Shown: in pieces, positions 1 to 59,299 of the stretch | Position numbering within the stretch: position 1 is the stretch's first letter | How the letters are laid out: each line of letters starts with the position of its first letter | DNA from: Sedimenticola sp. | GTDB taxonomy: Bacteria; Pseudomonadota; Gammaproteobacteria; Chromatiales; Chromatiaceae | Reading direction: 5' to 3' | Length of the DNA stretch: 59,299 bases | Assembly (NCBI GenBank): GCA_011051655.1 | Contig: DRKS01000044.1 | Span: 1 to 59,299 of the forward strand | Notes under the pieces: generated by a model | The model's input: the letters and a program-made list of their open reading frames with translations, nothing else | What the model was told of the DNA's origin: nothing | The model's database searches: none | Translations under genes and position numbers: made by a program

Positions 1-145
1 ATTTGGTTTTTGGAACAATCTGGCTTCGCATCTTGAACGATCAGCCTTGAACCATAGCTACGGCTATGCTTCGGCGGCCGATCGTCCAACCTGCTTCGCC
101 AGCTTGCCCCAAAAATCCAAATCCTGGTGAGAAATGCGGGTTAAC
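1..145. repeat. Left copy of 145-bp terminal inverted repeat (palindromic)
   Basis: Bases 1-145 match the reverse complement of 59155-59299 without a mismatch that I can find. Bases 1-120 are themselves an imperfect palindrome: CATAGC and GCTATG flank the centre near base 60, and the arms ATTTGG...CGATC and GATCG...CCAAAT pair over most of their length. The last 25 bases, ending in GTTAAC, are outside the palindrome. The repeat could be a dispersed extragenic palindrome at which an assembly stopped, or a real element end. Confidence 0.9.
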
Positions 146-1618
146 CCCCTGTTACGCGTCAGCCTCGCTTTCATCGGCATAGCGGGGATCTGCCTCGTCT
201 TTGCCGATCTGGAAATCGTCACCGTCTATCCCTGGCAGGAGTTGGGCCGCATGGGCCTTGGCCTGGTCACGCCGGATTTCTTCGCCACGGAGGGCCTGGT
301 CTCCGCCCTGCTGAACACCATCTCCTTCGCCCTCCTCGGCGTGGCCGCGGGCAACCTGGCCGGGTTCGGTCTGTCGCTGGTCTTTCACATGCGGCCGGTG
401 CGGCTCCTGTGCGCCATCATACGCTCCGTCCACGAGCTGTTCTGGGCCCTGATTTTCCTGCAGATCTTCGGCCTGACCTGGCTGACCGGCGTGCTCGCCA
501 TCGCCATTCCCTACGCCGGCATAGTCGCCAAGGTCTATTCCGAGATCCTCGACGAATCCGATCCCTCGCCCCTGCAGGTCATACCAGCGGGCGCCGGCCA
601 TACCTCGATCCTTCTGTTCGCCCGCCTGCCCAACGCCTGGGCCCATTTCAAGACTTACAGCCTCTACCGGCTGGAGTGCGGGCTGCGCTCCAGCGCCATC
701 CTGGGTTTCATCGGCCTGCCCACACTGGGGTTTCACCTGGAGTCGGCTTTCATGCAGGGCGGCTACTCGGAGGCGGCGGCCCTGCTGATCATCTTTTATC
801 TCGTCATCGCCAGCATCCGCAAATGGGTGCGCCAGACCCTGCTGCCCTTCTACCTCCTCGCCGCCCTGTTCCTGCTGCCCGGCGGCACCGGCGTCTCCTG
901 GGCCAATGTGGCCCACTTCTTTACCCAGGATCTCGTGCCCCATCCCCTGCGGGTGGCGGAGCACCTGGACGGCGAAACCCTGATGAGGCTGTGGAACTGG
1001 TGTTCGACCCTGTTCATCGACCAGGCCCTGCCCGGGGCGATAAGCACCCTGCAGCTCTCGGTTATCGCACTGGTAGGCACCGGCGTCCTGACCCTGCTCT
1101 TTTTCCCCCTGGTTTCACCAAAATTCTTCGGCCCCTTCGGCCGGGGCGGCGGACACCTGTTTCTCGTAATACTCCGCTCGACCCCAGAGTACATCCTGGC
1201 CTACATGCTGCTCCAGCTTTGGGGGCCTTCCATGCTGCCCGCCATCGTAGCGCTGGCGCTGCACAATGGCGGCATTATCGGCCACCTCATCGGGCGCTAC
1301 ACCGAGACAATGCCATTGCGCCCCGACGCCCCCGGGGGCATGAACCTCTATTTCTATGAAATGCTCCCCCGCGTCTACCCCCAGTTTCTGGCCTTTCTGT
1401 TCTACCGCTGGGAGGTCATCCTGCGCGAGACGGCCATCCTGGGGATGCTGGGCATCCACACCCTGGGGTTTTACATCGACAGCGCATTCGCCGATATCCG
1501 TTTCGACCGGGCGCTGTTGTTGATTGCCGTCACCGCGGCGCTCAACATCGGCGTGGACGCGCTATCACGCGGCATCCGGGCGCACCTGCGCTTGAAGACC
1601 ACGCCGGACGCAGGCTGA
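134..1618 (+). CDS. phnE: Phosphonate-type ABC transporter permease, two fused permease domains
   Basis: A 494-residue, very hydrophobic inner-membrane protein with two binding-protein-dependent permease domains in tandem, roughly residues 55-235 and 300-480. Each carries the related loop seen at 'SAILGFIGLPTLGFHLESAF' and 'TAILGMLGIHTLGFYIDSAF'. This double form is typical of PhnE-like permeases for phosphonates, phosphite or related phosphorus oxyanions. The ATPase and binding protein are not in the window and probably lie to the left. The ATG at 134 sits inside the terminal repeat, so the N-terminus may be altered by it, although the first membrane segment follows directly. The substrate cannot be told from sequence. 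High GC, unlike the next 24 kb. Confidence 0.8.
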   Translation: MRVNPLLRVSLAFIGIAGICLVFADLEIVTVYPWQELGRMGLGLVTPDFFATEGLVSALLNTISFALLGVAAGNLAGFGLSLVFHMRPVRLLCAIIRSVHELFWALIFLQIFGLTWLTGVLAIAIPYAGIVAKVYSEILDESDPSPLQVIPAGAGHTSILLFARLPNAWAHFKTYSLYRLECGLRSSAILGFIGLPTLGFHLESAFMQGGYSEAAALLIIFYLVIASIRKWVRQTLLPFYLLAALFLLPGGTGVSWANVAHFFTQDLVPHPLRVAEHLDGETLMRLWNWCSTLFIDQALPGAISTLQLSVIALVGTGVLTLLFFPLVSPKFFGPFGRGGGHLFLVILRSTPEYILAYMLLQLWGPSMLPAIVALALHNGGIIGHLIGRYTETMPLRPDAPGGMNLYFYEMLPRVYPQFLAFLFYRWEVILRETAILGMLGIHTLGFYIDSAFADIRFDRALLLIAVTAALNIGVDALSRGIRAHLRLKTTPDAG

Positions 1619-1694
1619 CAGGCGCTTTTCAGTCTGTGCTCCGCAACCGCTAAGCGGTTACAATGAGCGCAGGCCGGCAACATCAGGAACAGCC

Positions 1695-2279
1695 ATGAAA
1701 AGACATCCATGCCGATACCCCTTGTTTCTTCTTTTGGCGGCGCTTCTGCTATTTTCCGGAACTCCCGCCCAGGCCGGCGGGCCCGGGGGCTTAAAAAAAC
1801 TGGTAATCCTGGGGGGAGTCGACCCCAGGGACCTCCCGGAGCCGGATTCCATCGAGGCCCGGCTTCTCGCCACCTATTGCAGCCAGTGCCACAACCTGCC
1901 GAATCCAAAGATGTATTCCAGGGCGGAATGGCCGGAGCGGTTTGCCCGGATGATGCATCACGCCGACGCCATGGGAAAGATGCCCGGCTTCAAGGCCCCA
2001 ACGGACGACGAAAAGGGACGGATTTCCGCATACCTTCAAAAATACGGCATGCAGTCCATAGCGGCCGACGACCCCTCCTTGCGGGATCCGGATGCCTTCG
2101 AATTCGTATGGTTTTGCTCCAGTTGCCACAACTTGCCGGATCCGGCACAACATACCCCGGAAGAGTGGGACGCCCTGCTTGACCGGATGGTCGAGCACCG
2201 GAGGGCCTATGCAAGGCCGGAAATGTCCCTCAAGGAGCGCATGAGCATTCTGAAGTTCCTGGGGAAAGGCAAAAAATAG
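1695..2279 (+). CDS. Periplasmic diheme cytochrome c
   Basis: 194 residues. A Sec signal peptide (basic MKRHPCRYP start, hydrophobic stretch, cleavage near AQA-GG) is followed by two CXXCH motifs: CSQCH at about residue 57 and CSSCH at about 143. Each is followed by 'NLP.P' and a Trp-Glu/Arg-rich helix, so the two halves look like a duplication of one small heme domain. This domain type recurs in the CX3CH protein at 5669 and the cytochrome at 19087. AGGAACAG precedes the ATG. It is probably an electron carrier or donor; its partner is unknown. It precedes a thiol/cytochrome-maturation gene set on the same strand, separated by about 250 bp. Confidence 0.8.
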   Translation: MKRHPCRYPLFLLLAALLLFSGTPAQAGGPGGLKKLVILGGVDPRDLPEPDSIEARLLATYCSQCHNLPNPKMYSRAEWPERFARMMHHADAMGKMPGFKAPTDDEKGRISAYLQKYGMQSIAADDPSLRDPDAFEFVWFCSSCHNLPDPAQHTPEEWDALLDRMVEHRRAYARPEMSLKERMSILKFLGKGKK

Positions 2280-2313
2280 GCCCTGGCAGTCCGCCAGGAT
2301 AACCCTTTTGAAA

Positions 2314-2350
2314 TTATGATTTTCCACCCCTTGGAGTTGGAATATCATAA
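2314..2350. promoter_or_regulatory. Long hairpin in the gap before the TlpA gene
   Basis: TTATGAT-T-TTCCA pairs with TGGAA-T-ATCATAA, twelve base pairs with one T/T mismatch and an 11-base loop. A smaller hairpin (CCTGGC/GCCAGG, about 2282-2298) lies just before it. There is no strong T-run after it, so it may be an RNA processing or operator site rather than a simple terminator. Function unknown. Confidence 0.4.
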
Positions 2351-2535
2351 GGGAACATCTGGCGACATCGCCGGTCGAAATTAAGTTGGCGGCAGGCGCC
2401 GCCAAAATCCGCAGGGCAGTCGCATCTCCCAAAAACATGAATCCGTATGCGGCAGGACCATCCATCGCCTTTCGGAATGAACCAGAAGGCGCTTGCGTGG
2501 AATCAGCCCATTCCACAAGCCGAGGAAAAAAAACG

Positions 2536-3045
2536 ATGTCGAGGCTTAAACCTTTCCACTTCCTGCTGGCCTTTCTCATAGCCGGATTATTGCTTGGCCA
2601 GGGTTGCAGCGAAGACACCTCCACCACAACCTCGGCCAAGGAGGTCGCTCCTGATTTCACATTGGAGCTTTTCGATGGCGGGAGTTTCCGCCTGAGCGAC
2701 CAAAAGGGGAAGAAAGCCGTGGTCATCAACTTCTTCGCCTCCTGGTGCGTTTCATGCGGCAAAGAAACCCCCATCATTGAAAAGATTTTCAAAGAATACA
2801 GCCAGCAGGTGGCCTTTGTGGGCATCGCCGTCGATGACACGGAGAAAAAGGCGAAGGCCTTCATGAAGAAGATCGGCCTCAATATCCCGGCGGGTCTGGA
2901 CAGGACCGGGGAGATCAAAGAGGCCTTCGGCCTCTATGGCATGCCCACCACGTTCTTTATCGACAAAGCGGGCATGGTCAGCTATTTCCACCCCGGGGTG
3001 GTAACAGAGCAATTATTGAAACATGAAATCGACAAAATTCTTTAG
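2536..3045 (+). CDS. TlpA-family thiol:disulfide lipoprotein
   Basis: 169 residues from the ATG at 2536, preceded by GAGGAAA. An N-terminal membrane segment ends in a lipobox (LLLGQGC), so it is probably an outer- or inner-membrane-anchored periplasmic lipoprotein. The thioredoxin fold follows, with 'FFASWCVSC' as the redox site and a cis-Pro 'GMPTTFF' loop. TlpA/ResA proteins reduce apocytochrome c or CuA cysteines before cofactor insertion. The 3' end overlaps the next gene by 23 bases, so they are co-transcribed. A close paralogue lies at 6489 and a more distant one at 4350. An upstream in-frame ATG exists at 2437, but only the 2536 start gives a proper lipoprotein signal. Confidence 0.85.
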   Translation: MSRLKPFHFLLAFLIAGLLLGQGCSEDTSTTTSAKEVAPDFTLELFDGGSFRLSDQKGKKAVVINFFASWCVSCGKETPIIEKIFKEYSQQVAFVGIAVDDTEKKAKAFMKKIGLNIPAGLDRTGEIKEAFGLYGMPTTFFIDKAGMVSYFHPGVVTEQLLKHEIDKIL

Positions 3046-3868
3046 CGGGCTGGCCGCCGCTTTGCTTCTCCTGGCGGGCATCTCCGGATGCAGCGAGGAT
3101 GAAAGCAAAACACGCAAGATCAAGGAAGCCCCGGAGAACCTGACCATAGGCGGAATGAGGGTCGCCATCTGGCCTGAATATGATGACCGCAGCGTACTGG
3201 CCATATATGACGGCAGATTCGAGAACGCAACCAGTTTCCCACTCAAGACAAGCTTTCTGCTGCCCAAGGGGGCCATCATCAACGATGCCTGCAGCCTCTC
3301 CGTAGGCGGCCAGCATTTTTGCCAGTTGTATAAAACCATCAACAGGGGGGAGTACGACGAAGTGCGCCTGCTGTTGCCCTACCCCAACTTCTACCTCAGC
3401 TTCCACGCCCTGCCCATAGATGTGGAAAACAAGGAGCGCTCGTTCAGCTATAAGATAAAGGCCAGCCATGCCGTGAAAAGCATGCTGATCGACATTCAGC
3501 AACCATTGCGGTCAAATGCATTCAGCATCTCCCCCGCAGACAATGGCAACAATGCCTTGAGCCGGGCACAAAGCAAGCAATCACAAAAAAAAGGCTTCAA
3601 TCATTTCAGCTACACCCTTAAGGATATTCCCAAAGGCCAGGAAAACACATTTAAAATCAGCTATGTCAAAAGCGATCCCAACCCATCCGTCGACATCAAG
3701 TTTTCCACCATGGATGGCCCCAAAACCTGGGGGTCGCCTTATGAGACACAGAAAAACGCAAAGACGATTGTTTATATTCTGTTTGGCACAGGCGCCCTTG
3801 GCATAGCGGTTGTTATTGCCGGAGTGGTTCTCTACAGAAGAAAAAGACGGCCAGAGAAGTCGGCGTGA
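3023..3868 (+). CDS. Lipoprotein with C-terminal membrane anchor, unknown function
   Basis: 281 residues that I do not recognise as a named family. A lipobox-type signal (GISGC) comes first, then a mostly beta-rich periplasmic part with two Cys (about residues 93 and 103). A transmembrane helix near residues 249-270 follows, then a basic tail (YRRKRRPEK). The layout resembles periplasmic beta-domain proteins found beside cytochrome biogenesis genes. It overlaps the TlpA gene upstream by 23 bases and the CcmH-like gene downstream by 4 (ATGA-type), so it belongs to this operon. A role in presenting apocytochrome or copper is a guess from context only. Confidence 0.6.
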   Translation: MKSTKFFSGLAAALLLLAGISGCSEDESKTRKIKEAPENLTIGGMRVAIWPEYDDRSVLAIYDGRFENATSFPLKTSFLLPKGAIINDACSLSVGGQHFCQLYKTINRGEYDEVRLLLPYPNFYLSFHALPIDVENKERSFSYKIKASHAVKSMLIDIQQPLRSNAFSISPADNGNNALSRAQSKQSQKKGFNHFSYTLKDIPKGQENTFKISYVKSDPNPSVDIKFSTMDGPKTWGSPYETQKNAKTIVYILFGTGALGIAVVIAGVVLYRRKRRPEKSA

Positions 3869-4305
3869 AAACATTCTTTCATAAAAATCTGTTTCTTTCG
3901 GCAGCCACGCTTCTGGCTGCCTTGTGCCTTATCCTTCCATCCAGCGCATCCGCGCTGACGGTTGCCGAGGTTGTAAAAGACCTTGCCTGCCCCTGTGAGT
4001 GCCCGCTTATTTTGGAAGACTGCAACATGAGTTGCGGACTCGAGTGGAAAGAGGAGGTGGGTCAACTCATCCAGAAGGGAATGAACAAACAGCAGATCAT
4101 GGACTACTTCATCGAAAAGTATGGCGAAGAAGCCCGCCTTACCCCTATACAGAGAATAGAGGGAAAAATATATCAATATACAAGAAGCTTCGACACCATC
4201 GACTGGGTGTTGCTGTGGGCGGGAATCATCGGCTGGCTGTCTCTCATGTTCGCCGGCATCTACTTTGGCATAAAGAAGCTTTTCTCCGGCAAGCCAACCG
4301 CATAA
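3865..4305 (+). CDS. ccmH: CcmH/CcmL-like cytochrome c maturation thiol protein
   Basis: 146 residues starting with GTG: signal peptide, then a CcmH-type domain, then one transmembrane helix (about residues 112-135). The usual CcmH site is LRCxxC. Here the region reads 'LACPCECP...LEDCNMSCG', which gives five Cys in about 25 residues, more than usual. The following helix (KEEVGQLIQKGMNKQQIMDYFIEKYGEE) is characteristic of CcmH. CcmH reduces or presents apocytochrome thiols for heme ligation. No CcmA-F genes are in the window, so this is an accessory copy, perhaps dedicated to the cytochromes encoded here. Operonic with its neighbours. Confidence 0.75.
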   Translation: MKTFFHKNLFLSAATLLAALCLILPSSASALTVAEVVKDLACPCECPLILEDCNMSCGLEWKEEVGQLIQKGMNKQQIMDYFIEKYGEEARLTPIQRIEGKIYQYTRSFDTIDWVLLWAGIIGWLSLMFAGIYFGIKKLFSGKPTA

Positions 4306-4349
4306 CAAGGATTACAAACATCCGGTTAACCCCAAACCTTTAATTGAGC

Positions 4350-4877
4350 ATGAACTTGAGCAGACACTTCAACTCGGCCTGGCTTAAATATCTGGTCACT
4401 GTTTTTTTCCTCTCCATACTCATCACGGGATGTACGGAGGACAAGGGGAAGGCATTGCAGATCGGCCAGAAAGCCCCACCGTTCAGCCTTGACTTGCTGG
4501 ACGGAAAACAGACCAGTCTCGACCAATATGCCGGAAAGGGCCTGGCCATCACCTTCATGTCATCCTGGTGCCCCTGCTCCAAGGACTCCATACCCTTTTT
4601 CAAGGAGGCCTATAAAAAGTACAAAAATGACAACATACAGTTCCTGATGATTGGCATCCAGGATGCAAGAGGCAAGTTTGAGAAAATAGTCGCCAAATGG
4701 AAGGTGCCGTTTCCCGCCGGCTATGACAAGGGGGACCGCATCGCCAGGGATTACGGGGTACAGGCCCCGCCGACCACCATCTTCATAGATAAAAATGGCT
4801 CTGTAAAACGGATCTTTTATGGCAACATAAAAGACAAGGAAAAGGAATTCCCCCAATGGATAGAGGAAATTCTCTGA
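4350..4877 (+). CDS. TlpA/ResA-like thioredoxin lipoprotein
   Basis: 175 residues from the ATG at 4350, with a lipobox 'ILITGC'. The thioredoxin-fold active site reads 'SSWCPCSKDS', a CPC motif rather than CxxC in the standard spacing, so its redox chemistry may differ from the TlpA copies at 2536 and 6489. A conserved 'APPTTIFI' cis-Pro loop is present. Its stop codon overlaps the start of the CcdA-like gene (TGATG), which indicates translational coupling with the membrane electron donor that would keep it reduced. Confidence 0.8.
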   Translation: MNLSRHFNSAWLKYLVTVFFLSILITGCTEDKGKALQIGQKAPPFSLDLLDGKQTSLDQYAGKGLAITFMSSWCPCSKDSIPFFKEAYKKYKNDNIQFLMIGIQDARGKFEKIVAKWKVPFPAGYDKGDRIARDYGVQAPPTTIFIDKNGSVKRIFYGNIKDKEKEFPQWIEEIL

Positions 4878-5590
4878 TGGGATGGTTTGATGCGCTTTGG
4901 GGAGGCTTTTCCTCTTTCTTCTCTATCTGGCAGGTATGTATTCTTCAAATCAGCCCCTTCTTCCTGGCCTATATCGGCAGCCTCTACCTGATAAGCAGGG
5001 GCCAGCAATCCCAGTCTGCTTCATCCGGCCGGGAGATCTGGAAATGGGTGGCCGGCCCCTATTTTGCCTATGCAGCAGGCTTCACCATCTTCTATTCCCT
5101 GCTGGTTGCTTCCGGGCTTGGCATCAGCCGCATGCTCACCTATAACATCAGCAACCTGAGGATAATATCAGGGATGGTTATTCTACTCGTGAGCTTGTAT
5201 ATCATTTTCGCCGACCGGTTATCATTTCTGAAAAGAAGCCGGCACCCCCTTACCGCAGCCGCGCTCTCCCTGGTTATCGGTGTCACATTCGCCCTTATCT
5301 ACTCACCCTGTATTACGCCGACGCTCTCCGACATCATGGGTCTTGCGACGCATCCGCAAACGGCTGTTCAAGGATGGTTTCTGGCCCTCCATTACGGGCT
5401 TGGCTTAAGCCTCTCGCTAGGCGTGGCCGGCACGACGCTTGTCTTTCTGCTGAGCAGGAGCAGAGCGGCCATGGAAAAAACACGGTTGTTGAAAAATATT
5501 TGCGGCATCATCCTGCTCATTCCCGCTTTTCTCAATATCACAGGCCTGATGATACAATACAAGGCCTTTTTTCTCGGGCTGCTGGTATAA
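4877..5590 (+). CDS. ccdA: CcdA/DsbD-type membrane thiol electron transporter
   Basis: 237 residues from the ATG at 4877, six or more membrane helices. The conserved CcdA pair is seen as 'WQVCILQISPFFLAY' in the first helix and 'IYSPCITPTLSDIMG' in the fourth; CcdA proteins relay electrons from cytoplasmic thioredoxin through two such Cys. The first site lacks the usual SPC-LP spelling, so it is a divergent member. It is coupled by a four-base overlap to the TlpA-like gene, the expected partner. Together with the CcmH-like protein they form a compact cytochrome-c maturation thiol branch. Confidence 0.75.
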   Translation: MGWFDALWGGFSSFFSIWQVCILQISPFFLAYIGSLYLISRGQQSQSASSGREIWKWVAGPYFAYAAGFTIFYSLLVASGLGISRMLTYNISNLRIISGMVILLVSLYIIFADRLSFLKRSRHPLTAAALSLVIGVTFALIYSPCITPTLSDIMGLATHPQTAVQGWFLALHYGLGLSLSLGVAGTTLVFLLSRSRAAMEKTRLLKNICGIILLIPAFLNITGLMIQYKAFFLGLLV

Positions 5591-5668
5591 CAGCCAGGCA
5601 AAGATACAACACTGCCAACCGGCAAATCCATTTCAATTCCACGGCAAGATGGCAGGCAAACAGAAACG

Positions 5669-6502
5669 GTGAAAACCTTATTCGTTAGTTTATCCGTCTT
5701 CTTATTGTTGTGCGGCGCCACCTTTTTGGCCTCCTACATGTATCTCAGCGAGCAAAGCCCGGAGGAGATGTTCAGTAATCTATATACTGACGGAAAGTTG
5801 CTGCTTTACAAGCACGGCATGCTGGTTAAAAAGCTCTCGCCGGACGAGGTCAAAAGACTCTATACATCCACATGCACCCGGAAATGCCATGGCAAGGATG
5901 TGATCGAGGACAAACCCAGGACCGCCCCCGAATGGGCATGGATCATGGCCCGCATGAAGGCGCCTGATCGCGCAGGAATCACGGACCGGCACGCGGAAAC
6001 CATAACCCGCTATCTTCAGGAGCACTTCTTGAGCAACGTTCCGACGTTCCTGCCCGAGAACACCATGCGGTTCATCAAGAGGCACCTCTGGAAAAGTGAT
6101 TTTGGAGAAAGCGACCTCTACCTCGATTTTATTTATCTTCCCAAGGTGCACCTCAGCCTATTGCCCTATTTGGTGGCAACCAGTTCACCGCCCCAAATCT
6201 CAGGTACGGCCTTTGTCGTTTTTATAAACACCCACCAGGGAAAAATCCCCCCTTGGGATCTTGCAAAAATGGCCACGATTCAGGACGGCGACGAAGCGCC
6301 AGCCAAGGCCCTGGCTTGGGAGATCATCTATGAGGATGGACAGAACCATCACAAGCAGGGAATACTTACCTTCCCTCCCGTAGATGAGAGCAAGGCCACT
6401 TCTCTTACGATTACCATCAAACTGCCGGGACTGCGGAAAAGAACATATATGTGGAACCGGCCCATTCCAATCTTTGAGAAAAAAGACCATGCCAAACCTT
6501 AA
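5669..6502 (+). CDS. Membrane-anchored cytochrome-like protein with a CX3CH site
   Basis: 277 residues from a GTG start. An N-terminal membrane anchor (about residues 2-24) is followed by a small heme-type domain whose binding motif is 'CTRKCH' (about residues 69-74), one residue longer than CXXCH. The following Trp and 'ITRYLQEHF' match the diheme cytochrome at 1695. The C-terminal 170 residues are unrecognised and rich in beta structure. CX3CH heme sites are rare and may need special maturation, which may be why the gene sits among CcmH/TlpA/CcdA genes. It overlaps the next TlpA gene by 14 bases. Whether heme is bound is untested. Confidence 0.6.
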   Translation: MKTLFVSLSVFLLLCGATFLASYMYLSEQSPEEMFSNLYTDGKLLLYKHGMLVKKLSPDEVKRLYTSTCTRKCHGKDVIEDKPRTAPEWAWIMARMKAPDRAGITDRHAETITRYLQEHFLSNVPTFLPENTMRFIKRHLWKSDFGESDLYLDFIYLPKVHLSLLPYLVATSSPPQISGTAFVVFINTHQGKIPPWDLAKMATIQDGDEAPAKALAWEIIYEDGQNHHKQGILTFPPVDESKATSLTITIKLPGLRKRTYMWNRPIPIFEKKDHAKP

Positions 6503-6989
6503 ACTCAAGTATTTTTTGGCAGCGATAATCACAGTCTGTTTATTTCTTGTTCACGGCTGCAGCGAGAATGATTCCGGCAAAAAGGAAGCCGCCACCGACT
6601 TCACCCTAAAGCTCTTTAATGGAGAGTCTTTCCGGTTTGACGATTATAAGGGGAAGCCAATGCTAATAAACTTCTTCGCTTCCTGGTGTGTGCCATGCGC
6701 GGAAGAAGCCCCGGTCCTCGAAAAGGTCTCCCGCGTGTACCAACCAAAGGGCGTGGCATTCCTGGCCATAGCTGTCGATGATACGGAAGACAAGGCCAAA
6801 GAGTTTGTCGAAAAGCATGGCATCAGCTTTGCGGTTGGTATCGACAAAACCGGAGAGATAAAGGACGCCTATGGTGTCTATGGGGTGCCAACCACTTTCT
6901 TTGTTGGCGGAGACGGCCTCATAAGCTACCTCCATGCAGGAGGCTTGACCGAGGTATTACTGACACATGAGTTGAATAAATTACTTTAG
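6489..6989 (+). CDS. TlpA-family thiol:disulfide lipoprotein
   Basis: 166 residues from the ATG at 6489, which lies inside the 3' end of the CX3CH cytochrome gene. Lipobox 'LVHGC', thioredoxin-fold active site 'FASWCVPC' and cis-Pro loop 'GVPTTFF'. Closely similar to the product at 2536 (shared 'AVDDTE.KAKEF', 'IDKTGEIK.AYG' and 'ISYLHAG'), so the two are recent paralogues within one gene set. Probable role: keeping apocytochrome or copper-site cysteines reduced in the periplasm. Confidence 0.85.
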   Translation: MPNLKLKYFLAAIITVCLFLVHGCSENDSGKKEAATDFTLKLFNGESFRFDDYKGKPMLINFFASWCVPCAEEAPVLEKVSRVYQPKGVAFLAIAVDDTEDKAKEFVEKHGISFAVGIDKTGEIKDAYGVYGVPTTFFVGGDGLISYLHAGGLTEVLLTHELNKLL

Positions 6990-7001
6990 CGGTATTACAC
7001 A

Positions 7002-7184
7002 GTGCGGCGGCAAGATGGATTGAAAAAACAGGTATTCGGTTGCGTTCTGTTCATCATCGGGGTTATCAATACGGTCATGGACACAATAGCCGGCATTGAT
7101 CTGGACTTTTTTTATATTTTTCTCGGTGTCGCCGGTGCCTGTCTGTTTTTATACGGGACAATGCGAAACAAATTGTCACCATAA
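7002..7184 (+). CDS. Small two-helix membrane protein
   Basis: 60 residues from GTG at 7002, or 54 from TTG at 7020. There are two hydrophobic helices separated by a short acidic loop: 'FGCVLFIIGVINTVMDTI' and 'FFYIFLGVAGACLFLYGTM', then a basic end. The pattern closely resembles the small protein at 27608 ('LGVILVILGALDCAL', 'FYTALLASGIFLYCIGAV'). Function unknown. It lies 12 bases after the TlpA gene and is probably the last gene of this operon, convergent with the genes that follow. Confidence 0.55.
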   Translation: MRRQDGLKKQVFGCVLFIIGVINTVMDTIAGIDLDFFYIFLGVAGACLFLYGTMRNKLSP

Positions 7185-7209
7185 GCACTGTCGATATCAC
7201 AGCCCCTAT

Positions 7210-7824
7210 TCAACTGTCCCAGTAAATGATGCTGCTCTCATCCACCAAGAACCACTTAAACAGCCATCCCTCGTGCACCGGCTTGGCTTGAATGCCTTTC
7301 ACCACGTCCTGACTTTGGATCAAATCAATCTGCAAGTTCGCCTTCTTGATGCGCCTTCCCCGGTATAGGGGAGCAATATCCGGACTGGGATAGCTGGCGG
7401 CTATGACCACCGTGGCAACGCTTCTGAATCTGTAGTCTGAGCTTGGCGTGCCAGGGCTCGTTTTCTTTTCCACATGAATTATCTCGTAGTCCATTCCCGG
7501 CGCAAAAAAGAACTTCTCAGACCAGGTAACAGTCGTATTGTCGATGGGCTTCATGGCCTCAAAAGACTTGCGATAGCCCTCGTACATCTTTTGCAAGAGC
7601 TTCGCCTGCTCAGCCTTCGGTGCTCTGTCAATGATATTTGCTTGTTTCTGGGGACGATAATTTATTGCGGCCAGGGTATCAAAATCCCTGTTCATCATGG
7701 CTTTTATGTAGGTCCTGACAACCGCTTCAGGCTTTTTTGCGGCTGCAGACTCATAAGTAAAATAGCCGACAACCCCAACCAGACAAGCAACAAGTACAAC
7801 CCCGACAGTTTTTTTCATTTGCAA
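7210..7824 (-). CDS. Periplasmic protein of unknown function, NTF2/DUF4878-like
   Basis: 204 residues. An N-terminal membrane or signal segment (MKKTVGVVLVACLVGVVGYFTY) is followed by 'PEAVVRTYIKAMMNRDFDTLAAIN', the start expected of an NTF2-like/DUF4878 lipocalin-type fold, then beta-strands. No metal or heme motif. The gene follows the cytochrome b/c gene at 7866 directly (41 bases). The lipoprotein at 23325 also adjoins a cytochrome b gene and starts its mature part in the same way ('EVVLKRFYGYI'). Both may be accessory subunits of the two cytochrome b/c modules. This is inferred from position and weak similarity only. Confidence 0.55.
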   Translation of the reverse strand: MQMKKTVGVVLVACLVGVVGYFTYESAAAKKPEAVVRTYIKAMMNRDFDTLAAINYRPQKQANIIDRAPKAEQAKLLQKMYEGYRKSFEAMKPIDNTTVTWSEKFFFAPGMDYEIIHVEKKTSPGTPSSDYRFRSVATVVIAASYPSPDIAPLYRGRRIKKANLQIDLIQSQDVVKGIQAKPVHEGWLFKWFLVDESSIIYWDS

Positions 7825-7865
7825 TATCTTCTTTTCTATTAAGGTAAGATTGATACTGCTGCCTT

Positions 7866-9011
7866 TTACCAGACAATCTGCGGATTAAACCAATGCCTCA
7901 TCATCCAGGCATTATCCTCAAGCAGAGGGACCACGGATCTGTCCTTAAATGCCTTGGGTGGCACACCCATTCTGTCTCCCAGGTATAAATTATGGCAGGA
8001 ACTGCAGCCCAGCGTCGGTGACTTATAGGTCCCCCAGGCAAAACCGCCCAGCAGGCTTGAAACCACCAGAACGACCAGGACAAATGAGGCAGCCATTCTG
8101 CCGATGGATTTCACTTTACTGTTATTGGCCTTGTCCGCTGATTTTGCGCCAACACCGGCCGGAGCAGAATTGTCTGGCCGGCCTTTCTTGCCTTTCAAAT
8201 AGTACGGCATAAAGGCCAATGCGAGAAAGATTGCAAATGGCAGGAAAAGACCCAGAAATGGCGCCATGGACCCTTTGAAATACATAAATGGGAGCAGGAG
8301 TATGAGAAAAAACCATTCAGGCGCCGGAATCCCAACACCCTCAAGAGGAAGAGGGATAACCTCTGGGTCCAGGGTTGGCATCTGAATGTAAAAAGCCAGC
8401 ACAATAACCGCCACGAGAAATGGGACGGTAATCAAGGCATGCTTTCCCAAATAAACAAAAATCCCTTTTTTGCGGAGTTTTGAAAAGCAGTGAAGATCAA
8501 TCAGGATTATAGATATCAGCGGAAGTATAAAAATATGCGCAATAAGATTTCGGGGTAACGTAAAGGCCTTAATAAAAAACGCCTTTAATGATGGACCGAC
8601 CAGGGGGATTGAACCAACATAATTTGGCACCATTTCCATAAACCAGTAGCCTTTCCAGTCCCAAGGGAGAATAAGCCCGGTAACAAGAAAGAACAGCATC
8701 GGCAATAAAAGGAATACTCCCGTCAGCCATAACATTCTTTTTCTCTGATCAAGAAACTCTTTTCTCAGAAGACTGCGCACAGAATGGACAACAATACCGA
8801 CAAAGAAAAATACGGCTATCCAGCGATGCGCATCCCTTAGCCATGCCCAGGATGCAAGGTCGGTATAAAGATACTTTACGCTTGCATATGCCTCCTGCAG
8901 GGACGGCATATAAAACAGAGTCAGGAAAAGGCCGGTAAGCAGCTGCATAAGAATCAGCAGCATAGAAAGCCCCCCAAAGTAGTGCTTCCAGTGAGCATGC
9001 CCTATCTTCAT
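7866..9011 (-). CDS. Cytochrome b (b6/subunit IV fusion) with C-terminal heme c
   Basis: 381 residues from ATG at 9011, preceded by GGGAGG. The N-terminal half is a cytochrome b domain with paired heme His in 'LRDAHRW..VFFFVGIVVH' and 'RNLIAHIFILPLISIILIDLH'. The second half resembles subunit IV and contains the quinol-site 'PAPEWFF'. After a last membrane helix comes a CSSCH heme-c motif (about residue 336) and a tail 'RHWFNPQIVW' with the gene end. The whole is a one-chain version of the split pair at 22018/22720 and shares the tail motif. No Rieske protein is encoded near. Likely a quinol or menaquinol dehydrogenase passing electrons to periplasmic cytochromes. Confidence 0.8.
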   Translation of the reverse strand: MKIGHAHWKHYFGGLSMLLILMQLLTGLFLTLFYMPSLQEAYASVKYLYTDLASWAWLRDAHRWIAVFFFVGIVVHSVRSLLRKEFLDQRKRMLWLTGVFLLLPMLFFLVTGLILPWDWKGYWFMEMVPNYVGSIPLVGPSLKAFFIKAFTLPRNLIAHIFILPLISIILIDLHCFSKLRKKGIFVYLGKHALITVPFLVAVIVLAFYIQMPTLDPEVIPLPLEGVGIPAPEWFFLILLLPFMYFKGSMAPFLGLFLPFAIFLALAFMPYYLKGKKGRPDNSAPAGVGAKSADKANNSKVKSIGRMAASFVLVVLVVSSLLGGFAWGTYKSPTLGCSSCHNLYLGDRMGVPPKAFKDRSVVPLLEDNAWMMRHWFNPQIVW

Positions 9012-9353
9012 AACAACCAACCTCCCAGTTTGCGCAAAGAAGACTTCATCTTCTGGCCTAACAAAAAAACCGGCAGCATATCGCCCTTCGAACGCCCCTC
9101 GTATCGCAGCGGCGAAAAGTATATCATTATATTAGTATCTAATAAAATACCGGCTTGCGTTGAGGAAATGCTGGAGCCAGGGTTGGCTTTGGGCGCGTAC
9201 GCCAGAGATTCGATTTTCCCCAGCGCCATTTAAAATCAAGCGGTTACGGCAGGTATGGCGTAAAAACTCAGCTACCCATGAAATCATTCGCAGGCAGCCA
9301 CAGATTTTCCCATCTTCTGCGTAAAGCCGTGCGGTGCTCGTCTGCAAACTAAC
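9012..9353. other. Intergenic region with possible promoter
   Basis: About 340 bases without a convincing gene. On the minus strand a perfect TATAAT (around 9126-9131) lies about 115 bases upstream of the cytochrome b/c start and could be its -10 box. I see no clear -35, FNR box or terminator here. Confidence 0.3.
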
Positions 9354-10646
9354 TCATTGATTACTCAGGGACGGGGCGGCCGGGTATTGATGCTTTAGCA
9401 AAACAAATTTCTCTCCCTTATCACCGCCTTCCACGCGGTAAATAAAAGGATGTTTTACAATGCTTCCTTCAGGACTGAAGCTTATCGTCCCCGTTGCTCC
9501 TTCAAAACCCTTTATGCCAGCCAGTGCCTCCCTCACCTTGGTCGGCTTGGTCGTCCCCGCTTCCCTGATGGCTGCAGCCACCAGCATAAAAGAATCATAC
9601 GCCAAGGCTGCAAACCGGTCAGGGGTGCCTTTCTTATAGCCCTGTAGAAATTCTGTGGTTTTCGGCGATTTGCGATCCGGGGCAAAGGTCGCATACAGCA
9701 AGGATCCCCGCACCCCCTCACCTCCTCTCAGATATTCCGCAGTGAAGAGATCCTCTCCTCCAATGATTGGCAGGCTTAATTTGCTCTCTTTCAGTTCCTT
9801 GGCAAGCACCACCGCATCCTCCACCCCGCCGGTAAAGATTACAGCATGCAAGGTGTCCGGGCTGCTCTTAATGGCATCTATGACTTTCTCAAGGTTCTGC
9901 TGCCCCGTGTAGGTATCATAGGTATCGGCATCAATTTTTATCGATCCATTGAATTTCAGAACTGCCTGTTTAAACAACGAACTCAAATCCAGAGAATAAT
10001 CATATTGAGAAGCCGTCACCAGCGCATAGTTCTTATATCCGAGTTCGTTGGTGGTGTAGCTTATCAACTCCGTTGTTGCAAGCTCGTCTGGAAGCGAAGC
10101 CCTGAATACATAGGGACCGCTGCGCCCAATGCGCCTCCTGGTGCCAACAGCAATAAACAGGGTATGGGATCGGTTGACCATACGGGTCGGAGCAAAAGTC
10201 GACCAACCGGTAGGCGCGGACAATATCGCTATGACCCTTTGGTTAATAAGATGCTTTACGCCTTCACGCGTCAATCCGAGGTCATCCTTGTTATCGAAAT
10301 GGAGCACCTCGATTTCTTTACCATCTGCTCCCCCATGAGCATTATAGAACTTTGCCGCTGCCATAACGCCTTCCACTACGCTTAGGCCATAATGAGACTC
10401 CAGACCCGTTTCGGGGCCGATAACACCTATCTTTAATGGCCTTTCTTCCTCCTCTCTCTTCTTTTCTGCTTGCGCTGGATAGCTTTGTTGCGGCAAAACG
10501 ACAACCGGAACGTGCTTTATTTCTTTCTGTACCTTCGGCGCCTCGGATGAGGTGCTCTCCTGACCGTTATCCGAGCAACCATAAACCAACACTATCAGCA
10601 GAATAGCAATGGTGGCGTTTACCCTCTTATGCAGATTCTTGTTCAA
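9354..10646 (-). CDS. Branched-chain-amino-acid-type ABC substrate-binding lipoprotein
   Basis: 430 residues from a TTG start. A lipoprotein signal (IVLVYGC) and a Pro/Gln/Lys-rich linker precede a type I periplasmic binding fold (Peripla_BP_6). Family features are 'PLKIGVIGPETGLESHYGLSVVEGVMAAAKFYNAHGG' (split here by the linker), 'VIAILSAPTG' and 'FAALAYDSFMLVAAAI'. LivJ/AmiC/UrtA relatives bind amino acids, urea or amides. No matching LivHMGF transporter lies nearby; the adjacent ABC genes are of the Gld exporter type, so this protein may be a sensor or a stand-alone binding subunit. It follows the DUF4340 gene by 23 bases and is likely the last gene of that operon. Confidence 0.8.
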   Translation of the reverse strand: MNKNLHKRVNATIAILLIVLVYGCSDNGQESTSSEAPKVQKEIKHVPVVVLPQQSYPAQAEKKREEEERPLKIGVIGPETGLESHYGLSVVEGVMAAAKFYNAHGGADGKEIEVLHFDNKDDLGLTREGVKHLINQRVIAILSAPTGWSTFAPTRMVNRSHTLFIAVGTRRRIGRSGPYVFRASLPDELATTELISYTTNELGYKNYALVTASQYDYSLDLSSLFKQAVLKFNGSIKIDADTYDTYTGQQNLEKVIDAIKSSPDTLHAVIFTGGVEDAVVLAKELKESKLSLPIIGGEDLFTAEYLRGGEGVRGSLLYATFAPDRKSPKTTEFLQGYKKGTPDRFAALAYDSFMLVAAAIREAGTTKPTKVREALAGIKGFEGATGTISFSPEGSIVKHPFIYRVEGGDKGEKFVLLKHQYPAAPSLSNQ

Positions 10647-10669
10647 GCAGCGCCCCGCCCTGGTCAGGT

Positions 10670-11617
10670 TTACTCTGATAAATTATCCTTATTCCGAAGA
10701 ATGGCATTTACCAAGCCTTCTTCCACTACAAACACGTTTTCTGCCTGATTGGTCTTGGCAAAATACCCCCGGTTTGCCCTGTCCTTATCGCCTATTTCCA
10801 ATACATAGGGTAATTCATTTTTCTCTTCAAAAATTGTCAGTCTCAGTTTTGGAGCACTAAGGCCAAACGGGGCAAGGTCTGAGGGGCTTTCATCTTTAAA
10901 AACCTTTATCTCGGCATTCTTAATCTCAAAAAGGGTCTCGACAACCTTTTCCATTGAGGCCTTGCCCGCCTCTGGCTCAAGTATATGCCATCGTCCTTTG
11001 GTTTGCTCCACCACCACCTTCTCTGATCCCTTTGGCTCAATTACAAATCGCCTCATCTTCATCGGATCAAAGTCAAGAACGGTCTTGTCCCGCAGGTCGT
11101 AAGCCTCGACCCGCACCTCTTCCCTTACATCCGCATGAATACGGAAAATCTTGGTCTTTCCTTTGAGCATGGCATAGGCCACGTTATGGGTAGGGCCACT
11201 GACACCAAACTGGATGACTACATCCCTGTTGCCAAGATTAAAACCAATTTCAAGCTCAGGGTTGTCCAGGCCGAGTTCCTGCAACTTTGCCTGGTCTACA
11301 TGCTCAAAAAGCACGGCATCCTTTCTGGCCGTGATGACATTAGTGAGCAGCTTTTGTATTGCGTCGTCGTCACCCCTTGCACTCAACGGCTCTATCAGTT
11401 GCCAACCTTCCTGTGATCTCAAAACCCGTAGTTCCCGGCCCTCTCTGAGGTAGGTGATCCAAAACTCCGTAACATCATCAACGGTGAAGTGGAAAAGCCT
11501 GAGGCTTTTTTCTTTCGCAATGCGCGCCTCCTCCGCCTCTTGCTCAAAAAAGTAGAATGCACCACTGAGTATGATCAGAACGATAATCCAAAAAAGTGTC
11601 TTTTTGGAAAAATTCAC
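10670..11617 (-). CDS. DUF4340 membrane-anchored protein
   Basis: 315 residues with one N-terminal membrane helix (LFWIIVLIILSGAFYFF). Repeated alpha/beta units follow, each with 'V..FWI...EGRELRVLRSQEGWQLIEPL...DD..I..LL' wording, which is the DUF4340 pattern. These proteins regularly accompany GldG-like ABC subunits and are thought to be extracytoplasmic parts of such complexes. It overlaps the GldG-like gene by four bases (ATGA). Substrate or role unknown. Confidence 0.75.
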   Translation of the reverse strand: MNFSKKTLFWIIVLIILSGAFYFFEQEAEEARIAKEKSLRLFHFTVDDVTEFWITYLREGRELRVLRSQEGWQLIEPLSARGDDDAIQKLLTNVITARKDAVLFEHVDQAKLQELGLDNPELEIGFNLGNRDVVIQFGVSGPTHNVAYAMLKGKTKIFRIHADVREEVRVEAYDLRDKTVLDFDPMKMRRFVIEPKGSEKVVVEQTKGRWHILEPEAGKASMEKVVETLFEIKNAEIKVFKDESPSDLAPFGLSAPKLRLTIFEEKNELPYVLEIGDKDRANRGYFAKTNQAENVFVVEEGLVNAILRNKDNLSE

Positions 11618-13182
11618 TCAACCCTCCTCTTCTTGATGATCACAGCAATGCCAAACATCATCACCAGGGATGGCACAATAATCACGGAAAGCCAGAAAAC
11701 CAGCTTGCCTTGGGTATTGGTGAGCATAAGCGGTGTCAGGCCGGGTTCTTTTTTCCGTATGGAGATCAAAACATTCTCCTCAGCCAACCAGTTAAGCATG
11801 TTCAGGAAGAAATCCTTGTTGCCTGCCAGCTTTAAATGCGTATTGCCTGCAAAATCGGAATCACCGACTACAATGATTTTACCCCACTTCTTAAGGCTCG
11901 CTGAATTGTCCTCTGGTTTTTCCTCGCTTACCGTAACCTCAACTGCGGCAACCGCCGCTACGGTGAGGGGGCCCCGTTGGTGCTTGTCCGGGTCAAATTT
12001 GAGATTTTCATCAGTAAGCTCGCCGGTAATGGCCCAACTATTGGCGCTGGTCATGGCAAGGTTATAGCTGCCTTTTTCGGGTTCTTCCTTTATCTTTACC
12101 GATTGGGCGGCGGGATAGAAAGTGGCTACTGTGAAATCACTGGTAAGAATATGGTTTTTATTATATTCAACGACAACCGGTGTAAGATAGTTAGCGCCAT
12201 AGACTTGGCTCAGCTTGTCAATGATCAGGTTGTTCCCCACCTCAAACCCATAACCGGCCAAATAACTTGAAAGCACCTTGCCAGAACCCGGGTCAAGCAT
12301 AAACAGGACCCGTCCTCCGCCAAAGAGATATGAGGTGATCTTATCGAACTCGCTTGGCAATAGATCACTTTCTGGACCATTCAGCACAACTACCGCTGCA
12401 TCCTCAGGTATTTTTTCAACACTCATCAGCAGCAGCTCTTTTACCTTGTAGTTTTCTTTTTCAATCGCCTCCCTGGCCAAGGCATATCCATTATTTTTCA
12501 TGCTGTTGATGTCTTTCTCGCCATGGCCTTTAACGAAGTAGATGGTTTTAACATCCTCGCTCAGCAGCTTGATCAGGGCATTTGTTATCCTGGATTCCGA
12601 TTCGGTGCCCACAACCTCCTGCTTACCACCATATGAAAATACCGTAGTTCTATAAGAGGTGATGCCGTACTTTACGGCTTCCGCCGGACTCTTGTCCGGG
12701 TCTACAAACCGGAAGTTGAATTTTGGTGAATAGTAGGCATACTCCTTCAACAAATCGTGCATCGCCTGCCTGGTTCTCTCATCAGTCCGATAAAAGGCCA
12801 CGGCCTCCACATCATTCTTCAGTGATTTTAATATCTTGACCGTCTGTGAGGAGAGGGTATACCTTTTGTTCTCCGTCAGGTCGATACGCACCTTATAGCG
12901 CACCGACATAATGCTGATCATCCCCACAACCACTATAAAAACCGCGATCATGATTGCCGTATTGGCCGCATATTTGGTAGATCGCTTCGCTATGAGGTCC
13001 CTGATATCCGAGAAGCCAATATAGAGATAAAGCATGAGAGAGAGTAAGCCAATCCATAGGATGGTGATTGGCAAAGTACTCATCTCTCCGGTTATTGCAT
13101 AGATAATGCCCCCGATTGCTATCAGAACAGGAGCCAAAAGACCTATGAAGCGATTAAGCCCCTTACCTTTCATCATCGCCAC
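11614..13182 (-). CDS. GldG-like ABC-associated extracytoplasmic protein
   Basis: 522 residues. Two N-terminal membrane helices, one near residues 85-107, precede a large periplasmic domain with 'DLTENKRYTLSSQTVKILKSL', the hallmark of GldG/DUF4350-like proteins (ABC_transp_aux family). A glutamine-amidotransferase-like fold follows ('YFVKGHGEKDINS', 'VVLNGPESDLLPSE', 'GGRVLFMLDPG'). A final membrane helix and basic tail (IIKKRRVE) end the chain. Overlaps of 10 and 4 bases with its neighbours show one transcript with the ATPase and permease. Despite the name, gliding is not implied; such systems are widespread in non-gliding bacteria. Confidence 0.8.
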   Translation of the reverse strand: MAMMKGKGLNRFIGLLAPVLIAIGGIIYAITGEMSTLPITILWIGLLSLMLYLYIGFSDIRDLIAKRSTKYAANTAIMIAVFIVVVGMISIMSVRYKVRIDLTENKRYTLSSQTVKILKSLKNDVEAVAFYRTDERTRQAMHDLLKEYAYYSPKFNFRFVDPDKSPAEAVKYGITSYRTTVFSYGGKQEVVGTESESRITNALIKLLSEDVKTIYFVKGHGEKDINSMKNNGYALAREAIEKENYKVKELLLMSVEKIPEDAAVVVLNGPESDLLPSEFDKITSYLFGGGRVLFMLDPGSGKVLSSYLAGYGFEVGNNLIIDKLSQVYGANYLTPVVVEYNKNHILTSDFTVATFYPAAQSVKIKEEPEKGSYNLAMTSANSWAITGELTDENLKFDPDKHQRGPLTVAAVAAVEVTVSEEKPEDNSASLKKWGKIIVVGDSDFAGNTHLKLAGNKDFFLNMLNWLAEENVLISIRKKEPGLTPLMLTNTQGKLVFWLSVIIVPSLVMMFGIAVIIKKRRVE

Positions 13183-13955
13183 CTCTTTGATTCCAGGACT
13201 CTTAGGGTAAGGAACAGGAAAAGCACAATGAAACAGAAGTAATAAATTATGTCTTCCGTATCCAAGACTCCTTTTGCCATGCTCGCAATATGCTCATTAA
13301 TCGAAAGGTAGCTGAGTATCCGGCCAAAACCGCCGGACACAAAGGAAACTGAATAACTCATCATATAAAACAAGAAAAGCAGGCCAAATGAGATGGAAGC
13401 GGCAATAATCTGGTTTTCCGTCAGAGAGGAGGTGAAAATGCCGAGCGATATGAAAGCGGCCCCCATCAGAATGAGTCCCAGATAACCCGTGAGAATCGGC
13501 ATCACTTCCGGCTCCCCCAGCACGATCAGGAGGATTGGGAAAGTAGCCGTCAGCAGGATCATGGTCAGAAAAACAACAAAGCAGGCGAGAAATTTGCTGA
13601 TGACTACATCAATGTCATTCACCGGATAGGTTAGCAGCAGTTCAATGGTGCCTGTTTTCTTCTCTTCAGAAAAAAGGCGCATAGTCAATAATGGCGTCAT
13701 CAGCAGCATAATAATGCTTATGTTTCCAAACAGCGGCCTTACAACGGTCTCATTAATATTCAGAAGCTGGTACTGTTTGGCCAACATCGGATTGGACTGG
13801 GCCTGAAAGCTGACTACTGAGAAAGTCGCCAGCAGATTGTAAAAAAAGTAGCCCGTTATCAACAAGAACATCGTGATCACCACATAGGCAATCAGAGAGT
13901 TGAAATAACCTTTCAGCTCTTTCTGAAAGATAATTCCGATACTCCTGAAATTCAT
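13173..13955 (-). CDS. ABC-2 type permease (GldF/NosY-like)
   Basis: 260 residues, six membrane helices, beginning 'IFQKELKGYFNSLIAYVV', the amphipathic elbow typical of ABC-2 permeases including GldF and NosY. 'LLTMRLFSEEKKTGTIELLLTYPV' marks the first coupling loop. Translationally coupled to the ATPase gene (4-base overlap) and the GldG-like gene (10-base overlap). Because the window also has a NosZ homologue, a NosY role in CuZ assembly was considered, but the GldG/DUF4340 partners favour the Gld-type family. Confidence 0.8.
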   Translation of the reverse strand: MNFRSIGIIFQKELKGYFNSLIAYVVITMFLLITGYFFYNLLATFSVVSFQAQSNPMLAKQYQLLNINETVVRPLFGNISIIMLLMTPLLTMRLFSEEKKTGTIELLLTYPVNDIDVVISKFLACFVVFLTMILLTATFPILLIVLGEPEVMPILTGYLGLILMGAAFISLGIFTSSLTENQIIAASISFGLLFLFYMMSYSVSFVSGGFGRILSYLSINEHIASMAKGVLDTEDIIYYFCFIVLFLFLTLRVLESKRWR

Positions 13956-14887
13956 ATGTCCTCCTTGGTAATCAAGTTGATAAAGATCTCTTCCAAGCTT
14001 TTCTCAATAGGACGCATCTCGATAAGATCCCAACTATTTTGAGCAATCAGTGACTGAAGATTTTTTCTAACCAGCTTCTCATCATCGAAATCGACAATAA
14101 AGCCACAGGGATCTCCAGCAGCGACTTGTTCTCTTTCAGTGGCCTTGACACCTTCCACTCGCGTGATGGCCTTCTCAATGTCAGCCTCCGGCCCATCAAT
14201 GCGCAATAACAGTTTTGACGATTTCTTGGCAGTAAGGTTCTCCGGCTTGTCCACCGCCACCAACTTCCCCTTATTGATGATGATCACTCTGCCGCATAAA
14301 AGGCTGACTTCGGGCAGAATATGCGTACTCAGTATCACGGTGCGCTTCCCGGCCAGATCCCTGATGATTCTTCTTATCTCCTGGATCTGTTTTGGATCAA
14401 GCCCGACCGTAGGCTCGTCCAGGATCAAAACGTCCGGGTCATTGACCACAGCCTGGGCAAGTCCAACTCTCTGCCTGTACCCTCTTGAGCATGCGCTTAT
14501 CATTTTCGATGCAACATCATGGAGGCCGAAGTCATCAACTACCTGGTCAACACTCCTTTTTACATCCCTGGCCGGAACACCCTTCGCTCCCGCGGCAAAG
14601 GCCAGATAGTCGGTGACCTTCATATCTTCATAGAGAGGCACCCGCTCAGGCAGATAGCCAATCCTTTTTCGGACATTTAGCGAATCTTCGAAGCAGTCAT
14701 AGCCGGCAACCATGGCTTTCCCTTTCGTAGCCGGAAAAAAACAGGTCAAAATCCGCATCATAGTTGTTTTCCCGGCCCCATTCGGGCCAAGAAAACCTAC
14801 TATTTCGCCTTTTCCCACGGAGAAACTGATGTCATCGAGGGCCCGATGCTGGCCATAGTCTTTGGTTAAATGTTCAACTTCTATCAT
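13952..14887 (-). CDS. ABC transporter ATPase (GldA/NosF-like)
   Basis: 311 residues. Walker A 'GPNGAGKTT', signature region 'CSRGYRQRVGLAQAVV', Walker B 'VLILDEPTVGLDP' and H-loop 'ILSTHIL' are all intact. The signature reads YRQRV rather than LSGGQ, common in ABC-2 exporters. A C-terminal regulatory domain of about 90 residues follows. First gene of a five-gene minus-strand operon (ATPase, permease, GldG-like, DUF4340, binding lipoprotein). The start is about 550 bases from the next cytochrome gene and no FNR box was found before it. Confidence 0.85.
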   Translation of the reverse strand: MIEVEHLTKDYGQHRALDDISFSVGKGEIVGFLGPNGAGKTTMMRILTCFFPATKGKAMVAGYDCFEDSLNVRKRIGYLPERVPLYEDMKVTDYLAFAAGAKGVPARDVKRSVDQVVDDFGLHDVASKMISACSRGYRQRVGLAQAVVNDPDVLILDEPTVGLDPKQIQEIRRIIRDLAGKRTVILSTHILPEVSLLCGRVIIINKGKLVAVDKPENLTAKKSSKLLLRIDGPEADIEKAITRVEGVKATEREQVAAGDPCGFIVDFDDEKLVRKNLQSLIAQNSWDLIEMRPIEKSLEEIFINLITKEDI

Positions 14888-15250
14888 GGGATCTTTTACC
14901 GATCTGTAACTCTATATTTCAGCGTTCAGGATTGGAGGATTCTTAGAGAAAAGGGTTTTTCTCCGGCCCGGCAAAACCAAGGCTGGCCCCTGAGTAACCC
15001 CAGGCTTGTTTTACTTGATTGATGCGGCCCACACGATCATAAATTATACCAGCGGCGTCAGGCCAAACGGAGCGGATAAAGCAGGGTGCCTAGCTGCATA
15101 GCCGGGATTATTCTACGACAAATCCCCCGGAAGCCAAAGAATTATGGAAACAGCGGGACATCAAGAGAAGATTCTAGAATTGCCCGGCAGGTCAATGGAT
15201 GAGAATTTGCTGAGGGCTTCATTTGTACAATATCTGGGGGGCCCATAAAA

Positions 15251-15294
15251 AGAGAGGTGTGTTCCGAGATTTTCACTCGAATACGCACCTCTCT
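15251..15294 (-). terminator. Hairpin downstream of cytochrome c
   Basis: AGAGAGGTG pairs perfectly with CACCTCTCT (9 bp), with further pairing CGAG/CTCG inside. On the minus strand the stem is followed by TTTTA. It could be a second terminator for the cytochrome at 15442. Confidence 0.5.
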
Positions 15295-15387
15295 AAGCCT
15301 CTTGCCGCAACTGCGGTTCCGGGCTGGCCAGTCAGGTTTCCTGCGCTAGGCTGGGTTTATCCTCACTTGCCCCAATTGGTTTGATCT

Positions 15388-15424
15388 GCTTCACCGGACC
15401 CTTGGCTTGCGGGCCCGGTGAAGC
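15388..15424 (-). terminator. Strong GC-rich hairpin after cytochrome c gene
   Basis: GCTTCACCGGACCC pairs with GGGCCCGGTGAAGC with one weak pair and a 9-base loop, 18 bases past the stop of the 15442 gene. There is no T-run, so termination may need the hairpin at 15251 or Rho. Confidence 0.55.
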
Positions 15425-15441
15425 GATAAACCTTTATAGTT

Positions 15442-16395
15442 TTAATATCCAGCACTAAGTTTCTTAGAGACCTCCTCCGGCCTTTTCCTGAGCCCGCCTT
15501 CCACATATCCGCCGCCTTCCAGGCCGGCGCCGCGCCCAGGCAGGCTGGCTTCCACCATCTCCTGCTCTTCCTGGAACTCTTCACTCTGCAGATAGTTGAG
15601 TGCGTTCACATCTCCAGGAATCGGCTTGAAGGTGGATTTTGGATTCAGGTAATCATCCACGGACTTTGGCGGCCCTACATCCTGGTTGGCCCTTATCCAG
15701 GCAACCACATTCCAGATGTCCTGATCCAGCAGGATGTTACCCCAGGAAGGCATGGAGGGTGAAAGCCCTACCGCTTCGCCACCGCCTTTGATAACCGTAA
15801 ACAGCTGGAGATTGGATTTTTTCTGCATGTAGGAGCCTGCTGTCAAGGTCCTCGGTTTCGGATCGAGCATAGCCGCGTTGGGACCATCACCCTGCAGCGT
15901 CCAACCATGGCAGGCAACGCAATAGAAATAGTACCATTGCTTGCCCGCATTCGGATCGGCGCCATCAACAAGGGTTGACTTGAAGCTGGGCGACCAGTTG
16001 TTAACCCACTGGTTGTAGATCGCCTCTCCTTGTGCCGCATTTTCAACGCGATCCCACAATTCGGTCTTACCGGTATCTCCGCCCAGCGATCCACCATAAC
16101 CGCTATCGCCTTGCTTTTTAACATCCTTGGAGGAACGCTTGCCCACACCTGTCAGATAATCAAATGGCTCGATACCATAGGTGCTGCCTGCTTTGCCAAC
16201 CGCCATGGCGTCGGCTTCCGCCCCAAAGGACTCAACGGCCTTCTTCAGTTCCTCATCACTTTTAACGGGGCACTCGACCTTTTCGCCCGTCATGGTCGTG
16301 CATCTTTTCTCCGCGGCAAGAGCAACCGTGCTCCCCGCTAAAACCATCAGGCTGGTTGCTGCGACCAAGCATAGCCTACGTTTCTCACTCTTCAT
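15442..16395 (-). CDS. Periplasmic monoheme cytochrome c, FNR-box controlled
   Basis: 317 residues. A Sec signal peptide (ends ALA-AEK) leads to about 120 residues without known motif containing two Cys (KRC, VEC). A class I cytochrome c domain follows: CVACH at about residue 155, a possible Met ligand in 'GLSPSMPSWGN' near 218, then a C-terminal low-complexity Glu/Gly/Arg tail. Its heme domain resembles the cytochromes at 18522 and 28011 ('RTLT...LF.VIKGGG.AVGLS..MP.WG..L.DQDIW'). An FNR/DNR-type box lies about 150 bases upstream. Probably an electron carrier to a terminal reductase in this region. Confidence 0.8.
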   Translation of the reverse strand: MKSEKRRLCLVAATSLMVLAGSTVALAAEKRCTTMTGEKVECPVKSDEELKKAVESFGAEADAMAVGKAGSTYGIEPFDYLTGVGKRSSKDVKKQGDSGYGGSLGGDTGKTELWDRVENAAQGEAIYNQWVNNWSPSFKSTLVDGADPNAGKQWYYFYCVACHGWTLQGDGPNAAMLDPKPRTLTAGSYMQKKSNLQLFTVIKGGGEAVGLSPSMPSWGNILLDQDIWNVVAWIRANQDVGPPKSVDDYLNPKSTFKPIPGDVNALNYLQSEEFQEEQEMVEASLPGRGAGLEGGGYVEGGLRKRPEEVSKKLSAGY

Positions 16396-16520
16396 TTTAT
16401 ATCCCCCTGGTAAAAAATTGGGCTCATTTTATAGCCACAGTCCCGGCACTGCACTGTACCTTTTCTCCACCACAAACCCCTCCGTGATGAAAGATAACGG
16501 ACAATGATGTGAGGTAGATA

Positions 16521-16559
16521 GTAATACGATGCCACAGACCTTAAATTGACCTGCGTCAA
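16521..16559 (-). promoter_or_regulatory. FNR/DNR-type promoter for the cytochrome at 15442
   Basis: The palindrome TTGACCTGCGTCAA (16546-16559) fits TTGAY-N4-RTCAA, the site of FNR, DNR and NnrR. On the minus strand it is followed after 19 bases by TATTAC (16521-16526) as a -10 box, which puts the site near -40 (class II activation). The surrounding block is almost the same as at 26012 and 34907. Confidence 0.8.
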
Positions 16560-16667
16560 TTTGCCACAGGCAAATTAATCATCACCTCGTCGGGATCAGC
16601 CGCGCTCTTAATGTACTGATTTTATTGATTAAATAGAATACCCGAAAAGTTATTTACAAAGGTGGAG

Positions 16668-17534
16668 CTACCGCCCCTGCGCATCCATGGCACATCGAAA
16701 TCCCAGCAGATGACTTACGGCCTCGGGGTCAACCCCTATCCTTGCAGCGCTTCTCGCTCTTGGGCCAAGATGCACCCAGGCCCCACCCTTTACAACCCAT
16801 GAACGCCCCTTGTCAAACCAACTCTCCGTCCACTCCATTACATTCCCAGTCATCCCCACCACGCCATATGGGCTCCGGTCTTCCTTAAAGGCATCAACCG
16901 GGGCGGCGAAGTTTGTAAGCCCCATGATGGTGAAGTGGGTTCTTAATGTGGTCTCCGCTGTGCCAGACTTTGCCGGGTCGAATTCAGACCCCCAGGGATA
17001 GATTCTCCCATCCTCCCCCCTCGCTGCCTTTTCCCATTCCTCTTCAGTAGGCAGCCTCTTGCCCGCCCAGATTGCATAGGCGCTTGCATCAAACCAAGTA
17101 ATCTTGATAACAGGGTGATTACCCATTCCTTCGGCATAGGTGCCGCCCTCCCAATGACGGGGGGGCATATGGCCCGTGGCATCAATGAATTCCTTATATT
17201 GGGCGTTCGTCACCTCATACCGGTCTATATAGAAGGCCTTTACATAGACCCTCCTTCGGGGGGTCTCCCGGTCAAAATCATATCCCTGAAAATCCGCCCG
17301 CTCGCCAAACTCCTTAATGATCGGGGCGAGTTCTTCTCTGCTGCTCCCCATAATAAACTCGCCAGCGGGGATGAAAACCATTGTGCTCTGGGCATGCTTT
17401 TTTTCATGTTGCGATGAAGCCAATCCCGGTTTACTCAAGGCAAGAGAAAGGATCATAAACAACACAAGGGCCGGCATCAGTCTCAACGGGAAAAAGCAGG
17501 ATGTAACACTATCGGTAGTCATATTGCATTCCAT
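16668..17534 (-). CDS. Formylglycine-generating-enzyme/SUMF1-family protein, secreted
   Basis: 288 residues from the ATG at 17534 (284 from 17522). A signal peptide or membrane segment (PALVLFMILSLALS) precedes an FGE-sulfatase domain. Motifs seen are 'FIPAGEFIMGS', 'YIDRYEVTNAQYKEFI', 'PVIKITWFDASAYAIWAGKRLPTEEEWEKAARG', 'GNVMEWTESW' and 'VVKGGAWV'. The paired catalytic Cys of true FGE are absent from the C-terminal part (only one Cys, in 'GFRCAMD'), so it is probably a lectin-like or structural member. Such proteins are often seen in nitrous-oxide and nitrite reductase gene sets. Divergent from the SCO gene. Confidence 0.75.
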   Translation of the reverse strand: MECNMTTDSVTSCFFPLRLMPALVLFMILSLALSKPGLASSQHEKKHAQSTMVFIPAGEFIMGSSREELAPIIKEFGERADFQGYDFDRETPRRRVYVKAFYIDRYEVTNAQYKEFIDATGHMPPRHWEGGTYAEGMGNHPVIKITWFDASAYAIWAGKRLPTEEEWEKAARGEDGRIYPWGSEFDPAKSGTAETTLRTHFTIMGLTNFAAPVDAFKEDRSPYGVVGMTGNVMEWTESWFDKGRSWVVKGGAWVHLGPRARSAARIGVDPEAVSHLLGFRCAMDAQGR

Positions 17535-17635
17535 TTCTTGAGGATCAACCCACGGGCGTGTAACCTTTTGCCTGCTGCGCATGCGCTTTATTACAAAGGC
17601 CCTCAACCAGCGTATTCAACAGACAGGAATCAGCC

Positions 17636-18313
17636 ATGTTCAAAAAAGGGTTTCCGTACAAATGCGTAATTGCCGCCGTGCTTGTCATAAGCGCATCGAT
17701 AACCGCCTTTTATGGGTGGCACTTAAATTCCGACGAGACGGTCCGGCCTCCAGAGGACATCGAAGAATACCTGTTTTGGAATCCGAAATATCTGAAAGAT
17801 TTCTCCTTAACCACTGCCGGCAATAAAAAGCTGGGCCTGGATCAGCTCCTGGGAAAATGGAGTTTTATTTTTTTTGGTTACACCCACTGCCCGGATGTTT
17901 GCCCCGCCACATTAGGATTGCTGTCAGTTACTTTTAAGAGCCTGGAGAAAAATCCCGCTATCGCCCATGAAATCCAGGGTATTTTTATTTCAGTAGACCC
18001 TGACCGGGACACGCCGGAGCACCTGAAAGAGTACACCGCCTATTTTCATCCAAAGTTTATCGGAGCCACGGGGAGCGCTGCTCAAGTGGACGCCATTACC
18101 CGCCAAATGGGCGCCTTATACGCCCTCTATAAGGAAGAGTCAAAAGACGACTACCAAGTAAGCCATAACTCCACGGTGTTTCTCGTTGACCCAAGAGGGA
18201 GACTTTATGGCCGCTTTCCTCCACCTCATGTTCCCCAAGAAATCGCAGAGGCGTTTATCAAGATACGCGATTTTTACAATGCTCAAGAAGACAAGCGTTG
18301 GACGCTGTTCTGA
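17636..18313 (+). CDS. SCO1/SenC/PrrC-family copper chaperone
   Basis: 225 residues. One N-terminal membrane anchor (about residues 11-27), then a thioredoxin fold with the copper site CPDVCP (about residues 84-89) and a His in 'QVSHNSTVFLVDP' that completes the Cys2His copper site. SCO proteins deliver copper or reduce CuA cysteines of oxidases, NosZ and related enzymes. It is the first of three SCO genes in the window (others at 40670 and 49986). Transcribed away from the FGE gene across a 100-base shared promoter region and ends before a small mobile repeat. Confidence 0.85.
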   Translation: MFKKGFPYKCVIAAVLVISASITAFYGWHLNSDETVRPPEDIEEYLFWNPKYLKDFSLTTAGNKKLGLDQLLGKWSFIFFGYTHCPDVCPATLGLLSVTFKSLEKNPAIAHEIQGIFISVDPDRDTPEHLKEYTAYFHPKFIGATGSAAQVDAITRQMGALYALYKEESKDDYQVSHNSTVFLVDPRGRLYGRFPPPHVPQEIAEAFIKIRDFYNAQEDKRWTLF

Positions 18314-18359
18314 AAATTGCATACGTCAAAATCGAACCCCCCGCTCCAACCACAGCCCC

Positions 18360-18524
18360 TAGGAGTCTGTCGGGTTTAGGTGATCGTAGCGAGGGAAAGC
18401 CATTTTGAGTCAGATTTTTTGATTGAATGAGGCGAATATTGAGCATATTTAACGAATTCAATCGGGAAATCTGGCCAAAATGGCTTTTCCGCAGTAGATT
18501 CATCCTAAACCCGACAGACTCCTA
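18360..18524. mobile_element. 165-bp MITE-like element, 20-bp terminal inverted repeats
   Basis: The ends are AGGAGTCTGTCGGGTTTAGG and its exact complement, bounded by TA on both sides. The interior is also an imperfect palindrome (AGCCATTTTG...CAAAATGGCT; GATTGAAT...ATTCAATC). It encodes nothing. The TA ends are like those left by IS630/Tc1-type transposases. The right end supplies the stop codon of the cytochrome gene at 18522. Confidence 0.8.
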
Positions 18525-18959
18525 GCCGCCGTTATATTTACATTTGCAAAGCTCGGTCCTTATGTACTTCACGAGATTTTTTATTGCAGCATCATCGAAA
18601 GCATAGCCCCAATCCGGCATATTCTCATTCAGACCAACGCTCTTGCCTCCGTTCTTTATGACCTTGAAGAGGAATTCATCGGTGCGGGTTGAAAGAATCG
18701 CCGCATCGGTAAGATTCCTGGGCCTTATGCCTTCGCCAAGATCTTCGGATAAGGGGCCATCTCCTTTGCCCTCCATGCCATGGCAAGGCATGCAATTTTG
18801 CATGAAGTTCCCCGAACCGGAATCCATTCCTTCCGCAAAGGCGTCCTGGCTTATTGAATAGTCGCTCTTGACATCCGGTGGGACAGGGTCTGTTGCCGAT
18901 GCCTGACCCGCAACAGCGATTCCAGACAATAACGCTACTACAAGAAGGGTTTTATTCAT
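18522..18959 (-). CDS. Monoheme cytochrome c with LCKCK tail
   Basis: 145 residues from the ATG at 18959 (AGAGGA before it). Signal peptide ending ASA-TD, heme motif CMPCH (about residue 58), Met ligand in 'ENMPDWG'. The C-terminal end 'LCKCKYNGG' places two extra Cys after the last helix; the cytochrome at 33657 ends 'LCQCKGKQG'. The stop codon TAG lies in the terminal repeat of the MITE at 18360, so the element may have replaced the last codons. Last gene of the NosZ-like gene run. Confidence 0.8.
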   Translation of the reverse strand: MNKTLLVVALLSGIAVAGQASATDPVPPDVKSDYSISQDAFAEGMDSGSGNFMQNCMPCHGMEGKGDGPLSEDLGEGIRPRNLTDAAILSTRTDEFLFKVIKNGGKSVGLNENMPDWGYAFDDAAIKNLVKYIRTELCKCKYNGG

Positions 18960-19086
18960 CGCTAAATCCTCTTTATTCAAGGGCTGTTCAAGCCGTCCGG
19001 GGATGCCACGGCCGAAGAAGCAAAACAAGAAGCATATTTAAAGTATAAGAGTAATGCAGAAAGACGGCTATGCGCTGTATTTACCC

Positions 19087-19617
19087 TTATTTTTCAGTCG
19101 CCCCATATGACTGTATCTCTTTATAGGAACCAGGCGCAGATTTGCCTTTCAATGCCATCTCTATCGGCCGGTCCTCCACGGCTGTCTCAACAAGGCGGAT
19201 CATTGCCTGATCGTCACCCAATAGTCTCTTGATGTCTTTCAGGCGCCAGTCACCCTCCCAGTTGCCAACCAGGCCATTCCATACCTGGGTAATCGCAACC
19301 AACTCCGCATCAGTGAATTGCTCAACCTGCTTGGTGTTTAGATTGGCCATGTCCACATACTTTTTCATCGTATGCGTAACCACCGCAAAGGGTGGACCGC
19401 AGCGGGAACAATATTGGAGTATTTTTTCCGCCTGGTGGCAGGCGGTACATCTGGTATAGGCAAGAGTGGTAGCCTCATCCGGGGTATAGGCGAGATAGCC
19501 TCTTCGCTTGGCCTCATCCAGTATCCAACTGCCAGCAGGATTGGGAATAACCAGCAAAGCTGTTATTGCGACAACCAAAAAAACAGGGAAACCAACTACC
19601 CACAAGCGCTTTTTCAT
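19087..19617 (-). CDS. Membrane-anchored monoheme cytochrome c
   Basis: 176 residues from the ATG at 19617. One N-terminal anchor helix (WVVGFPVFLVVAITALLVI), then the heme motif CTACH (about residue 56) and a second CSRCG where a histidine would be needed for a second heme, so one heme only or a degenerate diheme. The region after the motif ('THTMKKYVDMANLNTKQVEQFTDAELVAITQVW') resembles the heme domains at 1695 and 5669. Third from the end of the NosZ-like operon; a possible quinol-side or periplasmic donor. Confidence 0.75.
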   Translation of the reverse strand: MKKRLWVVGFPVFLVVAITALLVIPNPAGSWILDEAKRRGYLAYTPDEATTLAYTRCTACHQAEKILQYCSRCGPPFAVVTHTMKKYVDMANLNTKQVEQFTDAELVAITQVWNGLVGNWEGDWRLKDIKRLLGDDQAMIRLVETAVEDRPIEMALKGKSAPGSYKEIQSYGATEK

Positions 19618-19775
19618 GGCCCCCGGCTCTAGTACATTGGAATATTCTGAAGTTTGCATGGCGCCAGAACCAAGCTTCCTCATCCCGAATTACTCAGACA
19701 AGAACCAGTCTCAATGGTTTCAGGGTGGTGAAAATTTTTCTATACAAGGAACAAAGCATCATTGAAAGAATGGCA

Positions 19776-20765
19776 TTACTTTAACCACAGGTTTGATACT
19801 GCATTCCCGTCTACTTTAAACAACGCATTCTCTACAATATCGGCAAACCAGATGTCCCCTGCCCTATCCACCGCTATGTCTCTCGGCTTGCTCTCCCCCA
19901 ATCCAACCTTAACCTCAATGAACTCTTTGGTTTTTGGATTGAACGCGCCTATTTTCCTAATGCCCCTGATGGAGAAGAATATTCTCCCCTCCGCGCCCAC
20001 GGTCAGGCTATCCATGGAGCTACCGCCCGGCAAGGGGAAGGTTTCAAATTTTTCCGCCACCGGATCAAACATTACCACTGACCGGCCTTTGTTGCCCCCA
20101 AACCATAGATAGCCAAGGCGGTCCATGGCGATATCCATGGCAGCCTCAAAAAGGTTGGGCATAGGAAACTCCCGCACAGAGCCGTCCCTGGTATCCAGCC
20201 TCCCCAGTTTATTGCCCACGTTCTCAATAAACCATATCCGGCCCTTGAAGTCAGCAACCAGGCCGACCGGCCGGGAATCCGGCGTGGGAATCAAATACTC
20301 CTTGAATTCCTCTTTTTGAGGGTCGAACATGCCGATCTTATTACCATAAAATTGGGTAAACCAAATCTTGCCATCGGCATCACTGGTAATCCTGAAGGGC
20401 GAGCTCTCAATGGTTGGAATATCGTATTCCTTGAAGGACTGGGCAGCCGGATCAAATACAGCGAGTTGGTTTGCATCCTGCTCGAGAAACCAGACCTTCC
20501 CGTCGTTATCCAGCGTCAAATCCGAGGGGAAGCTTCTATAAGTTGGTATCTCGAATTCCGAGTAGGTCTCCTTGGCGGGTTGGAACCGCGCGATTTTATT
20601 GGTATTCGCCTCTATGATCCAGACATCGCCTTCCTTGTCGACTTCAATCCTGGCTGGCAGGGCGTAATCCGTCGGCACTTTATACGAAATAAAGGGTTCC
20701 GCTCCCGAGGCCGGCAACGACAATAAAAGGAACAGAACCAACCCAAGGGCAATCCGTCTTTTCAT
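19776..20765 (-). CDS. Virginiamycin-B-lyase-like beta-propeller, periplasmic
   Basis: 329 residues with a Sec signal (LVLFLLLSLPASG) and about seven repeats of some 42 residues with the core 'IP....P..I..D..G.IWF.....NKIG.FDP...EF.EY', which is the Vgb/SMP-30 propeller pattern. The His and Glu catalytic residues expected for streptogramin lyase were not seen in the repeats, so a binding or scaffold role is more likely than antibiotic cleavage. It overlaps the similar gene upstream by four bases. Both sit in the NosZ-like operon, whose main protein is also a propeller. Confidence 0.8.
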   Translation of the reverse strand: MKRRIALGLVLFLLLSLPASGAEPFISYKVPTDYALPARIEVDKEGDVWIIEANTNKIARFQPAKETYSEFEIPTYRSFPSDLTLDNDGKVWFLEQDANQLAVFDPAAQSFKEYDIPTIESSPFRITSDADGKIWFTQFYGNKIGMFDPQKEEFKEYLIPTPDSRPVGLVADFKGRIWFIENVGNKLGRLDTRDGSVREFPMPNLFEAAMDIAMDRLGYLWFGGNKGRSVVMFDPVAEKFETFPLPGGSSMDSLTVGAEGRIFFSIRGIRKIGAFNPKTKEFIEVKVGLGESKPRDIAVDRAGDIWFADIVENALFKVDGNAVSNLWLK

Positions 20766-22024
20766 TCGGCCTCGCCTTCACGCTGTCCCTTTAGGTGCTT
20801 CAAGCGCCCTATGGCCAAAACAGCAATGACGGCCAATATCAAAAAATATAAAAGCCATCTTGCCGCACTCCCAGATGAAGCTGCCTGGGGAGTGGAGTCT
20901 CTGGACGATGCATTCTGCGCAATGGAATCTTCCTTGCCGGTCTGCGCCAGGGCATCGGCAATGGAAAGCACTCCCAGTCTCTTTGCTTCCGTGTTACCTT
21001 CGGTAAACCAAAGCATAGAGCGTTTGTGATCTATGACCATATCCCCCGGCAGACTGCTGAAGGTGGGAATCTCATACTCCTTAAAAAGCGCGCTTTCCGG
21101 AAGAAAAACCCCTACTTTGTTCCCCCTGTATTCCAGGAACCATATATTGCCATTGGCGTCAGCCGCTATGGCATTGGGCGAACTCCGCCTGGTGGGAATA
21201 AGGGCTTCATCAAACCTTTCCAGGTCCGGATAGAATGCACCTATCCGGTTTGTATTCAGCTGAACGAACCATACCTTCCCGTTCCTGTCGATGGCAATTT
21301 TTCCAGGATTCGCAAAAGGGGTGGGGATATCATATTCATAAAATAACTCTTTCCCCGGATCAAACTTCCCGATCTTGTTTGCGTTGGGCTCGACAAACCA
21401 AATAAACCCCTCGGCATCGACAGCCAGGCTCCTGGGAAATCCGTTAGGCGTTGGAATGGGATACCCTTTAAATGAAAAATTTTCGGGGTCCACGCGATAG
21501 AGCCGGTTTTTGTTGGATGCCACAAACCAGATGACACCGGCATCATCTACAAGCAGCTCTTCCGGGACAGCATCTATGGAGAGATTGAACTTGGTAAAAA
21601 AGCCATCGGAAGGCGTATATTTACCGAGCACATATTGCTCTTGCGCATTCTGGGCCCACCTGCGTACGGTGAACCAGATTTCATCATTCTGTCCCAAGAC
21701 AAAGGTTGCAAATCCAACCTCGCCCCAGGAAGCGGGAAGAGGAAAAGAGGTAAATTCCTTCTTTTCCGGATCGAGCCTGGTGAGCTTTTTACCAATTTTT
21801 TCCGTAAACCAGATATACCCGGATTGATCTATGGCAATGGTTTGGGCCGAGCTGAGCCCCTCCGGCAAAGCCACTTCCTTGATTAGCGACTCCGATGCAA
21901 ACAGCACCCCCGCATGGGCAATTATGCCCACGACCAAAACAGCCCAAAAGCAAAAAACGAGAAGTCGGTTAAGGGGTTTCGTCCTGGGTAAGACCTTTAT
22001 GCTTCCAAGGCTTGGGATCACCAT
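20762..22024 (-). CDS. Larger Vgb-like beta-propeller with two membrane anchors
   Basis: 420 residues from the ATG at 22024 (432 from 22060). An N-terminal helix (LLVFCFWAVLVVGIIAHAG) leads to seven 'IWF' propeller repeats similar to the product at 19776. A Ser/Gln-rich linker and a second helix (WLLYFLILAVIAVLAI) with a basic end follow, so the propeller is held in the periplasm by both ends. It overlaps the cytochrome b subunit gene by seven bases. No lyase catalytic residues identified. May be a dock between the cytochrome b/c module and soluble partners; this is inference. Confidence 0.75.
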   Translation of the reverse strand: MVIPSLGSIKVLPRTKPLNRLLVFCFWAVLVVGIIAHAGVLFASESLIKEVALPEGLSSAQTIAIDQSGYIWFTEKIGKKLTRLDPEKKEFTSFPLPASWGEVGFATFVLGQNDEIWFTVRRWAQNAQEQYVLGKYTPSDGFFTKFNLSIDAVPEELLVDDAGVIWFVASNKNRLYRVDPENFSFKGYPIPTPNGFPRSLAVDAEGFIWFVEPNANKIGKFDPGKELFYEYDIPTPFANPGKIAIDRNGKVWFVQLNTNRIGAFYPDLERFDEALIPTRRSSPNAIAADANGNIWFLEYRGNKVGVFLPESALFKEYEIPTFSSLPGDMVIDHKRSMLWFTEGNTEAKRLGVLSIADALAQTGKEDSIAQNASSRDSTPQAASSGSAARWLLYFLILAVIAVLAIGRLKHLKGQREGEAE

Positions 22025-22698
22025 GTCATCGTGGGTTCGTAAAAATGTCTGAGTTGCCAATTCGCATCCTTGTAGGAAGCGCCTGTACGATCCTGGTCGC
22101 CGATGCGGTACTTACCAACCTGGATCTGCTGGGCACGCTCATGCCGGTAAAAGTCGGCCATATTAGGCGGCGGAAGGGCTTGCCTTACTCCCATCATCGG
22201 ATTGTGGCAGGAAGTGCATCCCATTGTCTTGGCATGCCGCCCCGAAACCACCACGCTAGATATAATGCCGGCCCAGACCGCCCATATGATCAACGCCAAC
22301 AACGCCTTCTTACCGAGGCCAATCTGAACGCCAACTGCATTTTTTCTCTTAAAAATAAGCGGAACCAAGCAGAGAAAAGCAATCACGCCAAGTGGTAACC
22401 AGAATGTAAAAAGCGGGATCCACTTCTTATTCTCACCTACCAAATACCAAAAAGGCCTAAAGATAAAAAACAGATACCACTCGGGCGCCGGAATATTCAT
22501 ACCATCATCGGGCAATGGCGGCATGGCGGGATCTGTTGGCACTTGGTAATAATAAGCCAGCACAAAGGGTATCGACCACAGCAGGATTACCGCTATAGAA
22601 GCCCTGATCGCGTGCTTGGGCCAAAAGCTGTAAAACGACTGGGGGTAAGGCGGATCGTATTTCGGATCGTGAATGACTTCTCTTTCTTTCGTGGCCAT
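22018..22698 (-). CDS. Cytochrome b C-terminal subunit (subunit IV-like) with heme c
   Basis: 226 residues: three membrane helices of the subunit IV type with the quinol-site 'PAPEWYLFF', then a fourth helix and a C-terminal CTSCH heme-c motif (about residue 161). The tail 'W.LRHFYEP.MTW' matches the end of the one-chain cytochrome b/c at 7866 ('WMMRHWFNPQIVW'). Heme c fused to the subunit IV end is known from bc complexes of several bacterial groups. It follows the b6-like gene by 21 bases. No Rieske gene is in the window. Confidence 0.85.
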   Translation of the reverse strand: MATKEREVIHDPKYDPPYPQSFYSFWPKHAIRASIAVILLWSIPFVLAYYYQVPTDPAMPPLPDDGMNIPAPEWYLFFIFRPFWYLVGENKKWIPLFTFWLPLGVIAFLCLVPLIFKRKNAVGVQIGLGKKALLALIIWAVWAGIISSVVVSGRHAKTMGCTSCHNPMMGVRQALPPPNMADFYRHERAQQIQVGKYRIGDQDRTGASYKDANWQLRHFYEPTMTW

Positions 22699-22719
22699 GA
22701 CAGTCCCAATAAGTCTGCG

Positions 22720-23325
22720 TTATAGCGGCTCGGAGATGCCGTGCTTGCGAACCATCTTGAAGTGAAAATATAAGAATCCAGCCAGAAGCAGCGGAATCAC
22801 TAATATATGAGTGTAATAGAGTAGCTCTAAGGAGAAGGTGGAAAGAAAGAAATTCTTTAGCGGTTCGCCGATAACAAACCAAGTGTCAATATAGTCCATC
22901 CAGATCGCAAACGACCAGTATGCCCGCCAGTCCCACGGCAGCATAATCCCCGTAACCAACAGCAAGAACACCGCCAGCAGTTGAAAAACCCCACTGATCC
23001 AAGTAAATTGGCGCGGGCTTTTAAATGCCTTGTAGAAAAAAACAATAATCATATGGGAGAAAACGGTCGCCATCAGCAGCGTGGAGCACCACCGATGAAG
23101 GTTTCTGATCAACCACCCCAAGGTTACATCGTTACTCATGGCCTCGATGCTATACAGGGCCTTATCCGGTTCCGGCGTATAGAAAAACAGCATAAAAACA
23201 CCGGTGAGCACCTGAAGGATAATGAGTGAAAGCGAAAGCCCCCCGAAACAGTGAAAGAAAGTTACGTGGGCTGGTATCGGCTTGGCCCTCTTTTTCTGCC
23301 ACCAATCTGCTAACATTGACGCCAT
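22720..23325 (-). CDS. Cytochrome b N-terminal subunit (b6-like)
   Basis: 201 residues, four membrane helices. Two His pairs ligate two hemes: 'LIRNLHRWCSTLLMATVFSH' in helix B and 'THILVIPLLLAGFLYFH' in helix D. 'LPWDWRAYW' between them is the conserved quinol-pocket loop. One base overlaps the lipoprotein gene, so NosZ-like, lipoprotein, b6-like and subunit IV-like genes read as one unit apart from a terminator-like hairpin after nosZ. A likely quinol dehydrogenase feeding the NosZ-like protein through the cytochromes at 18522 and 19087. Confidence 0.85.
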   Translation of the reverse strand: MASMLADWWQKKRAKPIPAHVTFFHCFGGLSLSLIILQVLTGVFMLFFYTPEPDKALYSIEAMSNDVTLGWLIRNLHRWCSTLLMATVFSHMIIVFFYKAFKSPRQFTWISGVFQLLAVFLLLVTGIMLPWDWRAYWSFAIWMDYIDTWFVIGEPLKNFFLSTFSLELLYYTHILVIPLLLAGFLYFHFKMVRKHGISEPL

Positions 23326-23864
23326 TATTTCATGCTCCTCAGTTCAGCAGCCTCGATTTTTTTAGCCTCGGCCATATCCATACCATAGGTTTCACCCGTA
23401 AAATCGACCTTCCAGGTATTGCTGGCTGTATCTATGGTGAGGGGTATTTTCTCGTTTATGGTATAGCCATCATTGAAAATAGACGGCATCTTGTAACTTA
23501 TATCAACGATAGCCTGGGTGCCTTTGATTTCGGCTTTCCCAACAGTCACCATAAATCCCGGCGGGTATTTCCTGATTACCTCCAGGAACTGGTCTTCTAT
23601 CAAGTGAGACCGCTCTGCGCTAATCATCTTGAAGGCGGCGCGCGCAGGACTGCCTCCACCTTTTTGTTTTGCCTCTGTGATGTATCCGTAGAACCTTTTT
23701 AAAACGACTTCAGGGCCCTCTTCAGGGAGAATCGACGCTGTTGCTCCTTGTTGATCGCAGCCAGCCAGCAGGGTGAGGAGGAAAAAGAGAACGTAAAACA
23801 GAACACCTGCGCAAATGCCGCCGTCAGAGCGTCCCCGTAAATACCATAGAGACAAGACACTCAC
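23325..23864 (-). CDS. Lipoprotein, NTF2/DUF4878-like, in the NosZ-like operon
   Basis: 179 residues: lipobox 'TLLAGC', then 'PEVVLKRFYGYITEAKQK' and a run of beta-strands that suggests a DUF4878/NTF2-like fold. No Cys or His cluster for metals. It is the gene directly upstream of the split cytochrome b, mirroring the protein at 7210 beside the other cytochrome b/c gene. I do not know its function. Confidence 0.65.
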   Translation of the reverse strand: MSVLSLWYLRGRSDGGICAGVLFYVLFFLLTLLAGCDQQGATASILPEEGPEVVLKRFYGYITEAKQKGGGSPARAAFKMISAERSHLIEDQFLEVIRKYPPGFMVTVGKAEIKGTQAIVDISYKMPSIFNDGYTINEKIPLTIDTASNTWKVDFTGETYGMDMAEAKKIEAAELRSMK

Positions 23865-23885
23865 CTCTTCTTACGTTACAAAAAC

Positions 23886-23950
23886 CATCCCCCCCAGAAG
23901 GGGGGGATGAGGCTGTTGCATATGTTGCCCCTTTTTCTCCAAAGGGGCAA
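23886..23950 (-). terminator. Two hairpins after nosZ-like gene
   Basis: Read on the minus strand, TTGCCCCTTT/AAAGGGGCAA (23925-23950, 10 bp, perfect) comes 13 bases after the nosZ-like stop. Then CATCCCCCCC/GGGGGGGATG (23886-23909) is followed by GGTTTTTG. The second is a good Rho-independent terminator. Since co-directional genes follow at once, it may act as a partial terminator giving more nosZ-like transcript than downstream message. Confidence 0.65.
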
Positions 23951-23962
23951 GCAGGGTGACCC

Positions 23963-25738
23963 TTACAGGCTCTGAACGCGCTCTGCTATGGTCAACTCAC
24001 CCTCTTCCAGGACACCTTCGAGCTGCTGTGCCTTGGCGTACTCGCCAACATCGAAGTTGGAGTCACCCTTGGCCGGGTCATCCACATAGAATGTCCCCCT
24101 CATTTCCAAGTGCAAGGGGCCGCAGAAGTGCTGGCAGAAGATCTCAAACTCGCCGGCGATATCCGCAGTAAACTCCGATACGGCACTCACTCCGCGTGGA
24201 GAACTCAGGTTGGTGCGGAAACCATAGGGCCCGTAGATGGTAAATCCCATGGTGACATCAGGGTTCTTGGTGATACCCGCAGCCCGGTCGATATTGGTCA
24301 CGATGAGCCTTACCTTATCACCCTTGTTCACCCTGATCTGCCGCGGAATATAGCCGTAGCTGAAGGACTTGACCTGAATCTCCTTCACGCCATTGACCAT
24401 TTTGATACCCGGCCGCGCCGTGGATTTCGGAATCAGGTAGTGATGCGATTTCATCTTATGCGCAGGATTGAGCTGCTTCATCGGGCCGGTAATCAGGCCA
24501 TCTTTCGTCGCATTACCCAGATTCCAGCGCTTGATCTGGTAGGACCAGATATTCTTGGCGTTGTGCGGCTCGCCATCCACCGGCATGATCTTGAGGGTCT
24601 TGCCATAGGTCGGGCTGTCCTCCCGGGCGTCCCACATTTCGAAGTTAACCGGATAGACGATGCCGGTCGGGCTGAACAGGCCGGTCGAGAACTTGTTGAG
24701 TGCGAAAACATAGGAGTTGTCATTACTGATGGAGATGTGACCTGTTCTGTAGTGGGTCGGGATCTCGTCTACAACCACCTGCTTATGGATGTCGATCTTG
24801 ACGTTGGAATCCGCCACAAAGCAGCTCTCATAGGCATACTTGGAGGTCAGGCCTTCGGTGCTGTCCTTGCCCGGCTCATAGACACCACCATCCTTGTCAT
24901 ACACATCCATTACGGAGTGCAGGGGGCCGGCGCAGGTCGGTATTACCTTGTGCACCGCCAGCTTGTCGACATCGATGAAGGTCATGGTGGCGGACAGCTT
25001 GTCACTGACCAGCGCCAGGGTACCCTCAGGGATGACATCCACGCCATGCGGGTTCTTGCCGACCGGGATTTCCTTGATGAACTTGAAGGGGTTGGCGGAG
25101 AACACACCCACAGTGGAGTGGTAGTAGTTGCCCGCGAACACGTATTTCCCTTTTCTGCCAGCGTCAAGGTAATCCGGAGCACTGGGCGCGGGGCCCCAAT
25201 CGATGATCTGGGTCTTACCGGTCTTGATCTCCATTTTCATCATCTTGCCGGAGTATTCACCGGTACCGAAAAGGTGCTTGCCGTCGGTGCTCAGGGCGAT
25301 ATGGTGGAGACCGAAAGGAAAGGGGATAGAAATCAACCGCTCCAGGAAACCGGTCTGCAGGTTGATCTCGCCAATGGTGTTGGCGCCCTTGTCGTTGACA
25401 TAGAGATACTTGCCATCCGGGGTGCCGTTTTTGTTGCCATGGTTGGTACCACCATAGGACACTTCGTGCAAGTCCACACCCACGTCAATATGACGGTAGG
25501 TCTTGAAGCTGGGGATACCGATCACGGCCACCCGGCCGTCCAAACCACCGGCGTTATACATGATCATCGGATCATGCAGCGGGGAGTCTTGCGGCTCCGC
25601 GGCTCCATACTGCCAGCTCGGAATCACCTTGTCCCCCGCCTTCTCATCAGCGATGGCCGTTGATACCAATCCCCCCGACGCAAGAATAACCCCCGAGAGA
25701 AGGCTCATCATTGGAAAGTTGCGCTTTATGCGATGCAT
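23963..25738 (-). CDS. nosZ: Divergent nitrous oxide reductase (NosZ-like)
   Basis: 591 residues: Sec-type signal peptide (no twin-Arg, as in clade II NosZ), seven-bladed propeller, then a cupredoxin domain from about residue 460. CuA motif 'FCQHFCGPLHLEM' is present (C535, C539, H543, M546). The residue before it that is His in other NosZ ('THGF') reads TMGF here (M497). Of the seven CuZ histidines, six positions are recognisable (H91, H145, H231, H274, H334, H392), but the usual HH pair reads H91-E92. H100, in a five-residue insertion, might compensate. So it belongs to the NosZ superfamily, but N2O reduction is not certain. FNR/DNR box about 300 bases upstream; no NosR, NosD or NosL nearby. 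Confidence 0.8.
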   Translation of the reverse strand: MHRIKRNFPMMSLLSGVILASGGLVSTAIADEKAGDKVIPSWQYGAAEPQDSPLHDPMIMYNAGGLDGRVAVIGIPSFKTYRHIDVGVDLHEVSYGGTNHGNKNGTPDGKYLYVNDKGANTIGEINLQTGFLERLISIPFPFGLHHIALSTDGKHLFGTGEYSGKMMKMEIKTGKTQIIDWGPAPSAPDYLDAGRKGKYVFAGNYYHSTVGVFSANPFKFIKEIPVGKNPHGVDVIPEGTLALVSDKLSATMTFIDVDKLAVHKVIPTCAGPLHSVMDVYDKDGGVYEPGKDSTEGLTSKYAYESCFVADSNVKIDIHKQVVVDEIPTHYRTGHISISNDNSYVFALNKFSTGLFSPTGIVYPVNFEMWDAREDSPTYGKTLKIMPVDGEPHNAKNIWSYQIKRWNLGNATKDGLITGPMKQLNPAHKMKSHHYLIPKSTARPGIKMVNGVKEIQVKSFSYGYIPRQIRVNKGDKVRLIVTNIDRAAGITKNPDVTMGFTIYGPYGFRTNLSSPRGVSAVSEFTADIAGEFEIFCQHFCGPLHLEMRGTFYVDDPAKGDSNFDVGEYAKAQQLEGVLEEGELTIAERVQSL

Positions 25739-26011
25739 CTTTTATCCCCCATGCACAAATAATTTTATATAGAGAAGCCTAACCTGAAACCTTCATGAAG
25801 GCCTTTACCCTTATTAGCAAAGACAGCGGCTTCTCATCCAGACACCAACTCCCGCTGCTTTCAAGGCCATACCCTGCCCTTCTCCGCGGATTCACCGCCT
25901 TCCTTATCTGTCTGCTCACCGCTGAATTTGCTCAATTCACCGAGCGCGCGGTCCACTGCGGTACCGAACTCCATGCAACCAGAAGGCGACTGACGGTAAC
26001 GTAGGCTAATG

Positions 26012-26051
26012 TTAATACGATGTCTTAGGCCGTTAAATTGACCTGCGTCAA
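26012..26051 (-). promoter_or_regulatory. FNR/DNR-type promoter for the nosZ-like operon
   Basis: TTGACCTGCGTCAA (26038-26051) is the same 14-mer as at 16546. On the minus strand 20 bases separate it from TATTAA (26012-26017), a -10 box, so the site is centred near -40. That predicts a leader of about 265 bases before the ATG at 25738. I saw no gene in 25739-26161 apart from this promoter. Confidence 0.85.
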
Positions 26052-26161
26052 TTTGTCACAGGCATTTTTTCTTTGCCCGGACATCCGCTCCGCAACAGAC
26101 ATGCACGGCAACATAACCCATTAAAAAGAAAAGGTTTTTCATAGCAGCGCCGGGGCATGAT

Positions 26162-27580
26162 CTAGAGGCTGAAAACCTCTGCGGCTTCCGTTGCGCCGCA
26201 TCCAGAACCCTGCTTGCACCCCAAGGCGGCCACGATACGCCGGGCCGCCGCATAACCACAGGCAATGCGGTCTCTGACCGAAACGCCCCCACGGTAATTT
26301 GCCTCCAGATGGAGTCCCGGCAGCCTTTGCAGCCGCTCATCTATGGCCTGCATGCGTGCAAAATAGGCGCCATGATAAAGTGGCAGCGCCCGGTCATGGC
26401 GGTCTATGTGCACCATCTCGGGCTCGCCTTTGATGCCAAGCAATGGGCTCAGAGTTGCCAGCACTTCGGCAGCACTGCGCTCATCATCCCAGCCCAGCAC
26501 CTCCGGGCACCGGCTTCCACCCAGATAATTGGTCAGCAATACCTTGCCGTCGGGGGCGCGATCTGAAAACACGCTGCTCATCCAGAGGGAGCCCGTTACT
26601 GCATATCCCGCCCGGCGCGAGGCAAGAAAGCCGTTGCCGTTCAAGGGATGATCCACGGCATCCCGGGCAAATCCCATGTGGACCACAGAGACAGGCGCAT
26701 ATTCAATTTCCACCAGATGCCGGGACAAGTCGGCATCCAGAGGGGCGGTAAGCGCGGCAGCGGCCGTCGCCGGGGCGCTCAAGACCAGCTGCCTGGCCCT
26801 GAGTGAGTGCTCACCCGCGCGGGAGACGCCCTCTATCCGCCAGCCTTTCCCTTCCGGCCTCAGCTCTGTGGCCGCCCGGCCCGGGCGAAAATGGACCCCG
26901 GGGGCATTCGCCAGGGTTTTTATCATGGTGGACATCCCTCCTTGGAATGAGAAGGCCTCGGCAACGGAAGCACTACGCCGCCGCAGGAGCTTGTGCACAA
27001 TCATCCCAACGCCCAGACTGCCATAACGGCGCTCCAAAGCAGTCAACCGGGGAAGCACTGAATAGGCATTGGCGGCATCAGGATCAGAGGCCAAGGGACC
27101 GGCAATATAGGGATCGATAGCCCTTTCCAGCATCTCCCGCCCCAAGCGGCGCGTAACAAACTCGGATACGGTTTCCCGGGCATTTCCGCCAGCAGGAATA
27201 AACGGCTCCAGCGCCAGGCGCAGCCGCCCCCCCAGGCTCCAGGTTGGAGAGGTAAACATGGCACCAAATGATGCCGGCACCGCCTCGAGCCGTCCCTCAT
27301 GCACGGTATAGCGCGCCGGCCTCGATGGAGCCGGCGCCTTGCTGGCTGCAAGTCCGGTCTCAGCCATGAAGCGCCCCACATCCGGACGGGAATTCATAAC
27401 CAGGGAGGCGGAGCGCTCCAGCAAATAGCCCGACTTGCGATGGCTCCCGATCCTGCCCCCGGGTTGTTGTTCTCTCTCCCAGACTTCTACCGTCAATCCC
27501 GCCTGCGACAACCACCAAGCCGTTGCCAGACCGGAAACGCCCCCGCCTATGACGAGTACATCGACGTCAGACATGCCCAT
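26162..27580 (-). CDS. hemY: Protoporphyrinogen oxidase, HemY type
   Basis: 472 residues with the N-terminal FAD motif 'VLVIGGGVSGLATAWWLSQAGLTVEVWERE' (GxGxxG present) and 'PGGRI' just after. Further PPOX features are 'YIAGPLASDP', 'SFQGGMSTMIKTLA' and the C-terminal FAD site 'NYRGGVSVRDRIACGYAAARRI'. The family oxidises protoporphyrinogen IX or coproporphyrinogen III in heme synthesis. Its place between the NosZ-like and bd-like clusters suggests extra heme supply for the many cytochromes. Higher GC than the NosZ-like operon upstream; the composition change is near here. Confidence 0.85.
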   Translation of the reverse strand: MGMSDVDVLVIGGGVSGLATAWWLSQAGLTVEVWEREQQPGGRIGSHRKSGYLLERSASLVMNSRPDVGRFMAETGLAASKAPAPSRPARYTVHEGRLEAVPASFGAMFTSPTWSLGGRLRLALEPFIPAGGNARETVSEFVTRRLGREMLERAIDPYIAGPLASDPDAANAYSVLPRLTALERRYGSLGVGMIVHKLLRRRSASVAEAFSFQGGMSTMIKTLANAPGVHFRPGRAATELRPEGKGWRIEGVSRAGEHSLRARQLVLSAPATAAAALTAPLDADLSRHLVEIEYAPVSVVHMGFARDAVDHPLNGNGFLASRRAGYAVTGSLWMSSVFSDRAPDGKVLLTNYLGGSRCPEVLGWDDERSAAEVLATLSPLLGIKGEPEMVHIDRHDRALPLYHGAYFARMQAIDERLQRLPGLHLEANYRGGVSVRDRIACGYAAARRIVAALGCKQGSGCGATEAAEVFSL

Positions 27581-27607
27581 TACGAAGCCACCGGGCAGTT
27601 GCTCTTC

Positions 27608-27823
27608 TCAGGAGGGCAAATCGGGATCATTGGCGGCCCTTACCGCGCCGATACAATATAAAAAGATGCCGCTGGCCAACAGGGCGGTGTAGAAGTTGGT
27701 CACTTCAAAACCGCCCCTCCAGGCCAGCGCGCAGTCCAGCGCCCCAAGGATAACCAGAATCACTCCCAGGGATTTGCATACCGCGCCTTTTTTGGAGTCT
27801 TCTTCATCCAGCGAGGCATTCAT
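27608..27823 (-). CDS. Small two-helix membrane protein
   Basis: 71 residues from the ATG at 27823. An acidic/basic head (SLDEEDSKKG) is followed by two hydrophobic helices. The family resemblance to the 7002 protein (same helix lengths, 'LGV', 'FY' and 'G.FLY..G' positions) suggests one small family present twice. It lies 27 bases upstream of the HemY gene on the same strand and is probably co-transcribed. No function known to me. Confidence 0.55.
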   Translation of the reverse strand: MNASLDEEDSKKGAVCKSLGVILVILGALDCALAWRGGFEVTNFYTALLASGIFLYCIGAVRAANDPDLPS

Positions 27824-27910
27824 CTGTTGCTCATTCAAAGCTGGGTTCTCCTCTCTATCCAAAATCAGCCGAACAGGGTTGCCGCAGAAAATGGCGGGCG
27901 GAAAAAACAA

Positions 27911-27938
27911 GCGTCCCCAGGGTCAACCCTGGGGACGC
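27911..27938 (-). terminator. Rho-independent terminator of the bd-like cluster
   Basis: GCGTCCCCAGGG pairs perfectly with CCCTGGGGACGC (12 bp, 4-base loop), followed on the minus strand by TTGTTTTTT. It lies 72 bases after the stop of the 28011 gene and closes that operon. Confidence 0.9.
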
Positions 27939-28010
27939 CATTCCAGAAGAGTCGCCGGGCATACTGCAAAATCAACGGGATACGCCGGCAACATGAGCAA
28001 GGTTGGGCTC

Positions 28011-29591
28011 CTAGGCTGCCGCTTCCTCTTCCTTGCGGGCAATGGCGGCGCCACGCGCCCACCAGACCAGCCCGCCAAAGATCAGGGCCGCGACAAAGAT
28101 CGCCGTCATTGCCGGCCTGGCGCCTACGGGGGCCTTCAGAATCAGCCAATACCAAGTGGTCATGGTATGTTTCGATCCTGTTTCATTGTTGCTGCCATCC
28201 CAGGCCGCAAAGGCGATAGGGATGAACTTGCCTTCCTCGAACTGGAGATCCTTGTCTGCCTCGCCGGTGGTCCGAGGGCGCTTCATGACCACCTTCCAGG
28301 TGCCATGGGAGTAAGCGCTTTTGACCTCGATACCAGCCTTGGCGGCATCCCTTTTCTCGATGTTGGCGAAACCGGTGCTGTTCATCAAACTGATGGTCTC
28401 CGGGCTTTCCGTCGTACCCGCCTTCCACTGCCAGATATTCACCGGGTGGGATGGGTCTCCCATGCCGAAATAGGGTTTCTGCACGCCCTTCGGGAGCACC
28501 GCCGGGATCTGTATGGCCACCGCATCCTCGTATACTTCGTCGGGGTCCGTAACCTTTATGGCCATCTCGTCGCCGGGAATGCTCTTGGTGCGGTCATCCC
28601 ACTCCAAAAGCAGCGCCACATCCTTCTCGTTAAACACCGCCTTCACCGTAATGGTGTCGTTCGCGGGCGTGAAGTGACGCTCCTTGCCGATGAACTGAGG
28701 CACCATATAATAGGTGGTCTGCGCCGCTGCATCCCACTGGGGATCGTTCGGGTCCATGGGCAAGTCGCCCTCCAGCAACGCCGCCTGGATGACCGTATTG
28801 CTCGGATTCACCACCTTGTCCTTCTTGGCCAGGGAATTCACATAATTGGCCACGTGCCAGCGCTCTTCGATGCTCAGGCTCTTCTTGCTCTCGGGATCGG
28901 CGAACGAGGGCATCTGGGTTCCCGGTATGCCCGTGGTGATGCGGGTGAAGATGTCCTTCGGATCATTGCTGCCCCGGAAGGTCCAGGGCTTGGTCAGGTT
29001 CCTGGGCCAGGTGCGATCACCGGCATCCCCCTTGAGGGCCTTGATGGCGCTGCCCTTGCCTTCCTCGCCATGGCACTCGGTGCAGCGCTCACCCTCGTGG
29101 AAAAGCTTGTTGCCTTTCTCGATGCTCTCCGGAGAAGACGGGATTTGTTTGCCGTAGTCTACCTGGGTTTCCGGTTTTTCCTCCGTATACTCGGAGAATT
29201 CCTTGACCACCGCCACCAAGTCCCAGATATCCTGGTCCGACAGGATGTCACCCCATCCCGGCATGGCCGATCCACCAGGATTCATGGGTTGCTTGCCCGG
29301 CTCGAAGTTGCCAGGCATGCCGTACTTGATCATCCGGAAGATGTCCTCGTCATTGGGAACCATGTCTTCGCGGCCGGTGGTCTTGATCTTGTACAGACCC
29401 GAGGTGAAGTCCCGTGGAGGGGGGTTCAGGCGCTCCGCTGCGGCGCCGCCGCCATCACCCTCTTCGCCATGGCACCAGACGCACCGCTTCATATAGATCT
29501 CTTTACCCTTCTCCGCGTTTCCTTGGGCCGCAAGCGCGGGCCCGGCTACGCAAATACCGGCAATGAGAGCCGAAAACATCAGGTTTTTCAT
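28011..29591 (-). CDS. Diheme cytochrome c fused to an ethylbenzene-dehydrogenase-type heme domain
   Basis: 526 residues from ATG at 29591 (533 from 29612). Signal peptide, then two cytochrome c domains (CVWCH near residue 37; CTECH near 170), a domain of about 190 residues like the gamma subunit of ethylbenzene/DMS dehydrogenases ('ITVKAVFNEKDVALLLEWDDRTKS', 'AVAIQIPA', 'PVNIWQWKAG', 'GTWKVVMKRPRTT'), and a C-terminal membrane helix. The gamma-type domain binds heme b through Met and Lys/His in known members. So the protein may hold three hemes on the periplasmic face. Last gene of the bd-like cluster, with a strong terminator after it. Confidence 0.8.
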   Translation of the reverse strand: MKNLMFSALIAGICVAGPALAAQGNAEKGKEIYMKRCVWCHGEEGDGGGAAAERLNPPPRDFTSGLYKIKTTGREDMVPNDEDIFRMIKYGMPGNFEPGKQPMNPGGSAMPGWGDILSDQDIWDLVAVVKEFSEYTEEKPETQVDYGKQIPSSPESIEKGNKLFHEGERCTECHGEEGKGSAIKALKGDAGDRTWPRNLTKPWTFRGSNDPKDIFTRITTGIPGTQMPSFADPESKKSLSIEERWHVANYVNSLAKKDKVVNPSNTVIQAALLEGDLPMDPNDPQWDAAAQTTYYMVPQFIGKERHFTPANDTITVKAVFNEKDVALLLEWDDRTKSIPGDEMAIKVTDPDEVYEDAVAIQIPAVLPKGVQKPYFGMGDPSHPVNIWQWKAGTTESPETISLMNSTGFANIEKRDAAKAGIEVKSAYSHGTWKVVMKRPRTTGEADKDLQFEEGKFIPIAFAAWDGSNNETGSKHTMTTWYWLILKAPVGARPAMTAIFVAALIFGGLVWWARGAAIARKEEEAAA

Positions 29592-29616
29592 CTGCTTATT
29601 TCCGCTTATCATTTTA

Positions 29617-30378
29617 TTATTCCCATGACCTGGGTTTATGCCCGGTATAATCGAACAGGAACAGGATAACCTGCCAGATCTCTTCCTCCGTCAGGAAATT
29701 CTGCCAAACCGGCATGGCGGATATCCAGGGTGTCGCCTCCTTGGGCAGACCCGGGCCACCAGTAGCGATGCGCCAGAACAGGTATGACTCCGTGAGCTGG
29801 GCAATGGTGGTGACATCCTGAAAGTTCACCGGCAACGGGTTCACGCCGGGCGCAAATGGCCCCTCGCCATCCAACTTGTCGCCGTGGCAATACTGGCAAT
29901 TCTGGATATAGATCTCGCCACCTGCCTTAACATGCGCTTTAAAGGCCTCAGGATCCTCCGTCTGGAGCTTACGCAGGGGATTCTCCAGCGTCATGAGATT
30001 AAAACGCTTGCCAAACGCCTTCATGGTCGAGGGGGGCGCCGGGTGCTGGGCGCGGGCCTCTGTTGGCGGCTCAAGGCTGGGCAACTGGCTCTGATAGGTC
30101 AGATATGCCGCTCCCAGTGGAATAATGACAAACACCAGGTTGCGGATCATCTTTTTGCTGGGATCCTCCACCAGCGCCTTGATGGGGGCCACCAGTTCCT
30201 TGGTCTTCTCTTCATCGAAGGTAAAGACCATAAAGACGCCGGACACCACGAAAAACATATACATGGTGAGGAGGCTCTTGGGAATGAGCGCGCCCAGTAT
30301 GTGGTCAAACGTAATAACAAACGCCGCGTATACGAATGCAATCACCAATGCGGCCTGAAGTAGTCTTGGAATTTTCAT
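29617..30378 (-). CDS. Membrane-bound monoheme cytochrome c
   Basis: 253 residues. Three N-terminal hydrophobic segments (residues 8-28, 32-54 and about 80-97) anchor it, followed by a periplasmic cytochrome c domain with CQYCH near residue 162 and a Met in 'ISAMPVWQNFLTEEEIWQV'. Such membrane-rooted cytochromes commonly link quinol or oxidase cores with soluble carriers. Spacing of 13 bases to the next upstream gene shows co-transcription with the bd-like core. Confidence 0.8.
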   Translation of the reverse strand: MKIPRLLQAALVIAFVYAAFVITFDHILGALIPKSLLTMYMFFVVSGVFMVFTFDEEKTKELVAPIKALVEDPSKKMIRNLVFVIIPLGAAYLTYQSQLPSLEPPTEARAQHPAPPSTMKAFGKRFNLMTLENPLRKLQTEDPEAFKAHVKAGGEIYIQNCQYCHGDKLDGEGPFAPGVNPLPVNFQDVTTIAQLTESYLFWRIATGGPGLPKEATPWISAMPVWQNFLTEEEIWQVILFLFDYTGHKPRSWE

Positions 30379-30391
30379 GGTTGTTACTTTC

Positions 30392-31210
30392 CTATTTCAA
30401 GCCAGACAGGTAATCCACCAGCATCTCCAACTCACTCGCGTAGAGCTTGACACCGAAGTCCGGCGGCATGATGGGCGGATAGCCTTCTGCCATATCGGCG
30501 GCCGGATCCACTATGGCCCTTCTCAGGTAATCCTTATCCTTGCTGCCGCCAATGGTGGAAAGATCGGGGCCGAGCTCACCGCCGACACCCGCAAACTTGT
30601 GACAGGCGCCACAGGCCAGTTTCGCAATGATCTCCTGTGCATCCTTATAGGGGGGACGCGGGCCTCCACCAGCGGCTGCCGCGCTTTTCTCCTCTGGAGG
30701 GGGAGCCCCGGTAGGGATTTCCACCGTCACCTCGGCGCCGCCCAGATCCTGCAGATAGGCAGTCACGGCCTTGACCTCTATGTCATTCAGGCCAATGCTG
30801 CCCCCGGTGACATCCGGCATGGGGCTTTCGGTATCGTTGGTGCCCGCCTTGCCGAAACCAGCCACCACGAAGGCCGAAGGCTTGACCAGGGACTCATGGA
30901 TATAGGACTCAAGATCCGTGGCCTCACCTTTGTACTTGGGATCCTTGAGCCGGTCCGGCGTATGGGCCACCAGTTGATCCAGCATGGGCGCCCGGCCGAG
31001 GGAGTTGTGACACAGGGTACAGGTCCCTTTGCCGTTAAACACCTGTTCGCCCAAGGCGATAAACTTGTCCATGGTCATGGAGCCGAGATCCACCTTCGCC
31101 TCGGTAGGCGGGGCCGCCGGCTCGATCTTCGGGATCATGAAGTTGGAAAAGCCCCAAAATCCACCGATCAGTATTACGCTAAAGACAATTACCTGAAGGA
31201 AGTTTTTCAT
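30392..31210 (-). CDS. Membrane-anchored diheme cytochrome c
   Basis: 272 residues: N-terminal helix (FLQVIVFSVILIGGFWGF), then two heme c domains, CTLCH (about residue 61) and CGACH (about 201). 'PDLSTIGGSKDKDYLRRAIVDPAADMAEGY' and 'MPPDFG' supply the usual loop and Met of the second domain. Only two bases separate it from the bd-like gene, which makes it the most likely direct electron donor of that core in place of quinol. Confidence 0.85.
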   Translation of the reverse strand: MKNFLQVIVFSVILIGGFWGFSNFMIPKIEPAAPPTEAKVDLGSMTMDKFIALGEQVFNGKGTCTLCHNSLGRAPMLDQLVAHTPDRLKDPKYKGEATDLESYIHESLVKPSAFVVAGFGKAGTNDTESPMPDVTGGSIGLNDIEVKAVTAYLQDLGGAEVTVEIPTGAPPPEEKSAAAAGGGPRPPYKDAQEIIAKLACGACHKFAGVGGELGPDLSTIGGSKDKDYLRRAIVDPAADMAEGYPPIMPPDFGVKLYASELEMLVDYLSGLK

Positions 31211-31212
31211 GC

Positions 31213-33081
31213 TCAGCCCTCCTTCCAGTAGCCGGTAGCCGCGGTTTTGGTGGCGCTCACCTGACTAAGCCAGAAAACAAAGATCACCATGGCCATGAAT
31301 ATAAGGGTTGCAATGGAAACCACATCCGCCGCAAACCCCAGGGTCGGGGTAAATGCATCAGGCGAAGCATCACGAAAGATATCCTTCACGTGCCAGTGCT
31401 GGCGGATACCGGAGCGGATATAGCCCATCAATCCCATCAGCCAGGTGAAGGAGACCGCCAGGATAAACAGGGCGTACTGGGCCCGGTTGGGTATCCTGCC
31501 CCAGTGCATGGGACCTACCTCCTTGGCGCCCTTATACATCCTGGAGTCGATAATCAAACTCATCACGATAAGGACAAAGGTCGTCAATACCTGCGGGATT
31601 GAGGCCGCAACCTTATACACCGTGTTGGTGAAATAGCCATGGTAGATGCCGAGGAACAGGATATTGACCGCCCCCGCCGCGAACATCCCGATCATGATGG
31701 CGTTGCCGGCCTTGGCCCAGGATACGGTGGGCACCCTGTTGGCACGGCGAAAGAGTATAAAGCTCAAGAGGGTGCAGTTGATCATCAGGTTCACCGCCGT
31801 ATTCTTCGCCGGCATGATGCCCAGAGCGCCCAGGTAGGGGTGGTATTGCCCGCCCAGCGCCTTCTGCTCCGCATTGGTGAGGATCAGGGTGTGCGGTGTA
31901 AACCACACCAAAAAGGCGGCCACGATGACGATGGCGATGTACTTGATGTACTTGGTATAGCGCCCCGCCCCGTCACTGCGGCCCATGCCGCACCACAGAT
32001 AGTAGTTGGCGGAGAGAAACAGCGCCCCGATCAACACCGCCTGAATAATGAACAGCCAGGCGAAGATGCCCCCCATCAGGGTGATGCCCATCTGCTGGCT
32101 GTACATATAGATTTCAGCGGTCAGGTAGTAACCGGCGAAGGGCAATGGCAACAATGCGGATATGGCAATGATGTTGGCCGTGTACCCCATCCAGTCATAG
32201 TGCGCGCGCAGTTCGCGGGTCTTGGCGCTGAGGAACTTGAACGCCGCATAGGCGCCGACCACACCTCCGCCAAAGGCCACATTGGCCACGATACGGTGTA
32301 TGTTGATGGGGTTCCACAGGAAATTGCCCATCGCCGTGGTGATGTCCCCGACGAAGGCCCCGGATGCATCCATGCCGGACGGGCTCATCATAAAGGTGGT
32401 CCAGGAGTTGGCCAGGAGCATCAGGGTGGAGCCCGCCGCATTGAGCAGCAGCCCCAAGGTCAGATGCACCCACTTCTTGAACCCGCCCTGGAGCCAGTGC
32501 CAGCCATAGTAATAAAGGTACAGGAAGGCGCTTTCGGCAAAGAACAGGAGCGCATAATAGAGCATGCTGTCATCGAAAATCTTGATCAGGTATCCCATCA
32601 GATGCGGATAGAAGATCATCAGCGAGAAGAACAGCAAGCCGCCCAAAATGGCCGTGAGCGAAAAGGCCGTGATGCTGACCTTGATAAACTCATAGGCCAT
32701 GTCATCGTAGCGTTTGTCACGGGTTTTCATGCCAATGGCTTCGATGATGAAGACGAAGATCGGCACCGCCAGAACGAACGCGGCGAACCAGAGGTGCAAC
32801 TGGGCCACCATCCAGACCACCACGCGGCCATTGAATCCCGGAATGGTCGGATAATCCTCCGCCGTCAACTTAGGCGCCACGATCGGAGCAGGCCCAGCGG
32901 CCTCCTCCCCCTCGGCTCCAGTCTCGCCTGCCGCGGCCGCTGCCTCTGGAGCCGCCGGCGCTTCCTCAGCAAAAGCAACTGAAGATGCGTCCAGTCCCGG
33001 CAAATCGACGGCAAACAGAGACATCAGCAGCGCGAGCAGGAGCGACATGCCCCCAATTTTCGCAAGATAACGTAGCCTCAT
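31213..33081 (-). CDS. Cytochrome bd-type subunit I-like protein (CydA family, cytochrome c linked)
   Basis: 622 residues. An N-terminal signal-like helix and an Ala/Glu-rich stretch (residues 40-65) precede a CydA-like core. The 'QLHLWFAAFVLAVPIFVFIIEAIG' helix has the high-spin heme His (H96); 'FFAESAFLYLYYYGWHW' has the conserved Glu (E183); 'ANSWTTFMMSP' and 'HRIVANVAFGGG' (H262) follow CydA order. The quinol-binding Q-loop with GRQPW is absent ('GRIPNRAQY' is the nearest). No CydB is encoded, while three cytochromes c follow in the operon. Together these suggest a non-quinol member of the bd superfamily fed by cytochrome c. Whether it reduces O2 or a nitrogen oxide is open. Confidence 0.75.
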   Translation of the reverse strand: MRLRYLAKIGGMSLLLALLMSLFAVDLPGLDASSVAFAEEAPAAPEAAAAAGETGAEGEEAAGPAPIVAPKLTAEDYPTIPGFNGRVVVWMVAQLHLWFAAFVLAVPIFVFIIEAIGMKTRDKRYDDMAYEFIKVSITAFSLTAILGGLLFFSLMIFYPHLMGYLIKIFDDSMLYYALLFFAESAFLYLYYYGWHWLQGGFKKWVHLTLGLLLNAAGSTLMLLANSWTTFMMSPSGMDASGAFVGDITTAMGNFLWNPINIHRIVANVAFGGGVVGAYAAFKFLSAKTRELRAHYDWMGYTANIIAISALLPLPFAGYYLTAEIYMYSQQMGITLMGGIFAWLFIIQAVLIGALFLSANYYLWCGMGRSDGAGRYTKYIKYIAIVIVAAFLVWFTPHTLILTNAEQKALGGQYHPYLGALGIMPAKNTAVNLMINCTLLSFILFRRANRVPTVSWAKAGNAIMIGMFAAGAVNILFLGIYHGYFTNTVYKVAASIPQVLTTFVLIVMSLIIDSRMYKGAKEVGPMHWGRIPNRAQYALFILAVSFTWLMGLMGYIRSGIRQHWHVKDIFRDASPDAFTPTLGFAADVVSIATLIFMAMVIFVFWLSQVSATKTAATGYWKEG

Positions 33082-33149
33082 TTTCGCTCCCGTTAGACCT
33101 TTTTTATAAAATTAATTAGTTATGCTTATTCTACTAGCCGCCGGAGACA

Positions 33150-33278
33150 CTAGCCGCTGAAGATAAGGGATAACCCCTGCATTTTCATCATGATGAAATC
33201 CAGCAGGAGAAAAACAACGATGAACGCACCAAACCCCGCGGCAAACGCCAACCAGACATTTTCAAGAATCTTATCCAT
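33150..33278 (-). CDS. Small membrane protein (42 aa) of the bd-like cluster
   Basis: A single hydrophobic helix, 'VWLAFAAGFGAFIVVFLLLDFIMM', after a short head MDKILEN. Start codon one base after the stop of the preceding small gene, 68 bases before the bd-like gene on the same strand. Size and place recall CydX-type subunits, which stabilise bd cores, but the sequence is not one I know. Confidence 0.65.
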   Translation of the reverse strand: MDKILENVWLAFAAGFGAFIVVFLLLDFIMMKMQGLSLIFSG

Positions 33279-33279
33279 C

Positions 33280-33423
33280 TCAGTGCCCCCCATCCGGGCC
33301 TATGGTGACCAGCCACCAAAAGAATATGAACAGAATAACAGCAACGGTCGTAAACAAGGCCGGACCCGCCCAGGGGTATTTCTCCTCTTCCGACTGCGCC
33401 GCATTTGGGTCTTCAGCATTCAT
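33280..33423 (-). CDS. Small membrane protein (47 aa) of the bd-like cluster
   Basis: An acidic head (MNAEDPNAAQSEEEKYPW) and one helix 'ALFTTVAVILFIFFWWLVTI'. GGTGATGAG precedes the ATG. It is directly followed by the 42-residue protein (TGA-G-ATG). Conserved pairing of two tiny one-helix proteins ahead of the CydA-like gene suggests small structural subunits of the complex. Confidence 0.65.
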   Translation of the reverse strand: MNAEDPNAAQSEEEKYPWAGPALFTTVAVILFIFFWWLVTIGPDGGH

Positions 33424-33518
33424 CTCATCACCTCTTCGCCTTCTGGTTATTCTGCAAAACTCATCGACGCCTGCCTACGTTTGACAGGAGCAAAGCCGAT
33501 GTCATAACATCCCCGCCC

Positions 33519-33623
33519 ATGAAAGTGAGCAGAAAAAAGATCTCTGACATCGTGATTTTCGCGGGGATGTTAACGAACGCCGCCGTGATCGTCCTGATCT
33601 TTATCTATTACGTTCTCAATTAG
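33519..33623 (+). CDS. Possible 34-aa membrane peptide on the opposite strand
   Basis: A basic head (MKVSRKKISD) and one long hydrophobic helix ('IVIFAGMLTNAAVIVLIFIYYVL'), the make-up of a real small membrane protein, but there is no clear ribosome site and the gene opposes its surroundings. Its start lies within an inverted repeat (TAACATCCCCGC at 33505-33516 and its complement at 33561-33572), so a structural RNA element is an alternative reading. Confidence 0.4.
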   Translation: MKVSRKKISDIVIFAGMLTNAAVIVLIFIYYVLN

Positions 33624-33656
33624 CGGCGGCGCTCACCTAATCTATCCTTATTCTTC

Positions 33657-34025
33657 TTATCCCTGCTTTCCCTTGCATTGGCACAGCTTGCGGATATAGC
33701 CAACCAGCGCGTCAATCTCTTCATCCGTCAGGGTCTTGCCCCACGGCGGCATCAGCTCTGACTTGCTGACCGCCGGCCCACCGTCCTTGATGGCGGTCTT
33801 GATGTCCCCATCCGTCAGCTTGTTCATCTCTTTAGGGTCGGTGAAGTTTCTTGGCGTGGTCGCAAAGTCCTTGGTGACATTGGGACCCTTCCCCTTACCA
33901 TCCAGGCCATGACACTGGGCGCAGTAAAACTTAAATGTCTTCTCGACATCGACCGCCTGCGCCGAACCGGCGGCGGCAAGACCGAACACCAGAAGAAGCG
34001 CGGAAACTATTGTTATACGAGGCAT
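33657..34025 (-). CDS. Monoheme cytochrome c with LCQCK tail
   Basis: 122 residues with AAGGAGATAT before the ATG. Signal peptide ending AQA-VD, heme motif CAQCH (about residue 35), Met ligand in 'SELMPPWGKTLTDEEIDALVGYIR'. The end 'KLCQCKGKQG' adds two Cys after the last helix, as in the cytochrome at 18522, which is otherwise also similar ('RNFTD'/'RNLTD'). Follows the diheme cytochrome by 22 bases. Confidence 0.85.
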   Translation of the reverse strand: MPRITIVSALLLVFGLAAAGSAQAVDVEKTFKFYCAQCHGLDGKGKGPNVTKDFATTPRNFTDPKEMNKLTDGDIKTAIKDGGPAVSKSELMPPWGKTLTDEEIDALVGYIRKLCQCKGKQG

Positions 34026-34047
34026 TCTCTATATCTCCTTGGCAAAA

Positions 34048-34704
34048 TTATTTGAACTTGCCAATAAAAGTAGTCACATTCTTCACATCGACTTCGTTCA
34101 AGATCCCCGTAAATACCGGCATCATCTTGACGGGCTTGAAGACTTTCGGCTTCATCATGTAGGCGTAGATCCAGTCGGGGTTCAGGCGCTTGCTCGCCCC
34201 TACCAGCGAGGGCCCGCTCAGGCCGCCCAGCACCTTCTTTCTCTTCGGGTATTGATGGCAGCCCTTACAGGGCATCTTTTTCATGAAGACCAGCTTGCCC
34301 TTGAGCTTTTTGCCTTTACCTGCCGCGCCTTTTTTCACTTCCGGAGTGGTAAGGGTCATCAGGTAATCGGTAACGGCGCCGGCATCTGCGGCCGACAGCT
34401 TGGGGTGATTGCCAGGATTCTTTTCAGTGAGGGAGTTGTACTTCAACGGCCTGATCGGCTTGGGATCCGCCAGCCACCCCTTCAGCCATGCCTTCTGGAA
34501 CTTGCTGCCGGCATACCAGAGCTCCGGTCCTTTCTTGGCCAATTGATCATCAATGGTCTTCTCTTGGGCCGGCCCCTGGGTGTAATGGCAGCCATTGCAA
34601 TTCTTACCCGTAAACAGCTTCTCCCCCGCCGCAGGGTCCGCCTGCCCAGCGGACGCCACCAAAAGCATGGCCGCAGCCAGGGAAACAGTGCTCGCTAATC
34701 TCAT
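34048..34704 (-). CDS. Periplasmic diheme cytochrome c, FNR-box controlled
   Basis: 218 residues from the ATG at 34704, with GAGGAG nine bases before it. Signal peptide ending GQA-DP; CNGCH (about residue 36) and CKGCH (about 147) bind two hemes; the linker between them is very basic (KKGAAGKGKKLKGK). The second domain has 'LVGASKRLNPDWIYAYMMKPKVF' and 'MMPVF', the usual Met loop. Its promoter has a perfect FNR consensus site, and the message may run on through the bd-like cluster. Likely an inducible periplasmic electron carrier. Confidence 0.85.
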   Translation of the reverse strand: MRLASTVSLAAAMLLVASAGQADPAAGEKLFTGKNCNGCHYTQGPAQEKTIDDQLAKKGPELWYAGSKFQKAWLKGWLADPKPIRPLKYNSLTEKNPGNHPKLSAADAGAVTDYLMTLTTPEVKKGAAGKGKKLKGKLVFMKKMPCKGCHQYPKRKKVLGGLSGPSLVGASKRLNPDWIYAYMMKPKVFKPVKMMPVFTGILNEVDVKNVTTFIGKFK

Positions 34705-34906
34705 TTCATTATTCTCCTCGAAGTGGAAGGTCATAGGCCGAGGATAAAAAAGACCGGGGGAACATGCGGCAGACACAGCTGCCCCTCCCCCTTACTTCCT
34801 TACGCCACCTCTGCCTCAGTACGGACTTATGATTTTCTGTTGCATTTTTGTCTTCCCGGCAGAACATCAGTAGCGGGAAATAACTGACCTATGACGTAGG
34901 TTAATA

Positions 34907-34946
34907 CTAATACGATGTCTCAGGCCGTTAAATTGATCCGCATCAA
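34907..34946 (-). promoter_or_regulatory. FNR-type promoter for the diheme cytochrome/bd-like genes
   Basis: TTGATCCGCATCAA (34933-34946) is a full TTGAT-N4-ATCAA match. On the minus strand, exactly 20 bases later, lies TATTAG (34907-34912), the same geometry as at 26012. The bases between (TTTAACGGCCTGAGACATCG) differ from the nosZ-like promoter at one or two places only. Confidence 0.85.
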
Positions 34947-35032
34947 TTCTCCGGGCAATTTGGGCATTCTTCATCGCCTATCCTGGCAGGCTGGCCATGC
35001 CTCAGGACCGGCTAAATACGTCAATGTTGCGA

Positions 35033-35545
35033 TTACCTCTTCCCTGGCGGCTCATGATTGCCGGCCCGCCATTCCCAGGGCATGACAAAAGATGAGCGCC
35101 ACATACCATCCCTCATATTCTGCGCAGCCCCCTGGGCCCGGTTGTACTTGTCGGTCTGCTTCGGGTCGGCCACCCCCCAGCCGCTCAGCACCACGTTTTC
35201 GTTGACCTCGACCCTGCCGGAATAGCAGACCGCTATCAAACGCCCCTCCTCATCCTTTTTATCGCCCTTGCAGGTGATCACCTGGTTGCTCAGCAGCTTT
35301 TGCAGCTTTTCAATGGCCACGACCCCGCAGCGAAAAGGGATGTGCTTTTTTTTCGTGAAACAGAGCTGATCGATATCCGGCGCATCGATGCCCCAAAGAC
35401 GGATTTGCTGGCCATTGATTTCAATGGTTCTGGCATCGATGACCTTGGGTTCGCCCTCAACATCGGCAAAAGCCGCCGGCGGCAGCAACAAAGCCACAGC
35501 CATGCAAATGAAGATCAGAACCCTTGGAAGTGGAGATTGCGCCAT
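35033..35545 (-). CDS. Secreted staphylococcal-nuclease-like protein, catalytic site degenerate
   Basis: 170 residues: signal peptide (ends AFA-DV), then an SNase-like OB fold with 'VIDARTIEINGQQIRLWGIDAP'. In active members the first part reads VxDGDT and the last APE. Here Gly-Asp is replaced by Ala-Arg and the Glu by Asp, so a catalytic Asp and the Glu base appear to be missing. Two Cys pairs suggest disulfides. Related thermonuclease-like proteins occur near cytochrome genes; the role is unknown and it may be a binding protein. Confidence 0.7.
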   Translation of the reverse strand: MAQSPLPRVLIFICMAVALLLPPAAFADVEGEPKVIDARTIEINGQQIRLWGIDAPDIDQLCFTKKKHIPFRCGVVAIEKLQKLLSNQVITCKGDKKDEEGRLIAVCYSGRVEVNENVVLSGWGVADPKQTDKYNRAQGAAQNMRDGMWRSSFVMPWEWRAGNHEPPGKR

Positions 35546-35598
35546 TAGCGGACACCTTTAAATTAAGGAAATAGAATTAATATGGGGCCGGGAGAAGT

Positions 35599-36648
35599 TC
35601 AGCCTAGTGATCCCTGCCGGCCACCGGGCAACTGATGGACAGTAAAGAGTGCTGCCGTAAACAACAACAGCGCACCCCCTTGATGAGCTGAGGCCAGCGG
35701 GACCGGAACATGCAGCAACAGGGTGGATATGCCCAGGCTGATCTGCAACCCCAGTGCGGCAAGCAACAGATGCACGCCCAACCTGGCCCTGGGAGGCAGC
35801 CCGGCCCGGCGGGATATCCACCAAAACACCGGGATTACAAAAAAGAGCAAGGTGGCGAGTACGCGATGATCGAACTGGACCGTCGCAATATTCTCAAAGA
35901 AATTCCGCCACAGAGGCTCCATGCGAAAAATCCCATCGGGCACCACCTGCCCGTTCATCAGGGGAAAGGTGTTGTAAGCAAAGCCGGCCTTGAGGCCGGC
36001 CACGAACCCCCCGGACAACAGGGTGATGAAAATCAGCCCAACAACCAGCCAGGCGTAACGCCGGAGGGCCGAACCGCCCCCACGCGAAGACGGTGATTCC
36101 GCCGGGAAAAAAAGCCCCAGCCCCACCCAGAGCATGTACCCATATATCAGGACTGCAAGGCCGAAATGGGCGGTCAGGCGATATTGGCTGACATGAGGTT
36201 CATTCACCAGACCGCTCTTCACCATATACCAGCCCAGCAGCCCCTGCAGCCCGCCCAGCACAAACATCATGACAAGCCTGGGCGTCATTGACCTGCCAAC
36301 CCGGCGGGTCGCTATGAAAAAGAGCATGGGCACAAGGAAGATGATACCGATGAAGCGGCCCAGAAGCCGATGCGCGTACTCGAACCAGAAAATGGATTTA
36401 AATTCCTCAACATCCATGTGGAAGTTTATCTTCTCGTATTCCGGGGTCTGCTGATAGAGCTCGAACACCTCCTCCCATTCGGATTGATTCAGGGGAGGGA
36501 GAACGCCGGTAACCGGCTCCCACTCCACCATGGAGAGTCCGGAGCCGGTCAGGCGGGTAACGCCGCCGAGCAGCACCATGGCGAATATGACGGCACAGCA
36601 GATGAAAAGCCAGATTGCGACTGGCCGCTGACGAGGAGAATTTGTCAT
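35599..36648 (-). CDS. ctaA: Heme A synthase
   Basis: 349 residues, eight membrane helices in two four-helix halves. Conserved features are 'GGVTRLTGSGLSMVEW' at the start, 'FEYAHRLLGR' (His pair region, first half), 'RLTAHFGLA', 'FDHRVLATLLF' and 'ASAHQGGALLLF'. CtaA oxidises heme O to heme A. It is divergent from the heme-copper operon starting at 37135, with an FNR-type site in the shared interval. That suggests that the enzyme encoded there carries heme A, since CtaB lies on the other side. Confidence 0.9.
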   Translation of the reverse strand: MTNSPRQRPVAIWLFICCAVIFAMVLLGGVTRLTGSGLSMVEWEPVTGVLPPLNQSEWEEVFELYQQTPEYEKINFHMDVEEFKSIFWFEYAHRLLGRFIGIIFLVPMLFFIATRRVGRSMTPRLVMMFVLGGLQGLLGWYMVKSGLVNEPHVSQYRLTAHFGLAVLIYGYMLWVGLGLFFPAESPSSRGGGSALRRYAWLVVGLIFITLLSGGFVAGLKAGFAYNTFPLMNGQVVPDGIFRMEPLWRNFFENIATVQFDHRVLATLLFFVIPVFWWISRRAGLPPRARLGVHLLLAALGLQISLGISTLLLHVPVPLASAHQGGALLLFTAALFTVHQLPGGRQGSLG

Positions 36649-37134
36649 TTAAACCTATCGGGATATCAGAAATTCGGCAGATCGGACACAGCGGTTGCGA
36701 GAAACCCGTGAATAGTATCAAATGCCCCACCCGGCGCAAGCTCGCCGTAAATTCCCGGGGTGGCCGGGAGCACCCTGAACCAGAACCCGATTTGATATAG
36801 ATCAAGGGATTTTGCGCCACCGGTGATTAAATGCTACCGAACCCAATGGCGGGTCGCTGTATAAAAGCAATTCTACACAAAACTCTAGGGATATTTCAGA
36901 CACTTAGCGAGATCATTTCCTCCAGGCTGTATGCTTCGGGAACCATACTGCAGCTACTGGCGAGGGGGGAAGTCGCGCCTTGGTCTCTGCTGTAAACTGG
37001 GAACCCATGCCAGGGTGAAGGTGCGTTACAGGCAGTATCGACGGGTTGTTTGTGGGTAGATATTGCTCAAGGCTGCAGCGACAACAATTACTGGTCACCA
37101 CTATTTTTCACAACAACTTTGAAGGAGACGGCTC
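36649..37134. other. Intergenic control region of ctaA and the heme-copper operon
   Basis: About 490 bases between divergent genes with no convincing coding sequence. It contains the FNR-type box at 36792 and, at its end, an AAGGAG ribosome site (about 37122) for the small gene at 37135. The interval is long enough for further regulatory sites, but I do not see other clear palindromes. Confidence 0.5.
36792..36805 (+). promoter_or_regulatory. FNR-type box upstream of the heme-copper operon
   Basis: TTGATATAGATCAA is a full FNR consensus palindrome. On the plus strand, about 21 bases later, TTAAAT (36827-36832) may be the -10 box, which would give a leader of about 300 bases before 37135. No -10 is visible in the ctaA direction. 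Unlike the other three boxes it lacks the shared flanking block. Confidence 0.7.
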
Positions 37135-37302
37135 ATGGCTGACGAAACCAGCACCCAAGACGCCCCGGAAGAGAAAGTTCCGGTCATGCAACAAATCATT
37201 GACAATCCATTTCTGCTGCTTTTTCTGGGCATTGCCCTGCCCACGGTTTTTTACACCCTGTGGGGCGTGATGGAAGTCGCCACCATACCTGTCGCCCCAT
37301 AA
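37135..37302 (+). CDS. Small membrane subunit of the heme-copper complex
   Basis: 55 residues, beginning ATG after GAAGGAGACG. An acidic head (MADETSTQDAPEEK) is followed by a helix 'FLLLFLGIALPTVFYTLWGVMEV'. It precedes the CuA subunit gene by 51 bases. B-type heme-copper enzymes often have a one-helix extra subunit (such as IIa of ba3 oxidase), and this fits that place. Confidence 0.75.
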   Translation: MADETSTQDAPEEKVPVMQQIIDNPFLLLFLGIALPTVFYTLWGVMEVATIPVAP

Positions 37303-37353
37303 GAATATAACCACCTACAAAGCAACCTAAACCAAAGAAGAGGGGAAGAACCC

Positions 37354-37893
37354 ATGACTTCATTTATGCCTCCTGCCCAACGGATCTGGTGGAAGGTGCC
37401 GGTAGGCCGTCAAGAGATCGTCTGGATCTTGATCGCGCTGGTCTGGTGCCTGATCATGTTTTTCATGATGCCGTACTGGCACGTCTATGGAAAACAGAAC
37501 ATCTCCAACGAAGCCTACCAGACCACACCGGCCAAATATCAGGCCAAGGTCCAGGCCATGATCGACAAGTACAAGGTCCGTGAAGAGACCGCCCAGAAAA
37601 TCCCCGTGGTGGCCCCGCCGGCGGGCAGCGATGTCTATCTGCTGGCCCGCCTTTGGCAGTGGTATCCCATGCTGGAGCTGGAGAAGGACAAGAGCTACCG
37701 CCTTCACATCTCCTCCATGGACTGGAACCACGGCTTTTCCCTGCAGCCTGTCAACATCAACATGCAGATCGTTCCCGGCTATGAAATGGTCGTAACCGTA
37801 ACCCCCGACAAATCAGGTGAATACACCATCGTCTGCAATGAATATTGCGGCATCATGCACCACACCATGTTGGGCAAGATCTGGGTGAAGTGA
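37354..37893 (+). CDS. Heme-copper enzyme subunit II with complete CuA site
   Basis: 179 residues. One N-terminal membrane helix (IVWILIALVWCLIMFFMM), then a cupredoxin domain with all CuA ligands: His in 'MDWNHGFSLQ', and 'CNEYCGIMHHTM' giving Cys, Glu carbonyl, Cys, His and Met. This means electrons arrive from a periplasmic cytochrome or cupredoxin. A single membrane helix is typical of B-family enzymes. Thirteen bases separate it from subunit I. Confidence 0.9.
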   Translation: MTSFMPPAQRIWWKVPVGRQEIVWILIALVWCLIMFFMMPYWHVYGKQNISNEAYQTTPAKYQAKVQAMIDKYKVREETAQKIPVVAPPAGSDVYLLARLWQWYPMLELEKDKSYRLHISSMDWNHGFSLQPVNINMQIVPGYEMVVTVTPDKSGEYTIVCNEYCGIMHHTMLGKIWVK

Positions 37894-37906
37894 AGGAGTA
37901 AAAAAA

Positions 37907-39640
37907 ATGTCACAATTTAGACAATGTCCTGACACGGGACTCTTTTTCCACAAGCCCGCAGAGAGCCTGATGAAGGCGAACGCAGTAGCGGGCGCCGTCT
38001 GCCTGTTGATCGGCGGCATCCTTGGTCTGCTGGTCATCCTGACCCGCTGGCCGGCCGTGCATCTGCTGCCCGCCGATGCGTTCTACATGGTCCTGACCGC
38101 CCACGGCATCACCTGCCTGATCTTCTGGATCATCTTCTTCGAGATGGCGATCCTCTATTTCGCGGGCTCCACCCTGCTGCGCAGCAGGCTGGCCACGCCC
38201 CGCTGGGCCTGGGCAGGCTTCGTGCTGATGATCGTCGGCGTGATCTCCACCCTGACCGCAATCTTCCAGGGCGGATCGAGCGTCATGATGACCTCTTACG
38301 TTCCCATGCCGGCGGCGCCCCACTTCTACCTGGGGCTGATCCTGTTCGCCGTGGGCGCGCTCATCGGCTGCTTCGTCTTCCTGGGCACCCTGGTGGTGGC
38401 CAAGAACGAGAAGACCTATGAGGGCTCCATCCCGCTGGTGACCTTCGGCGCACTGACCGCCTGCATCATCGCCATCTTCACCATCGCCTCCGGCGCCGAG
38501 ATCCTGATCCCCACCTTCCTGTGGTCCGTCGGCTACATCAGCCATATCGACGCCGCCATGTACCGGGTGATCTGGTGGGCCCTGGGCCATTCCTCGCAGC
38601 AGATCAACGTATCTGCCCACGTGGCGGTCTGGTACCTCATCGCCGGCGTCCTGTTTGGTGCACGCCCCATGTCGGAGAAGGTCAGCCGCGCCGCTTACCT
38701 GCTCTACATCCTGTTCCTGCAGCTTGCCTCCGCGCATCACCTGCTGACGGATCCGGGCATCAGCTCCGACTGGAAGATCTTCAACACCTCCTACGCCATG
38801 TACCTGGCCGTGCTCGCCTCCATGATCCACGGTCTCACCGTCCCCGGCGCCATCGAGGTGGCCCAGCGCAACAAGGGCCTGACCAACGGCATGTTCGAAT
38901 GGCTGCGTAAAGCCCCGTGGGGCAACCCGGTCTTCTCCGGCATGTTCATCTCCCTGATCGGCTTCGGCTTCCTGGGCGGCATCTCCGGCGTGGTCATGGG
39001 TACTGAGCAGATCAGCATCATCATCCACAACACCATCTATGTACCGGGCCACTTCCACGCCACCGTGGTGGTCGGCACCACCCTGGCCTGGATGGCGTTG
39101 ACCTACCTGCTGATCCCGGTCCTGTTCCGGCGCAAGATGATCCTGCCGGGCCTGGCCAAGTGGCAGCCCTACCTGTTCGGCGGCGGCATGTCCATCGTCG
39201 CCATCTTCCACATGGCCGCAGGCACCCTGGGTGTCGCACGCCGTCACTGGGACATGGGCTTCGCCGGCAACCCGCTGGGCTTCGAGTATCCGGGCACTGC
39301 CTACCTGCTGATGGGCATCGCCGGCGTCGGCGGCGTCATCGCGGTCATCGGTGGCGCAGCCTACCTGTTGATCACCGTCGGTTCGCTGCTGTTCGGCGAG
39401 AAGCTGGACGCCTCCGCCGGCATCCTGCAGAGCTTTGGCGTGCCGCTGGCCGACTCGGTCTACAGCACCGAGAAGCCGGAGCGCCTGCCCATGGCGCCTG
39501 CCGAGGCCGTGGAAGGTCATGGTGATAGCGGCTTCGAGGCCCCGGGCACCTTCGTCCTGGCGATGGTGCTGCTGGTCAGCTTCGTGGTCTACTACTTCAT
39601 CAACTGGAAGTACCTCTCCGAGGTCTGGCCTCTGTCGTAA
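37907..39640 (+). CDS. Heme-copper subunit I, Tyr-less: probable NO reductase (eNOR-like)
   Basis: 577 residues, about 12-14 membrane helices. Ligands are all present: H66 for the low-spin heme, H228 and H277/H278 for CuB, H382 and H384 ('VPGHFHAT') for the hemes. In oxygen reductases of A and B type the CuB His is followed four residues later by the cross-linked Tyr (H-P-x-x-Y). Here it reads H-S-S-Q-Q, with Gln at that place (Q232). Loss of this Tyr with CuA in subunit II is what is known for NO reductases derived from the B-family, such as eNOR. E198 precedes this helix. Flanking CtaA and CtaB suggest heme A. Oxygen reduction cannot be excluded without experiment. Confidence 0.8.
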   Translation: MSQFRQCPDTGLFFHKPAESLMKANAVAGAVCLLIGGILGLLVILTRWPAVHLLPADAFYMVLTAHGITCLIFWIIFFEMAILYFAGSTLLRSRLATPRWAWAGFVLMIVGVISTLTAIFQGGSSVMMTSYVPMPAAPHFYLGLILFAVGALIGCFVFLGTLVVAKNEKTYEGSIPLVTFGALTACIIAIFTIASGAEILIPTFLWSVGYISHIDAAMYRVIWWALGHSSQQINVSAHVAVWYLIAGVLFGARPMSEKVSRAAYLLYILFLQLASAHHLLTDPGISSDWKIFNTSYAMYLAVLASMIHGLTVPGAIEVAQRNKGLTNGMFEWLRKAPWGNPVFSGMFISLIGFGFLGGISGVVMGTEQISIIIHNTIYVPGHFHATVVVGTTLAWMALTYLLIPVLFRRKMILPGLAKWQPYLFGGGMSIVAIFHMAAGTLGVARRHWDMGFAGNPLGFEYPGTAYLLMGIAGVGGVIAVIGGAAYLLITVGSLLFGEKLDASAGILQSFGVPLADSVYSTEKPERLPMAPAEAVEGHGDSGFEAPGTFVLAMVLLVSFVVYYFINWKYLSEVWPLS

Positions 39641-39656
39641 GCGGAGCAAATGGAAC

Positions 39657-39689
39657 GGGGCGGGCCCTGGGTGGGCCCGCCCCTTTTTT
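39657..39689 (+). terminator. Rho-independent terminator after subunit I
   Basis: GGGGCGGGCCC and GGGCCCGCCCC form a perfect 11-bp stem with a 5-base loop, followed by six T. It lies 17 bases after the stop codon and ends the three-gene transcript. Confidence 0.95.
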
Positions 39690-39789
39690 CCGGCGCGGCA
39701 TAAGCCGGAAAATCCGACAAAAGCACCTTGTCAATATGCCACTGATGTGATGTTATCTACCCCCGAAATTCAGCGCCTCCTACCCACTA

Positions 39790-40650
39790 ATGGTTAAACA
39801 AATCGTCAATCTGTTTAAGCTTCGCATCGGCGTCATCATGTCCGCCACCGCTGTTGTTGCGTTGGCCATTACACCGGGCCGCCCGGTGCAGGGATGGGAG
39901 GTGATCGTGCTCGCGCTGGCCGTGCTGATCGCCGCCGCCAGCGCCGGCGCCTTCAACCAGTATTACGAGGTTGATCTGGACCAGCGCATGGGGCGCACCA
40001 AACGCCGGCCTTTCGTCACCGGTGAATTCCAGCACAGCCGCACATGGCTGCTATTGATTTCCGTCCTGCTGCTGATTGGAGTGGCAGGCGCAGGCTTTGC
40101 CCTCAACGGCATGGCCGCCTTGCATATTTTTCTCGGCGCCTTCTTCTATGCCGTCGTATACACCGTTCTGCTGAAGCGGCGCACCTGGCTCAATATCGTT
40201 ATCGGCGGCGCTGCCGGAAGCTTCGCCGTACTGGCTGGAGCGGCCGTGGTGGATCCCGTGGGACTCACCCCCATCCCGGCCCTGCTCGCCATAGTGCTTT
40301 TCCTCTGGACGCCGTCCCATTTCTGGAGCCTGGCCATCGCCCAACACAAAGACTATGCCGCGGCCGGCGTTCCCATGCTGCCGGTCGTGGTCGGTGATCC
40401 GGTCGCCGCCAGGGCCGTCCTGGGAAACACCCTGGCCCTGGTCACGGTCTCCATCCTGCCCTTCTTTTTTGGCATGGGGTGGATCTACCTGCTCGGGGCG
40501 GTCGCCGGCGGCGGATATTTTCTTTACCGCAATCTCCAGCTGGTGAAAAATCCCTCCCCCAAGGTCGCCATGAAGAGCTTCTTCGCCTCCCTGATCCAGT
40601 TGGGCGTACTATTGACCTGCGCCGTGCTCGACGTCAGCCTGCCCGGCTGA
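39790..40650 (+). CDS. ctaB: Protoheme IX farnesyltransferase (heme O synthase)
   Basis: 286 residues, a UbiA-family membrane prenyltransferase. Signature 'NQYYEVDLDQRMGRTKRRPF' carries the first Asp-rich motif, and a second lies in the region 'WTPSHFWSLAIAQHKDYAAAGVPMLP'. It converts heme B to heme O, which CtaA makes into heme A. It starts 100 bases after the terminator of the heme-copper operon, so it may have its own promoter. Confidence 0.9.
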   Translation: MVKQIVNLFKLRIGVIMSATAVVALAITPGRPVQGWEVIVLALAVLIAAASAGAFNQYYEVDLDQRMGRTKRRPFVTGEFQHSRTWLLLISVLLLIGVAGAGFALNGMAALHIFLGAFFYAVVYTVLLKRRTWLNIVIGGAAGSFAVLAGAAVVDPVGLTPIPALLAIVLFLWTPSHFWSLAIAQHKDYAAAGVPMLPVVVGDPVAARAVLGNTLALVTVSILPFFFGMGWIYLLGAVAGGGYFLYRNLQLVKNPSPKVAMKSFFASLIQLGVLLTCAVLDVSLPG

Positions 40651-40669
40651 CGTCGGGCCGGGCCACCTC

Positions 40670-41533
40670 ATGCGGTATTCCATCAGGCCCCTCCTTGGCG
40701 CCGCCCTGATATCGCTCCTTGCAACCAGTCTTGCCCCCTCTTTCGCCGAAGCTCCGCCAAGCATAAGCGCGGCCTCCACCTCTCGGGACGCCACCGGCAG
40801 CGCCTTCGACGCCCAGGCTGCGCTAAAGGCCAGCCAGGAGGCCATCGGCAGGAAAATCGGGGACTACCGTTTTCTAAGCAGCACCGGGGATGTACTCAGC
40901 ACGAAGGAGCTTCTGGGCAAACCGCTGGTGCTCAGCCTGATTTACACCAGTTGCTACCACACCTGCCCCATGACCACCCGCAACCTGGCGGAGGTGGTGG
41001 CAAAGGCCCGGGATGCCCTGGGGGAAGACAGCTTCACCGTGGCCCTCATCGGCTTCGATACGGACCACGACACCCCCGCCGCCATGCGCTATTACGGCCG
41101 CAAGCAAGGCATAGATGACGCCAACTGGCGCCTGCTCAGCACCGACCAGGCCAGTATGGATGCCCTGGTAAAGGATTTGGGATTTCTCTACTACCCCTCT
41201 CCCCGGGGATTCGACCACCTGGTGCAAGCCACCGTCATCGACGCCAAGGGCGTCATCTACCGCCAGATCTACGGCGAGGTGTTCAACACGCCCCTGCTCA
41301 TAGATCCGCTAAAGGATCTCATCCTGGGGCGCCCCCAGCCGGGGCAGACATTTCTTGCCGGCCTGGTAAAAAAGGTAAAACTTTTCTGTACCACCTATGA
41401 CCCGAGCCGGGACGCCTATGTCTTTGACTATTCGCTCTTTCTCGGCATCCTTATCGGTGCATCCATCATCCTGGGGACAATCGTATTTGTCATCCGTGAA
41501 CTCATGCACGGGCGCAACCCCCCCAAGATTTGA
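40670..41533 (+). CDS. senC: SCO1/SenC-family copper protein with C-terminal helix
   Basis: 287 residues. Signal peptide (ends SFA-EA), thioredoxin fold with CYHTCP copper motif (about residues 94-99) and the distal His in 'GFDHLVQATVID'. An unusual C-terminal membrane helix follows (LFLGILIGASIILGTIVFVI). It begins 19 bases after ctaB. Membrane-tailed SCO proteins of this sort are commonly linked to unusual heme-copper enzymes, and it precedes the second heme-copper cluster, so it may load its CuB. Confidence 0.85.
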   Translation: MRYSIRPLLGAALISLLATSLAPSFAEAPPSISAASTSRDATGSAFDAQAALKASQEAIGRKIGDYRFLSSTGDVLSTKELLGKPLVLSLIYTSCYHTCPMTTRNLAEVVAKARDALGEDSFTVALIGFDTDHDTPAAMRYYGRKQGIDDANWRLLSTDQASMDALVKDLGFLYYPSPRGFDHLVQATVIDAKGVIYRQIYGEVFNTPLLIDPLKDLILGRPQPGQTFLAGLVKKVKLFCTTYDPSRDAYVFDYSLFLGILIGASIILGTIVFVIRELMHGRNPPKI

Positions 41534-41596
41534 CGCAAGTATTAGAAAACATTAATATTTCGCTGCCCCTTTTTTCCACCCGCCTCCCAAGGCGGC

Positions 41597-43192
41597 ATGC
41601 GAGGAATCAACGACTTGAAACCGACCAGCAACCCCATAAAGCGCGCCTACCTGTACCTTGAGGAATGGTTCAACCTCTCCTTTGGCGAAAAATGGAACCC
41701 CCTCTATCACCTTGGCCCGCTGACCTTTTTCTTCTTCTGGATCGCGCTGGTTACCGGGCTCTACCTGTTTATATTCTTTGACACGACGGTCTCGGGCGCC
41801 CATGCATCCCTCGAGGTCATCATCAATGAGCAGTTTTACATCGGCCGTATCATGCGCGGTCTGCACCGCTACGCATCGGATGCCGCCGTCGCCACCATCT
41901 TTTTGCATATCTTCCGGGAGTTCTCCCAGGACCGCTACCGCGGCATCCGCTGGTACTCCTGGTTTACCGGCATACCCAATCTCTGGCTGGTCGGACTGCT
42001 CGGCATCACCGGCTACTGGATGGTTTGGGATGAACTGGCGCTCTTCATCGCCATCGGTTCTTCCAAGCTTATGGATGCCCTGCCGATCTTCTCGGACTCC
42101 ATGGCGCGCAATTTCATGCCGGGGAATCTCGGCGGCCGGTTTTCCACCCTGCTGGCCTTCCTGCACCTGCTGGGGCTGCCCATGTTCCTGATATTCATGC
42201 TCTGGTTTCACGTCAGGCGCCTTTCAAAGGTGGAGATCAGCGCCCCCAAGGGGCTGGCCATCGGCGCCCTCCTGGCGCTGACCGTGCTGTCTCTCGTCGT
42301 GCCGGCGCTCAGCCATGCCCCCGCGAATCTTTCAAAGGTGCCCACCGTCCTCCACCCGGACTGGTTTTATCTGAACATCTACCCGCTGGCGAAAGACTGG
42401 CCGGCCGGCCAGGTCTGGCTGCTGGTGGGCGGCATCACCGTCCTGATGATGTTCATGCCCTGGCTGCCGAAGAAAAAGACCGGTGCCGTGGCGGTGGTCG
42501 ATTTGAACCACTGTAACGGCTGCGGTCAATGCGCCGACGACTGCCCCTTCGACGCCATCACCGTTCAGGCCCGCACCGACGGCGCCAAATGGAAGAACGA
42601 AGTCGTCGTCGCCCCCCAACTGTGCGCCGCCTGCGGCATCTGCACCGGCTCCTGCCCATCATCCAATCCTTTCCGCAAGACCAGTGATGATGGCCTGCTC
42701 AAGACCGGCATCGACATGCCCGGCCTGCCCCTGGATCAATTCAAGAGACAGACGGACGAGGCCCTGGCCAAACTCGAGGGCGACATCAAGATCATGGCCT
42801 TCGGTTGCGACAACAGTTACGACGTCGAGACCCTGAGCGCCCCCAACGTGGCCGCGATACGCTTTTTCTGCATCGGCATGATGCCGGCCTCCCTGGTGGA
42901 ATATGCGCTCAAAAACGGGGCCGACGGCGTGTTTATCTCCGGCTGCCGCCACGGCGACTGCTATTACCGGTTTGGCAACCACTGGATGGACATGCGCATC
43001 CACGGGGAACGCAAGCCGGCCCTGCGCGCCCGGGTGGACCGCAGCCGGATCAGGATATTCGGCGCCGCCGACACCGACGGCAAAAAACTCAAAAAGGAAT
43101 TTCAGGCCTTCTGCGATTCGCTCGCCAGCCAGCCACCGCCAACCGGCGCGCCACACACAACCGCCCAGGCCGAGGAGGCGCGCCATGACTAG
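41597..43192 (+). CDS. Cytochrome b / 2[4Fe-4S] ferredoxin / MvhD fusion protein
   Basis: 531 residues from ATG 41597; TTG at 41615 has a better ribosome site (GAGGAA eight bases before) and gives 525. Domain 1 (to about 290) is a cytochrome b N-terminal type with His pairs in 'RGLHRYASDAAVATIFLH' and 'FLHLLGLPMFLIFMLWFH'. Domain 2 (about 305-365) has two ferredoxin motifs, CNGCGQCADDCP and CAACGICTGSCP. Domain 3 resembles MvhD/FlpD, with Cys in 'FGCDNS', 'FFCIG' and 'SGCRHGDC'. MvhD passes electrons in heterodisulfide-reductase-type complexes. The iron-sulfur parts are likely cytoplasmic, so this could feed electrons from the cytoplasm or to quinone. Overlaps the next gene by 8 bases. Confidence 0.8.
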   Translation: MRGINDLKPTSNPIKRAYLYLEEWFNLSFGEKWNPLYHLGPLTFFFFWIALVTGLYLFIFFDTTVSGAHASLEVIINEQFYIGRIMRGLHRYASDAAVATIFLHIFREFSQDRYRGIRWYSWFTGIPNLWLVGLLGITGYWMVWDELALFIAIGSSKLMDALPIFSDSMARNFMPGNLGGRFSTLLAFLHLLGLPMFLIFMLWFHVRRLSKVEISAPKGLAIGALLALTVLSLVVPALSHAPANLSKVPTVLHPDWFYLNIYPLAKDWPAGQVWLLVGGITVLMMFMPWLPKKKTGAVAVVDLNHCNGCGQCADDCPFDAITVQARTDGAKWKNEVVVAPQLCAACGICTGSCPSSNPFRKTSDDGLLKTGIDMPGLPLDQFKRQTDEALAKLEGDIKIMAFGCDNSYDVETLSAPNVAAIRFFCIGMMPASLVEYALKNGADGVFISGCRHGDCYYRFGNHWMDMRIHGERKPALRARVDRSRIRIFGAADTDGKKLKKEFQAFCDSLASQPPPTGAPHTTAQAEEARHD

Positions 43193-43688
43193 TCCTTTGC
43201 GTTATCTCTTGCAAGCCCTGAACTTTGCCGTCTTCATGGCGATCATCGGCTATTTCTCCGCCAACCCTGCGGTCCGGAACCTTGAAGAGGGACTGGCCCA
43301 GGTCACCCTGGCCATCGGTCACGCCGGGCAACCGGTGCGGCCCTGCCGCGAGCGCACGGCCGAGGAACTTGCGGCCCTCCCCCCCAACATGCGCCAGCCC
43401 ATGGATTGCCCCCGGGAGCGCTCCCCGGTGATCGTGAGGCTGATCATGGACGGCAAGCCCATCCTGGACATGACGGTCAATCCCCCGGGCGCCTTCAAGG
43501 ATCAGGGCATTGACATCTACCGATCCATACCCATCCCCGCGGGCAAACACCACTTCGTGGCGAAACTGAAAGACAGCGTTCGCGAAAAGGATTTCAATTA
43601 TGTCGGTGAAAAGGTGGTCGATTTGGCCCCGGCGGACCTGTTGTTTATCGATTTTCATGCCCAAATGGGCGGCTTCCTCTTTAAATGA
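43185..43688 (+). CDS. Membrane-anchored periplasmic protein between cytochrome b fusion and subunit I
   Basis: 167 residues. One N-terminal helix (LNFAVFMAIIGYF), then a beta-rich periplasmic domain with two Cys ('RPCRERT', 'MDCPRERS') and no CuA or heme motif. Overlaps of 8 and 4 bases with the two flanking genes tie it to them. Its place is where subunit II of a heme-copper enzyme would be, so it may be a CuA-less subunit II. I do not recognise the family. Confidence 0.65.
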   Translation: MTSPLRYLLQALNFAVFMAIIGYFSANPAVRNLEEGLAQVTLAIGHAGQPVRPCRERTAEELAALPPNMRQPMDCPRERSPVIVRLIMDGKPILDMTVNPPGAFKDQGIDIYRSIPIPAGKHHFVAKLKDSVREKDFNYVGEKVVDLAPADLLFIDFHAQMGGFLFK

Positions 43689-45043
43689 CGGAATTCTACT
43701 CCCTCGACGTCCCGGAGGAGCCGTCCCTCCGCCGGCAAACCACGGCCTGGCTTCTGCTGGCCCTGCTCTCCCTGGTGGTGGGCGGCCTGTTCGTCATCCT
43801 CATCGTCTTTTCCCGAACCCCGGGCATCCAGGACATCATCCCCTGGGTGGATTTTTTCAAAACCGCCCTGGTGGTCCACGTGGATCTTACCGTACTGGTC
43901 TGGTTTCTCGCCTTTGCCGGCATATTGTGGAGCCTGAACAGCAGCGACGCCTGCCCGGCCTGCGGCTGGCCTCCCATCATCCTGTCCATGGCGGGCGCCC
44001 TCGGCATCACCCTCGCGCCCTTTCTGGGGGCCGCCAACCCCCTCATGAACAACTATGTCCCGGTGCTGCGAGACCCCATATTTTTTATCAGCCTGGGGAT
44101 CTTCGGCCTCGGCTTCAGCCTCCAGGTGCTGCGGGCCCTGTTCTTTTCCCGGCCGGTTGGCCGGTTCATGAACGGCGCGGCAGCGCTGCGCTTCGGGCTG
44201 TTCACCGGGCTGGTTGCGGCGCTCCTGGCCGTCATGGCCGTCGCCTGGTCCTACAGCGCCATCCCCGCCAGCGTGCAGGGAGAGCACTATTACGAGCTCC
44301 TGTTCTGGGGCGGCGGACATGCCATTCAGTTCACCCACACCCAGCTGATGCTGGTGGTCTGGCTGTGGCTCGCCACCGCCTCCGGCATGGCTCTGAAGAT
44401 CAGCCCCCGGGTGGTGCTCGTTCTGCTGGCCCTGGGCGCGGCGCCCGTGCTGCTGACACCCGTGATCTACCTCACCTATCCGATAGAGGCGCCCCACCAC
44501 ATCGCCTCATTTACCTGGCTGATGAAATATGGCGGCGGGCTGGCGGCGCTGCCGCTGGCGCTGGTGATCCTGCTGGCCCTGAAAGAGGCCGGGCCTGCGC
44601 CCAAGGCGCTGCGGGCCGAGCGCTCCGCCCTGATATTCTCCATCCTGCTGTTCGGCACCGGCGGCATTATCGGCTTTCTCATCAGCGGCAGTAATGTGAG
44701 GGTCCCGGCCCATTACCACGGCTCCATCGTTGGCGTCACCCTGGCGTTCATGGGCATCACCTACTATATCCTCCCCCGGCTGGGCTTCCGCAAGCCGGAT
44801 GGGAAATGGGCGCTGAGACAACCGGCCATCTATGGCGGTGGACAACTGGTATGGGTGCTGGCCATGGCCTACACCGGCGGCCACGGCGTGCAGCGCAAGA
44901 CCGCCGGGGCGGCTCAGGGCTTGAAGAGCACCGGGGAATATATCGCCATGGGCATCATGGGCCTTGGCGGGGTGGTCGCCATCATCGGCGGCATCATTTT
45001 CCTGGTCGTGGTCTACAAGGGCATGCGGCCGGAGAAATCGTAG
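43685..45043 (+). CDS. Heme-copper subunit I, Tyr-less: probable NO reductase (sNOR/gNOR-like)
   Basis: 452 residues, 12 membrane helices. H65 (low-spin heme), H212 and H271/H272 (CuB) and H343/H345 ('PAHYHGS') are in the right order. The catalytic helix reads 'GGGHAIQFTHT': the residue four after the CuB His is Phe (F216) and no Tyr lies nearby in this helix, while Gln (Q215) stands next to it. Such Tyr-less forms are known among alternative NO reductases, with oxygen reductases needing the Tyr. No CuA subunit is encoded here, in contrast to the enzyme at 37907. Coupled by ATGA to the gene before it. No terminator seen after it. Confidence 0.75.
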   Translation: MTEFYSLDVPEEPSLRRQTTAWLLLALLSLVVGGLFVILIVFSRTPGIQDIIPWVDFFKTALVVHVDLTVLVWFLAFAGILWSLNSSDACPACGWPPIILSMAGALGITLAPFLGAANPLMNNYVPVLRDPIFFISLGIFGLGFSLQVLRALFFSRPVGRFMNGAAALRFGLFTGLVAALLAVMAVAWSYSAIPASVQGEHYYELLFWGGGHAIQFTHTQLMLVVWLWLATASGMALKISPRVVLVLLALGAAPVLLTPVIYLTYPIEAPHHIASFTWLMKYGGGLAALPLALVILLALKEAGPAPKALRAERSALIFSILLFGTGGIIGFLISGSNVRVPAHYHGSIVGVTLAFMGITYYILPRLGFRKPDGKWALRQPAIYGGGQLVWVLAMAYTGGHGVQRKTAGAAQGLKSTGEYIAMGIMGLGGVVAIIGGIIFLVVVYKGMRPEKS

Positions 45044-45167
45044 CCCTAAAACAGGACAGAATTAACAGGATAAACAAGATTGGGACACGGATCTATTCAG
45101 GTACCAAATAAGATTCTGCGTAACATGGTAAGAAAAGGAATATTCTCGCGCAAAGACGCCAAGAATA

Positions 45168-45306
45168 ACACCAAATGAGATTGGTGGGGTTGTCGTTGAC
45201 TCATCCATTGCTGTGCATCGTGCACTTGGCCCCGGGTTGCGTGAAACGGTATCCAAGATGGTATCGGCGCACGAGTTGATAAAAAACAGTATCACACCGA
45301 GTGATG
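45168..45306 (+). pseudogene. Fragment of a GxxxExxY-family protein
   Basis: The frame from 45168 reads 'IGGVVVDSSIAVHRALGPGLRETV', which matches the N-terminal part of GxxxExxY proteins (usually VDAAIEVHKALGPGLLESVYE). It has no start codon and loses the pattern after about 40 residues. Short inverted copies of CTCGCGCAA(A/G)GACGC lie on both sides (about 45147 and 45348). Remains of a lost gene. Confidence 0.65.
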
Positions 45307-45421
45307 GATGGCCTCCAAGAGAATCAGGTGTTTTTTTCTTTGCGCCTTTGCGTCCTTGCGCGAGTTATTCTTGTTTTTCGGTTGTTGCTTGGTTCCGGCT
45401 ATCCCCGTCCCCGGCGTGAAG

Positions 45422-45715
45422 TTATGCAGCCTTGTTGGCGGAAACCGTAATTGCAACGCGCCATCCAACTTCCGATAGCATTTGTACCAGCCGGTCAATC
45501 GAGCACTTGTCAATCCTGCCATGCAATACTTCATTTAAGCGCGGCTGAGTCGTTTTCATGGCCTTCGCGGCGGCAACCTGGGTTAACCCGCTTTCCTCGA
45601 CATAGCGCCGTACCTCTACCATAAGCTGTGCGCGTAGTTTAAGATTTTCCGCGTCCGGCAAGCCCAACTCTTCGAAGATGTTGGCATCTGCCGGGGTTGT
45701 ATGTTCAATGGTCAT
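45422..45715 (-). CDS. higA: XRE-family antitoxin
   Basis: 97 residues. The helix-turn-helix is 'ESGLTQVAAAKAMKTTQPRLNEVLHGRIDKCSIDRLVQML', the HTH form of type II antitoxins paired with RelE/HigB-like toxins. It follows the toxin gene with a four-base overlap, the toxin-first order of higBA-like loci. It would neutralise the toxin and repress the operon through the palindrome at 46050. Confidence 0.85.
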   Translation of the reverse strand: MTIEHTTPADANIFEELGLPDAENLKLRAQLMVEVRRYVEESGLTQVAAAKAMKTTQPRLNEVLHGRIDKCSIDRLVQMLSEVGWRVAITVSANKAA

Positions 45716-46041
45716 AGGCTTGTCCTGTTCTGAATCACTTCACGGAGCCGGGCTCTGGCAATATCCAAGTCCTTTTTAGAAGTCTTTTGCGTCTTCTTGT
45801 GGAAGGCGTGCAGGATATAAACGCCTTCCTCGAACTTCGCCAGATAGATAATCCGGTACTCACCATCTACATGAATACGGACTTCCCGCACACTTGTACC
45901 GATGCTGGACATCGGCTTCCAGTCGTCGGGGTCCTCACCCTGTTGGATAAGATGAAGCTGGAAACCGGATACCTGCTTGACGGCTTTCGGGAAAGCCGTG
46001 AGCGCCTTATAACTATTGCCGATCCAGAATAATCGCTTCAT
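45712..46041 (-). CDS. higB: RelE/HigB-like toxin (phage Gp49-like family)
   Basis: 109 residues. 'VSGFQLHLIQQGEDPDDWKPM', 'GTSVREVRIHVDGEYRIIYLAKFEEGVYILHAFHKKTQKTSK' follow the Gp49-like (PF05973) type of ribosome-dependent mRNA interferases, with conserved Arg and Lys near the active site. Coupled with the antitoxin gene. Sits in a low-GC patch with other accessory sequence. Confidence 0.85.
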   Translation of the reverse strand: MKRLFWIGNSYKALTAFPKAVKQVSGFQLHLIQQGEDPDDWKPMSSIGTSVREVRIHVDGEYRIIYLAKFEEGVYILHAFHKKTQKTSKKDLDIARARLREVIQNRTSL

Positions 46042-46049
46042 CAGGAAAG

Positions 46050-46067
46050 TATATCAGATATGATATA
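46050..46067 (-). promoter_or_regulatory. Probable operator of the toxin-antitoxin operon
   Basis: TATATCA-GATA-TGATATA is a perfect palindrome eight bases before the toxin ATG. It is where an XRE antitoxin dimer would bind for autorepression. It contains possible -10-like TATATC/TATCAT hexamers, so operator and promoter may overlap. Confidence 0.65.
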
Positions 46068-46088
46068 AACAGCAAGCGAAGATCATTA

Positions 46089-46109
46089 AGAGGGCAAAGC
46101 CCTCTTTTT
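46089..46109 (+). terminator. Rho-independent terminator-like hairpin
   Basis: AGAGGGC-AAA-GCCCTCT followed by TTTT. It would end plus-strand transcription, shielding the toxin-antitoxin promoter; no plus-strand gene directly before it was found. Confidence 0.6.
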
Positions 46110-46211
46110 GTTTGGTCCGCAAACCAAGATTTTTCCTGCAAAATATCCCGGCGCATATTGTGCAGCGGGGGCGTAGCCGGACCAAAAAAGGCTTTGACCC
46201 GAATGGCACTT

Positions 46212-46419
46212 AATGGCACTTGGATAAGAGCATATGGTTGTAAAATCAGTCAGTTACAAATGCTCTATGCATTGCTTTAAGATTGCTATTCTTTATTTAG
46301 AAGGAATATCTACCAATGTTTCTAAGTGCGTAAGCAAAAATGAGTTCAATTTCAGCCGTATTCGGCAGATCTTTAACCTATTGAATTATCGAGAAAAACA
46401 TTCTTATCCAAGTGCCATT
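46212..46419. mobile_element. Small inverted-repeat element (208 bp)
   Basis: Perfect 18-bp terminal inverted repeats AATGGCACTTGGATAAGA at 46212-46229 and 46402-46419. An extra AATGGCACTT is just before the left end and 'CGGCTTTGACCC'-type flanks recur on both sides. No transposase inside, so it looks like a MITE or an internally deleted insertion sequence. Confidence 0.7.
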
Positions 46420-46457
46420 CGGCTTTGACCCCTTAGGCTGTTAGGCTATTAATGCTG

Positions 46458-47072
46458 TTAGTCCATCAGTTCACTCAATTTATATTTACAATGTTTGAAT
46501 CCCAAACCAGCAAGCCTAAGCCCCATGAGGAACAATGTCATGGGTTCTGGTACCTGCGATGACTGAAAAGTTATGTTGTCCACCTGAGTGGCATACCATG
46601 GCGTACCTACTCGAAACCATTCGAGATTGGAATAATCTGGGCTGGAAAATGAAATGGTTGTTACAGTCGTATACCCTGGCAGAAAAACTGATGTGCCGTC
46701 AGAGGTCTCAAGCCACCTCTGATCAGTAAGCCCATTCGTCAGGAAATCCAAGCTGAGGAGATCAAACAGCGATCCATCGACCATCCTGAATTCTACATAC
46801 TGATTGGTTCCATGGAAATAAAGAGCATTTGTAGGATTTCCAAATAATGGATCGCCGATGGACGAGTAATCAGACTTAGAGGTAACCATCATGCCGCTTT
46901 CGGTATACACACTGTCATACGGCAACATTGTAGGGTCAGGAACAGTATCAAAAGTCATTACCGTCGCAAGTGCAATTGACGGCATGATCAAGGCAAGTCC
47001 AGCCAAAACCCCTACTAACGATGACACGTTCAATAAAAGTTTCTTCATTCTATTAATGTTTGTTGTATACAT
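46458..47072 (-). CDS. PEP-CTERM sorted exported protein
   Basis: 204 residues from the ATG at 47072 (AAGGAGAA before it). Signal peptide (MKKLLLNVSSLVGVLAGLALI...), beta-rich body with few Cys, and a C-terminal 'VPEPMTLFLMGLRLAGLGFK', the PEP-CTERM signal read by exosortase. Such proteins are usually linked to exopolysaccharide or surface matrix. No exosortase gene is in the window. Confidence 0.85.
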   Translation of the reverse strand: MYTTNINRMKKLLLNVSSLVGVLAGLALIMPSIALATVMTFDTVPDPTMLPYDSVYTESGMMVTSKSDYSSIGDPLFGNPTNALYFHGTNQYVEFRMVDGSLFDLLSLDFLTNGLTDQRWLETSDGTSVFLPGYTTVTTISFSSPDYSNLEWFRVGTPWYATQVDNITFQSSQVPEPMTLFLMGLRLAGLGFKHCKYKLSELMD

Positions 47073-47313
47073 AGCAAATTTCTCCTTATTATGTGCGCAT
47101 GCCACGCGCTAACGTTTTGCTAACCCAGACCAAAAAGGGCTTTGGGTTACGGCTGAAAGCCGGATTGGTCGGCCACTCGGCCGACTGAAAAAGCCACGAA
47201 CCGCAACCAATGCGCAATCCGCGTGAATCGGCATAACTACGAACCGGTGTTGCTTCGCAACAGCTCATATGCCGGCTAAAGCCGGGGGATTTACAGATCC
47301 CCTATTTGTGACT
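47073..47313. other. Intergenic region with stacked hairpins
   Basis: Upstream of the PEP-CTERM gene. GCCGGC-TAAA-GCCGG and GGGGAT-TTACAG-ATCCCC follow each other at 47271-47302, right after the stop of the DUF1566 gene. The first is like hairpins at IS200/IS605 ends, the second may be a terminator. GGCCACTCGGCC is a third short hairpin (about 47173-47184). No gene seen. Confidence 0.35.
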
Positions 47314-47733
47314 TTAAATTAGATTAGATGAAACGTTGTAGCCGCCGTCGGTGCCGCCGCTTGCCCAATCACAACCCGACGTGCCCATATCGGCAACGGT
47401 CGGCAACCGCCAGTCGCTATAGCCCTTGTAGTTGGCTGCGTTCATGGCGTCGATCCAGTACAGCGCGCCGCCCCAGTTCATGCAGCCGGTCGTCTGGATC
47501 TTTTCCGCATAGCTCGATCCATAGGAGTCACCTGGGTGATCCCCCAGATCGGTGTTATAGCTCAGACCGAAGCTGTTGCTTGCCGCTAAGTTTGCGTCCT
47601 GCAGCCACATCAGCCCCGTGCTGGTATCCGTGACCGTACCGTCCGAATTATCGATCAGGGTCGCCTGTACCGTGCTGCTCAGTCCCAATACCATTAATCC
47701 CGCCCAGACAATTCCTGATCCTTTTTTCATCAC
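47314..47733 (-). CDS. DUF1566 (Lcl-like) secreted protein, probably truncated
   Basis: 139 residues with a signal peptide (ends VQA-TL). 'DNSDGTVTDTSTGLMWLQD' and 'YSDWRLPTVADMGT' are the two DUF1566 hallmarks. Most members run on for a further 60 or more residues after the WRLPT motif; this one stops about 25 residues later, directly before the hairpins at 47271, so the 3' end may have been lost. Confidence 0.7.
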   Translation of the reverse strand: MMKKGSGIVWAGLMVLGLSSTVQATLIDNSDGTVTDTSTGLMWLQDANLAASNSFGLSYNTDLGDHPGDSYGSSYAEKIQTTGCMNWGGALYWIDAMNAANYKGYSDWRLPTVADMGTSGCDWASGGTDGGYNVSSNLI

Positions 47734-47945
47734 GCTCGCCTCTCTTTATTTCTGACCGGCATCCAACCATCCCTGTACGCCCAATCCCGCCTTCCGGTAA
47801 CTGCTCCATGCGTCGCCTAAAGCGCCTACTGTTGGTACTCTACCTCCTGCATCCATGCAGTCGGGCGCACAGCCCATTATTCAGAGACACACAAGGCAAA
47901 TATCCTGCCAATAATTTATTTTCCTTAATATTCAGTTTGTTATAC

Positions 47946-48050
47946 ACGGCACGGCACGGCACGGCACGGCACGGCACGGCACGGCACGGCACGGCACGGC
48001 ACGGCACGGCACGGCACGGCACGGCACGGCACGGCACGGCACGGCACGGC
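47946..48050. repeat. 21 tandem copies of the pentamer ACGGC
   Basis: 105 bases of uninterrupted ACGGC, with a further partial CAC before it. It lies between a DUF1566 gene and a small membrane protein gene. Reading frames through it give only simple repeats and look non-coding. Pentamer tracts are prone to slippage, so copy number may vary between cells. Confidence 0.97.
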
Positions 48051-48266
48051 AAAAGTGTAAAAAATCCTGATAGTTTTTTTGCAAATTTGCCGGTTACAGC
48101 AGATTTATCCGGCATCGCAGGGTGCAATAGCGCAGCGTATTGCACCAGACAAGAACCAGCAATCACTGCAATAACAAAGGGTTATATCAAATGAAACAGG
48201 AAGCCCGGGCTCAGAAACCAGTACTCAGACATGAGTGTAAAATTTTCTGACAGATGGATTAAGGGG

Positions 48267-48533
48267 TTAATCGCGGTTAAGGGCGGGGGAAGGTATGAGC
48301 TCGGGCTCGGGCTTCTCCTGGGCGGTCCCCTGGGCAGGCCCCGCCCCTTCGGTCCCCACGATGCGCTGGACCGTCTCGAACGTAACCACGGACAGGATCA
48401 TGATGATTATAAAAAAGGCAATATTCCTGTTGGCGAAGGGCTTGCCACGCCATTTCTCAAGCTGGACCAACAGCCAGTCTGAAAACACATAGAGCATTAT
48501 GCCGGCGATTGTAAAATAGACTATCTGTAACAT
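48267..48533 (-). CDS. Small membrane protein of unknown function
   Basis: 88 residues. Two membrane helices (VYFTIAGIMLYVFSDWLLV; NIAFFIIIMILSVVTFETV) with a basic loop between (EKWRGKPFANR), and an acidic, Pro-rich C-terminal tail. It follows the DUF420 gene and may belong with it. Not recognised. Confidence 0.55.
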   Translation of the reverse strand: MLQIVYFTIAGIMLYVFSDWLLVQLEKWRGKPFANRNIAFFIIIMILSVVTFETVQRIVGTEGAGPAQGTAQEKPEPELIPSPALNRD

Positions 48534-48599
48534 AACGTTTCACACACCTCTTTATGCCAAATCGCCAAACCGGCAAATGCAGATAAAAGGACGGCCATT

Positions 48600-49040
48600 C
48601 TACGACAGACCCACCCGGGGTGGATAGACGTGAAAGGCCATGAGATACACCGCCACTCCGCTTGCGCAGACATAGAGCCACAGCGGCAGGGTCCAGCGCG
48701 CAACCCGCCGGTGCCGGCCAAAGCTGCCCCTGAGCGCAAAGGTCAGGGTCGTCAGCACCATGGGCACAATGAGCGCGGCCAGAATCACGTGGGATGCGAG
48801 GATGGTAAAATAGATGGGCCGGATTGCCCCCTCTCCGGCGAACTTAACATTCCCCACCTGGCTGTGATAAGTGAGATAAGAAACCATGAAGACGGCGGAC
48901 ACGGCCAATGCCGCAAGCATGAATCTACGGTGGACGGTCCGGTTTTCCCTGCGAATATGATAATAGGCGATGCTGACCAGACAAATCGTCAGGATGTTCA
49001 GCACGGCCTGCAAATGCGGCAACAGCGGAATTACCTTCAT
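48600..49040 (-). CDS. DUF420 membrane protein
   Basis: 146 residues from the ATG at 49038-49040, four membrane helices with conserved His ('LPHLQAVLN', 'YHIRRENRTVHRRFML', 'YLTYHSQVG', 'TILASHVILA'). DUF420 proteins are linked to heme-copper oxidases and their assembly. Overlaps the gene before it by four bases. Confidence 0.8.
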   Translation of the reverse strand: MKVIPLLPHLQAVLNILTICLVSIAYYHIRRENRTVHRRFMLAALAVSAVFMVSYLTYHSQVGNVKFAGEGAIRPIYFTILASHVILAALIVPMVLTTLTFALRGSFGRHRRVARWTLPLWLYVCASGVAVYLMAFHVYPPRVGLS

Positions 49041-49408
49041 GACCCGCCTTGCTTCCCGGCCTCGCCGGGCCGCTTCGTTTTGTGCTTGCGCCATTCCCGC
49101 CACAACAAGAAGAAGCATACCGACACGATGGTCAGATTCACCACGATCGCGCCCACCATGATGCCGGGCATCTCCCGGGGCTCATCATTTACAAAGCTGC
49201 GCTCCTCTTCATCCTCTGTGGGGACAGCCTCAACGACAGCATTTTGCGCCACGGCCACGGCCGTGCCCACAGGGGCTTCCATCCCCTCCCGCCCCCATGC
49301 CCCCGGGACCAGGGCCATAGAAAGCGCCATAAACATCAAAAGGAGACCCCAGCCGCTTTTAGCCGGCATCCAGGCAACAATCTGATTTATTGTCTCCGAA
49401 AAACCCAT
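49037..49408 (-). CDS. Two-helix membrane protein
   Basis: 123 residues from ATG 49408. First helix 'WGLLLMFMALSMALVPGAW', acidic linker, second helix 'IMVGAIVVNLTIVSVCFFLLW' and basic tail 'REWRKHKTKR'. Coupled (ATGA) to DUF420. Divergent from the PCuAC gene across 79 bases. Probably a part of the same oxidase-assembly set; the family is unknown to me. Confidence 0.6.
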   Translation of the reverse strand: MGFSETINQIVAWMPAKSGWGLLLMFMALSMALVPGAWGREGMEAPVGTAVAVAQNAVVEAVPTEDEEERSFVNDEPREMPGIMVGAIVVNLTIVSVCFFLLWREWRKHKTKRPGEAGKQGGS

Positions 49409-49487
49409 TATATTTACCCGAAGAAACAAGTTGCGCGAAATTGTATCAAATTAAAGGCGCCAAACCGCCGCCAGGAGAGACATCTTG

Positions 49488-49973
49488 ATGAAATTTTTCA
49501 AAGGCACCATCGCCGCATTGATGGGAATACTGGCCATATCGGCCGCAATCGCCGGCGGCCACGGCATTGAAATCCGGGATCCCTGGATACGGGAAGCCCC
49601 ACCGGTAACCAAGGTCCTTGCGGCCTATATGACCCTGGAAAACCACAGCGATCAACCCCTGACGATAACGGACTCCAGCAGCCCCGCCTTTGAACGGGTC
49701 GAAATCCACAAGTCCGAGATGCACGCAGGCATGGCCCGCATGAAACATCAAAAAAACCTGGAAATCCCCCCCCATGGCCGGGTGGAGCTAAAACCGGGGG
49801 GATATCATCTCATGCTGATGGGCAGGAAGCATCCGCTCCACGCCGGGGACAAGGTGGAGATAACGCTGGGCTTCTCCGACGGAACCCGGATGACCGCCAC
49901 CGCAGAGGTGCGCAAAGGCATGCCCGGAAAGCACGGCGACATGGATCATTCAAAGCATGGCATGAAACACTAA
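49488..49973 (+). CDS. Periplasmic copper chaperone PCu(A)C
   Basis: 161 residues from ATG 49488 (AGGAGA before it). Signal peptide (ends AIA-GG), then the PCuAC fold with copper ligands in 'VEIHKSEMHAGMARM' and 'GGYHLMLMGRK' (H-x-M motifs in the usual spacing). A His/Met-rich tail 'KHGDMDHSKHGMKH' gives extra copper sites. PCuAC passes Cu(I) to CuA sites together with SCO, whose gene is next on the opposite strand. Confidence 0.9.
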   Translation: MKFFKGTIAALMGILAISAAIAGGHGIEIRDPWIREAPPVTKVLAAYMTLENHSDQPLTITDSSSPAFERVEIHKSEMHAGMARMKHQKNLEIPPHGRVELKPGGYHLMLMGRKHPLHAGDKVEITLGFSDGTRMTATAEVRKGMPGKHGDMDHSKHGMKH

Positions 49974-49985
49974 GGCCTGTTAACA

Positions 49986-50633
49986 CTAACCTTTTTGCCG
50001 GAACTCCAGGATCTTCAGATACTGCGAGACCATCGTCCTGGGCTCATGGGGCGGCGCAAAGGCCCCATGGACCCGCTTTTGCGGCCCGATAAGGTAGATC
50101 GAACCGGTGTGGTTCATTTGATAATTACCGGACTCGCCTACAGGCTCCTTTACATACCCGGCGCTCATCTGGCGGGCAAAGTTATCGATCTCCCCGGCCG
50201 CGCCGGTCACCCCGATGAAGTCCTTGTCGAAATAGGTCACGTACTCGGCAAGGCGCTCCGGCGGATCCCGCTCCGGGTCCACTGAAACAAAAACGATCTG
50301 CGTATCCGCCTTGATCTCCGGATATTGATCCAGCCCGGCATACAGCTCCCGCATCACCGAAAGGGCCATGGGGCAAACATCCGGACAATGGGTATAGCCG
50401 AAAAAAAGCAGGGTCCACTTGCCCCCCAACCGGTCGAGGCCGAAGGGCCGTTTGAGATGATCGGTCAAATTGAAGTCCTGCAACTGCCGGGGCTGGGGCC
50501 AAAGCACCGCCTGCAGCTCGGGCGGCGGCTTGCCGCCCGGCGCCCTGAAAAACATCACGGAGGCGAATAGCGCCATGATCAGGCTCACCCCAAGCAACGC
50601 CTTCAGCGGACTGTTTTTTGTCTCGGAACCCAT
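49986..50633 (-). CDS. SCO1/SenC-family copper chaperone
   Basis: 215 residues: one membrane anchor (LLGVSLIMALFASVMFF), thioredoxin fold with CPDVCP (about residues 83-88) and the His in 'MNHTGSIYLIGP'. Third SCO gene in the window and convergent with PCuAC, a common pairing for CuA assembly. Confidence 0.9.
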   Translation of the reverse strand: MGSETKNSPLKALLGVSLIMALFASVMFFRAPGGKPPPELQAVLWPQPRQLQDFNLTDHLKRPFGLDRLGGKWTLLFFGYTHCPDVCPMALSVMRELYAGLDQYPEIKADTQIVFVSVDPERDPPERLAEYVTYFDKDFIGVTGAAGEIDNFARQMSAGYVKEPVGESGNYQMNHTGSIYLIGPQKRVHGAFAPPHEPRTMVSQYLKILEFRQKG

Positions 50634-50666
50634 ACTGCTCTGTCTCTCTGTGAAAAAATAAAAGGG

Positions 50667-52433
50667 TTATTCCGGGCGGGCAGTACCCCGCCGCCGGAGC
50701 GGACAGTTGGCGCTGTCATATTCGTCGCCAAGCTGCTCCCAGGCATATTCGAGGGCGAACTTGATGCGCGGAAAAAACTTGTTCTTGCCGAGATGGTCCA
50801 CCAGGCCGTTATGCTTCAGCTTGTCCACGATCTGCTTTTTCGTGCGCGCCATCAAGACCTCGATACCCGCATCATGCAGCCGGCGCACCAGGTGGCGCAA
50901 CACCTCTTCGCCGGTAGCGTCTATCTGGCTGATGCCGCCGCCGTCAATAATGAGAAACCGCAGTTTTGGATTGGCCGCCTCCACCTCCAGGACCTGGTTC
51001 TCAAAATAACCCGCATTGGCAAAGTACAGGGCGCCATCAAACCGGATCACGGAAATATATTCGCTGGTGGGCAGATCGTAGATGGCGACATCCCGCAAGG
51101 TGCCGTCCGGGTAGCGCGACAACACGGCCAGCCGGGGCCGCATGGTGCGCAGCAGAAAAAGGACCAGCGACAGCCCCACGCCGGCCAGGATGCCGTAGTC
51201 AATATGCGGCGCCAGCAGCAGCGTCAACACAAAGGTGGTCAACGCCACGATGCCATCATGACGCTGCACCTTCCAGATATGGATCATGGGGGCTATCTGG
51301 ATCAACCGCACCACCGCCATGACGATGACCGCGGCCAGGGTCACCTGGGGCAGATGGTAGAGCAGCGGCGTAAGCCACAGCAGGGTGGCCCCCACCGCCA
51401 GGCCGGCAATCACCGATGAGAAACCGCTGACCGCCCCGGCGTTGATATTGATGGCCGAGCGGGAAAAGGACCCGGACACCGGGTAACCGGAAAAAAGACC
51501 CGAGGCAATATTGCTCAACCCCTGCCCGATCAGCTCCTGGTTGGCGTCCAGGCGGTGCCGGCTGCGGGCCGCCATGGCCTTGGCAATGGATATGGCCTCC
51601 ATGAAACCGATCAGGGCGATAACGACAGCAGAAGAGAACAACTGGCCGATGATATCCCCATCGAACACCGGAACCCCGAAGGGGGGCAGCCCCGCCGGAA
51701 TCGCCCCCACTATGCCGCCCCCCGCACCATGGAAATCCGTCACCCAGGACAGCAAGGTGGTAACCACCACGGCCACGAGCACCGCCGGCACCCTGGGCGC
51801 GAATTTCATCAGGCCGATCATGATGGCAAGCGCCAGCAGGCCCATGGCGAGGGTAAAGCCGTGGCTGTGCTCCACGGCGACCACCAGGGTGTTCCATATG
51901 GTTTCATAGTGCTGCACCCCCTTCTCCACACTCACGCCAAAGAACTTGTCCAGTTGGGAACTGGCGATGATCAGCGCCCCCGCATTGGTAAACCCCAGCA
52001 CCACCGGATGGGAGAGAAGATCCACCAGCACCCCCAGCCGCAACAACCCCAGGCACAACTGGAACAGCCCCACAAGCATGGCCAACAGGATGGCGTAGGC
52101 CAGAAACCCTTCGGAGCCTGCCACCGCCAGGGGCTCCAGGGCAGCGGCCGTCATCAGGGAGACCACCGCCACCGGACCGGTGGACAACTGGCGGGAAGAG
52201 CCGAACAGCGCCGCCACAATGGGGGGCCAAAAGGCCGCGTACAGCCCGAAACGCGGCGGCAGTCCCGCCAGCTGGGCGTAGGCCATGGATTGGGGAATCA
52301 GCACCAGGGCGACCGTGATGCCGGCAATCGCATCGGCGCGCAAACGGGAGGAATCCCGCAGCTCACCGATCCAACCCAGGAACGGCAACAGCCGCTGCCA
52401 GACAAATTGTAATGCCTCCTTCCCAGAACTCAC
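50667..52433 (-). CDS. SulP-family anion permease with STAS domain
   Basis: 588 residues, 10-12 membrane helices from 'AGITVALVLIPQSMAYAQLAGLPPRFGLYAAFWPP' onwards and a cytoplasmic STAS domain in the last 130 ('VIRFDGALYFANAGYFENQV', 'LIIDGGGISQIDATGEEVL'). SulP proteins carry sulfate, bicarbonate or other anions; which one cannot be told. The gene stands alone, with a gap of 33 bases to SCO, and is not obviously part of the respiratory sets. Confidence 0.9.
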   Translation of the reverse strand: MSSGKEALQFVWQRLLPFLGWIGELRDSSRLRADAIAGITVALVLIPQSMAYAQLAGLPPRFGLYAAFWPPIVAALFGSSRQLSTGPVAVVSLMTAAALEPLAVAGSEGFLAYAILLAMLVGLFQLCLGLLRLGVLVDLLSHPVVLGFTNAGALIIASSQLDKFFGVSVEKGVQHYETIWNTLVVAVEHSHGFTLAMGLLALAIMIGLMKFAPRVPAVLVAVVVTTLLSWVTDFHGAGGGIVGAIPAGLPPFGVPVFDGDIIGQLFSSAVVIALIGFMEAISIAKAMAARSRHRLDANQELIGQGLSNIASGLFSGYPVSGSFSRSAININAGAVSGFSSVIAGLAVGATLLWLTPLLYHLPQVTLAAVIVMAVVRLIQIAPMIHIWKVQRHDGIVALTTFVLTLLLAPHIDYGILAGVGLSLVLFLLRTMRPRLAVLSRYPDGTLRDVAIYDLPTSEYISVIRFDGALYFANAGYFENQVLEVEAANPKLRFLIIDGGGISQIDATGEEVLRHLVRRLHDAGIEVLMARTKKQIVDKLKHNGLVDHLGKNKFFPRIKFALEYAWEQLGDEYDSANCPLRRRGTARPE

Positions 52434-52600
52434 TCACACGACCCTGCAAACATTGGCTGGATTTAGCGCGACGGCCACCGGGACATCGCCATAAATTTAT
52501 TGTATCCTTCGCGGCTGATTCGACCCACGATTGGCCGCCATTCTAATATGACGGGCGGATCCGGGTATATCCCAGGTTTTTATTCGAAGAAATCAAGACA

Positions 52601-54037
52601 TTGAAAAAACTGTTTCCGTTATCCCTGCTGGCGTTCCCCGGCCTGGCGCTGGCCTCCGGCGAAAGCGCCGACATTCTCAATCTGACCACCCACTGGGTGG
52701 GGTTCGCCGCCCTGGGCATCTTCACCGTGGCCTATCTGCTGGTAATGGCGGAAGAGTTCACCCACTTGCGCAAGTCCAAGCCGGTCATCCTGGCGGCCGG
52801 CATCATCTGGGCGCTGATCGGCATGATTTATGTGCAAAACGGCATGACCCACGAGGCGGAGCAGGCGGTGCGCCACAATCTGCTCGAATATGCCGAGCTG
52901 ATGCTGTTCCTGCTGGTGGCCATGACCTACATCAACGCCATGGAGGAGCGCCGCGTCTTCGACGCCCTGCGCTCCTGGCTGATCCGCAAGGGATTCGGTT
53001 TCCGCCGGCTCTTCTGGATCACCGGCGTTCTGGCGTTTTTCATCTCGCCCATTGCCGACAACCTGACCACCGCCCTGCTGATGTGCGCCGTGGTGCTGGC
53101 CGTGGGAGGCGATAACAGCCGCTTCATCGGCATCGCCTGCATCAATATCGTAGTGGCCGCCAACGCCGGCGGCGCCTTCAGCCCCTTTGGGGACATCACC
53201 ACCCTGATGGTCTGGCAAAAGGCCATCTCGACCCCCCAGGGCACCGTGGCTTTCGGCTCCTTCTTCACCCTGTTCGTTCCATCCCTGGTCAACTGGCTGG
53301 TGCCCGCGGTGATCATGAATTTTGCCGTTCCCAACGTGCAGCCCAGCGCCTCCGATGAAATGGTCAGCATGCGGCGGGGAGCCAAGCGCATCATGGTGCT
53401 GTTCCTCATCACCATTGTCACGGCGGTCAGCTTCCACAACTTCCTGCACCTGCCGCCGGTCATCGGCATGCTGACCGGCCTGGCCTACCTTCAGATCTTT
53501 GGCTTCTACCTGAAGAAGACCTTTCAAAAATGCCAGGCAAGGACGGGGCACCGCCCCGACAATCAAGAGCATGACGGCCAGATGGGCGACATCGTTGCAT
53601 TTGACGTGTTCAACAAAGTGGCACGGGCGGAATGGGACACCCTGCTGTTCTTCTACGGCGTCGTGCTCTGCGTCGGCGGCCTGGGCTTTATCGGCTACCT
53701 GAGCCTGGCCTCGGAGGTGATGTATCTGGACTGGGGGCCAACCCCGGCCAACATCGCCGTCGGCGTGCTCTCCGCCATCGTGGACAACATCCCCGTCATG
53801 TTCGCCGTGCTGACCATGCAGCCGGACATGTCCATGGGCCAGTGGCTGCTGGTGACCCTGACCGCCGGCGTCGGCGGCAGCCTGCTCTCCATCGGCTCGG
53901 CCGCCGGCGTGGCGCTCATGGGCCAGGCCCGTGGCTACTACACCTTCTTCGGTCACCTGAAGTGGACGCCGGTCATCGCCCTGGGCTACGCCGCCAGTAT
54001 TGCGGCCCACATGGCGGTCAATTCGGGTCAGTTCTAA
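52601..54037 (+). CDS. nhaD: NhaD-type Na+/H+ antiporter, first copy
   Basis: 478 residues from a TTG start. Signal-like first helix, then an ion-transporter (IT) superfamily core: 'PIADNLTTALLMCAVV', 'NAGGAFSPFGDITTLMVW', 'DNIPVMFAV' and 'GSAAGVALMGQARG' are NhaD motifs with the conserved Asp residues. It exports Na+ or Li+. Very similar to the next gene, so a tandem duplication. The two may give antiport in different conditions. Confidence 0.9.
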   Translation: MKKLFPLSLLAFPGLALASGESADILNLTTHWVGFAALGIFTVAYLLVMAEEFTHLRKSKPVILAAGIIWALIGMIYVQNGMTHEAEQAVRHNLLEYAELMLFLLVAMTYINAMEERRVFDALRSWLIRKGFGFRRLFWITGVLAFFISPIADNLTTALLMCAVVLAVGGDNSRFIGIACINIVVAANAGGAFSPFGDITTLMVWQKAISTPQGTVAFGSFFTLFVPSLVNWLVPAVIMNFAVPNVQPSASDEMVSMRRGAKRIMVLFLITIVTAVSFHNFLHLPPVIGMLTGLAYLQIFGFYLKKTFQKCQARTGHRPDNQEHDGQMGDIVAFDVFNKVARAEWDTLLFFYGVVLCVGGLGFIGYLSLASEVMYLDWGPTPANIAVGVLSAIVDNIPVMFAVLTMQPDMSMGQWLLVTLTAGVGGSLLSIGSAAGVALMGQARGYYTFFGHLKWTPVIALGYAASIAAHMAVNSGQF

Positions 54038-54157
54038 ATTAATTTTGAGCTTCCGCGGCGCGGGAATGCGCCGCCATCTTAAGGGTGACGCCCGACCTCA
54101 ACCAGGGCAAAATAAGGATTATTCATCCCCTGGGCACCTCTGGCGGAAACAAAAACC

Positions 54158-55588
54158 TTGAACCGCTTGCCGCTTCTGATCTGCCTGACCCTATCGGCAC
54201 TGCCGGCGGCGGCGCTGGCGGGGACGGGCGCACCGCTGGACCTCACCGGGCACTGGGCCGGCTATCTGGCCATCGCAATCTTCATCGTCGCCTACGCCCT
54301 GGTAATGGCGGAGGAATTCATCCAGCTGCGCAAATCCAAGCCGGTAATCCTGGCCGCCGGCGCCATCTGGGCGCTGATTGCCTGGATCCACCAGCAGCAT
54401 GGCATGCCCCATCTGGCCGAGGAGGCGGTGCGCCGCAACCTGCTGGAATACGCACAGCTGATGCTTTACCTGCTGGTGGCCATGACCTACATCAACGCCA
54501 TGGAGGAGCGCCGGGTGTTCCGGGCCCTGAGGGCCTGGATGGCGCGCAAGGGATTCAGCTACCGGCAACTCTTCTGGCTCACGGGCATTCTTTCCTTTTT
54601 TATTTCACCCCTGGCGGACAACCTCACCACCGCCCTCCTGATGTGCGCCCTGGTCATGGCCGTGGGCGATGGCAACGGGCGCTTCATCGGCCTCGCCTGC
54701 ATCAACATCGTGGTGGCGGCCAACGCCGGCGGCGCCTTCAGCCCCTTTGGCGACATCACCACATTGATGATCTGGCAGAAAGGCCTGGAAACGTCCCAGG
54801 GAGTATTGCACTTCCAGGACTTTTTCAACCTGTTCCTCCCCTCCCTGGTGAACTTCCTGCTGCCTGCGGCGGCCCTGCATTTCGCCATCCCCCCCGGCGC
54901 GCCCAGGCAGGGAGAGGACAGGGTGTTCACCAAGCGGGGCGCCAGGCGCATCATCGCCCTGTTCATCACCACCAATGCCATCGCGGTCGGTTTCCACCAT
55001 TTTCTGCACCTTCCCGCGGTCATCGGCATGCTGACCGGCCTGGGCCTGCTGCAATTTTTCGGCTACTACCTGAAAAAGACCTTTCACAAGGATCACGGCC
55101 TCCATCCCGATGACCCCGAGGCCGACCGCAAGCTGGGGGATCTGGTGCCATTCGACGTGTTCAACAAGATCGCCCGGGCGGAATGGGACACCCTGCTCTT
55201 CTTTTATGGCATCGTGATCTGCGTCGGCGGACTGAGCTTCCTGGGCTACTCGGCCATGGCATCGGACATCATGTACGGCCAGTGGGGGGCCACATCGGCC
55301 AACATCGCCATCGGGATACTGTCCGCCATGGTGGACAACATCCCGGTGATGTTCGCGGTGCTCTCCATGCAGCCCGACATGTCCATGGGGCAGTGGCTGC
55401 TGGTGACCCTCACAGCCGGCGTGGGCGGCAGCATCCTGTCCATCGGCTCCGCCGCCGGAGTAGCCCTCATGGGACAGGCCCGCGGACACTACACCTTTTT
55501 TGGCCACCTGAAGTGGGCACCCGTCATCGCCCTGGGCTACGCCGCCGCCATCACGGCCCACATGTGGATCAACAGGGCGCTGTTTTGA
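54158..55588 (+). CDS. nhaD: NhaD-type Na+/H+ antiporter, second copy
   Basis: 476 residues, again from TTG. The same motifs as the first copy ('PLADNLTTALLMCALV', 'NAGGAFSPFGDITTLMIW', 'DNIPVMFAV'), with long identical stretches and differences mostly in the first 40 residues and the central loop. A GC-rich hairpin (54055-54074) lies in the 120-base gap between the copies. Confidence 0.9.
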   Translation: MNRLPLLICLTLSALPAAALAGTGAPLDLTGHWAGYLAIAIFIVAYALVMAEEFIQLRKSKPVILAAGAIWALIAWIHQQHGMPHLAEEAVRRNLLEYAQLMLYLLVAMTYINAMEERRVFRALRAWMARKGFSYRQLFWLTGILSFFISPLADNLTTALLMCALVMAVGDGNGRFIGLACINIVVAANAGGAFSPFGDITTLMIWQKGLETSQGVLHFQDFFNLFLPSLVNFLLPAAALHFAIPPGAPRQGEDRVFTKRGARRIIALFITTNAIAVGFHHFLHLPAVIGMLTGLGLLQFFGYYLKKTFHKDHGLHPDDPEADRKLGDLVPFDVFNKIARAEWDTLLFFYGIVICVGGLSFLGYSAMASDIMYGQWGATSANIAIGILSAMVDNIPVMFAVLSMQPDMSMGQWLLVTLTAGVGGSILSIGSAAGVALMGQARGHYTFFGHLKWAPVIALGYAAAITAHMWINRALF

Positions 55589-55679
55589 TGATGTGAAAGG
55601 GTGCGGTTATCAGGGGACTGGGGACAGAAAGAGCGAGGCCCATCGATTCGGCGTAAAACCGGTTGCCCGCCCCCCGGCC

Positions 55680-55702
55680 ACTGACAACTGACAACTGACA
55701 AC
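55680..55702. repeat. Three copies of the heptamer ACTGACA
   Basis: Short tandem ACTGACA repeat in the 126-base gap between the second NhaD gene and the convergent DUF945 gene. No gene or terminator is clear in this gap. Confidence 0.7.
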
Positions 55703-55714
55703 CACCCCCTTGGG

Positions 55715-57127
55715 CTATTGCGACTGCACCATCATCGGCAGCGGTATGGTCTTGCCATTCACCGTCAGCAGGCCGTCGCGCAGGCTGGCGGCGGTTTCGA
55801 CAGCCGTTCCATCCCGCACCAGGATCTCCTGGGTCAACAGGCTGTCGATCTGTTGCGCCGCCACCATCGATGCCTGGGCCCGGAGCCGCTCCGGATCGGG
55901 ACCGGGCTCCGGCGCCTGCTCTCCCGGCATGCGCTGCCGGGCAGCCTGGGCCATGAGCATCCGCCGCGCCTGCTGCTCGAATACCTGGCGCAAGAGCTTT
56001 TCCGGCATCCGCAGACCGGCGTCCAGCAGCAGCTTGCTCAATACGGTGGAGGGGTTGGAAATCTCGGCCCATTGCAGTCCTTCCGTCTGAAGCTCGATCC
56101 ACCCTTCGATAACGCCCTCCGGCGTCACCAGGCGGAGCCTGTCGACAGAGAGCCTGGGATCGGCCGCCAGGAGGGCGGCGGCATTGCTCATCACTACGCC
56201 GAACAGGGCCATGCCCTGTTGGTCCGGCGGCAAACGCCGGCTGTTGATCTCCTCCACGCCCTGCCGGATGGCGGCCAGCGCCGCGGCCGGCAGGTTTCCA
56301 AACCGGGCGTCCAGGACCATCGGCCCAAAGCCCGCCCCGTCCGTCCTGACCGAGTCCAGGGCGTAGGAGACACGCCCCTCCACCATTTCGCCGGCGGCGG
56401 AGGTCTCGGCCTCGATGAGCAGGTTCCCGATATCCAGTCCGCCGCCGCCCCCCGGCCGCACCAGGATGCGGCCGATGCCGAAGCGGCTGCTGCCCAGCAT
56501 GAGGCCGGCGGCGGTGCGGCCGGCCCTGGCATCCAGCGAGATGGCGCTGATCTCGGCCCCCGCGCCCCCCTGCTCGCGGATACGCAGGAAGGGCAGCCTG
56601 AAGTCGATGGTCAGTTCATCATGGCCCGGGCTGAACGCCGCCGTCCCCTTGGCCCCCCCGAAGCGGATGGCGGGTTCTCCATTCCGGGCCGGCTGTTCCA
56701 GCTCCGGAAAATCGATCAGAATCCGGCCGGCGCCATCCAGGCCGATGCGGGTCTGGATCGGCGCCGGGCCATCCGCGGGGAACAGGGGTTCGCCGCCGGG
56801 CAGAAGGCGGGTGTCGATGACGGCCAGGGCGGGGAGGACGCCATGCTCCCGGGAGTAGGGCGCATGGGTGATCCGGTTTCGCAGCACAAAACCCAGGGTC
56901 TTCGGCGGGGCGCCGGCATCCGCGGGGACGGCCAGCTCGAACTCGGTCTCGGCGCTGGCTCCCAGCCAGCCGCGCCGGTAATGGTTGCGCACGACCCTGA
57001 AGCCGTTTTTCTCGAGGCCGGCGACCAGGGCCTGGTAGTGCGCTTCGGCCTGCATGCCCACCACGGCGGGGGCGGCCAGCAGGATCAGCGCCGCCAGGAC
57101 GAAAAGGATGAGGATGATCTTTTTCAC
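55715..57127 (-). CDS. DUF945 (YdgA-like) family protein
   Basis: 470 residues. N-terminal membrane anchor or signal (IILILFVLAALILLAAPAVVG), then a long beta-rich repeat body typical of YdgA/YihF/DUF945 ('QAEAHYQALVAGLEKNGFRVVRNHYRRGWLGASAETEF'). YdgA-like proteins are periplasmic, of unsettled role, and mainly gammaproteobacterial, which supports the organism call. Ends with 'LTVNGKTIPLP', a usual C-terminal motif. Downstream of dxs with 39 bases between. Confidence 0.8.
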   Translation of the reverse strand: MKKIILILFVLAALILLAAPAVVGMQAEAHYQALVAGLEKNGFRVVRNHYRRGWLGASAETEFELAVPADAGAPPKTLGFVLRNRITHAPYSREHGVLPALAVIDTRLLPGGEPLFPADGPAPIQTRIGLDGAGRILIDFPELEQPARNGEPAIRFGGAKGTAAFSPGHDELTIDFRLPFLRIREQGGAGAEISAISLDARAGRTAAGLMLGSSRFGIGRILVRPGGGGGLDIGNLLIEAETSAAGEMVEGRVSYALDSVRTDGAGFGPMVLDARFGNLPAAALAAIRQGVEEINSRRLPPDQQGMALFGVVMSNAAALLAADPRLSVDRLRLVTPEGVIEGWIELQTEGLQWAEISNPSTVLSKLLLDAGLRMPEKLLRQVFEQQARRMLMAQAARQRMPGEQAPEPGPDPERLRAQASMVAAQQIDSLLTQEILVRDGTAVETAASLRDGLLTVNGKTIPLPMMVQSQ

Positions 57128-57166
57128 GGGGGCGCTTCGGGACAGATCCGGACCCCGCCCGGCGGA

Positions 57167-59077
57167 TCAGGCGGTCTTGGCCGCCTTGCCGGTGTCGCCG
57201 ATGACGTCCGTCACCGCCCGGCGGATGCCGTCCGCGTCGAGGCCGCACTCGCGCATCTGCTCCGCCGGGGAGCCGTGTCCGATGTAGCGGTCGGGCAGGC
57301 CGAGGTTCAGGATGGGGACGACCCGGTGGGCCCGGGCCAGGCACTCGTTCACCGCCGATCCCGCACCCCCCTGGACCGCGTTTTCCTCGATGGTCACCAG
57401 CAGGTCGTGGCCGTCCGCCAGTTGCAGCACCAGGGCCTCGTCCAGGGGCTTCACGAAGCGCATGTTCGCCACGGAGAGATCCAGTTCCTCCCCCACCTCC
57501 AGGGCGGCGGCCAGCCTGCTGCCAAAGGCGAGCAGGGCGACCCGGCGGCCCCGGCGGAGCCATTGGCCCTTGCCGAGAGGAAGCGTGGACGGCGCATCCT
57601 CCACCAGGGCCCCCGGACCGACGCCGCGCGGATAACGCACCAGCGCGGGCCCTTCGTATTCGTAAGCGGTCTGCAGCATCCGGCGGCTCTCGTTCTCGTC
57701 CGCCGGCGCCATGATCACCATGTTGGGCAGGATCCGCACATAGCTGAGATCGAAGCTGCCCGCGTGGGTGGCGCCGTCCTGGCCCACCAGGCCGGCGCGG
57801 TCCACCGCCAGGGTCACGTCCAGGTTCTGCAGGGAAATATCGTGGGCCAGTTGATCGAAGCCCCGCTGTAAAAAGGTGGAATAAATGGCGACCACCGGCT
57901 TCAGCCCCTCGCAGGCCATACCGGCGGCAAAGGTCAGGGCATGCTGTTCGGCGATGCCCACGTCGAAAAAGCGGTGGGGGAATTCCTTTGCGAAACGCAC
58001 CATTCCCGAGCCCTCGCACATGGCCGGGGTAATGGCCACCAGCCGGTCGTCCTTCTCCGCGGCGTCGCACAGCCAGTCCCCGAATACCTGGGTGTAGGTG
58101 GCGCCGCCCTTTTTCTTCTCCATCTTGCCGGTGTCCGGGTTGAAGGGCGTGACGCCGTGGTAGACACAGGGATCGCCCTCCGCCGGTTCATAGCCCCGCC
58201 CTTTCTGCGTCACCACGTGCAACAGCCGCGGCCCCTGCATGTCCTTCATATTGCGCAGGGTCCTCACCAGGGTGGGCATATCGTGGCCGTCAATGGGACC
58301 GATATAGTTGAAGCCCAGCTCTTCGAACAGGGTCGAGGGCATCACCATGCCCTTCATGTGCTCCTCGGCGCGCCCCATGAGCTCACCGACCCCCGGAATC
58401 TGGCCAAAGGTGTTCATCCCCCCCCTGCGCACCCGGGTATAGAGCTTGCCCGACAGCAGCCGCGCCAGATAGTTGCTGAAGGCCCCCACGGGGTTGGATA
58501 TGGACATGTCGTTGTCATTGAGAATGACCAGCAGGTCCAGGTCCAGGGCACCCGCGTGGTTCATGGCCTCGAAGGCCATGCCGCCACCCATGGCGCCGTC
58601 ACCGATGATGGCGACGACCTGGCGCTTCTCCCCCTTCTGCTTGGCGGCGGCGGCCATGCCCAGCGCGGCGCTGATGGAGGTGCTTGAATGCCCGGCACCA
58701 AAGGCGTCATAGATGCTTTCGGCGCGACGGGGAAAACCCGACAGGCCGCCCTTCTGGCGCAGGGTATGCATGCGGTCCCGGCGCCCGGTCAGGATCTTGT
58801 GGGGATAGGCCTGATGGCCCACGTCCCACACGAAGCGGTCATGGGGCGTATCGAATACCCGGTGCAACGCAATAGTCAGCTCCACGACCCCCAGCCCCGC
58901 AGCCAGATGCCCGCCCGTGCGGGAGACGGTATTCACCAGAAAGCCGCGCAGCTCATCGGCAAGCTTTGGCAGCTCGGATTCAGTCAGCCGCTGCAGATCG
59001 GCGGGAATCCTCACCCGGTCGAGCAAGGGGTATTCCGCCCCGGCTGTGGCGGCATCGGTTTCGTTGGAAAAGGACAT
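57167..59077 (-). CDS. dxs: 1-deoxy-D-xylulose-5-phosphate synthase
   Basis: 636 residues from ATG 59077 (an upstream in-frame ATG at 59116 would add 13 residues, of a kind not usual for Dxs). Thiamine diphosphate motif '[18 protein letters not shown]...NDNDMSIS', '[12 protein letters not shown]', transketolase core '[19 protein letters not shown]' and '[15 protein letters not shown]' are intact. It makes DXP from pyruvate and glyceraldehyde 3-phosphate, the first step of the MEP isoprenoid and thiamine pathway. A housekeeping gene, so the right end is chromosome-like. The promoter region runs into the terminal repeat. Confidence 0.95.
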
Positions 59078-59154
59078 TAGAGGGTTTCGGGAGCCAATAA
59101 TAACCATGCGAAGCACGGTAGTTTACCTCATTCGCGCGCTTCGCGCTGCACCCC

Positions 59155-59299
59155 GTTAACCCGCATTTCTCACCAGGATTTGGATTTTTGGGGCAAGCTG
59201 GCGAAGCAGGTTGGACGATCGGCCGCCGAAGCATAGCCGTAGCTATGGTTCAAGGCTGATCGTTCAAGATGCGAAGCCAGATTGTTCCAAAAACCAAAT
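59155..59299. repeat. Right copy of 145-bp terminal inverted repeat
   Basis: Exact reverse complement of bases 1-145. It lies 77 bases upstream of the dxs ATG. The inner border GTTAAC is shared by both copies; beyond it the sequences differ. Confidence 0.9.

Follow-up and report, generated by a model that had tools for sequence, protein, structure and literature searches.

The window, i.e., the whole stretch of 59,299 nucleotides of Sedimenticola sp. DNA that was analysed, carried on its minus strand an open reading frame of 591 amino acids with an ATG start (L-nosZ; 23963..25738), for which an earlier note on this DNA had given the correct coordinates. The encoded protein matched NCBIfam family NF052460 ("clade III lactonase-type nitrous-oxide reductase") with 750.1 bits over model positions 1-480/480, the cut-off being 700 bits. 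The models of clade I (TIGR04244; 113.3 bits) and clade II (TIGR04246; 153.7 bits) stayed below their cut-offs of 625 bits. Pfam families YNCE, nos_propeller, and Lactonase were found above cut-off in the N-terminal part, and Cupredoxin_1 reached 23.2 bits at the C-terminus, slightly short of its cut-off of 27. The solved structures nearest in sequence were NosZ chains, and a twin-arginine motif was not seen at the N-terminus. A plus-strand frame of 517 amino acids (24110-25663) overlaps L-nosZ and was taken to be its shadow. Judged by sequence, the open reading frame is to be assigned to L-NosZ of clade III, an enzyme type that is recent but already named. The founding paper of clade III is said to be that of He et al. 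2025 in Nature (646:152), as cited by others. An excerpt of PMC13274427 names two N2O reducers of clade III, Sporomusa acidovorans and Desulfitobacterium nosdiversum, and cites N2O reductase activity of other clade III members. The earlier note had considered a new type of N2O reductase with different metal sites; the sites do differ, but the type had its name already in NF052460.

The genes around L-nosZ were compared with 21 loci that come from named records, one genome supplying two of the loci; 12 of the 21 have at least 9.5 kb of downstream flank. Five further regions from other genomes were compared as well. The next gene after L-nosZ (23325..23864, minus strand) codes, by its sequence, for a small lipoprotein-like protein, which had no Pfam or NCBIfam match and of which homologues occurred in six of the 21 loci, five of the 12 long-flank loci, and all five further regions. 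It is followed on the same strand by the genes for a b6-type cytochrome b (22720..23325; Pfam Cytochrome_B) and a membrane subunit with one CxxCH haem motif (22018..22698), each retrieved in 6/21 loci (5/12 with a long flank); the membrane subunit gave no Pfam or NCBIfam match, and we infer that it is subunit IV/cytochrome c-like. Two Vgb-like beta-propellers (20762..22060 and 19776..20765, minus strand; both Pfam Vgb_lyase) were each present in eight of the 21 loci. In addition, a small, apparently membrane-anchored protein with one CxxCH motif (19087..19683, minus strand), without Pfam or NCBIfam match, was present in seven. A cytochrome c (15442..16395, minus strand; Pfam Cytochrom_C) accompanied L-nosZ in 17 of the 21 loci, including all 12 long-flank ones, and in all five further regions; it is proposed to be the direct electron donor to CuA.

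Further along the minus strand, four genes (10670..14887) encode an ABC transporter, consisting of an ATPase (13952-14887; 7/12 long-flank loci and 4/5 further regions), a permease (13173-13955; 7/12), a GldG-like auxiliary protein (11614-13182; 8/12), and a DUF4340 protein (10670-11617; 7/12), these genes lying on either strand in the 12 long-flank loci. The ATPase shares 34% identity with a NosF, and the permease shares 26% with the permease neighbouring that NosF; the Pfam families agree as well, a likeness that might be found among any members of those superfamilies. From sequence, the transporter is proposed as a putative stand-in for NosDFY. On the plus strand, a block of genes (2386..6502) codes for two TlpA/thioredoxin-like proteins, a CcdA/DsbD-like membrane protein, and two conserved unknowns, as judged from Pfam matches (AhpC-TSA/Redoxin above and DsbD_TM below cut-off). 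This block, which was kept in four to six of the 21 loci and also in one further region (L056), is proposed to serve in thiol/copper delivery.

Other genes of the window were recorded as well. A formylglycine-generating-enzyme-like protein is encoded inside the cassette region (16668-17606), and a second cytochrome b protein of 384 amino acids (7866-9020) carries its own CxxCH motif in one chain. A cytochrome cluster spans 28011-34776 and comprises a two-haem cytochrome fused to an ethylbenzene-dehydrogenase-like haem domain (28011), cytochromes c (29617 and 30392), a di-haem cytochrome (34048), and a 622-amino-acid protein (31213) weakly like subunit I of cytochrome bd oxidase; the gene of the latter occurred together with L-nosZ in 6/21 loci and also in region L057. 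The stretch 35599-41533 contains a CuA-type COX2 (37354) and a COX1-like subunit (37907), which scored above the Pfam cut-offs and far below the NCBIfam oxidase cut-offs. The genes around this pair presumably correspond to ctaA, ctaB, and SCO, and their order is one that we take to resemble sNOR-type nitric oxide reductase clusters. Next to it, a protein of 531 amino acids (41597-43192) combines a cytochrome b-type domain with a ferredoxin and an HdrA2-like C-terminal sequence. The G+C content of the cassette region (10670-25738) was 49.8% versus 55.3% for the window; this low value would be in keeping with acquisition from elsewhere, but the L-nosZ gene, with 55.3%, matches the window.

Metal-site residues of L-NosZ

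Ligand positions were compared in a profile-profile alignment of 17 L-NosZ and six canonical NosZ sequences (E 9e-45; 443 columns, both domains) and in a joint alignment, in which 28 L-NosZ rows of more than 500 amino acids (25 of them distinct) were combined with the six canonical rows. The canonical set consisted of three plasmid-borne proteins annotated as TAT-dependent and three proteins from genomes that also carry L-NosZ. The 28 rows, which include one relative under the NF052460 cut-off (L035; 690 bits), represent genomes outside Bacillota and Nitrospirota, the home of characterised or described relatives. Three relatives of at most 500 amino acids (L019, L021, and L024) stood outside the table and agreed where present, L024 having HE, and L019 and L021 having TMG. 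Ligand roles were taken from an excerpt of PMC8301774 and from the titles of PDB mutants (H129A, H130A, H178A, H326A, H382A, H433A, H494A, and H583 variants). Chance, sequencing error, and misalignment as sources of the deviating residues E92 and M497 are ruled out by the profile-profile alignment and by the presence of both residues in all 28 L-NosZ rows. Similarly, an assembly or frameshift artefact is ruled out, since identical residues occur in independent genomes.

In the profile alignment, the CuZ ligands in canonical order correspond to H91, E92, H145, H231, H274, H334, and H392 of L-NosZ, so that six of the seven histidines are kept and the second is a glutamate. The pair H91-E92 (25463..25468, minus strand; codons CAC GAA) takes the place of the first His-His pair in all 28 L-NosZ rows, and all six canonical rows have His at the position of E92, which confirms the His-Glu pair reported in the earlier note. 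The other six histidines, together with the second-sphere residues K349 and E390, were invariant in the 28 L-NosZ and the six canonical rows; H231, H274, H334, H392, K349, and E390 lie within 24563..25048 (minus strand), and their codons were read out. An excerpt of PMC8301774 attributes a stabilising effect on CuZ to Lys and Glu of the second sphere, and one of PMC10936187 describes the CuZ sites of clade II homologues as more variable. H145, the third CuZ histidine, is followed directly by an extra histidine, H146 (H145-H146; 25301..25306, minus strand), which the earlier note had missed and which was present in 28/28 L-NosZ rows and in none of the six canonical rows, where G, R, or A stands.

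The five-residue insertion after H91-E92 was found as the earlier note had described it, with 17 residues from H91 to D108 in L-NosZ versus 12 from H137 to D149 in canonical NosZ, and it is common to the whole L-NosZ group. Conversely, L-NosZ lacks a stretch of about 40 residues ahead of the HH motif in the joint alignment with canonical NosZ. The histidine within the insertion, H100 (25439..25441, minus strand), was confirmed at the codon level and stands in a column with A in 22, E in three, and L, S, and H in one row each, and it can hardly be a ligand, since it is private to the window protein. On the evidence of these alignments, H146 is a better candidate than H100 for the seventh CuZ ligand. 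A full-length AlphaFold model from 17 sequences had a pLDDT of 42.5 and was not used.

At the CuA site, M497 (24248..24250, minus strand) stands, according to the alignments, at the position of the upstream His (H583 of Pseudomonas stutzeri). Codon and alignment both confirmed this replacement, with Met in 28/28 L-NosZ rows and His in 6/6 canonical rows; the alignment with other NosZ sequences called for in the earlier note thus showed E92 in the column of the second CuZ His and M497 in that of the upstream CuA His. The CuA loop (24101..24136, minus strand) reads C535-Q-H537-F-C539-GPL-H543-LE-M546, and its CxxxCxxxHxxM motif (C535, C539, H543, and M546) was verified codon by codon. These Cys, Cys, His, and Met residues were kept in all 27 L-NosZ rows that reach the columns, so that of a CuA site made up of the upstream His, two Cys, His, and Met, all but the upstream His are present. 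The residues of the CuA loop were numbered by an assumed canonical scheme. H537 stands at the position of Trp620. It was rejected as an invariant stand-in for the CuA His, as the column has T in 2/27 rows and the NF052460 family model is neutral to Tyr (a gain of 0.3 bit, with losses of 0.8 to 1.7 bits for Glu, Trp, and Thr). The title of Zhang et al. 2021 reportedly proposes the CuA His as a gate for electron entry. A haloarchaeal NosZ with a His at the Trp620 position is mentioned in an excerpt of PMC8301774.

The cupredoxin domain, when modelled alone (pLDDT 75.1), matched CuA domains and NosZ best (Z 12.4 to 13.7), which, together with the Pfam matches to Lactonase, YNCE, and nos_propeller, bears out the propeller-cupredoxin layout recognised in the earlier note. 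The same model had a Z of 10.7 with one apo NosZ and of 10.4 to 11.9 with nitrosocyanin and other cupredoxins, and it therefore speaks for the fold and not for the site.

To gauge the reach of these changes within the family, residues of the window protein were exchanged one at a time and scored with the NF052460 model, which yields preferences of the model rather than a count of sequences. Exchanges at the invariant histidines (H91E, H91A, H145A, H146A, H146G, and H543E) lost 4.0 to 5.0 bits, with 5.0 bits for H146G and 4.5 bits each for H145A and H146A. Replacing E92 cost 3.0 to 3.1 bits for H, 3.3 for A, 2.4 for Q, and 2.2 for D. By these scores, E92 and H145-H146 look common to all of clade III. 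M497H gained 0.9 bit, and the exchange of M497 for A, L, Q, Y, and D cost 1.8, 1.9, 1.4, 1.4, and 2.2 bits, respectively (the other 13 residues were not scored). Hence, column 497 looks split between His and Met within clade III, because His scores above Met and five other residues below. All 28 sampled rows were on the Met side, even the divergent ones (58 to 63% identity), and the window protein may thus represent a clade III branch with a Met-type CuA. As the family model favours His at this position, CuA may be normal in the characterised enzymes, and their activity may not carry over.

Compared with clade III as represented by NF052460, the window protein thus shares the full-length match, the lactonase-type propeller with cupredoxin, and the residues E92 and H145-H146 favoured by the model, and differs from it in Met497, where the model slightly prefers His, and in its private H100. 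With NosZ of clade I (TAT) and clade II (Sec), such as those of P. stutzeri and P. denitrificans, L-NosZ has in common the two-domain layout, six of seven CuZ histidines, the second-sphere Lys and Glu, and the Cys2-His-Met loop of CuA, the identity of the cupredoxin domain being 21 to 29% (NosZ among the matches listed); it differs in the Glu for the second CuZ His, the extra His146, and the Met for the upstream CuA His. The same two positions are altered in laboratory mutants of P. stutzeri NosZ (H130A and H583A/N/E/Y/F/D/W; PDB), and the natural changes to Glu and Met were absent among the PDB matches listed (two sets of 50). No mention of these substitutions was found in excerpts of the open-licence NosZ literature, and they may still be published elsewhere.

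Maturation genes, distribution, and host

The canonical nos system and the genome of the host, which is 95.8% complete, differ in that the latter has neither NosD nor NosL above cut-off. Indeed, NosL gave no match in this genome, and the best NosD match had 21.8 bits versus a cut-off of 300. Among 24 L-NosZ genomes, NosD exceeded the cut-off in two (G491 and G496) and NosL in three (G491, G642, and G677); weak NosD-like matches below cut-off occurred in 12, that of the host included. A second NosZ was sought in 17 genomes by means of the L-NosZ model alone (E 1e-30 or better), and canonical NosZ appeared in two of them, which are the two NosD-bearing ones. These canonical-type proteins of G491 and G496 (L038, L039, and L040) display the HH motif and the CuA His, indicating that both types of NosZ can share one genome. 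The evidence for absence of NosD and NosL is strong for the L-NosZ group and amounts to no proof per genome, many of these being metagenome-assembled genomes (MAGs) with mostly unstated completeness. A NosZ-like clade with a lactonase-type propeller and a cupredoxin domain, the layout of L-NosZ, was described in 2024 from Nitrospirota aquifer MAGs; in the excerpt of PMC11033732, its function is left open, and it is distinct from clade II and includes S. acidovorans and a Burkholderiales species. For one of these MAGs, nzgw271, which has a lactonase-type nosZ-like gene, nosDFLYX genes are reported in the same excerpt, in contrast with the host genome, where NosD and NosL are lacking; maturation free of NosDFY is therefore not general for the clade.

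L-NosZ is rare. It was found in none of the 91 genomes of other host relatives, in three of 398 genomes of the phylum set (host included), and in 6/297 (one at 690 bits, under the cut-off) and 1/80 genomes of two other sets, each including the genome on which the set was centred. This patchy spread suggests transfer or loss. Viral contigs contained no relatives of L-NosZ by either of two alignments. Among plasmids, 166 records matched, all with less than 60% identity; of the 30 plasmid matches listed (22.9 to 25.9% identity), 20 were annotated as TAT-dependent NosZ and the others differently or not at all. In a phylogenetic tree, the 28 L-NosZ rows were fully apart from the six canonical ones, and the window protein fell within a group of 12 rows (support 100/99) together with proteins from Chromatiales, Mariprofundus, and Gallionellales genomes.

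Searched with the L-NosZ model, the host genome showed no NosZ-like protein other than the window protein. Other contigs of this genome encode cd1-type nitrite reductase-like proteins (L045, 1060-2619; L044; and L046), making N2O from the host's own denitrification a plausible substrate.

Proposed mechanism, alternative readings, and significance

Judged from its sequence and that of its neighbours, the window protein highly probably serves as N2O reductase in a system of clade III (L-NosZ). In such a system, electrons from quinol would pass via the bc-type cytochrome (22720 and 22018) to the cytochrome c (15442) and on to CuA in the cupredoxin domain. From there, they would reach the copper-sulfide cluster in the propeller, where N2O would be reduced to N2 and water. 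The cluster would most likely rest on seven histidines as usual, H146 standing in for the second His that the first motif has lost, and E92 would then be a second-sphere residue or an alternative ligand. Met497 would occupy the place at CuA where canonical NosZ has the proposed gating His583, so that electrons would enter under a different gate or ungated. The ABC transporter and thiol-redox proteins of the cassette, and not NosD, NosF, NosY, and NosL, would likely carry out maturation. That a Met-type branch of clade III, represented in Pseudomonadota and at least one other lineage, combines the change from His to Met at CuA with an HE plus HH cluster and an ABC maturation system of its own in place of NosDFYL, and thereby represents a second, independently assembled metal centre, is put forward tentatively, as possible rather than probable.

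Several other readings bear on these residues. A variant of the clade III reading, the probability of which overlaps with it, would have E92 itself ligate copper, in a His6Glu cluster possibly of another nuclearity, with H146 in a structural role. The exact position of E92 on the column of the second His, its invariance in the 28 rows, and the penalties of the family model on H, A, Q, and D (3.0, 3.3, 2.4, and 2.2 bits) point in this direction; however, H146 is equally invariant, is absent from the six canonical rows, and would restore the set of seven histidines, so that ligation by E92 seems rather unlikely. The earlier note had raised the question of whether H100 reaches CuZ, where it would replace the missing His; in favour of this is its location in the insertion, eight residues past E92. 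The idea was not borne out and is excluded as a family mechanism, a His being found in one of 28 rows and the family model favouring Ala (a gain of 1.2 bits); even for the window protein, there is next to no likelihood left for it, and H100 was rejected as a CuZ ligand.

Compatible with the clade III reading, and with a chance that comes close to even without reaching it, is the view that the window protein is an ordinary member, all changes including Met497 being typical of clade III and already contained in its founding paper. The apparently family-wide E92 and H145-H146 and the Met in every sampled row agree with this view, but the preference of the family model for His over Met in column 497 (by 0.9 bit, with A, L, Q, Y, and D 1.4 to 2.2 bits below Met) does not. 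That the lineage of the window protein has a NosZ-derived enzyme acting on a different substrate, an alternative named in the earlier note, or a redox relay that does not reduce N2O, is improbable. The two altered ligand positions, the large cytochrome cluster with a bd-like protein linked in 6/21 loci, and the additional canonical NosZ in 2/17 genomes would be in keeping with such a change of function. Against it stand the invariance of six CuZ histidines and of the Lys-Glu pair in 28/28 rows and of Cys-Cys-His-Met at CuA in 27/27, the curation of NF052460 as N2O reductase, the 15 of 17 genomes without other NosZ by the L-NosZ model at E 1e-30, the respiratory nature of the cassette, and the cd1 nitrite reductase-like gene in the host.

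With the clade III N2O reductase as the preferred reading, the enzyme type itself is known, and the residues of interest are Met497 and H146. To our knowledge, clades I and II share one copper-sulfide cluster, one set of seven histidines, and one maturation machine. A branch with Glu and Met at two of the ligand positions, mostly without NosD or NosL above cut-off, would be a direct test of the ligands and assembly proteins that N2O reduction requires. The finding also matters for the counting of N2O sinks, in that the single NosZ found in this host is of a clade that surveys of clades I and II set aside, clade III reads being excluded, for instance, according to an excerpt of PMC12569097.
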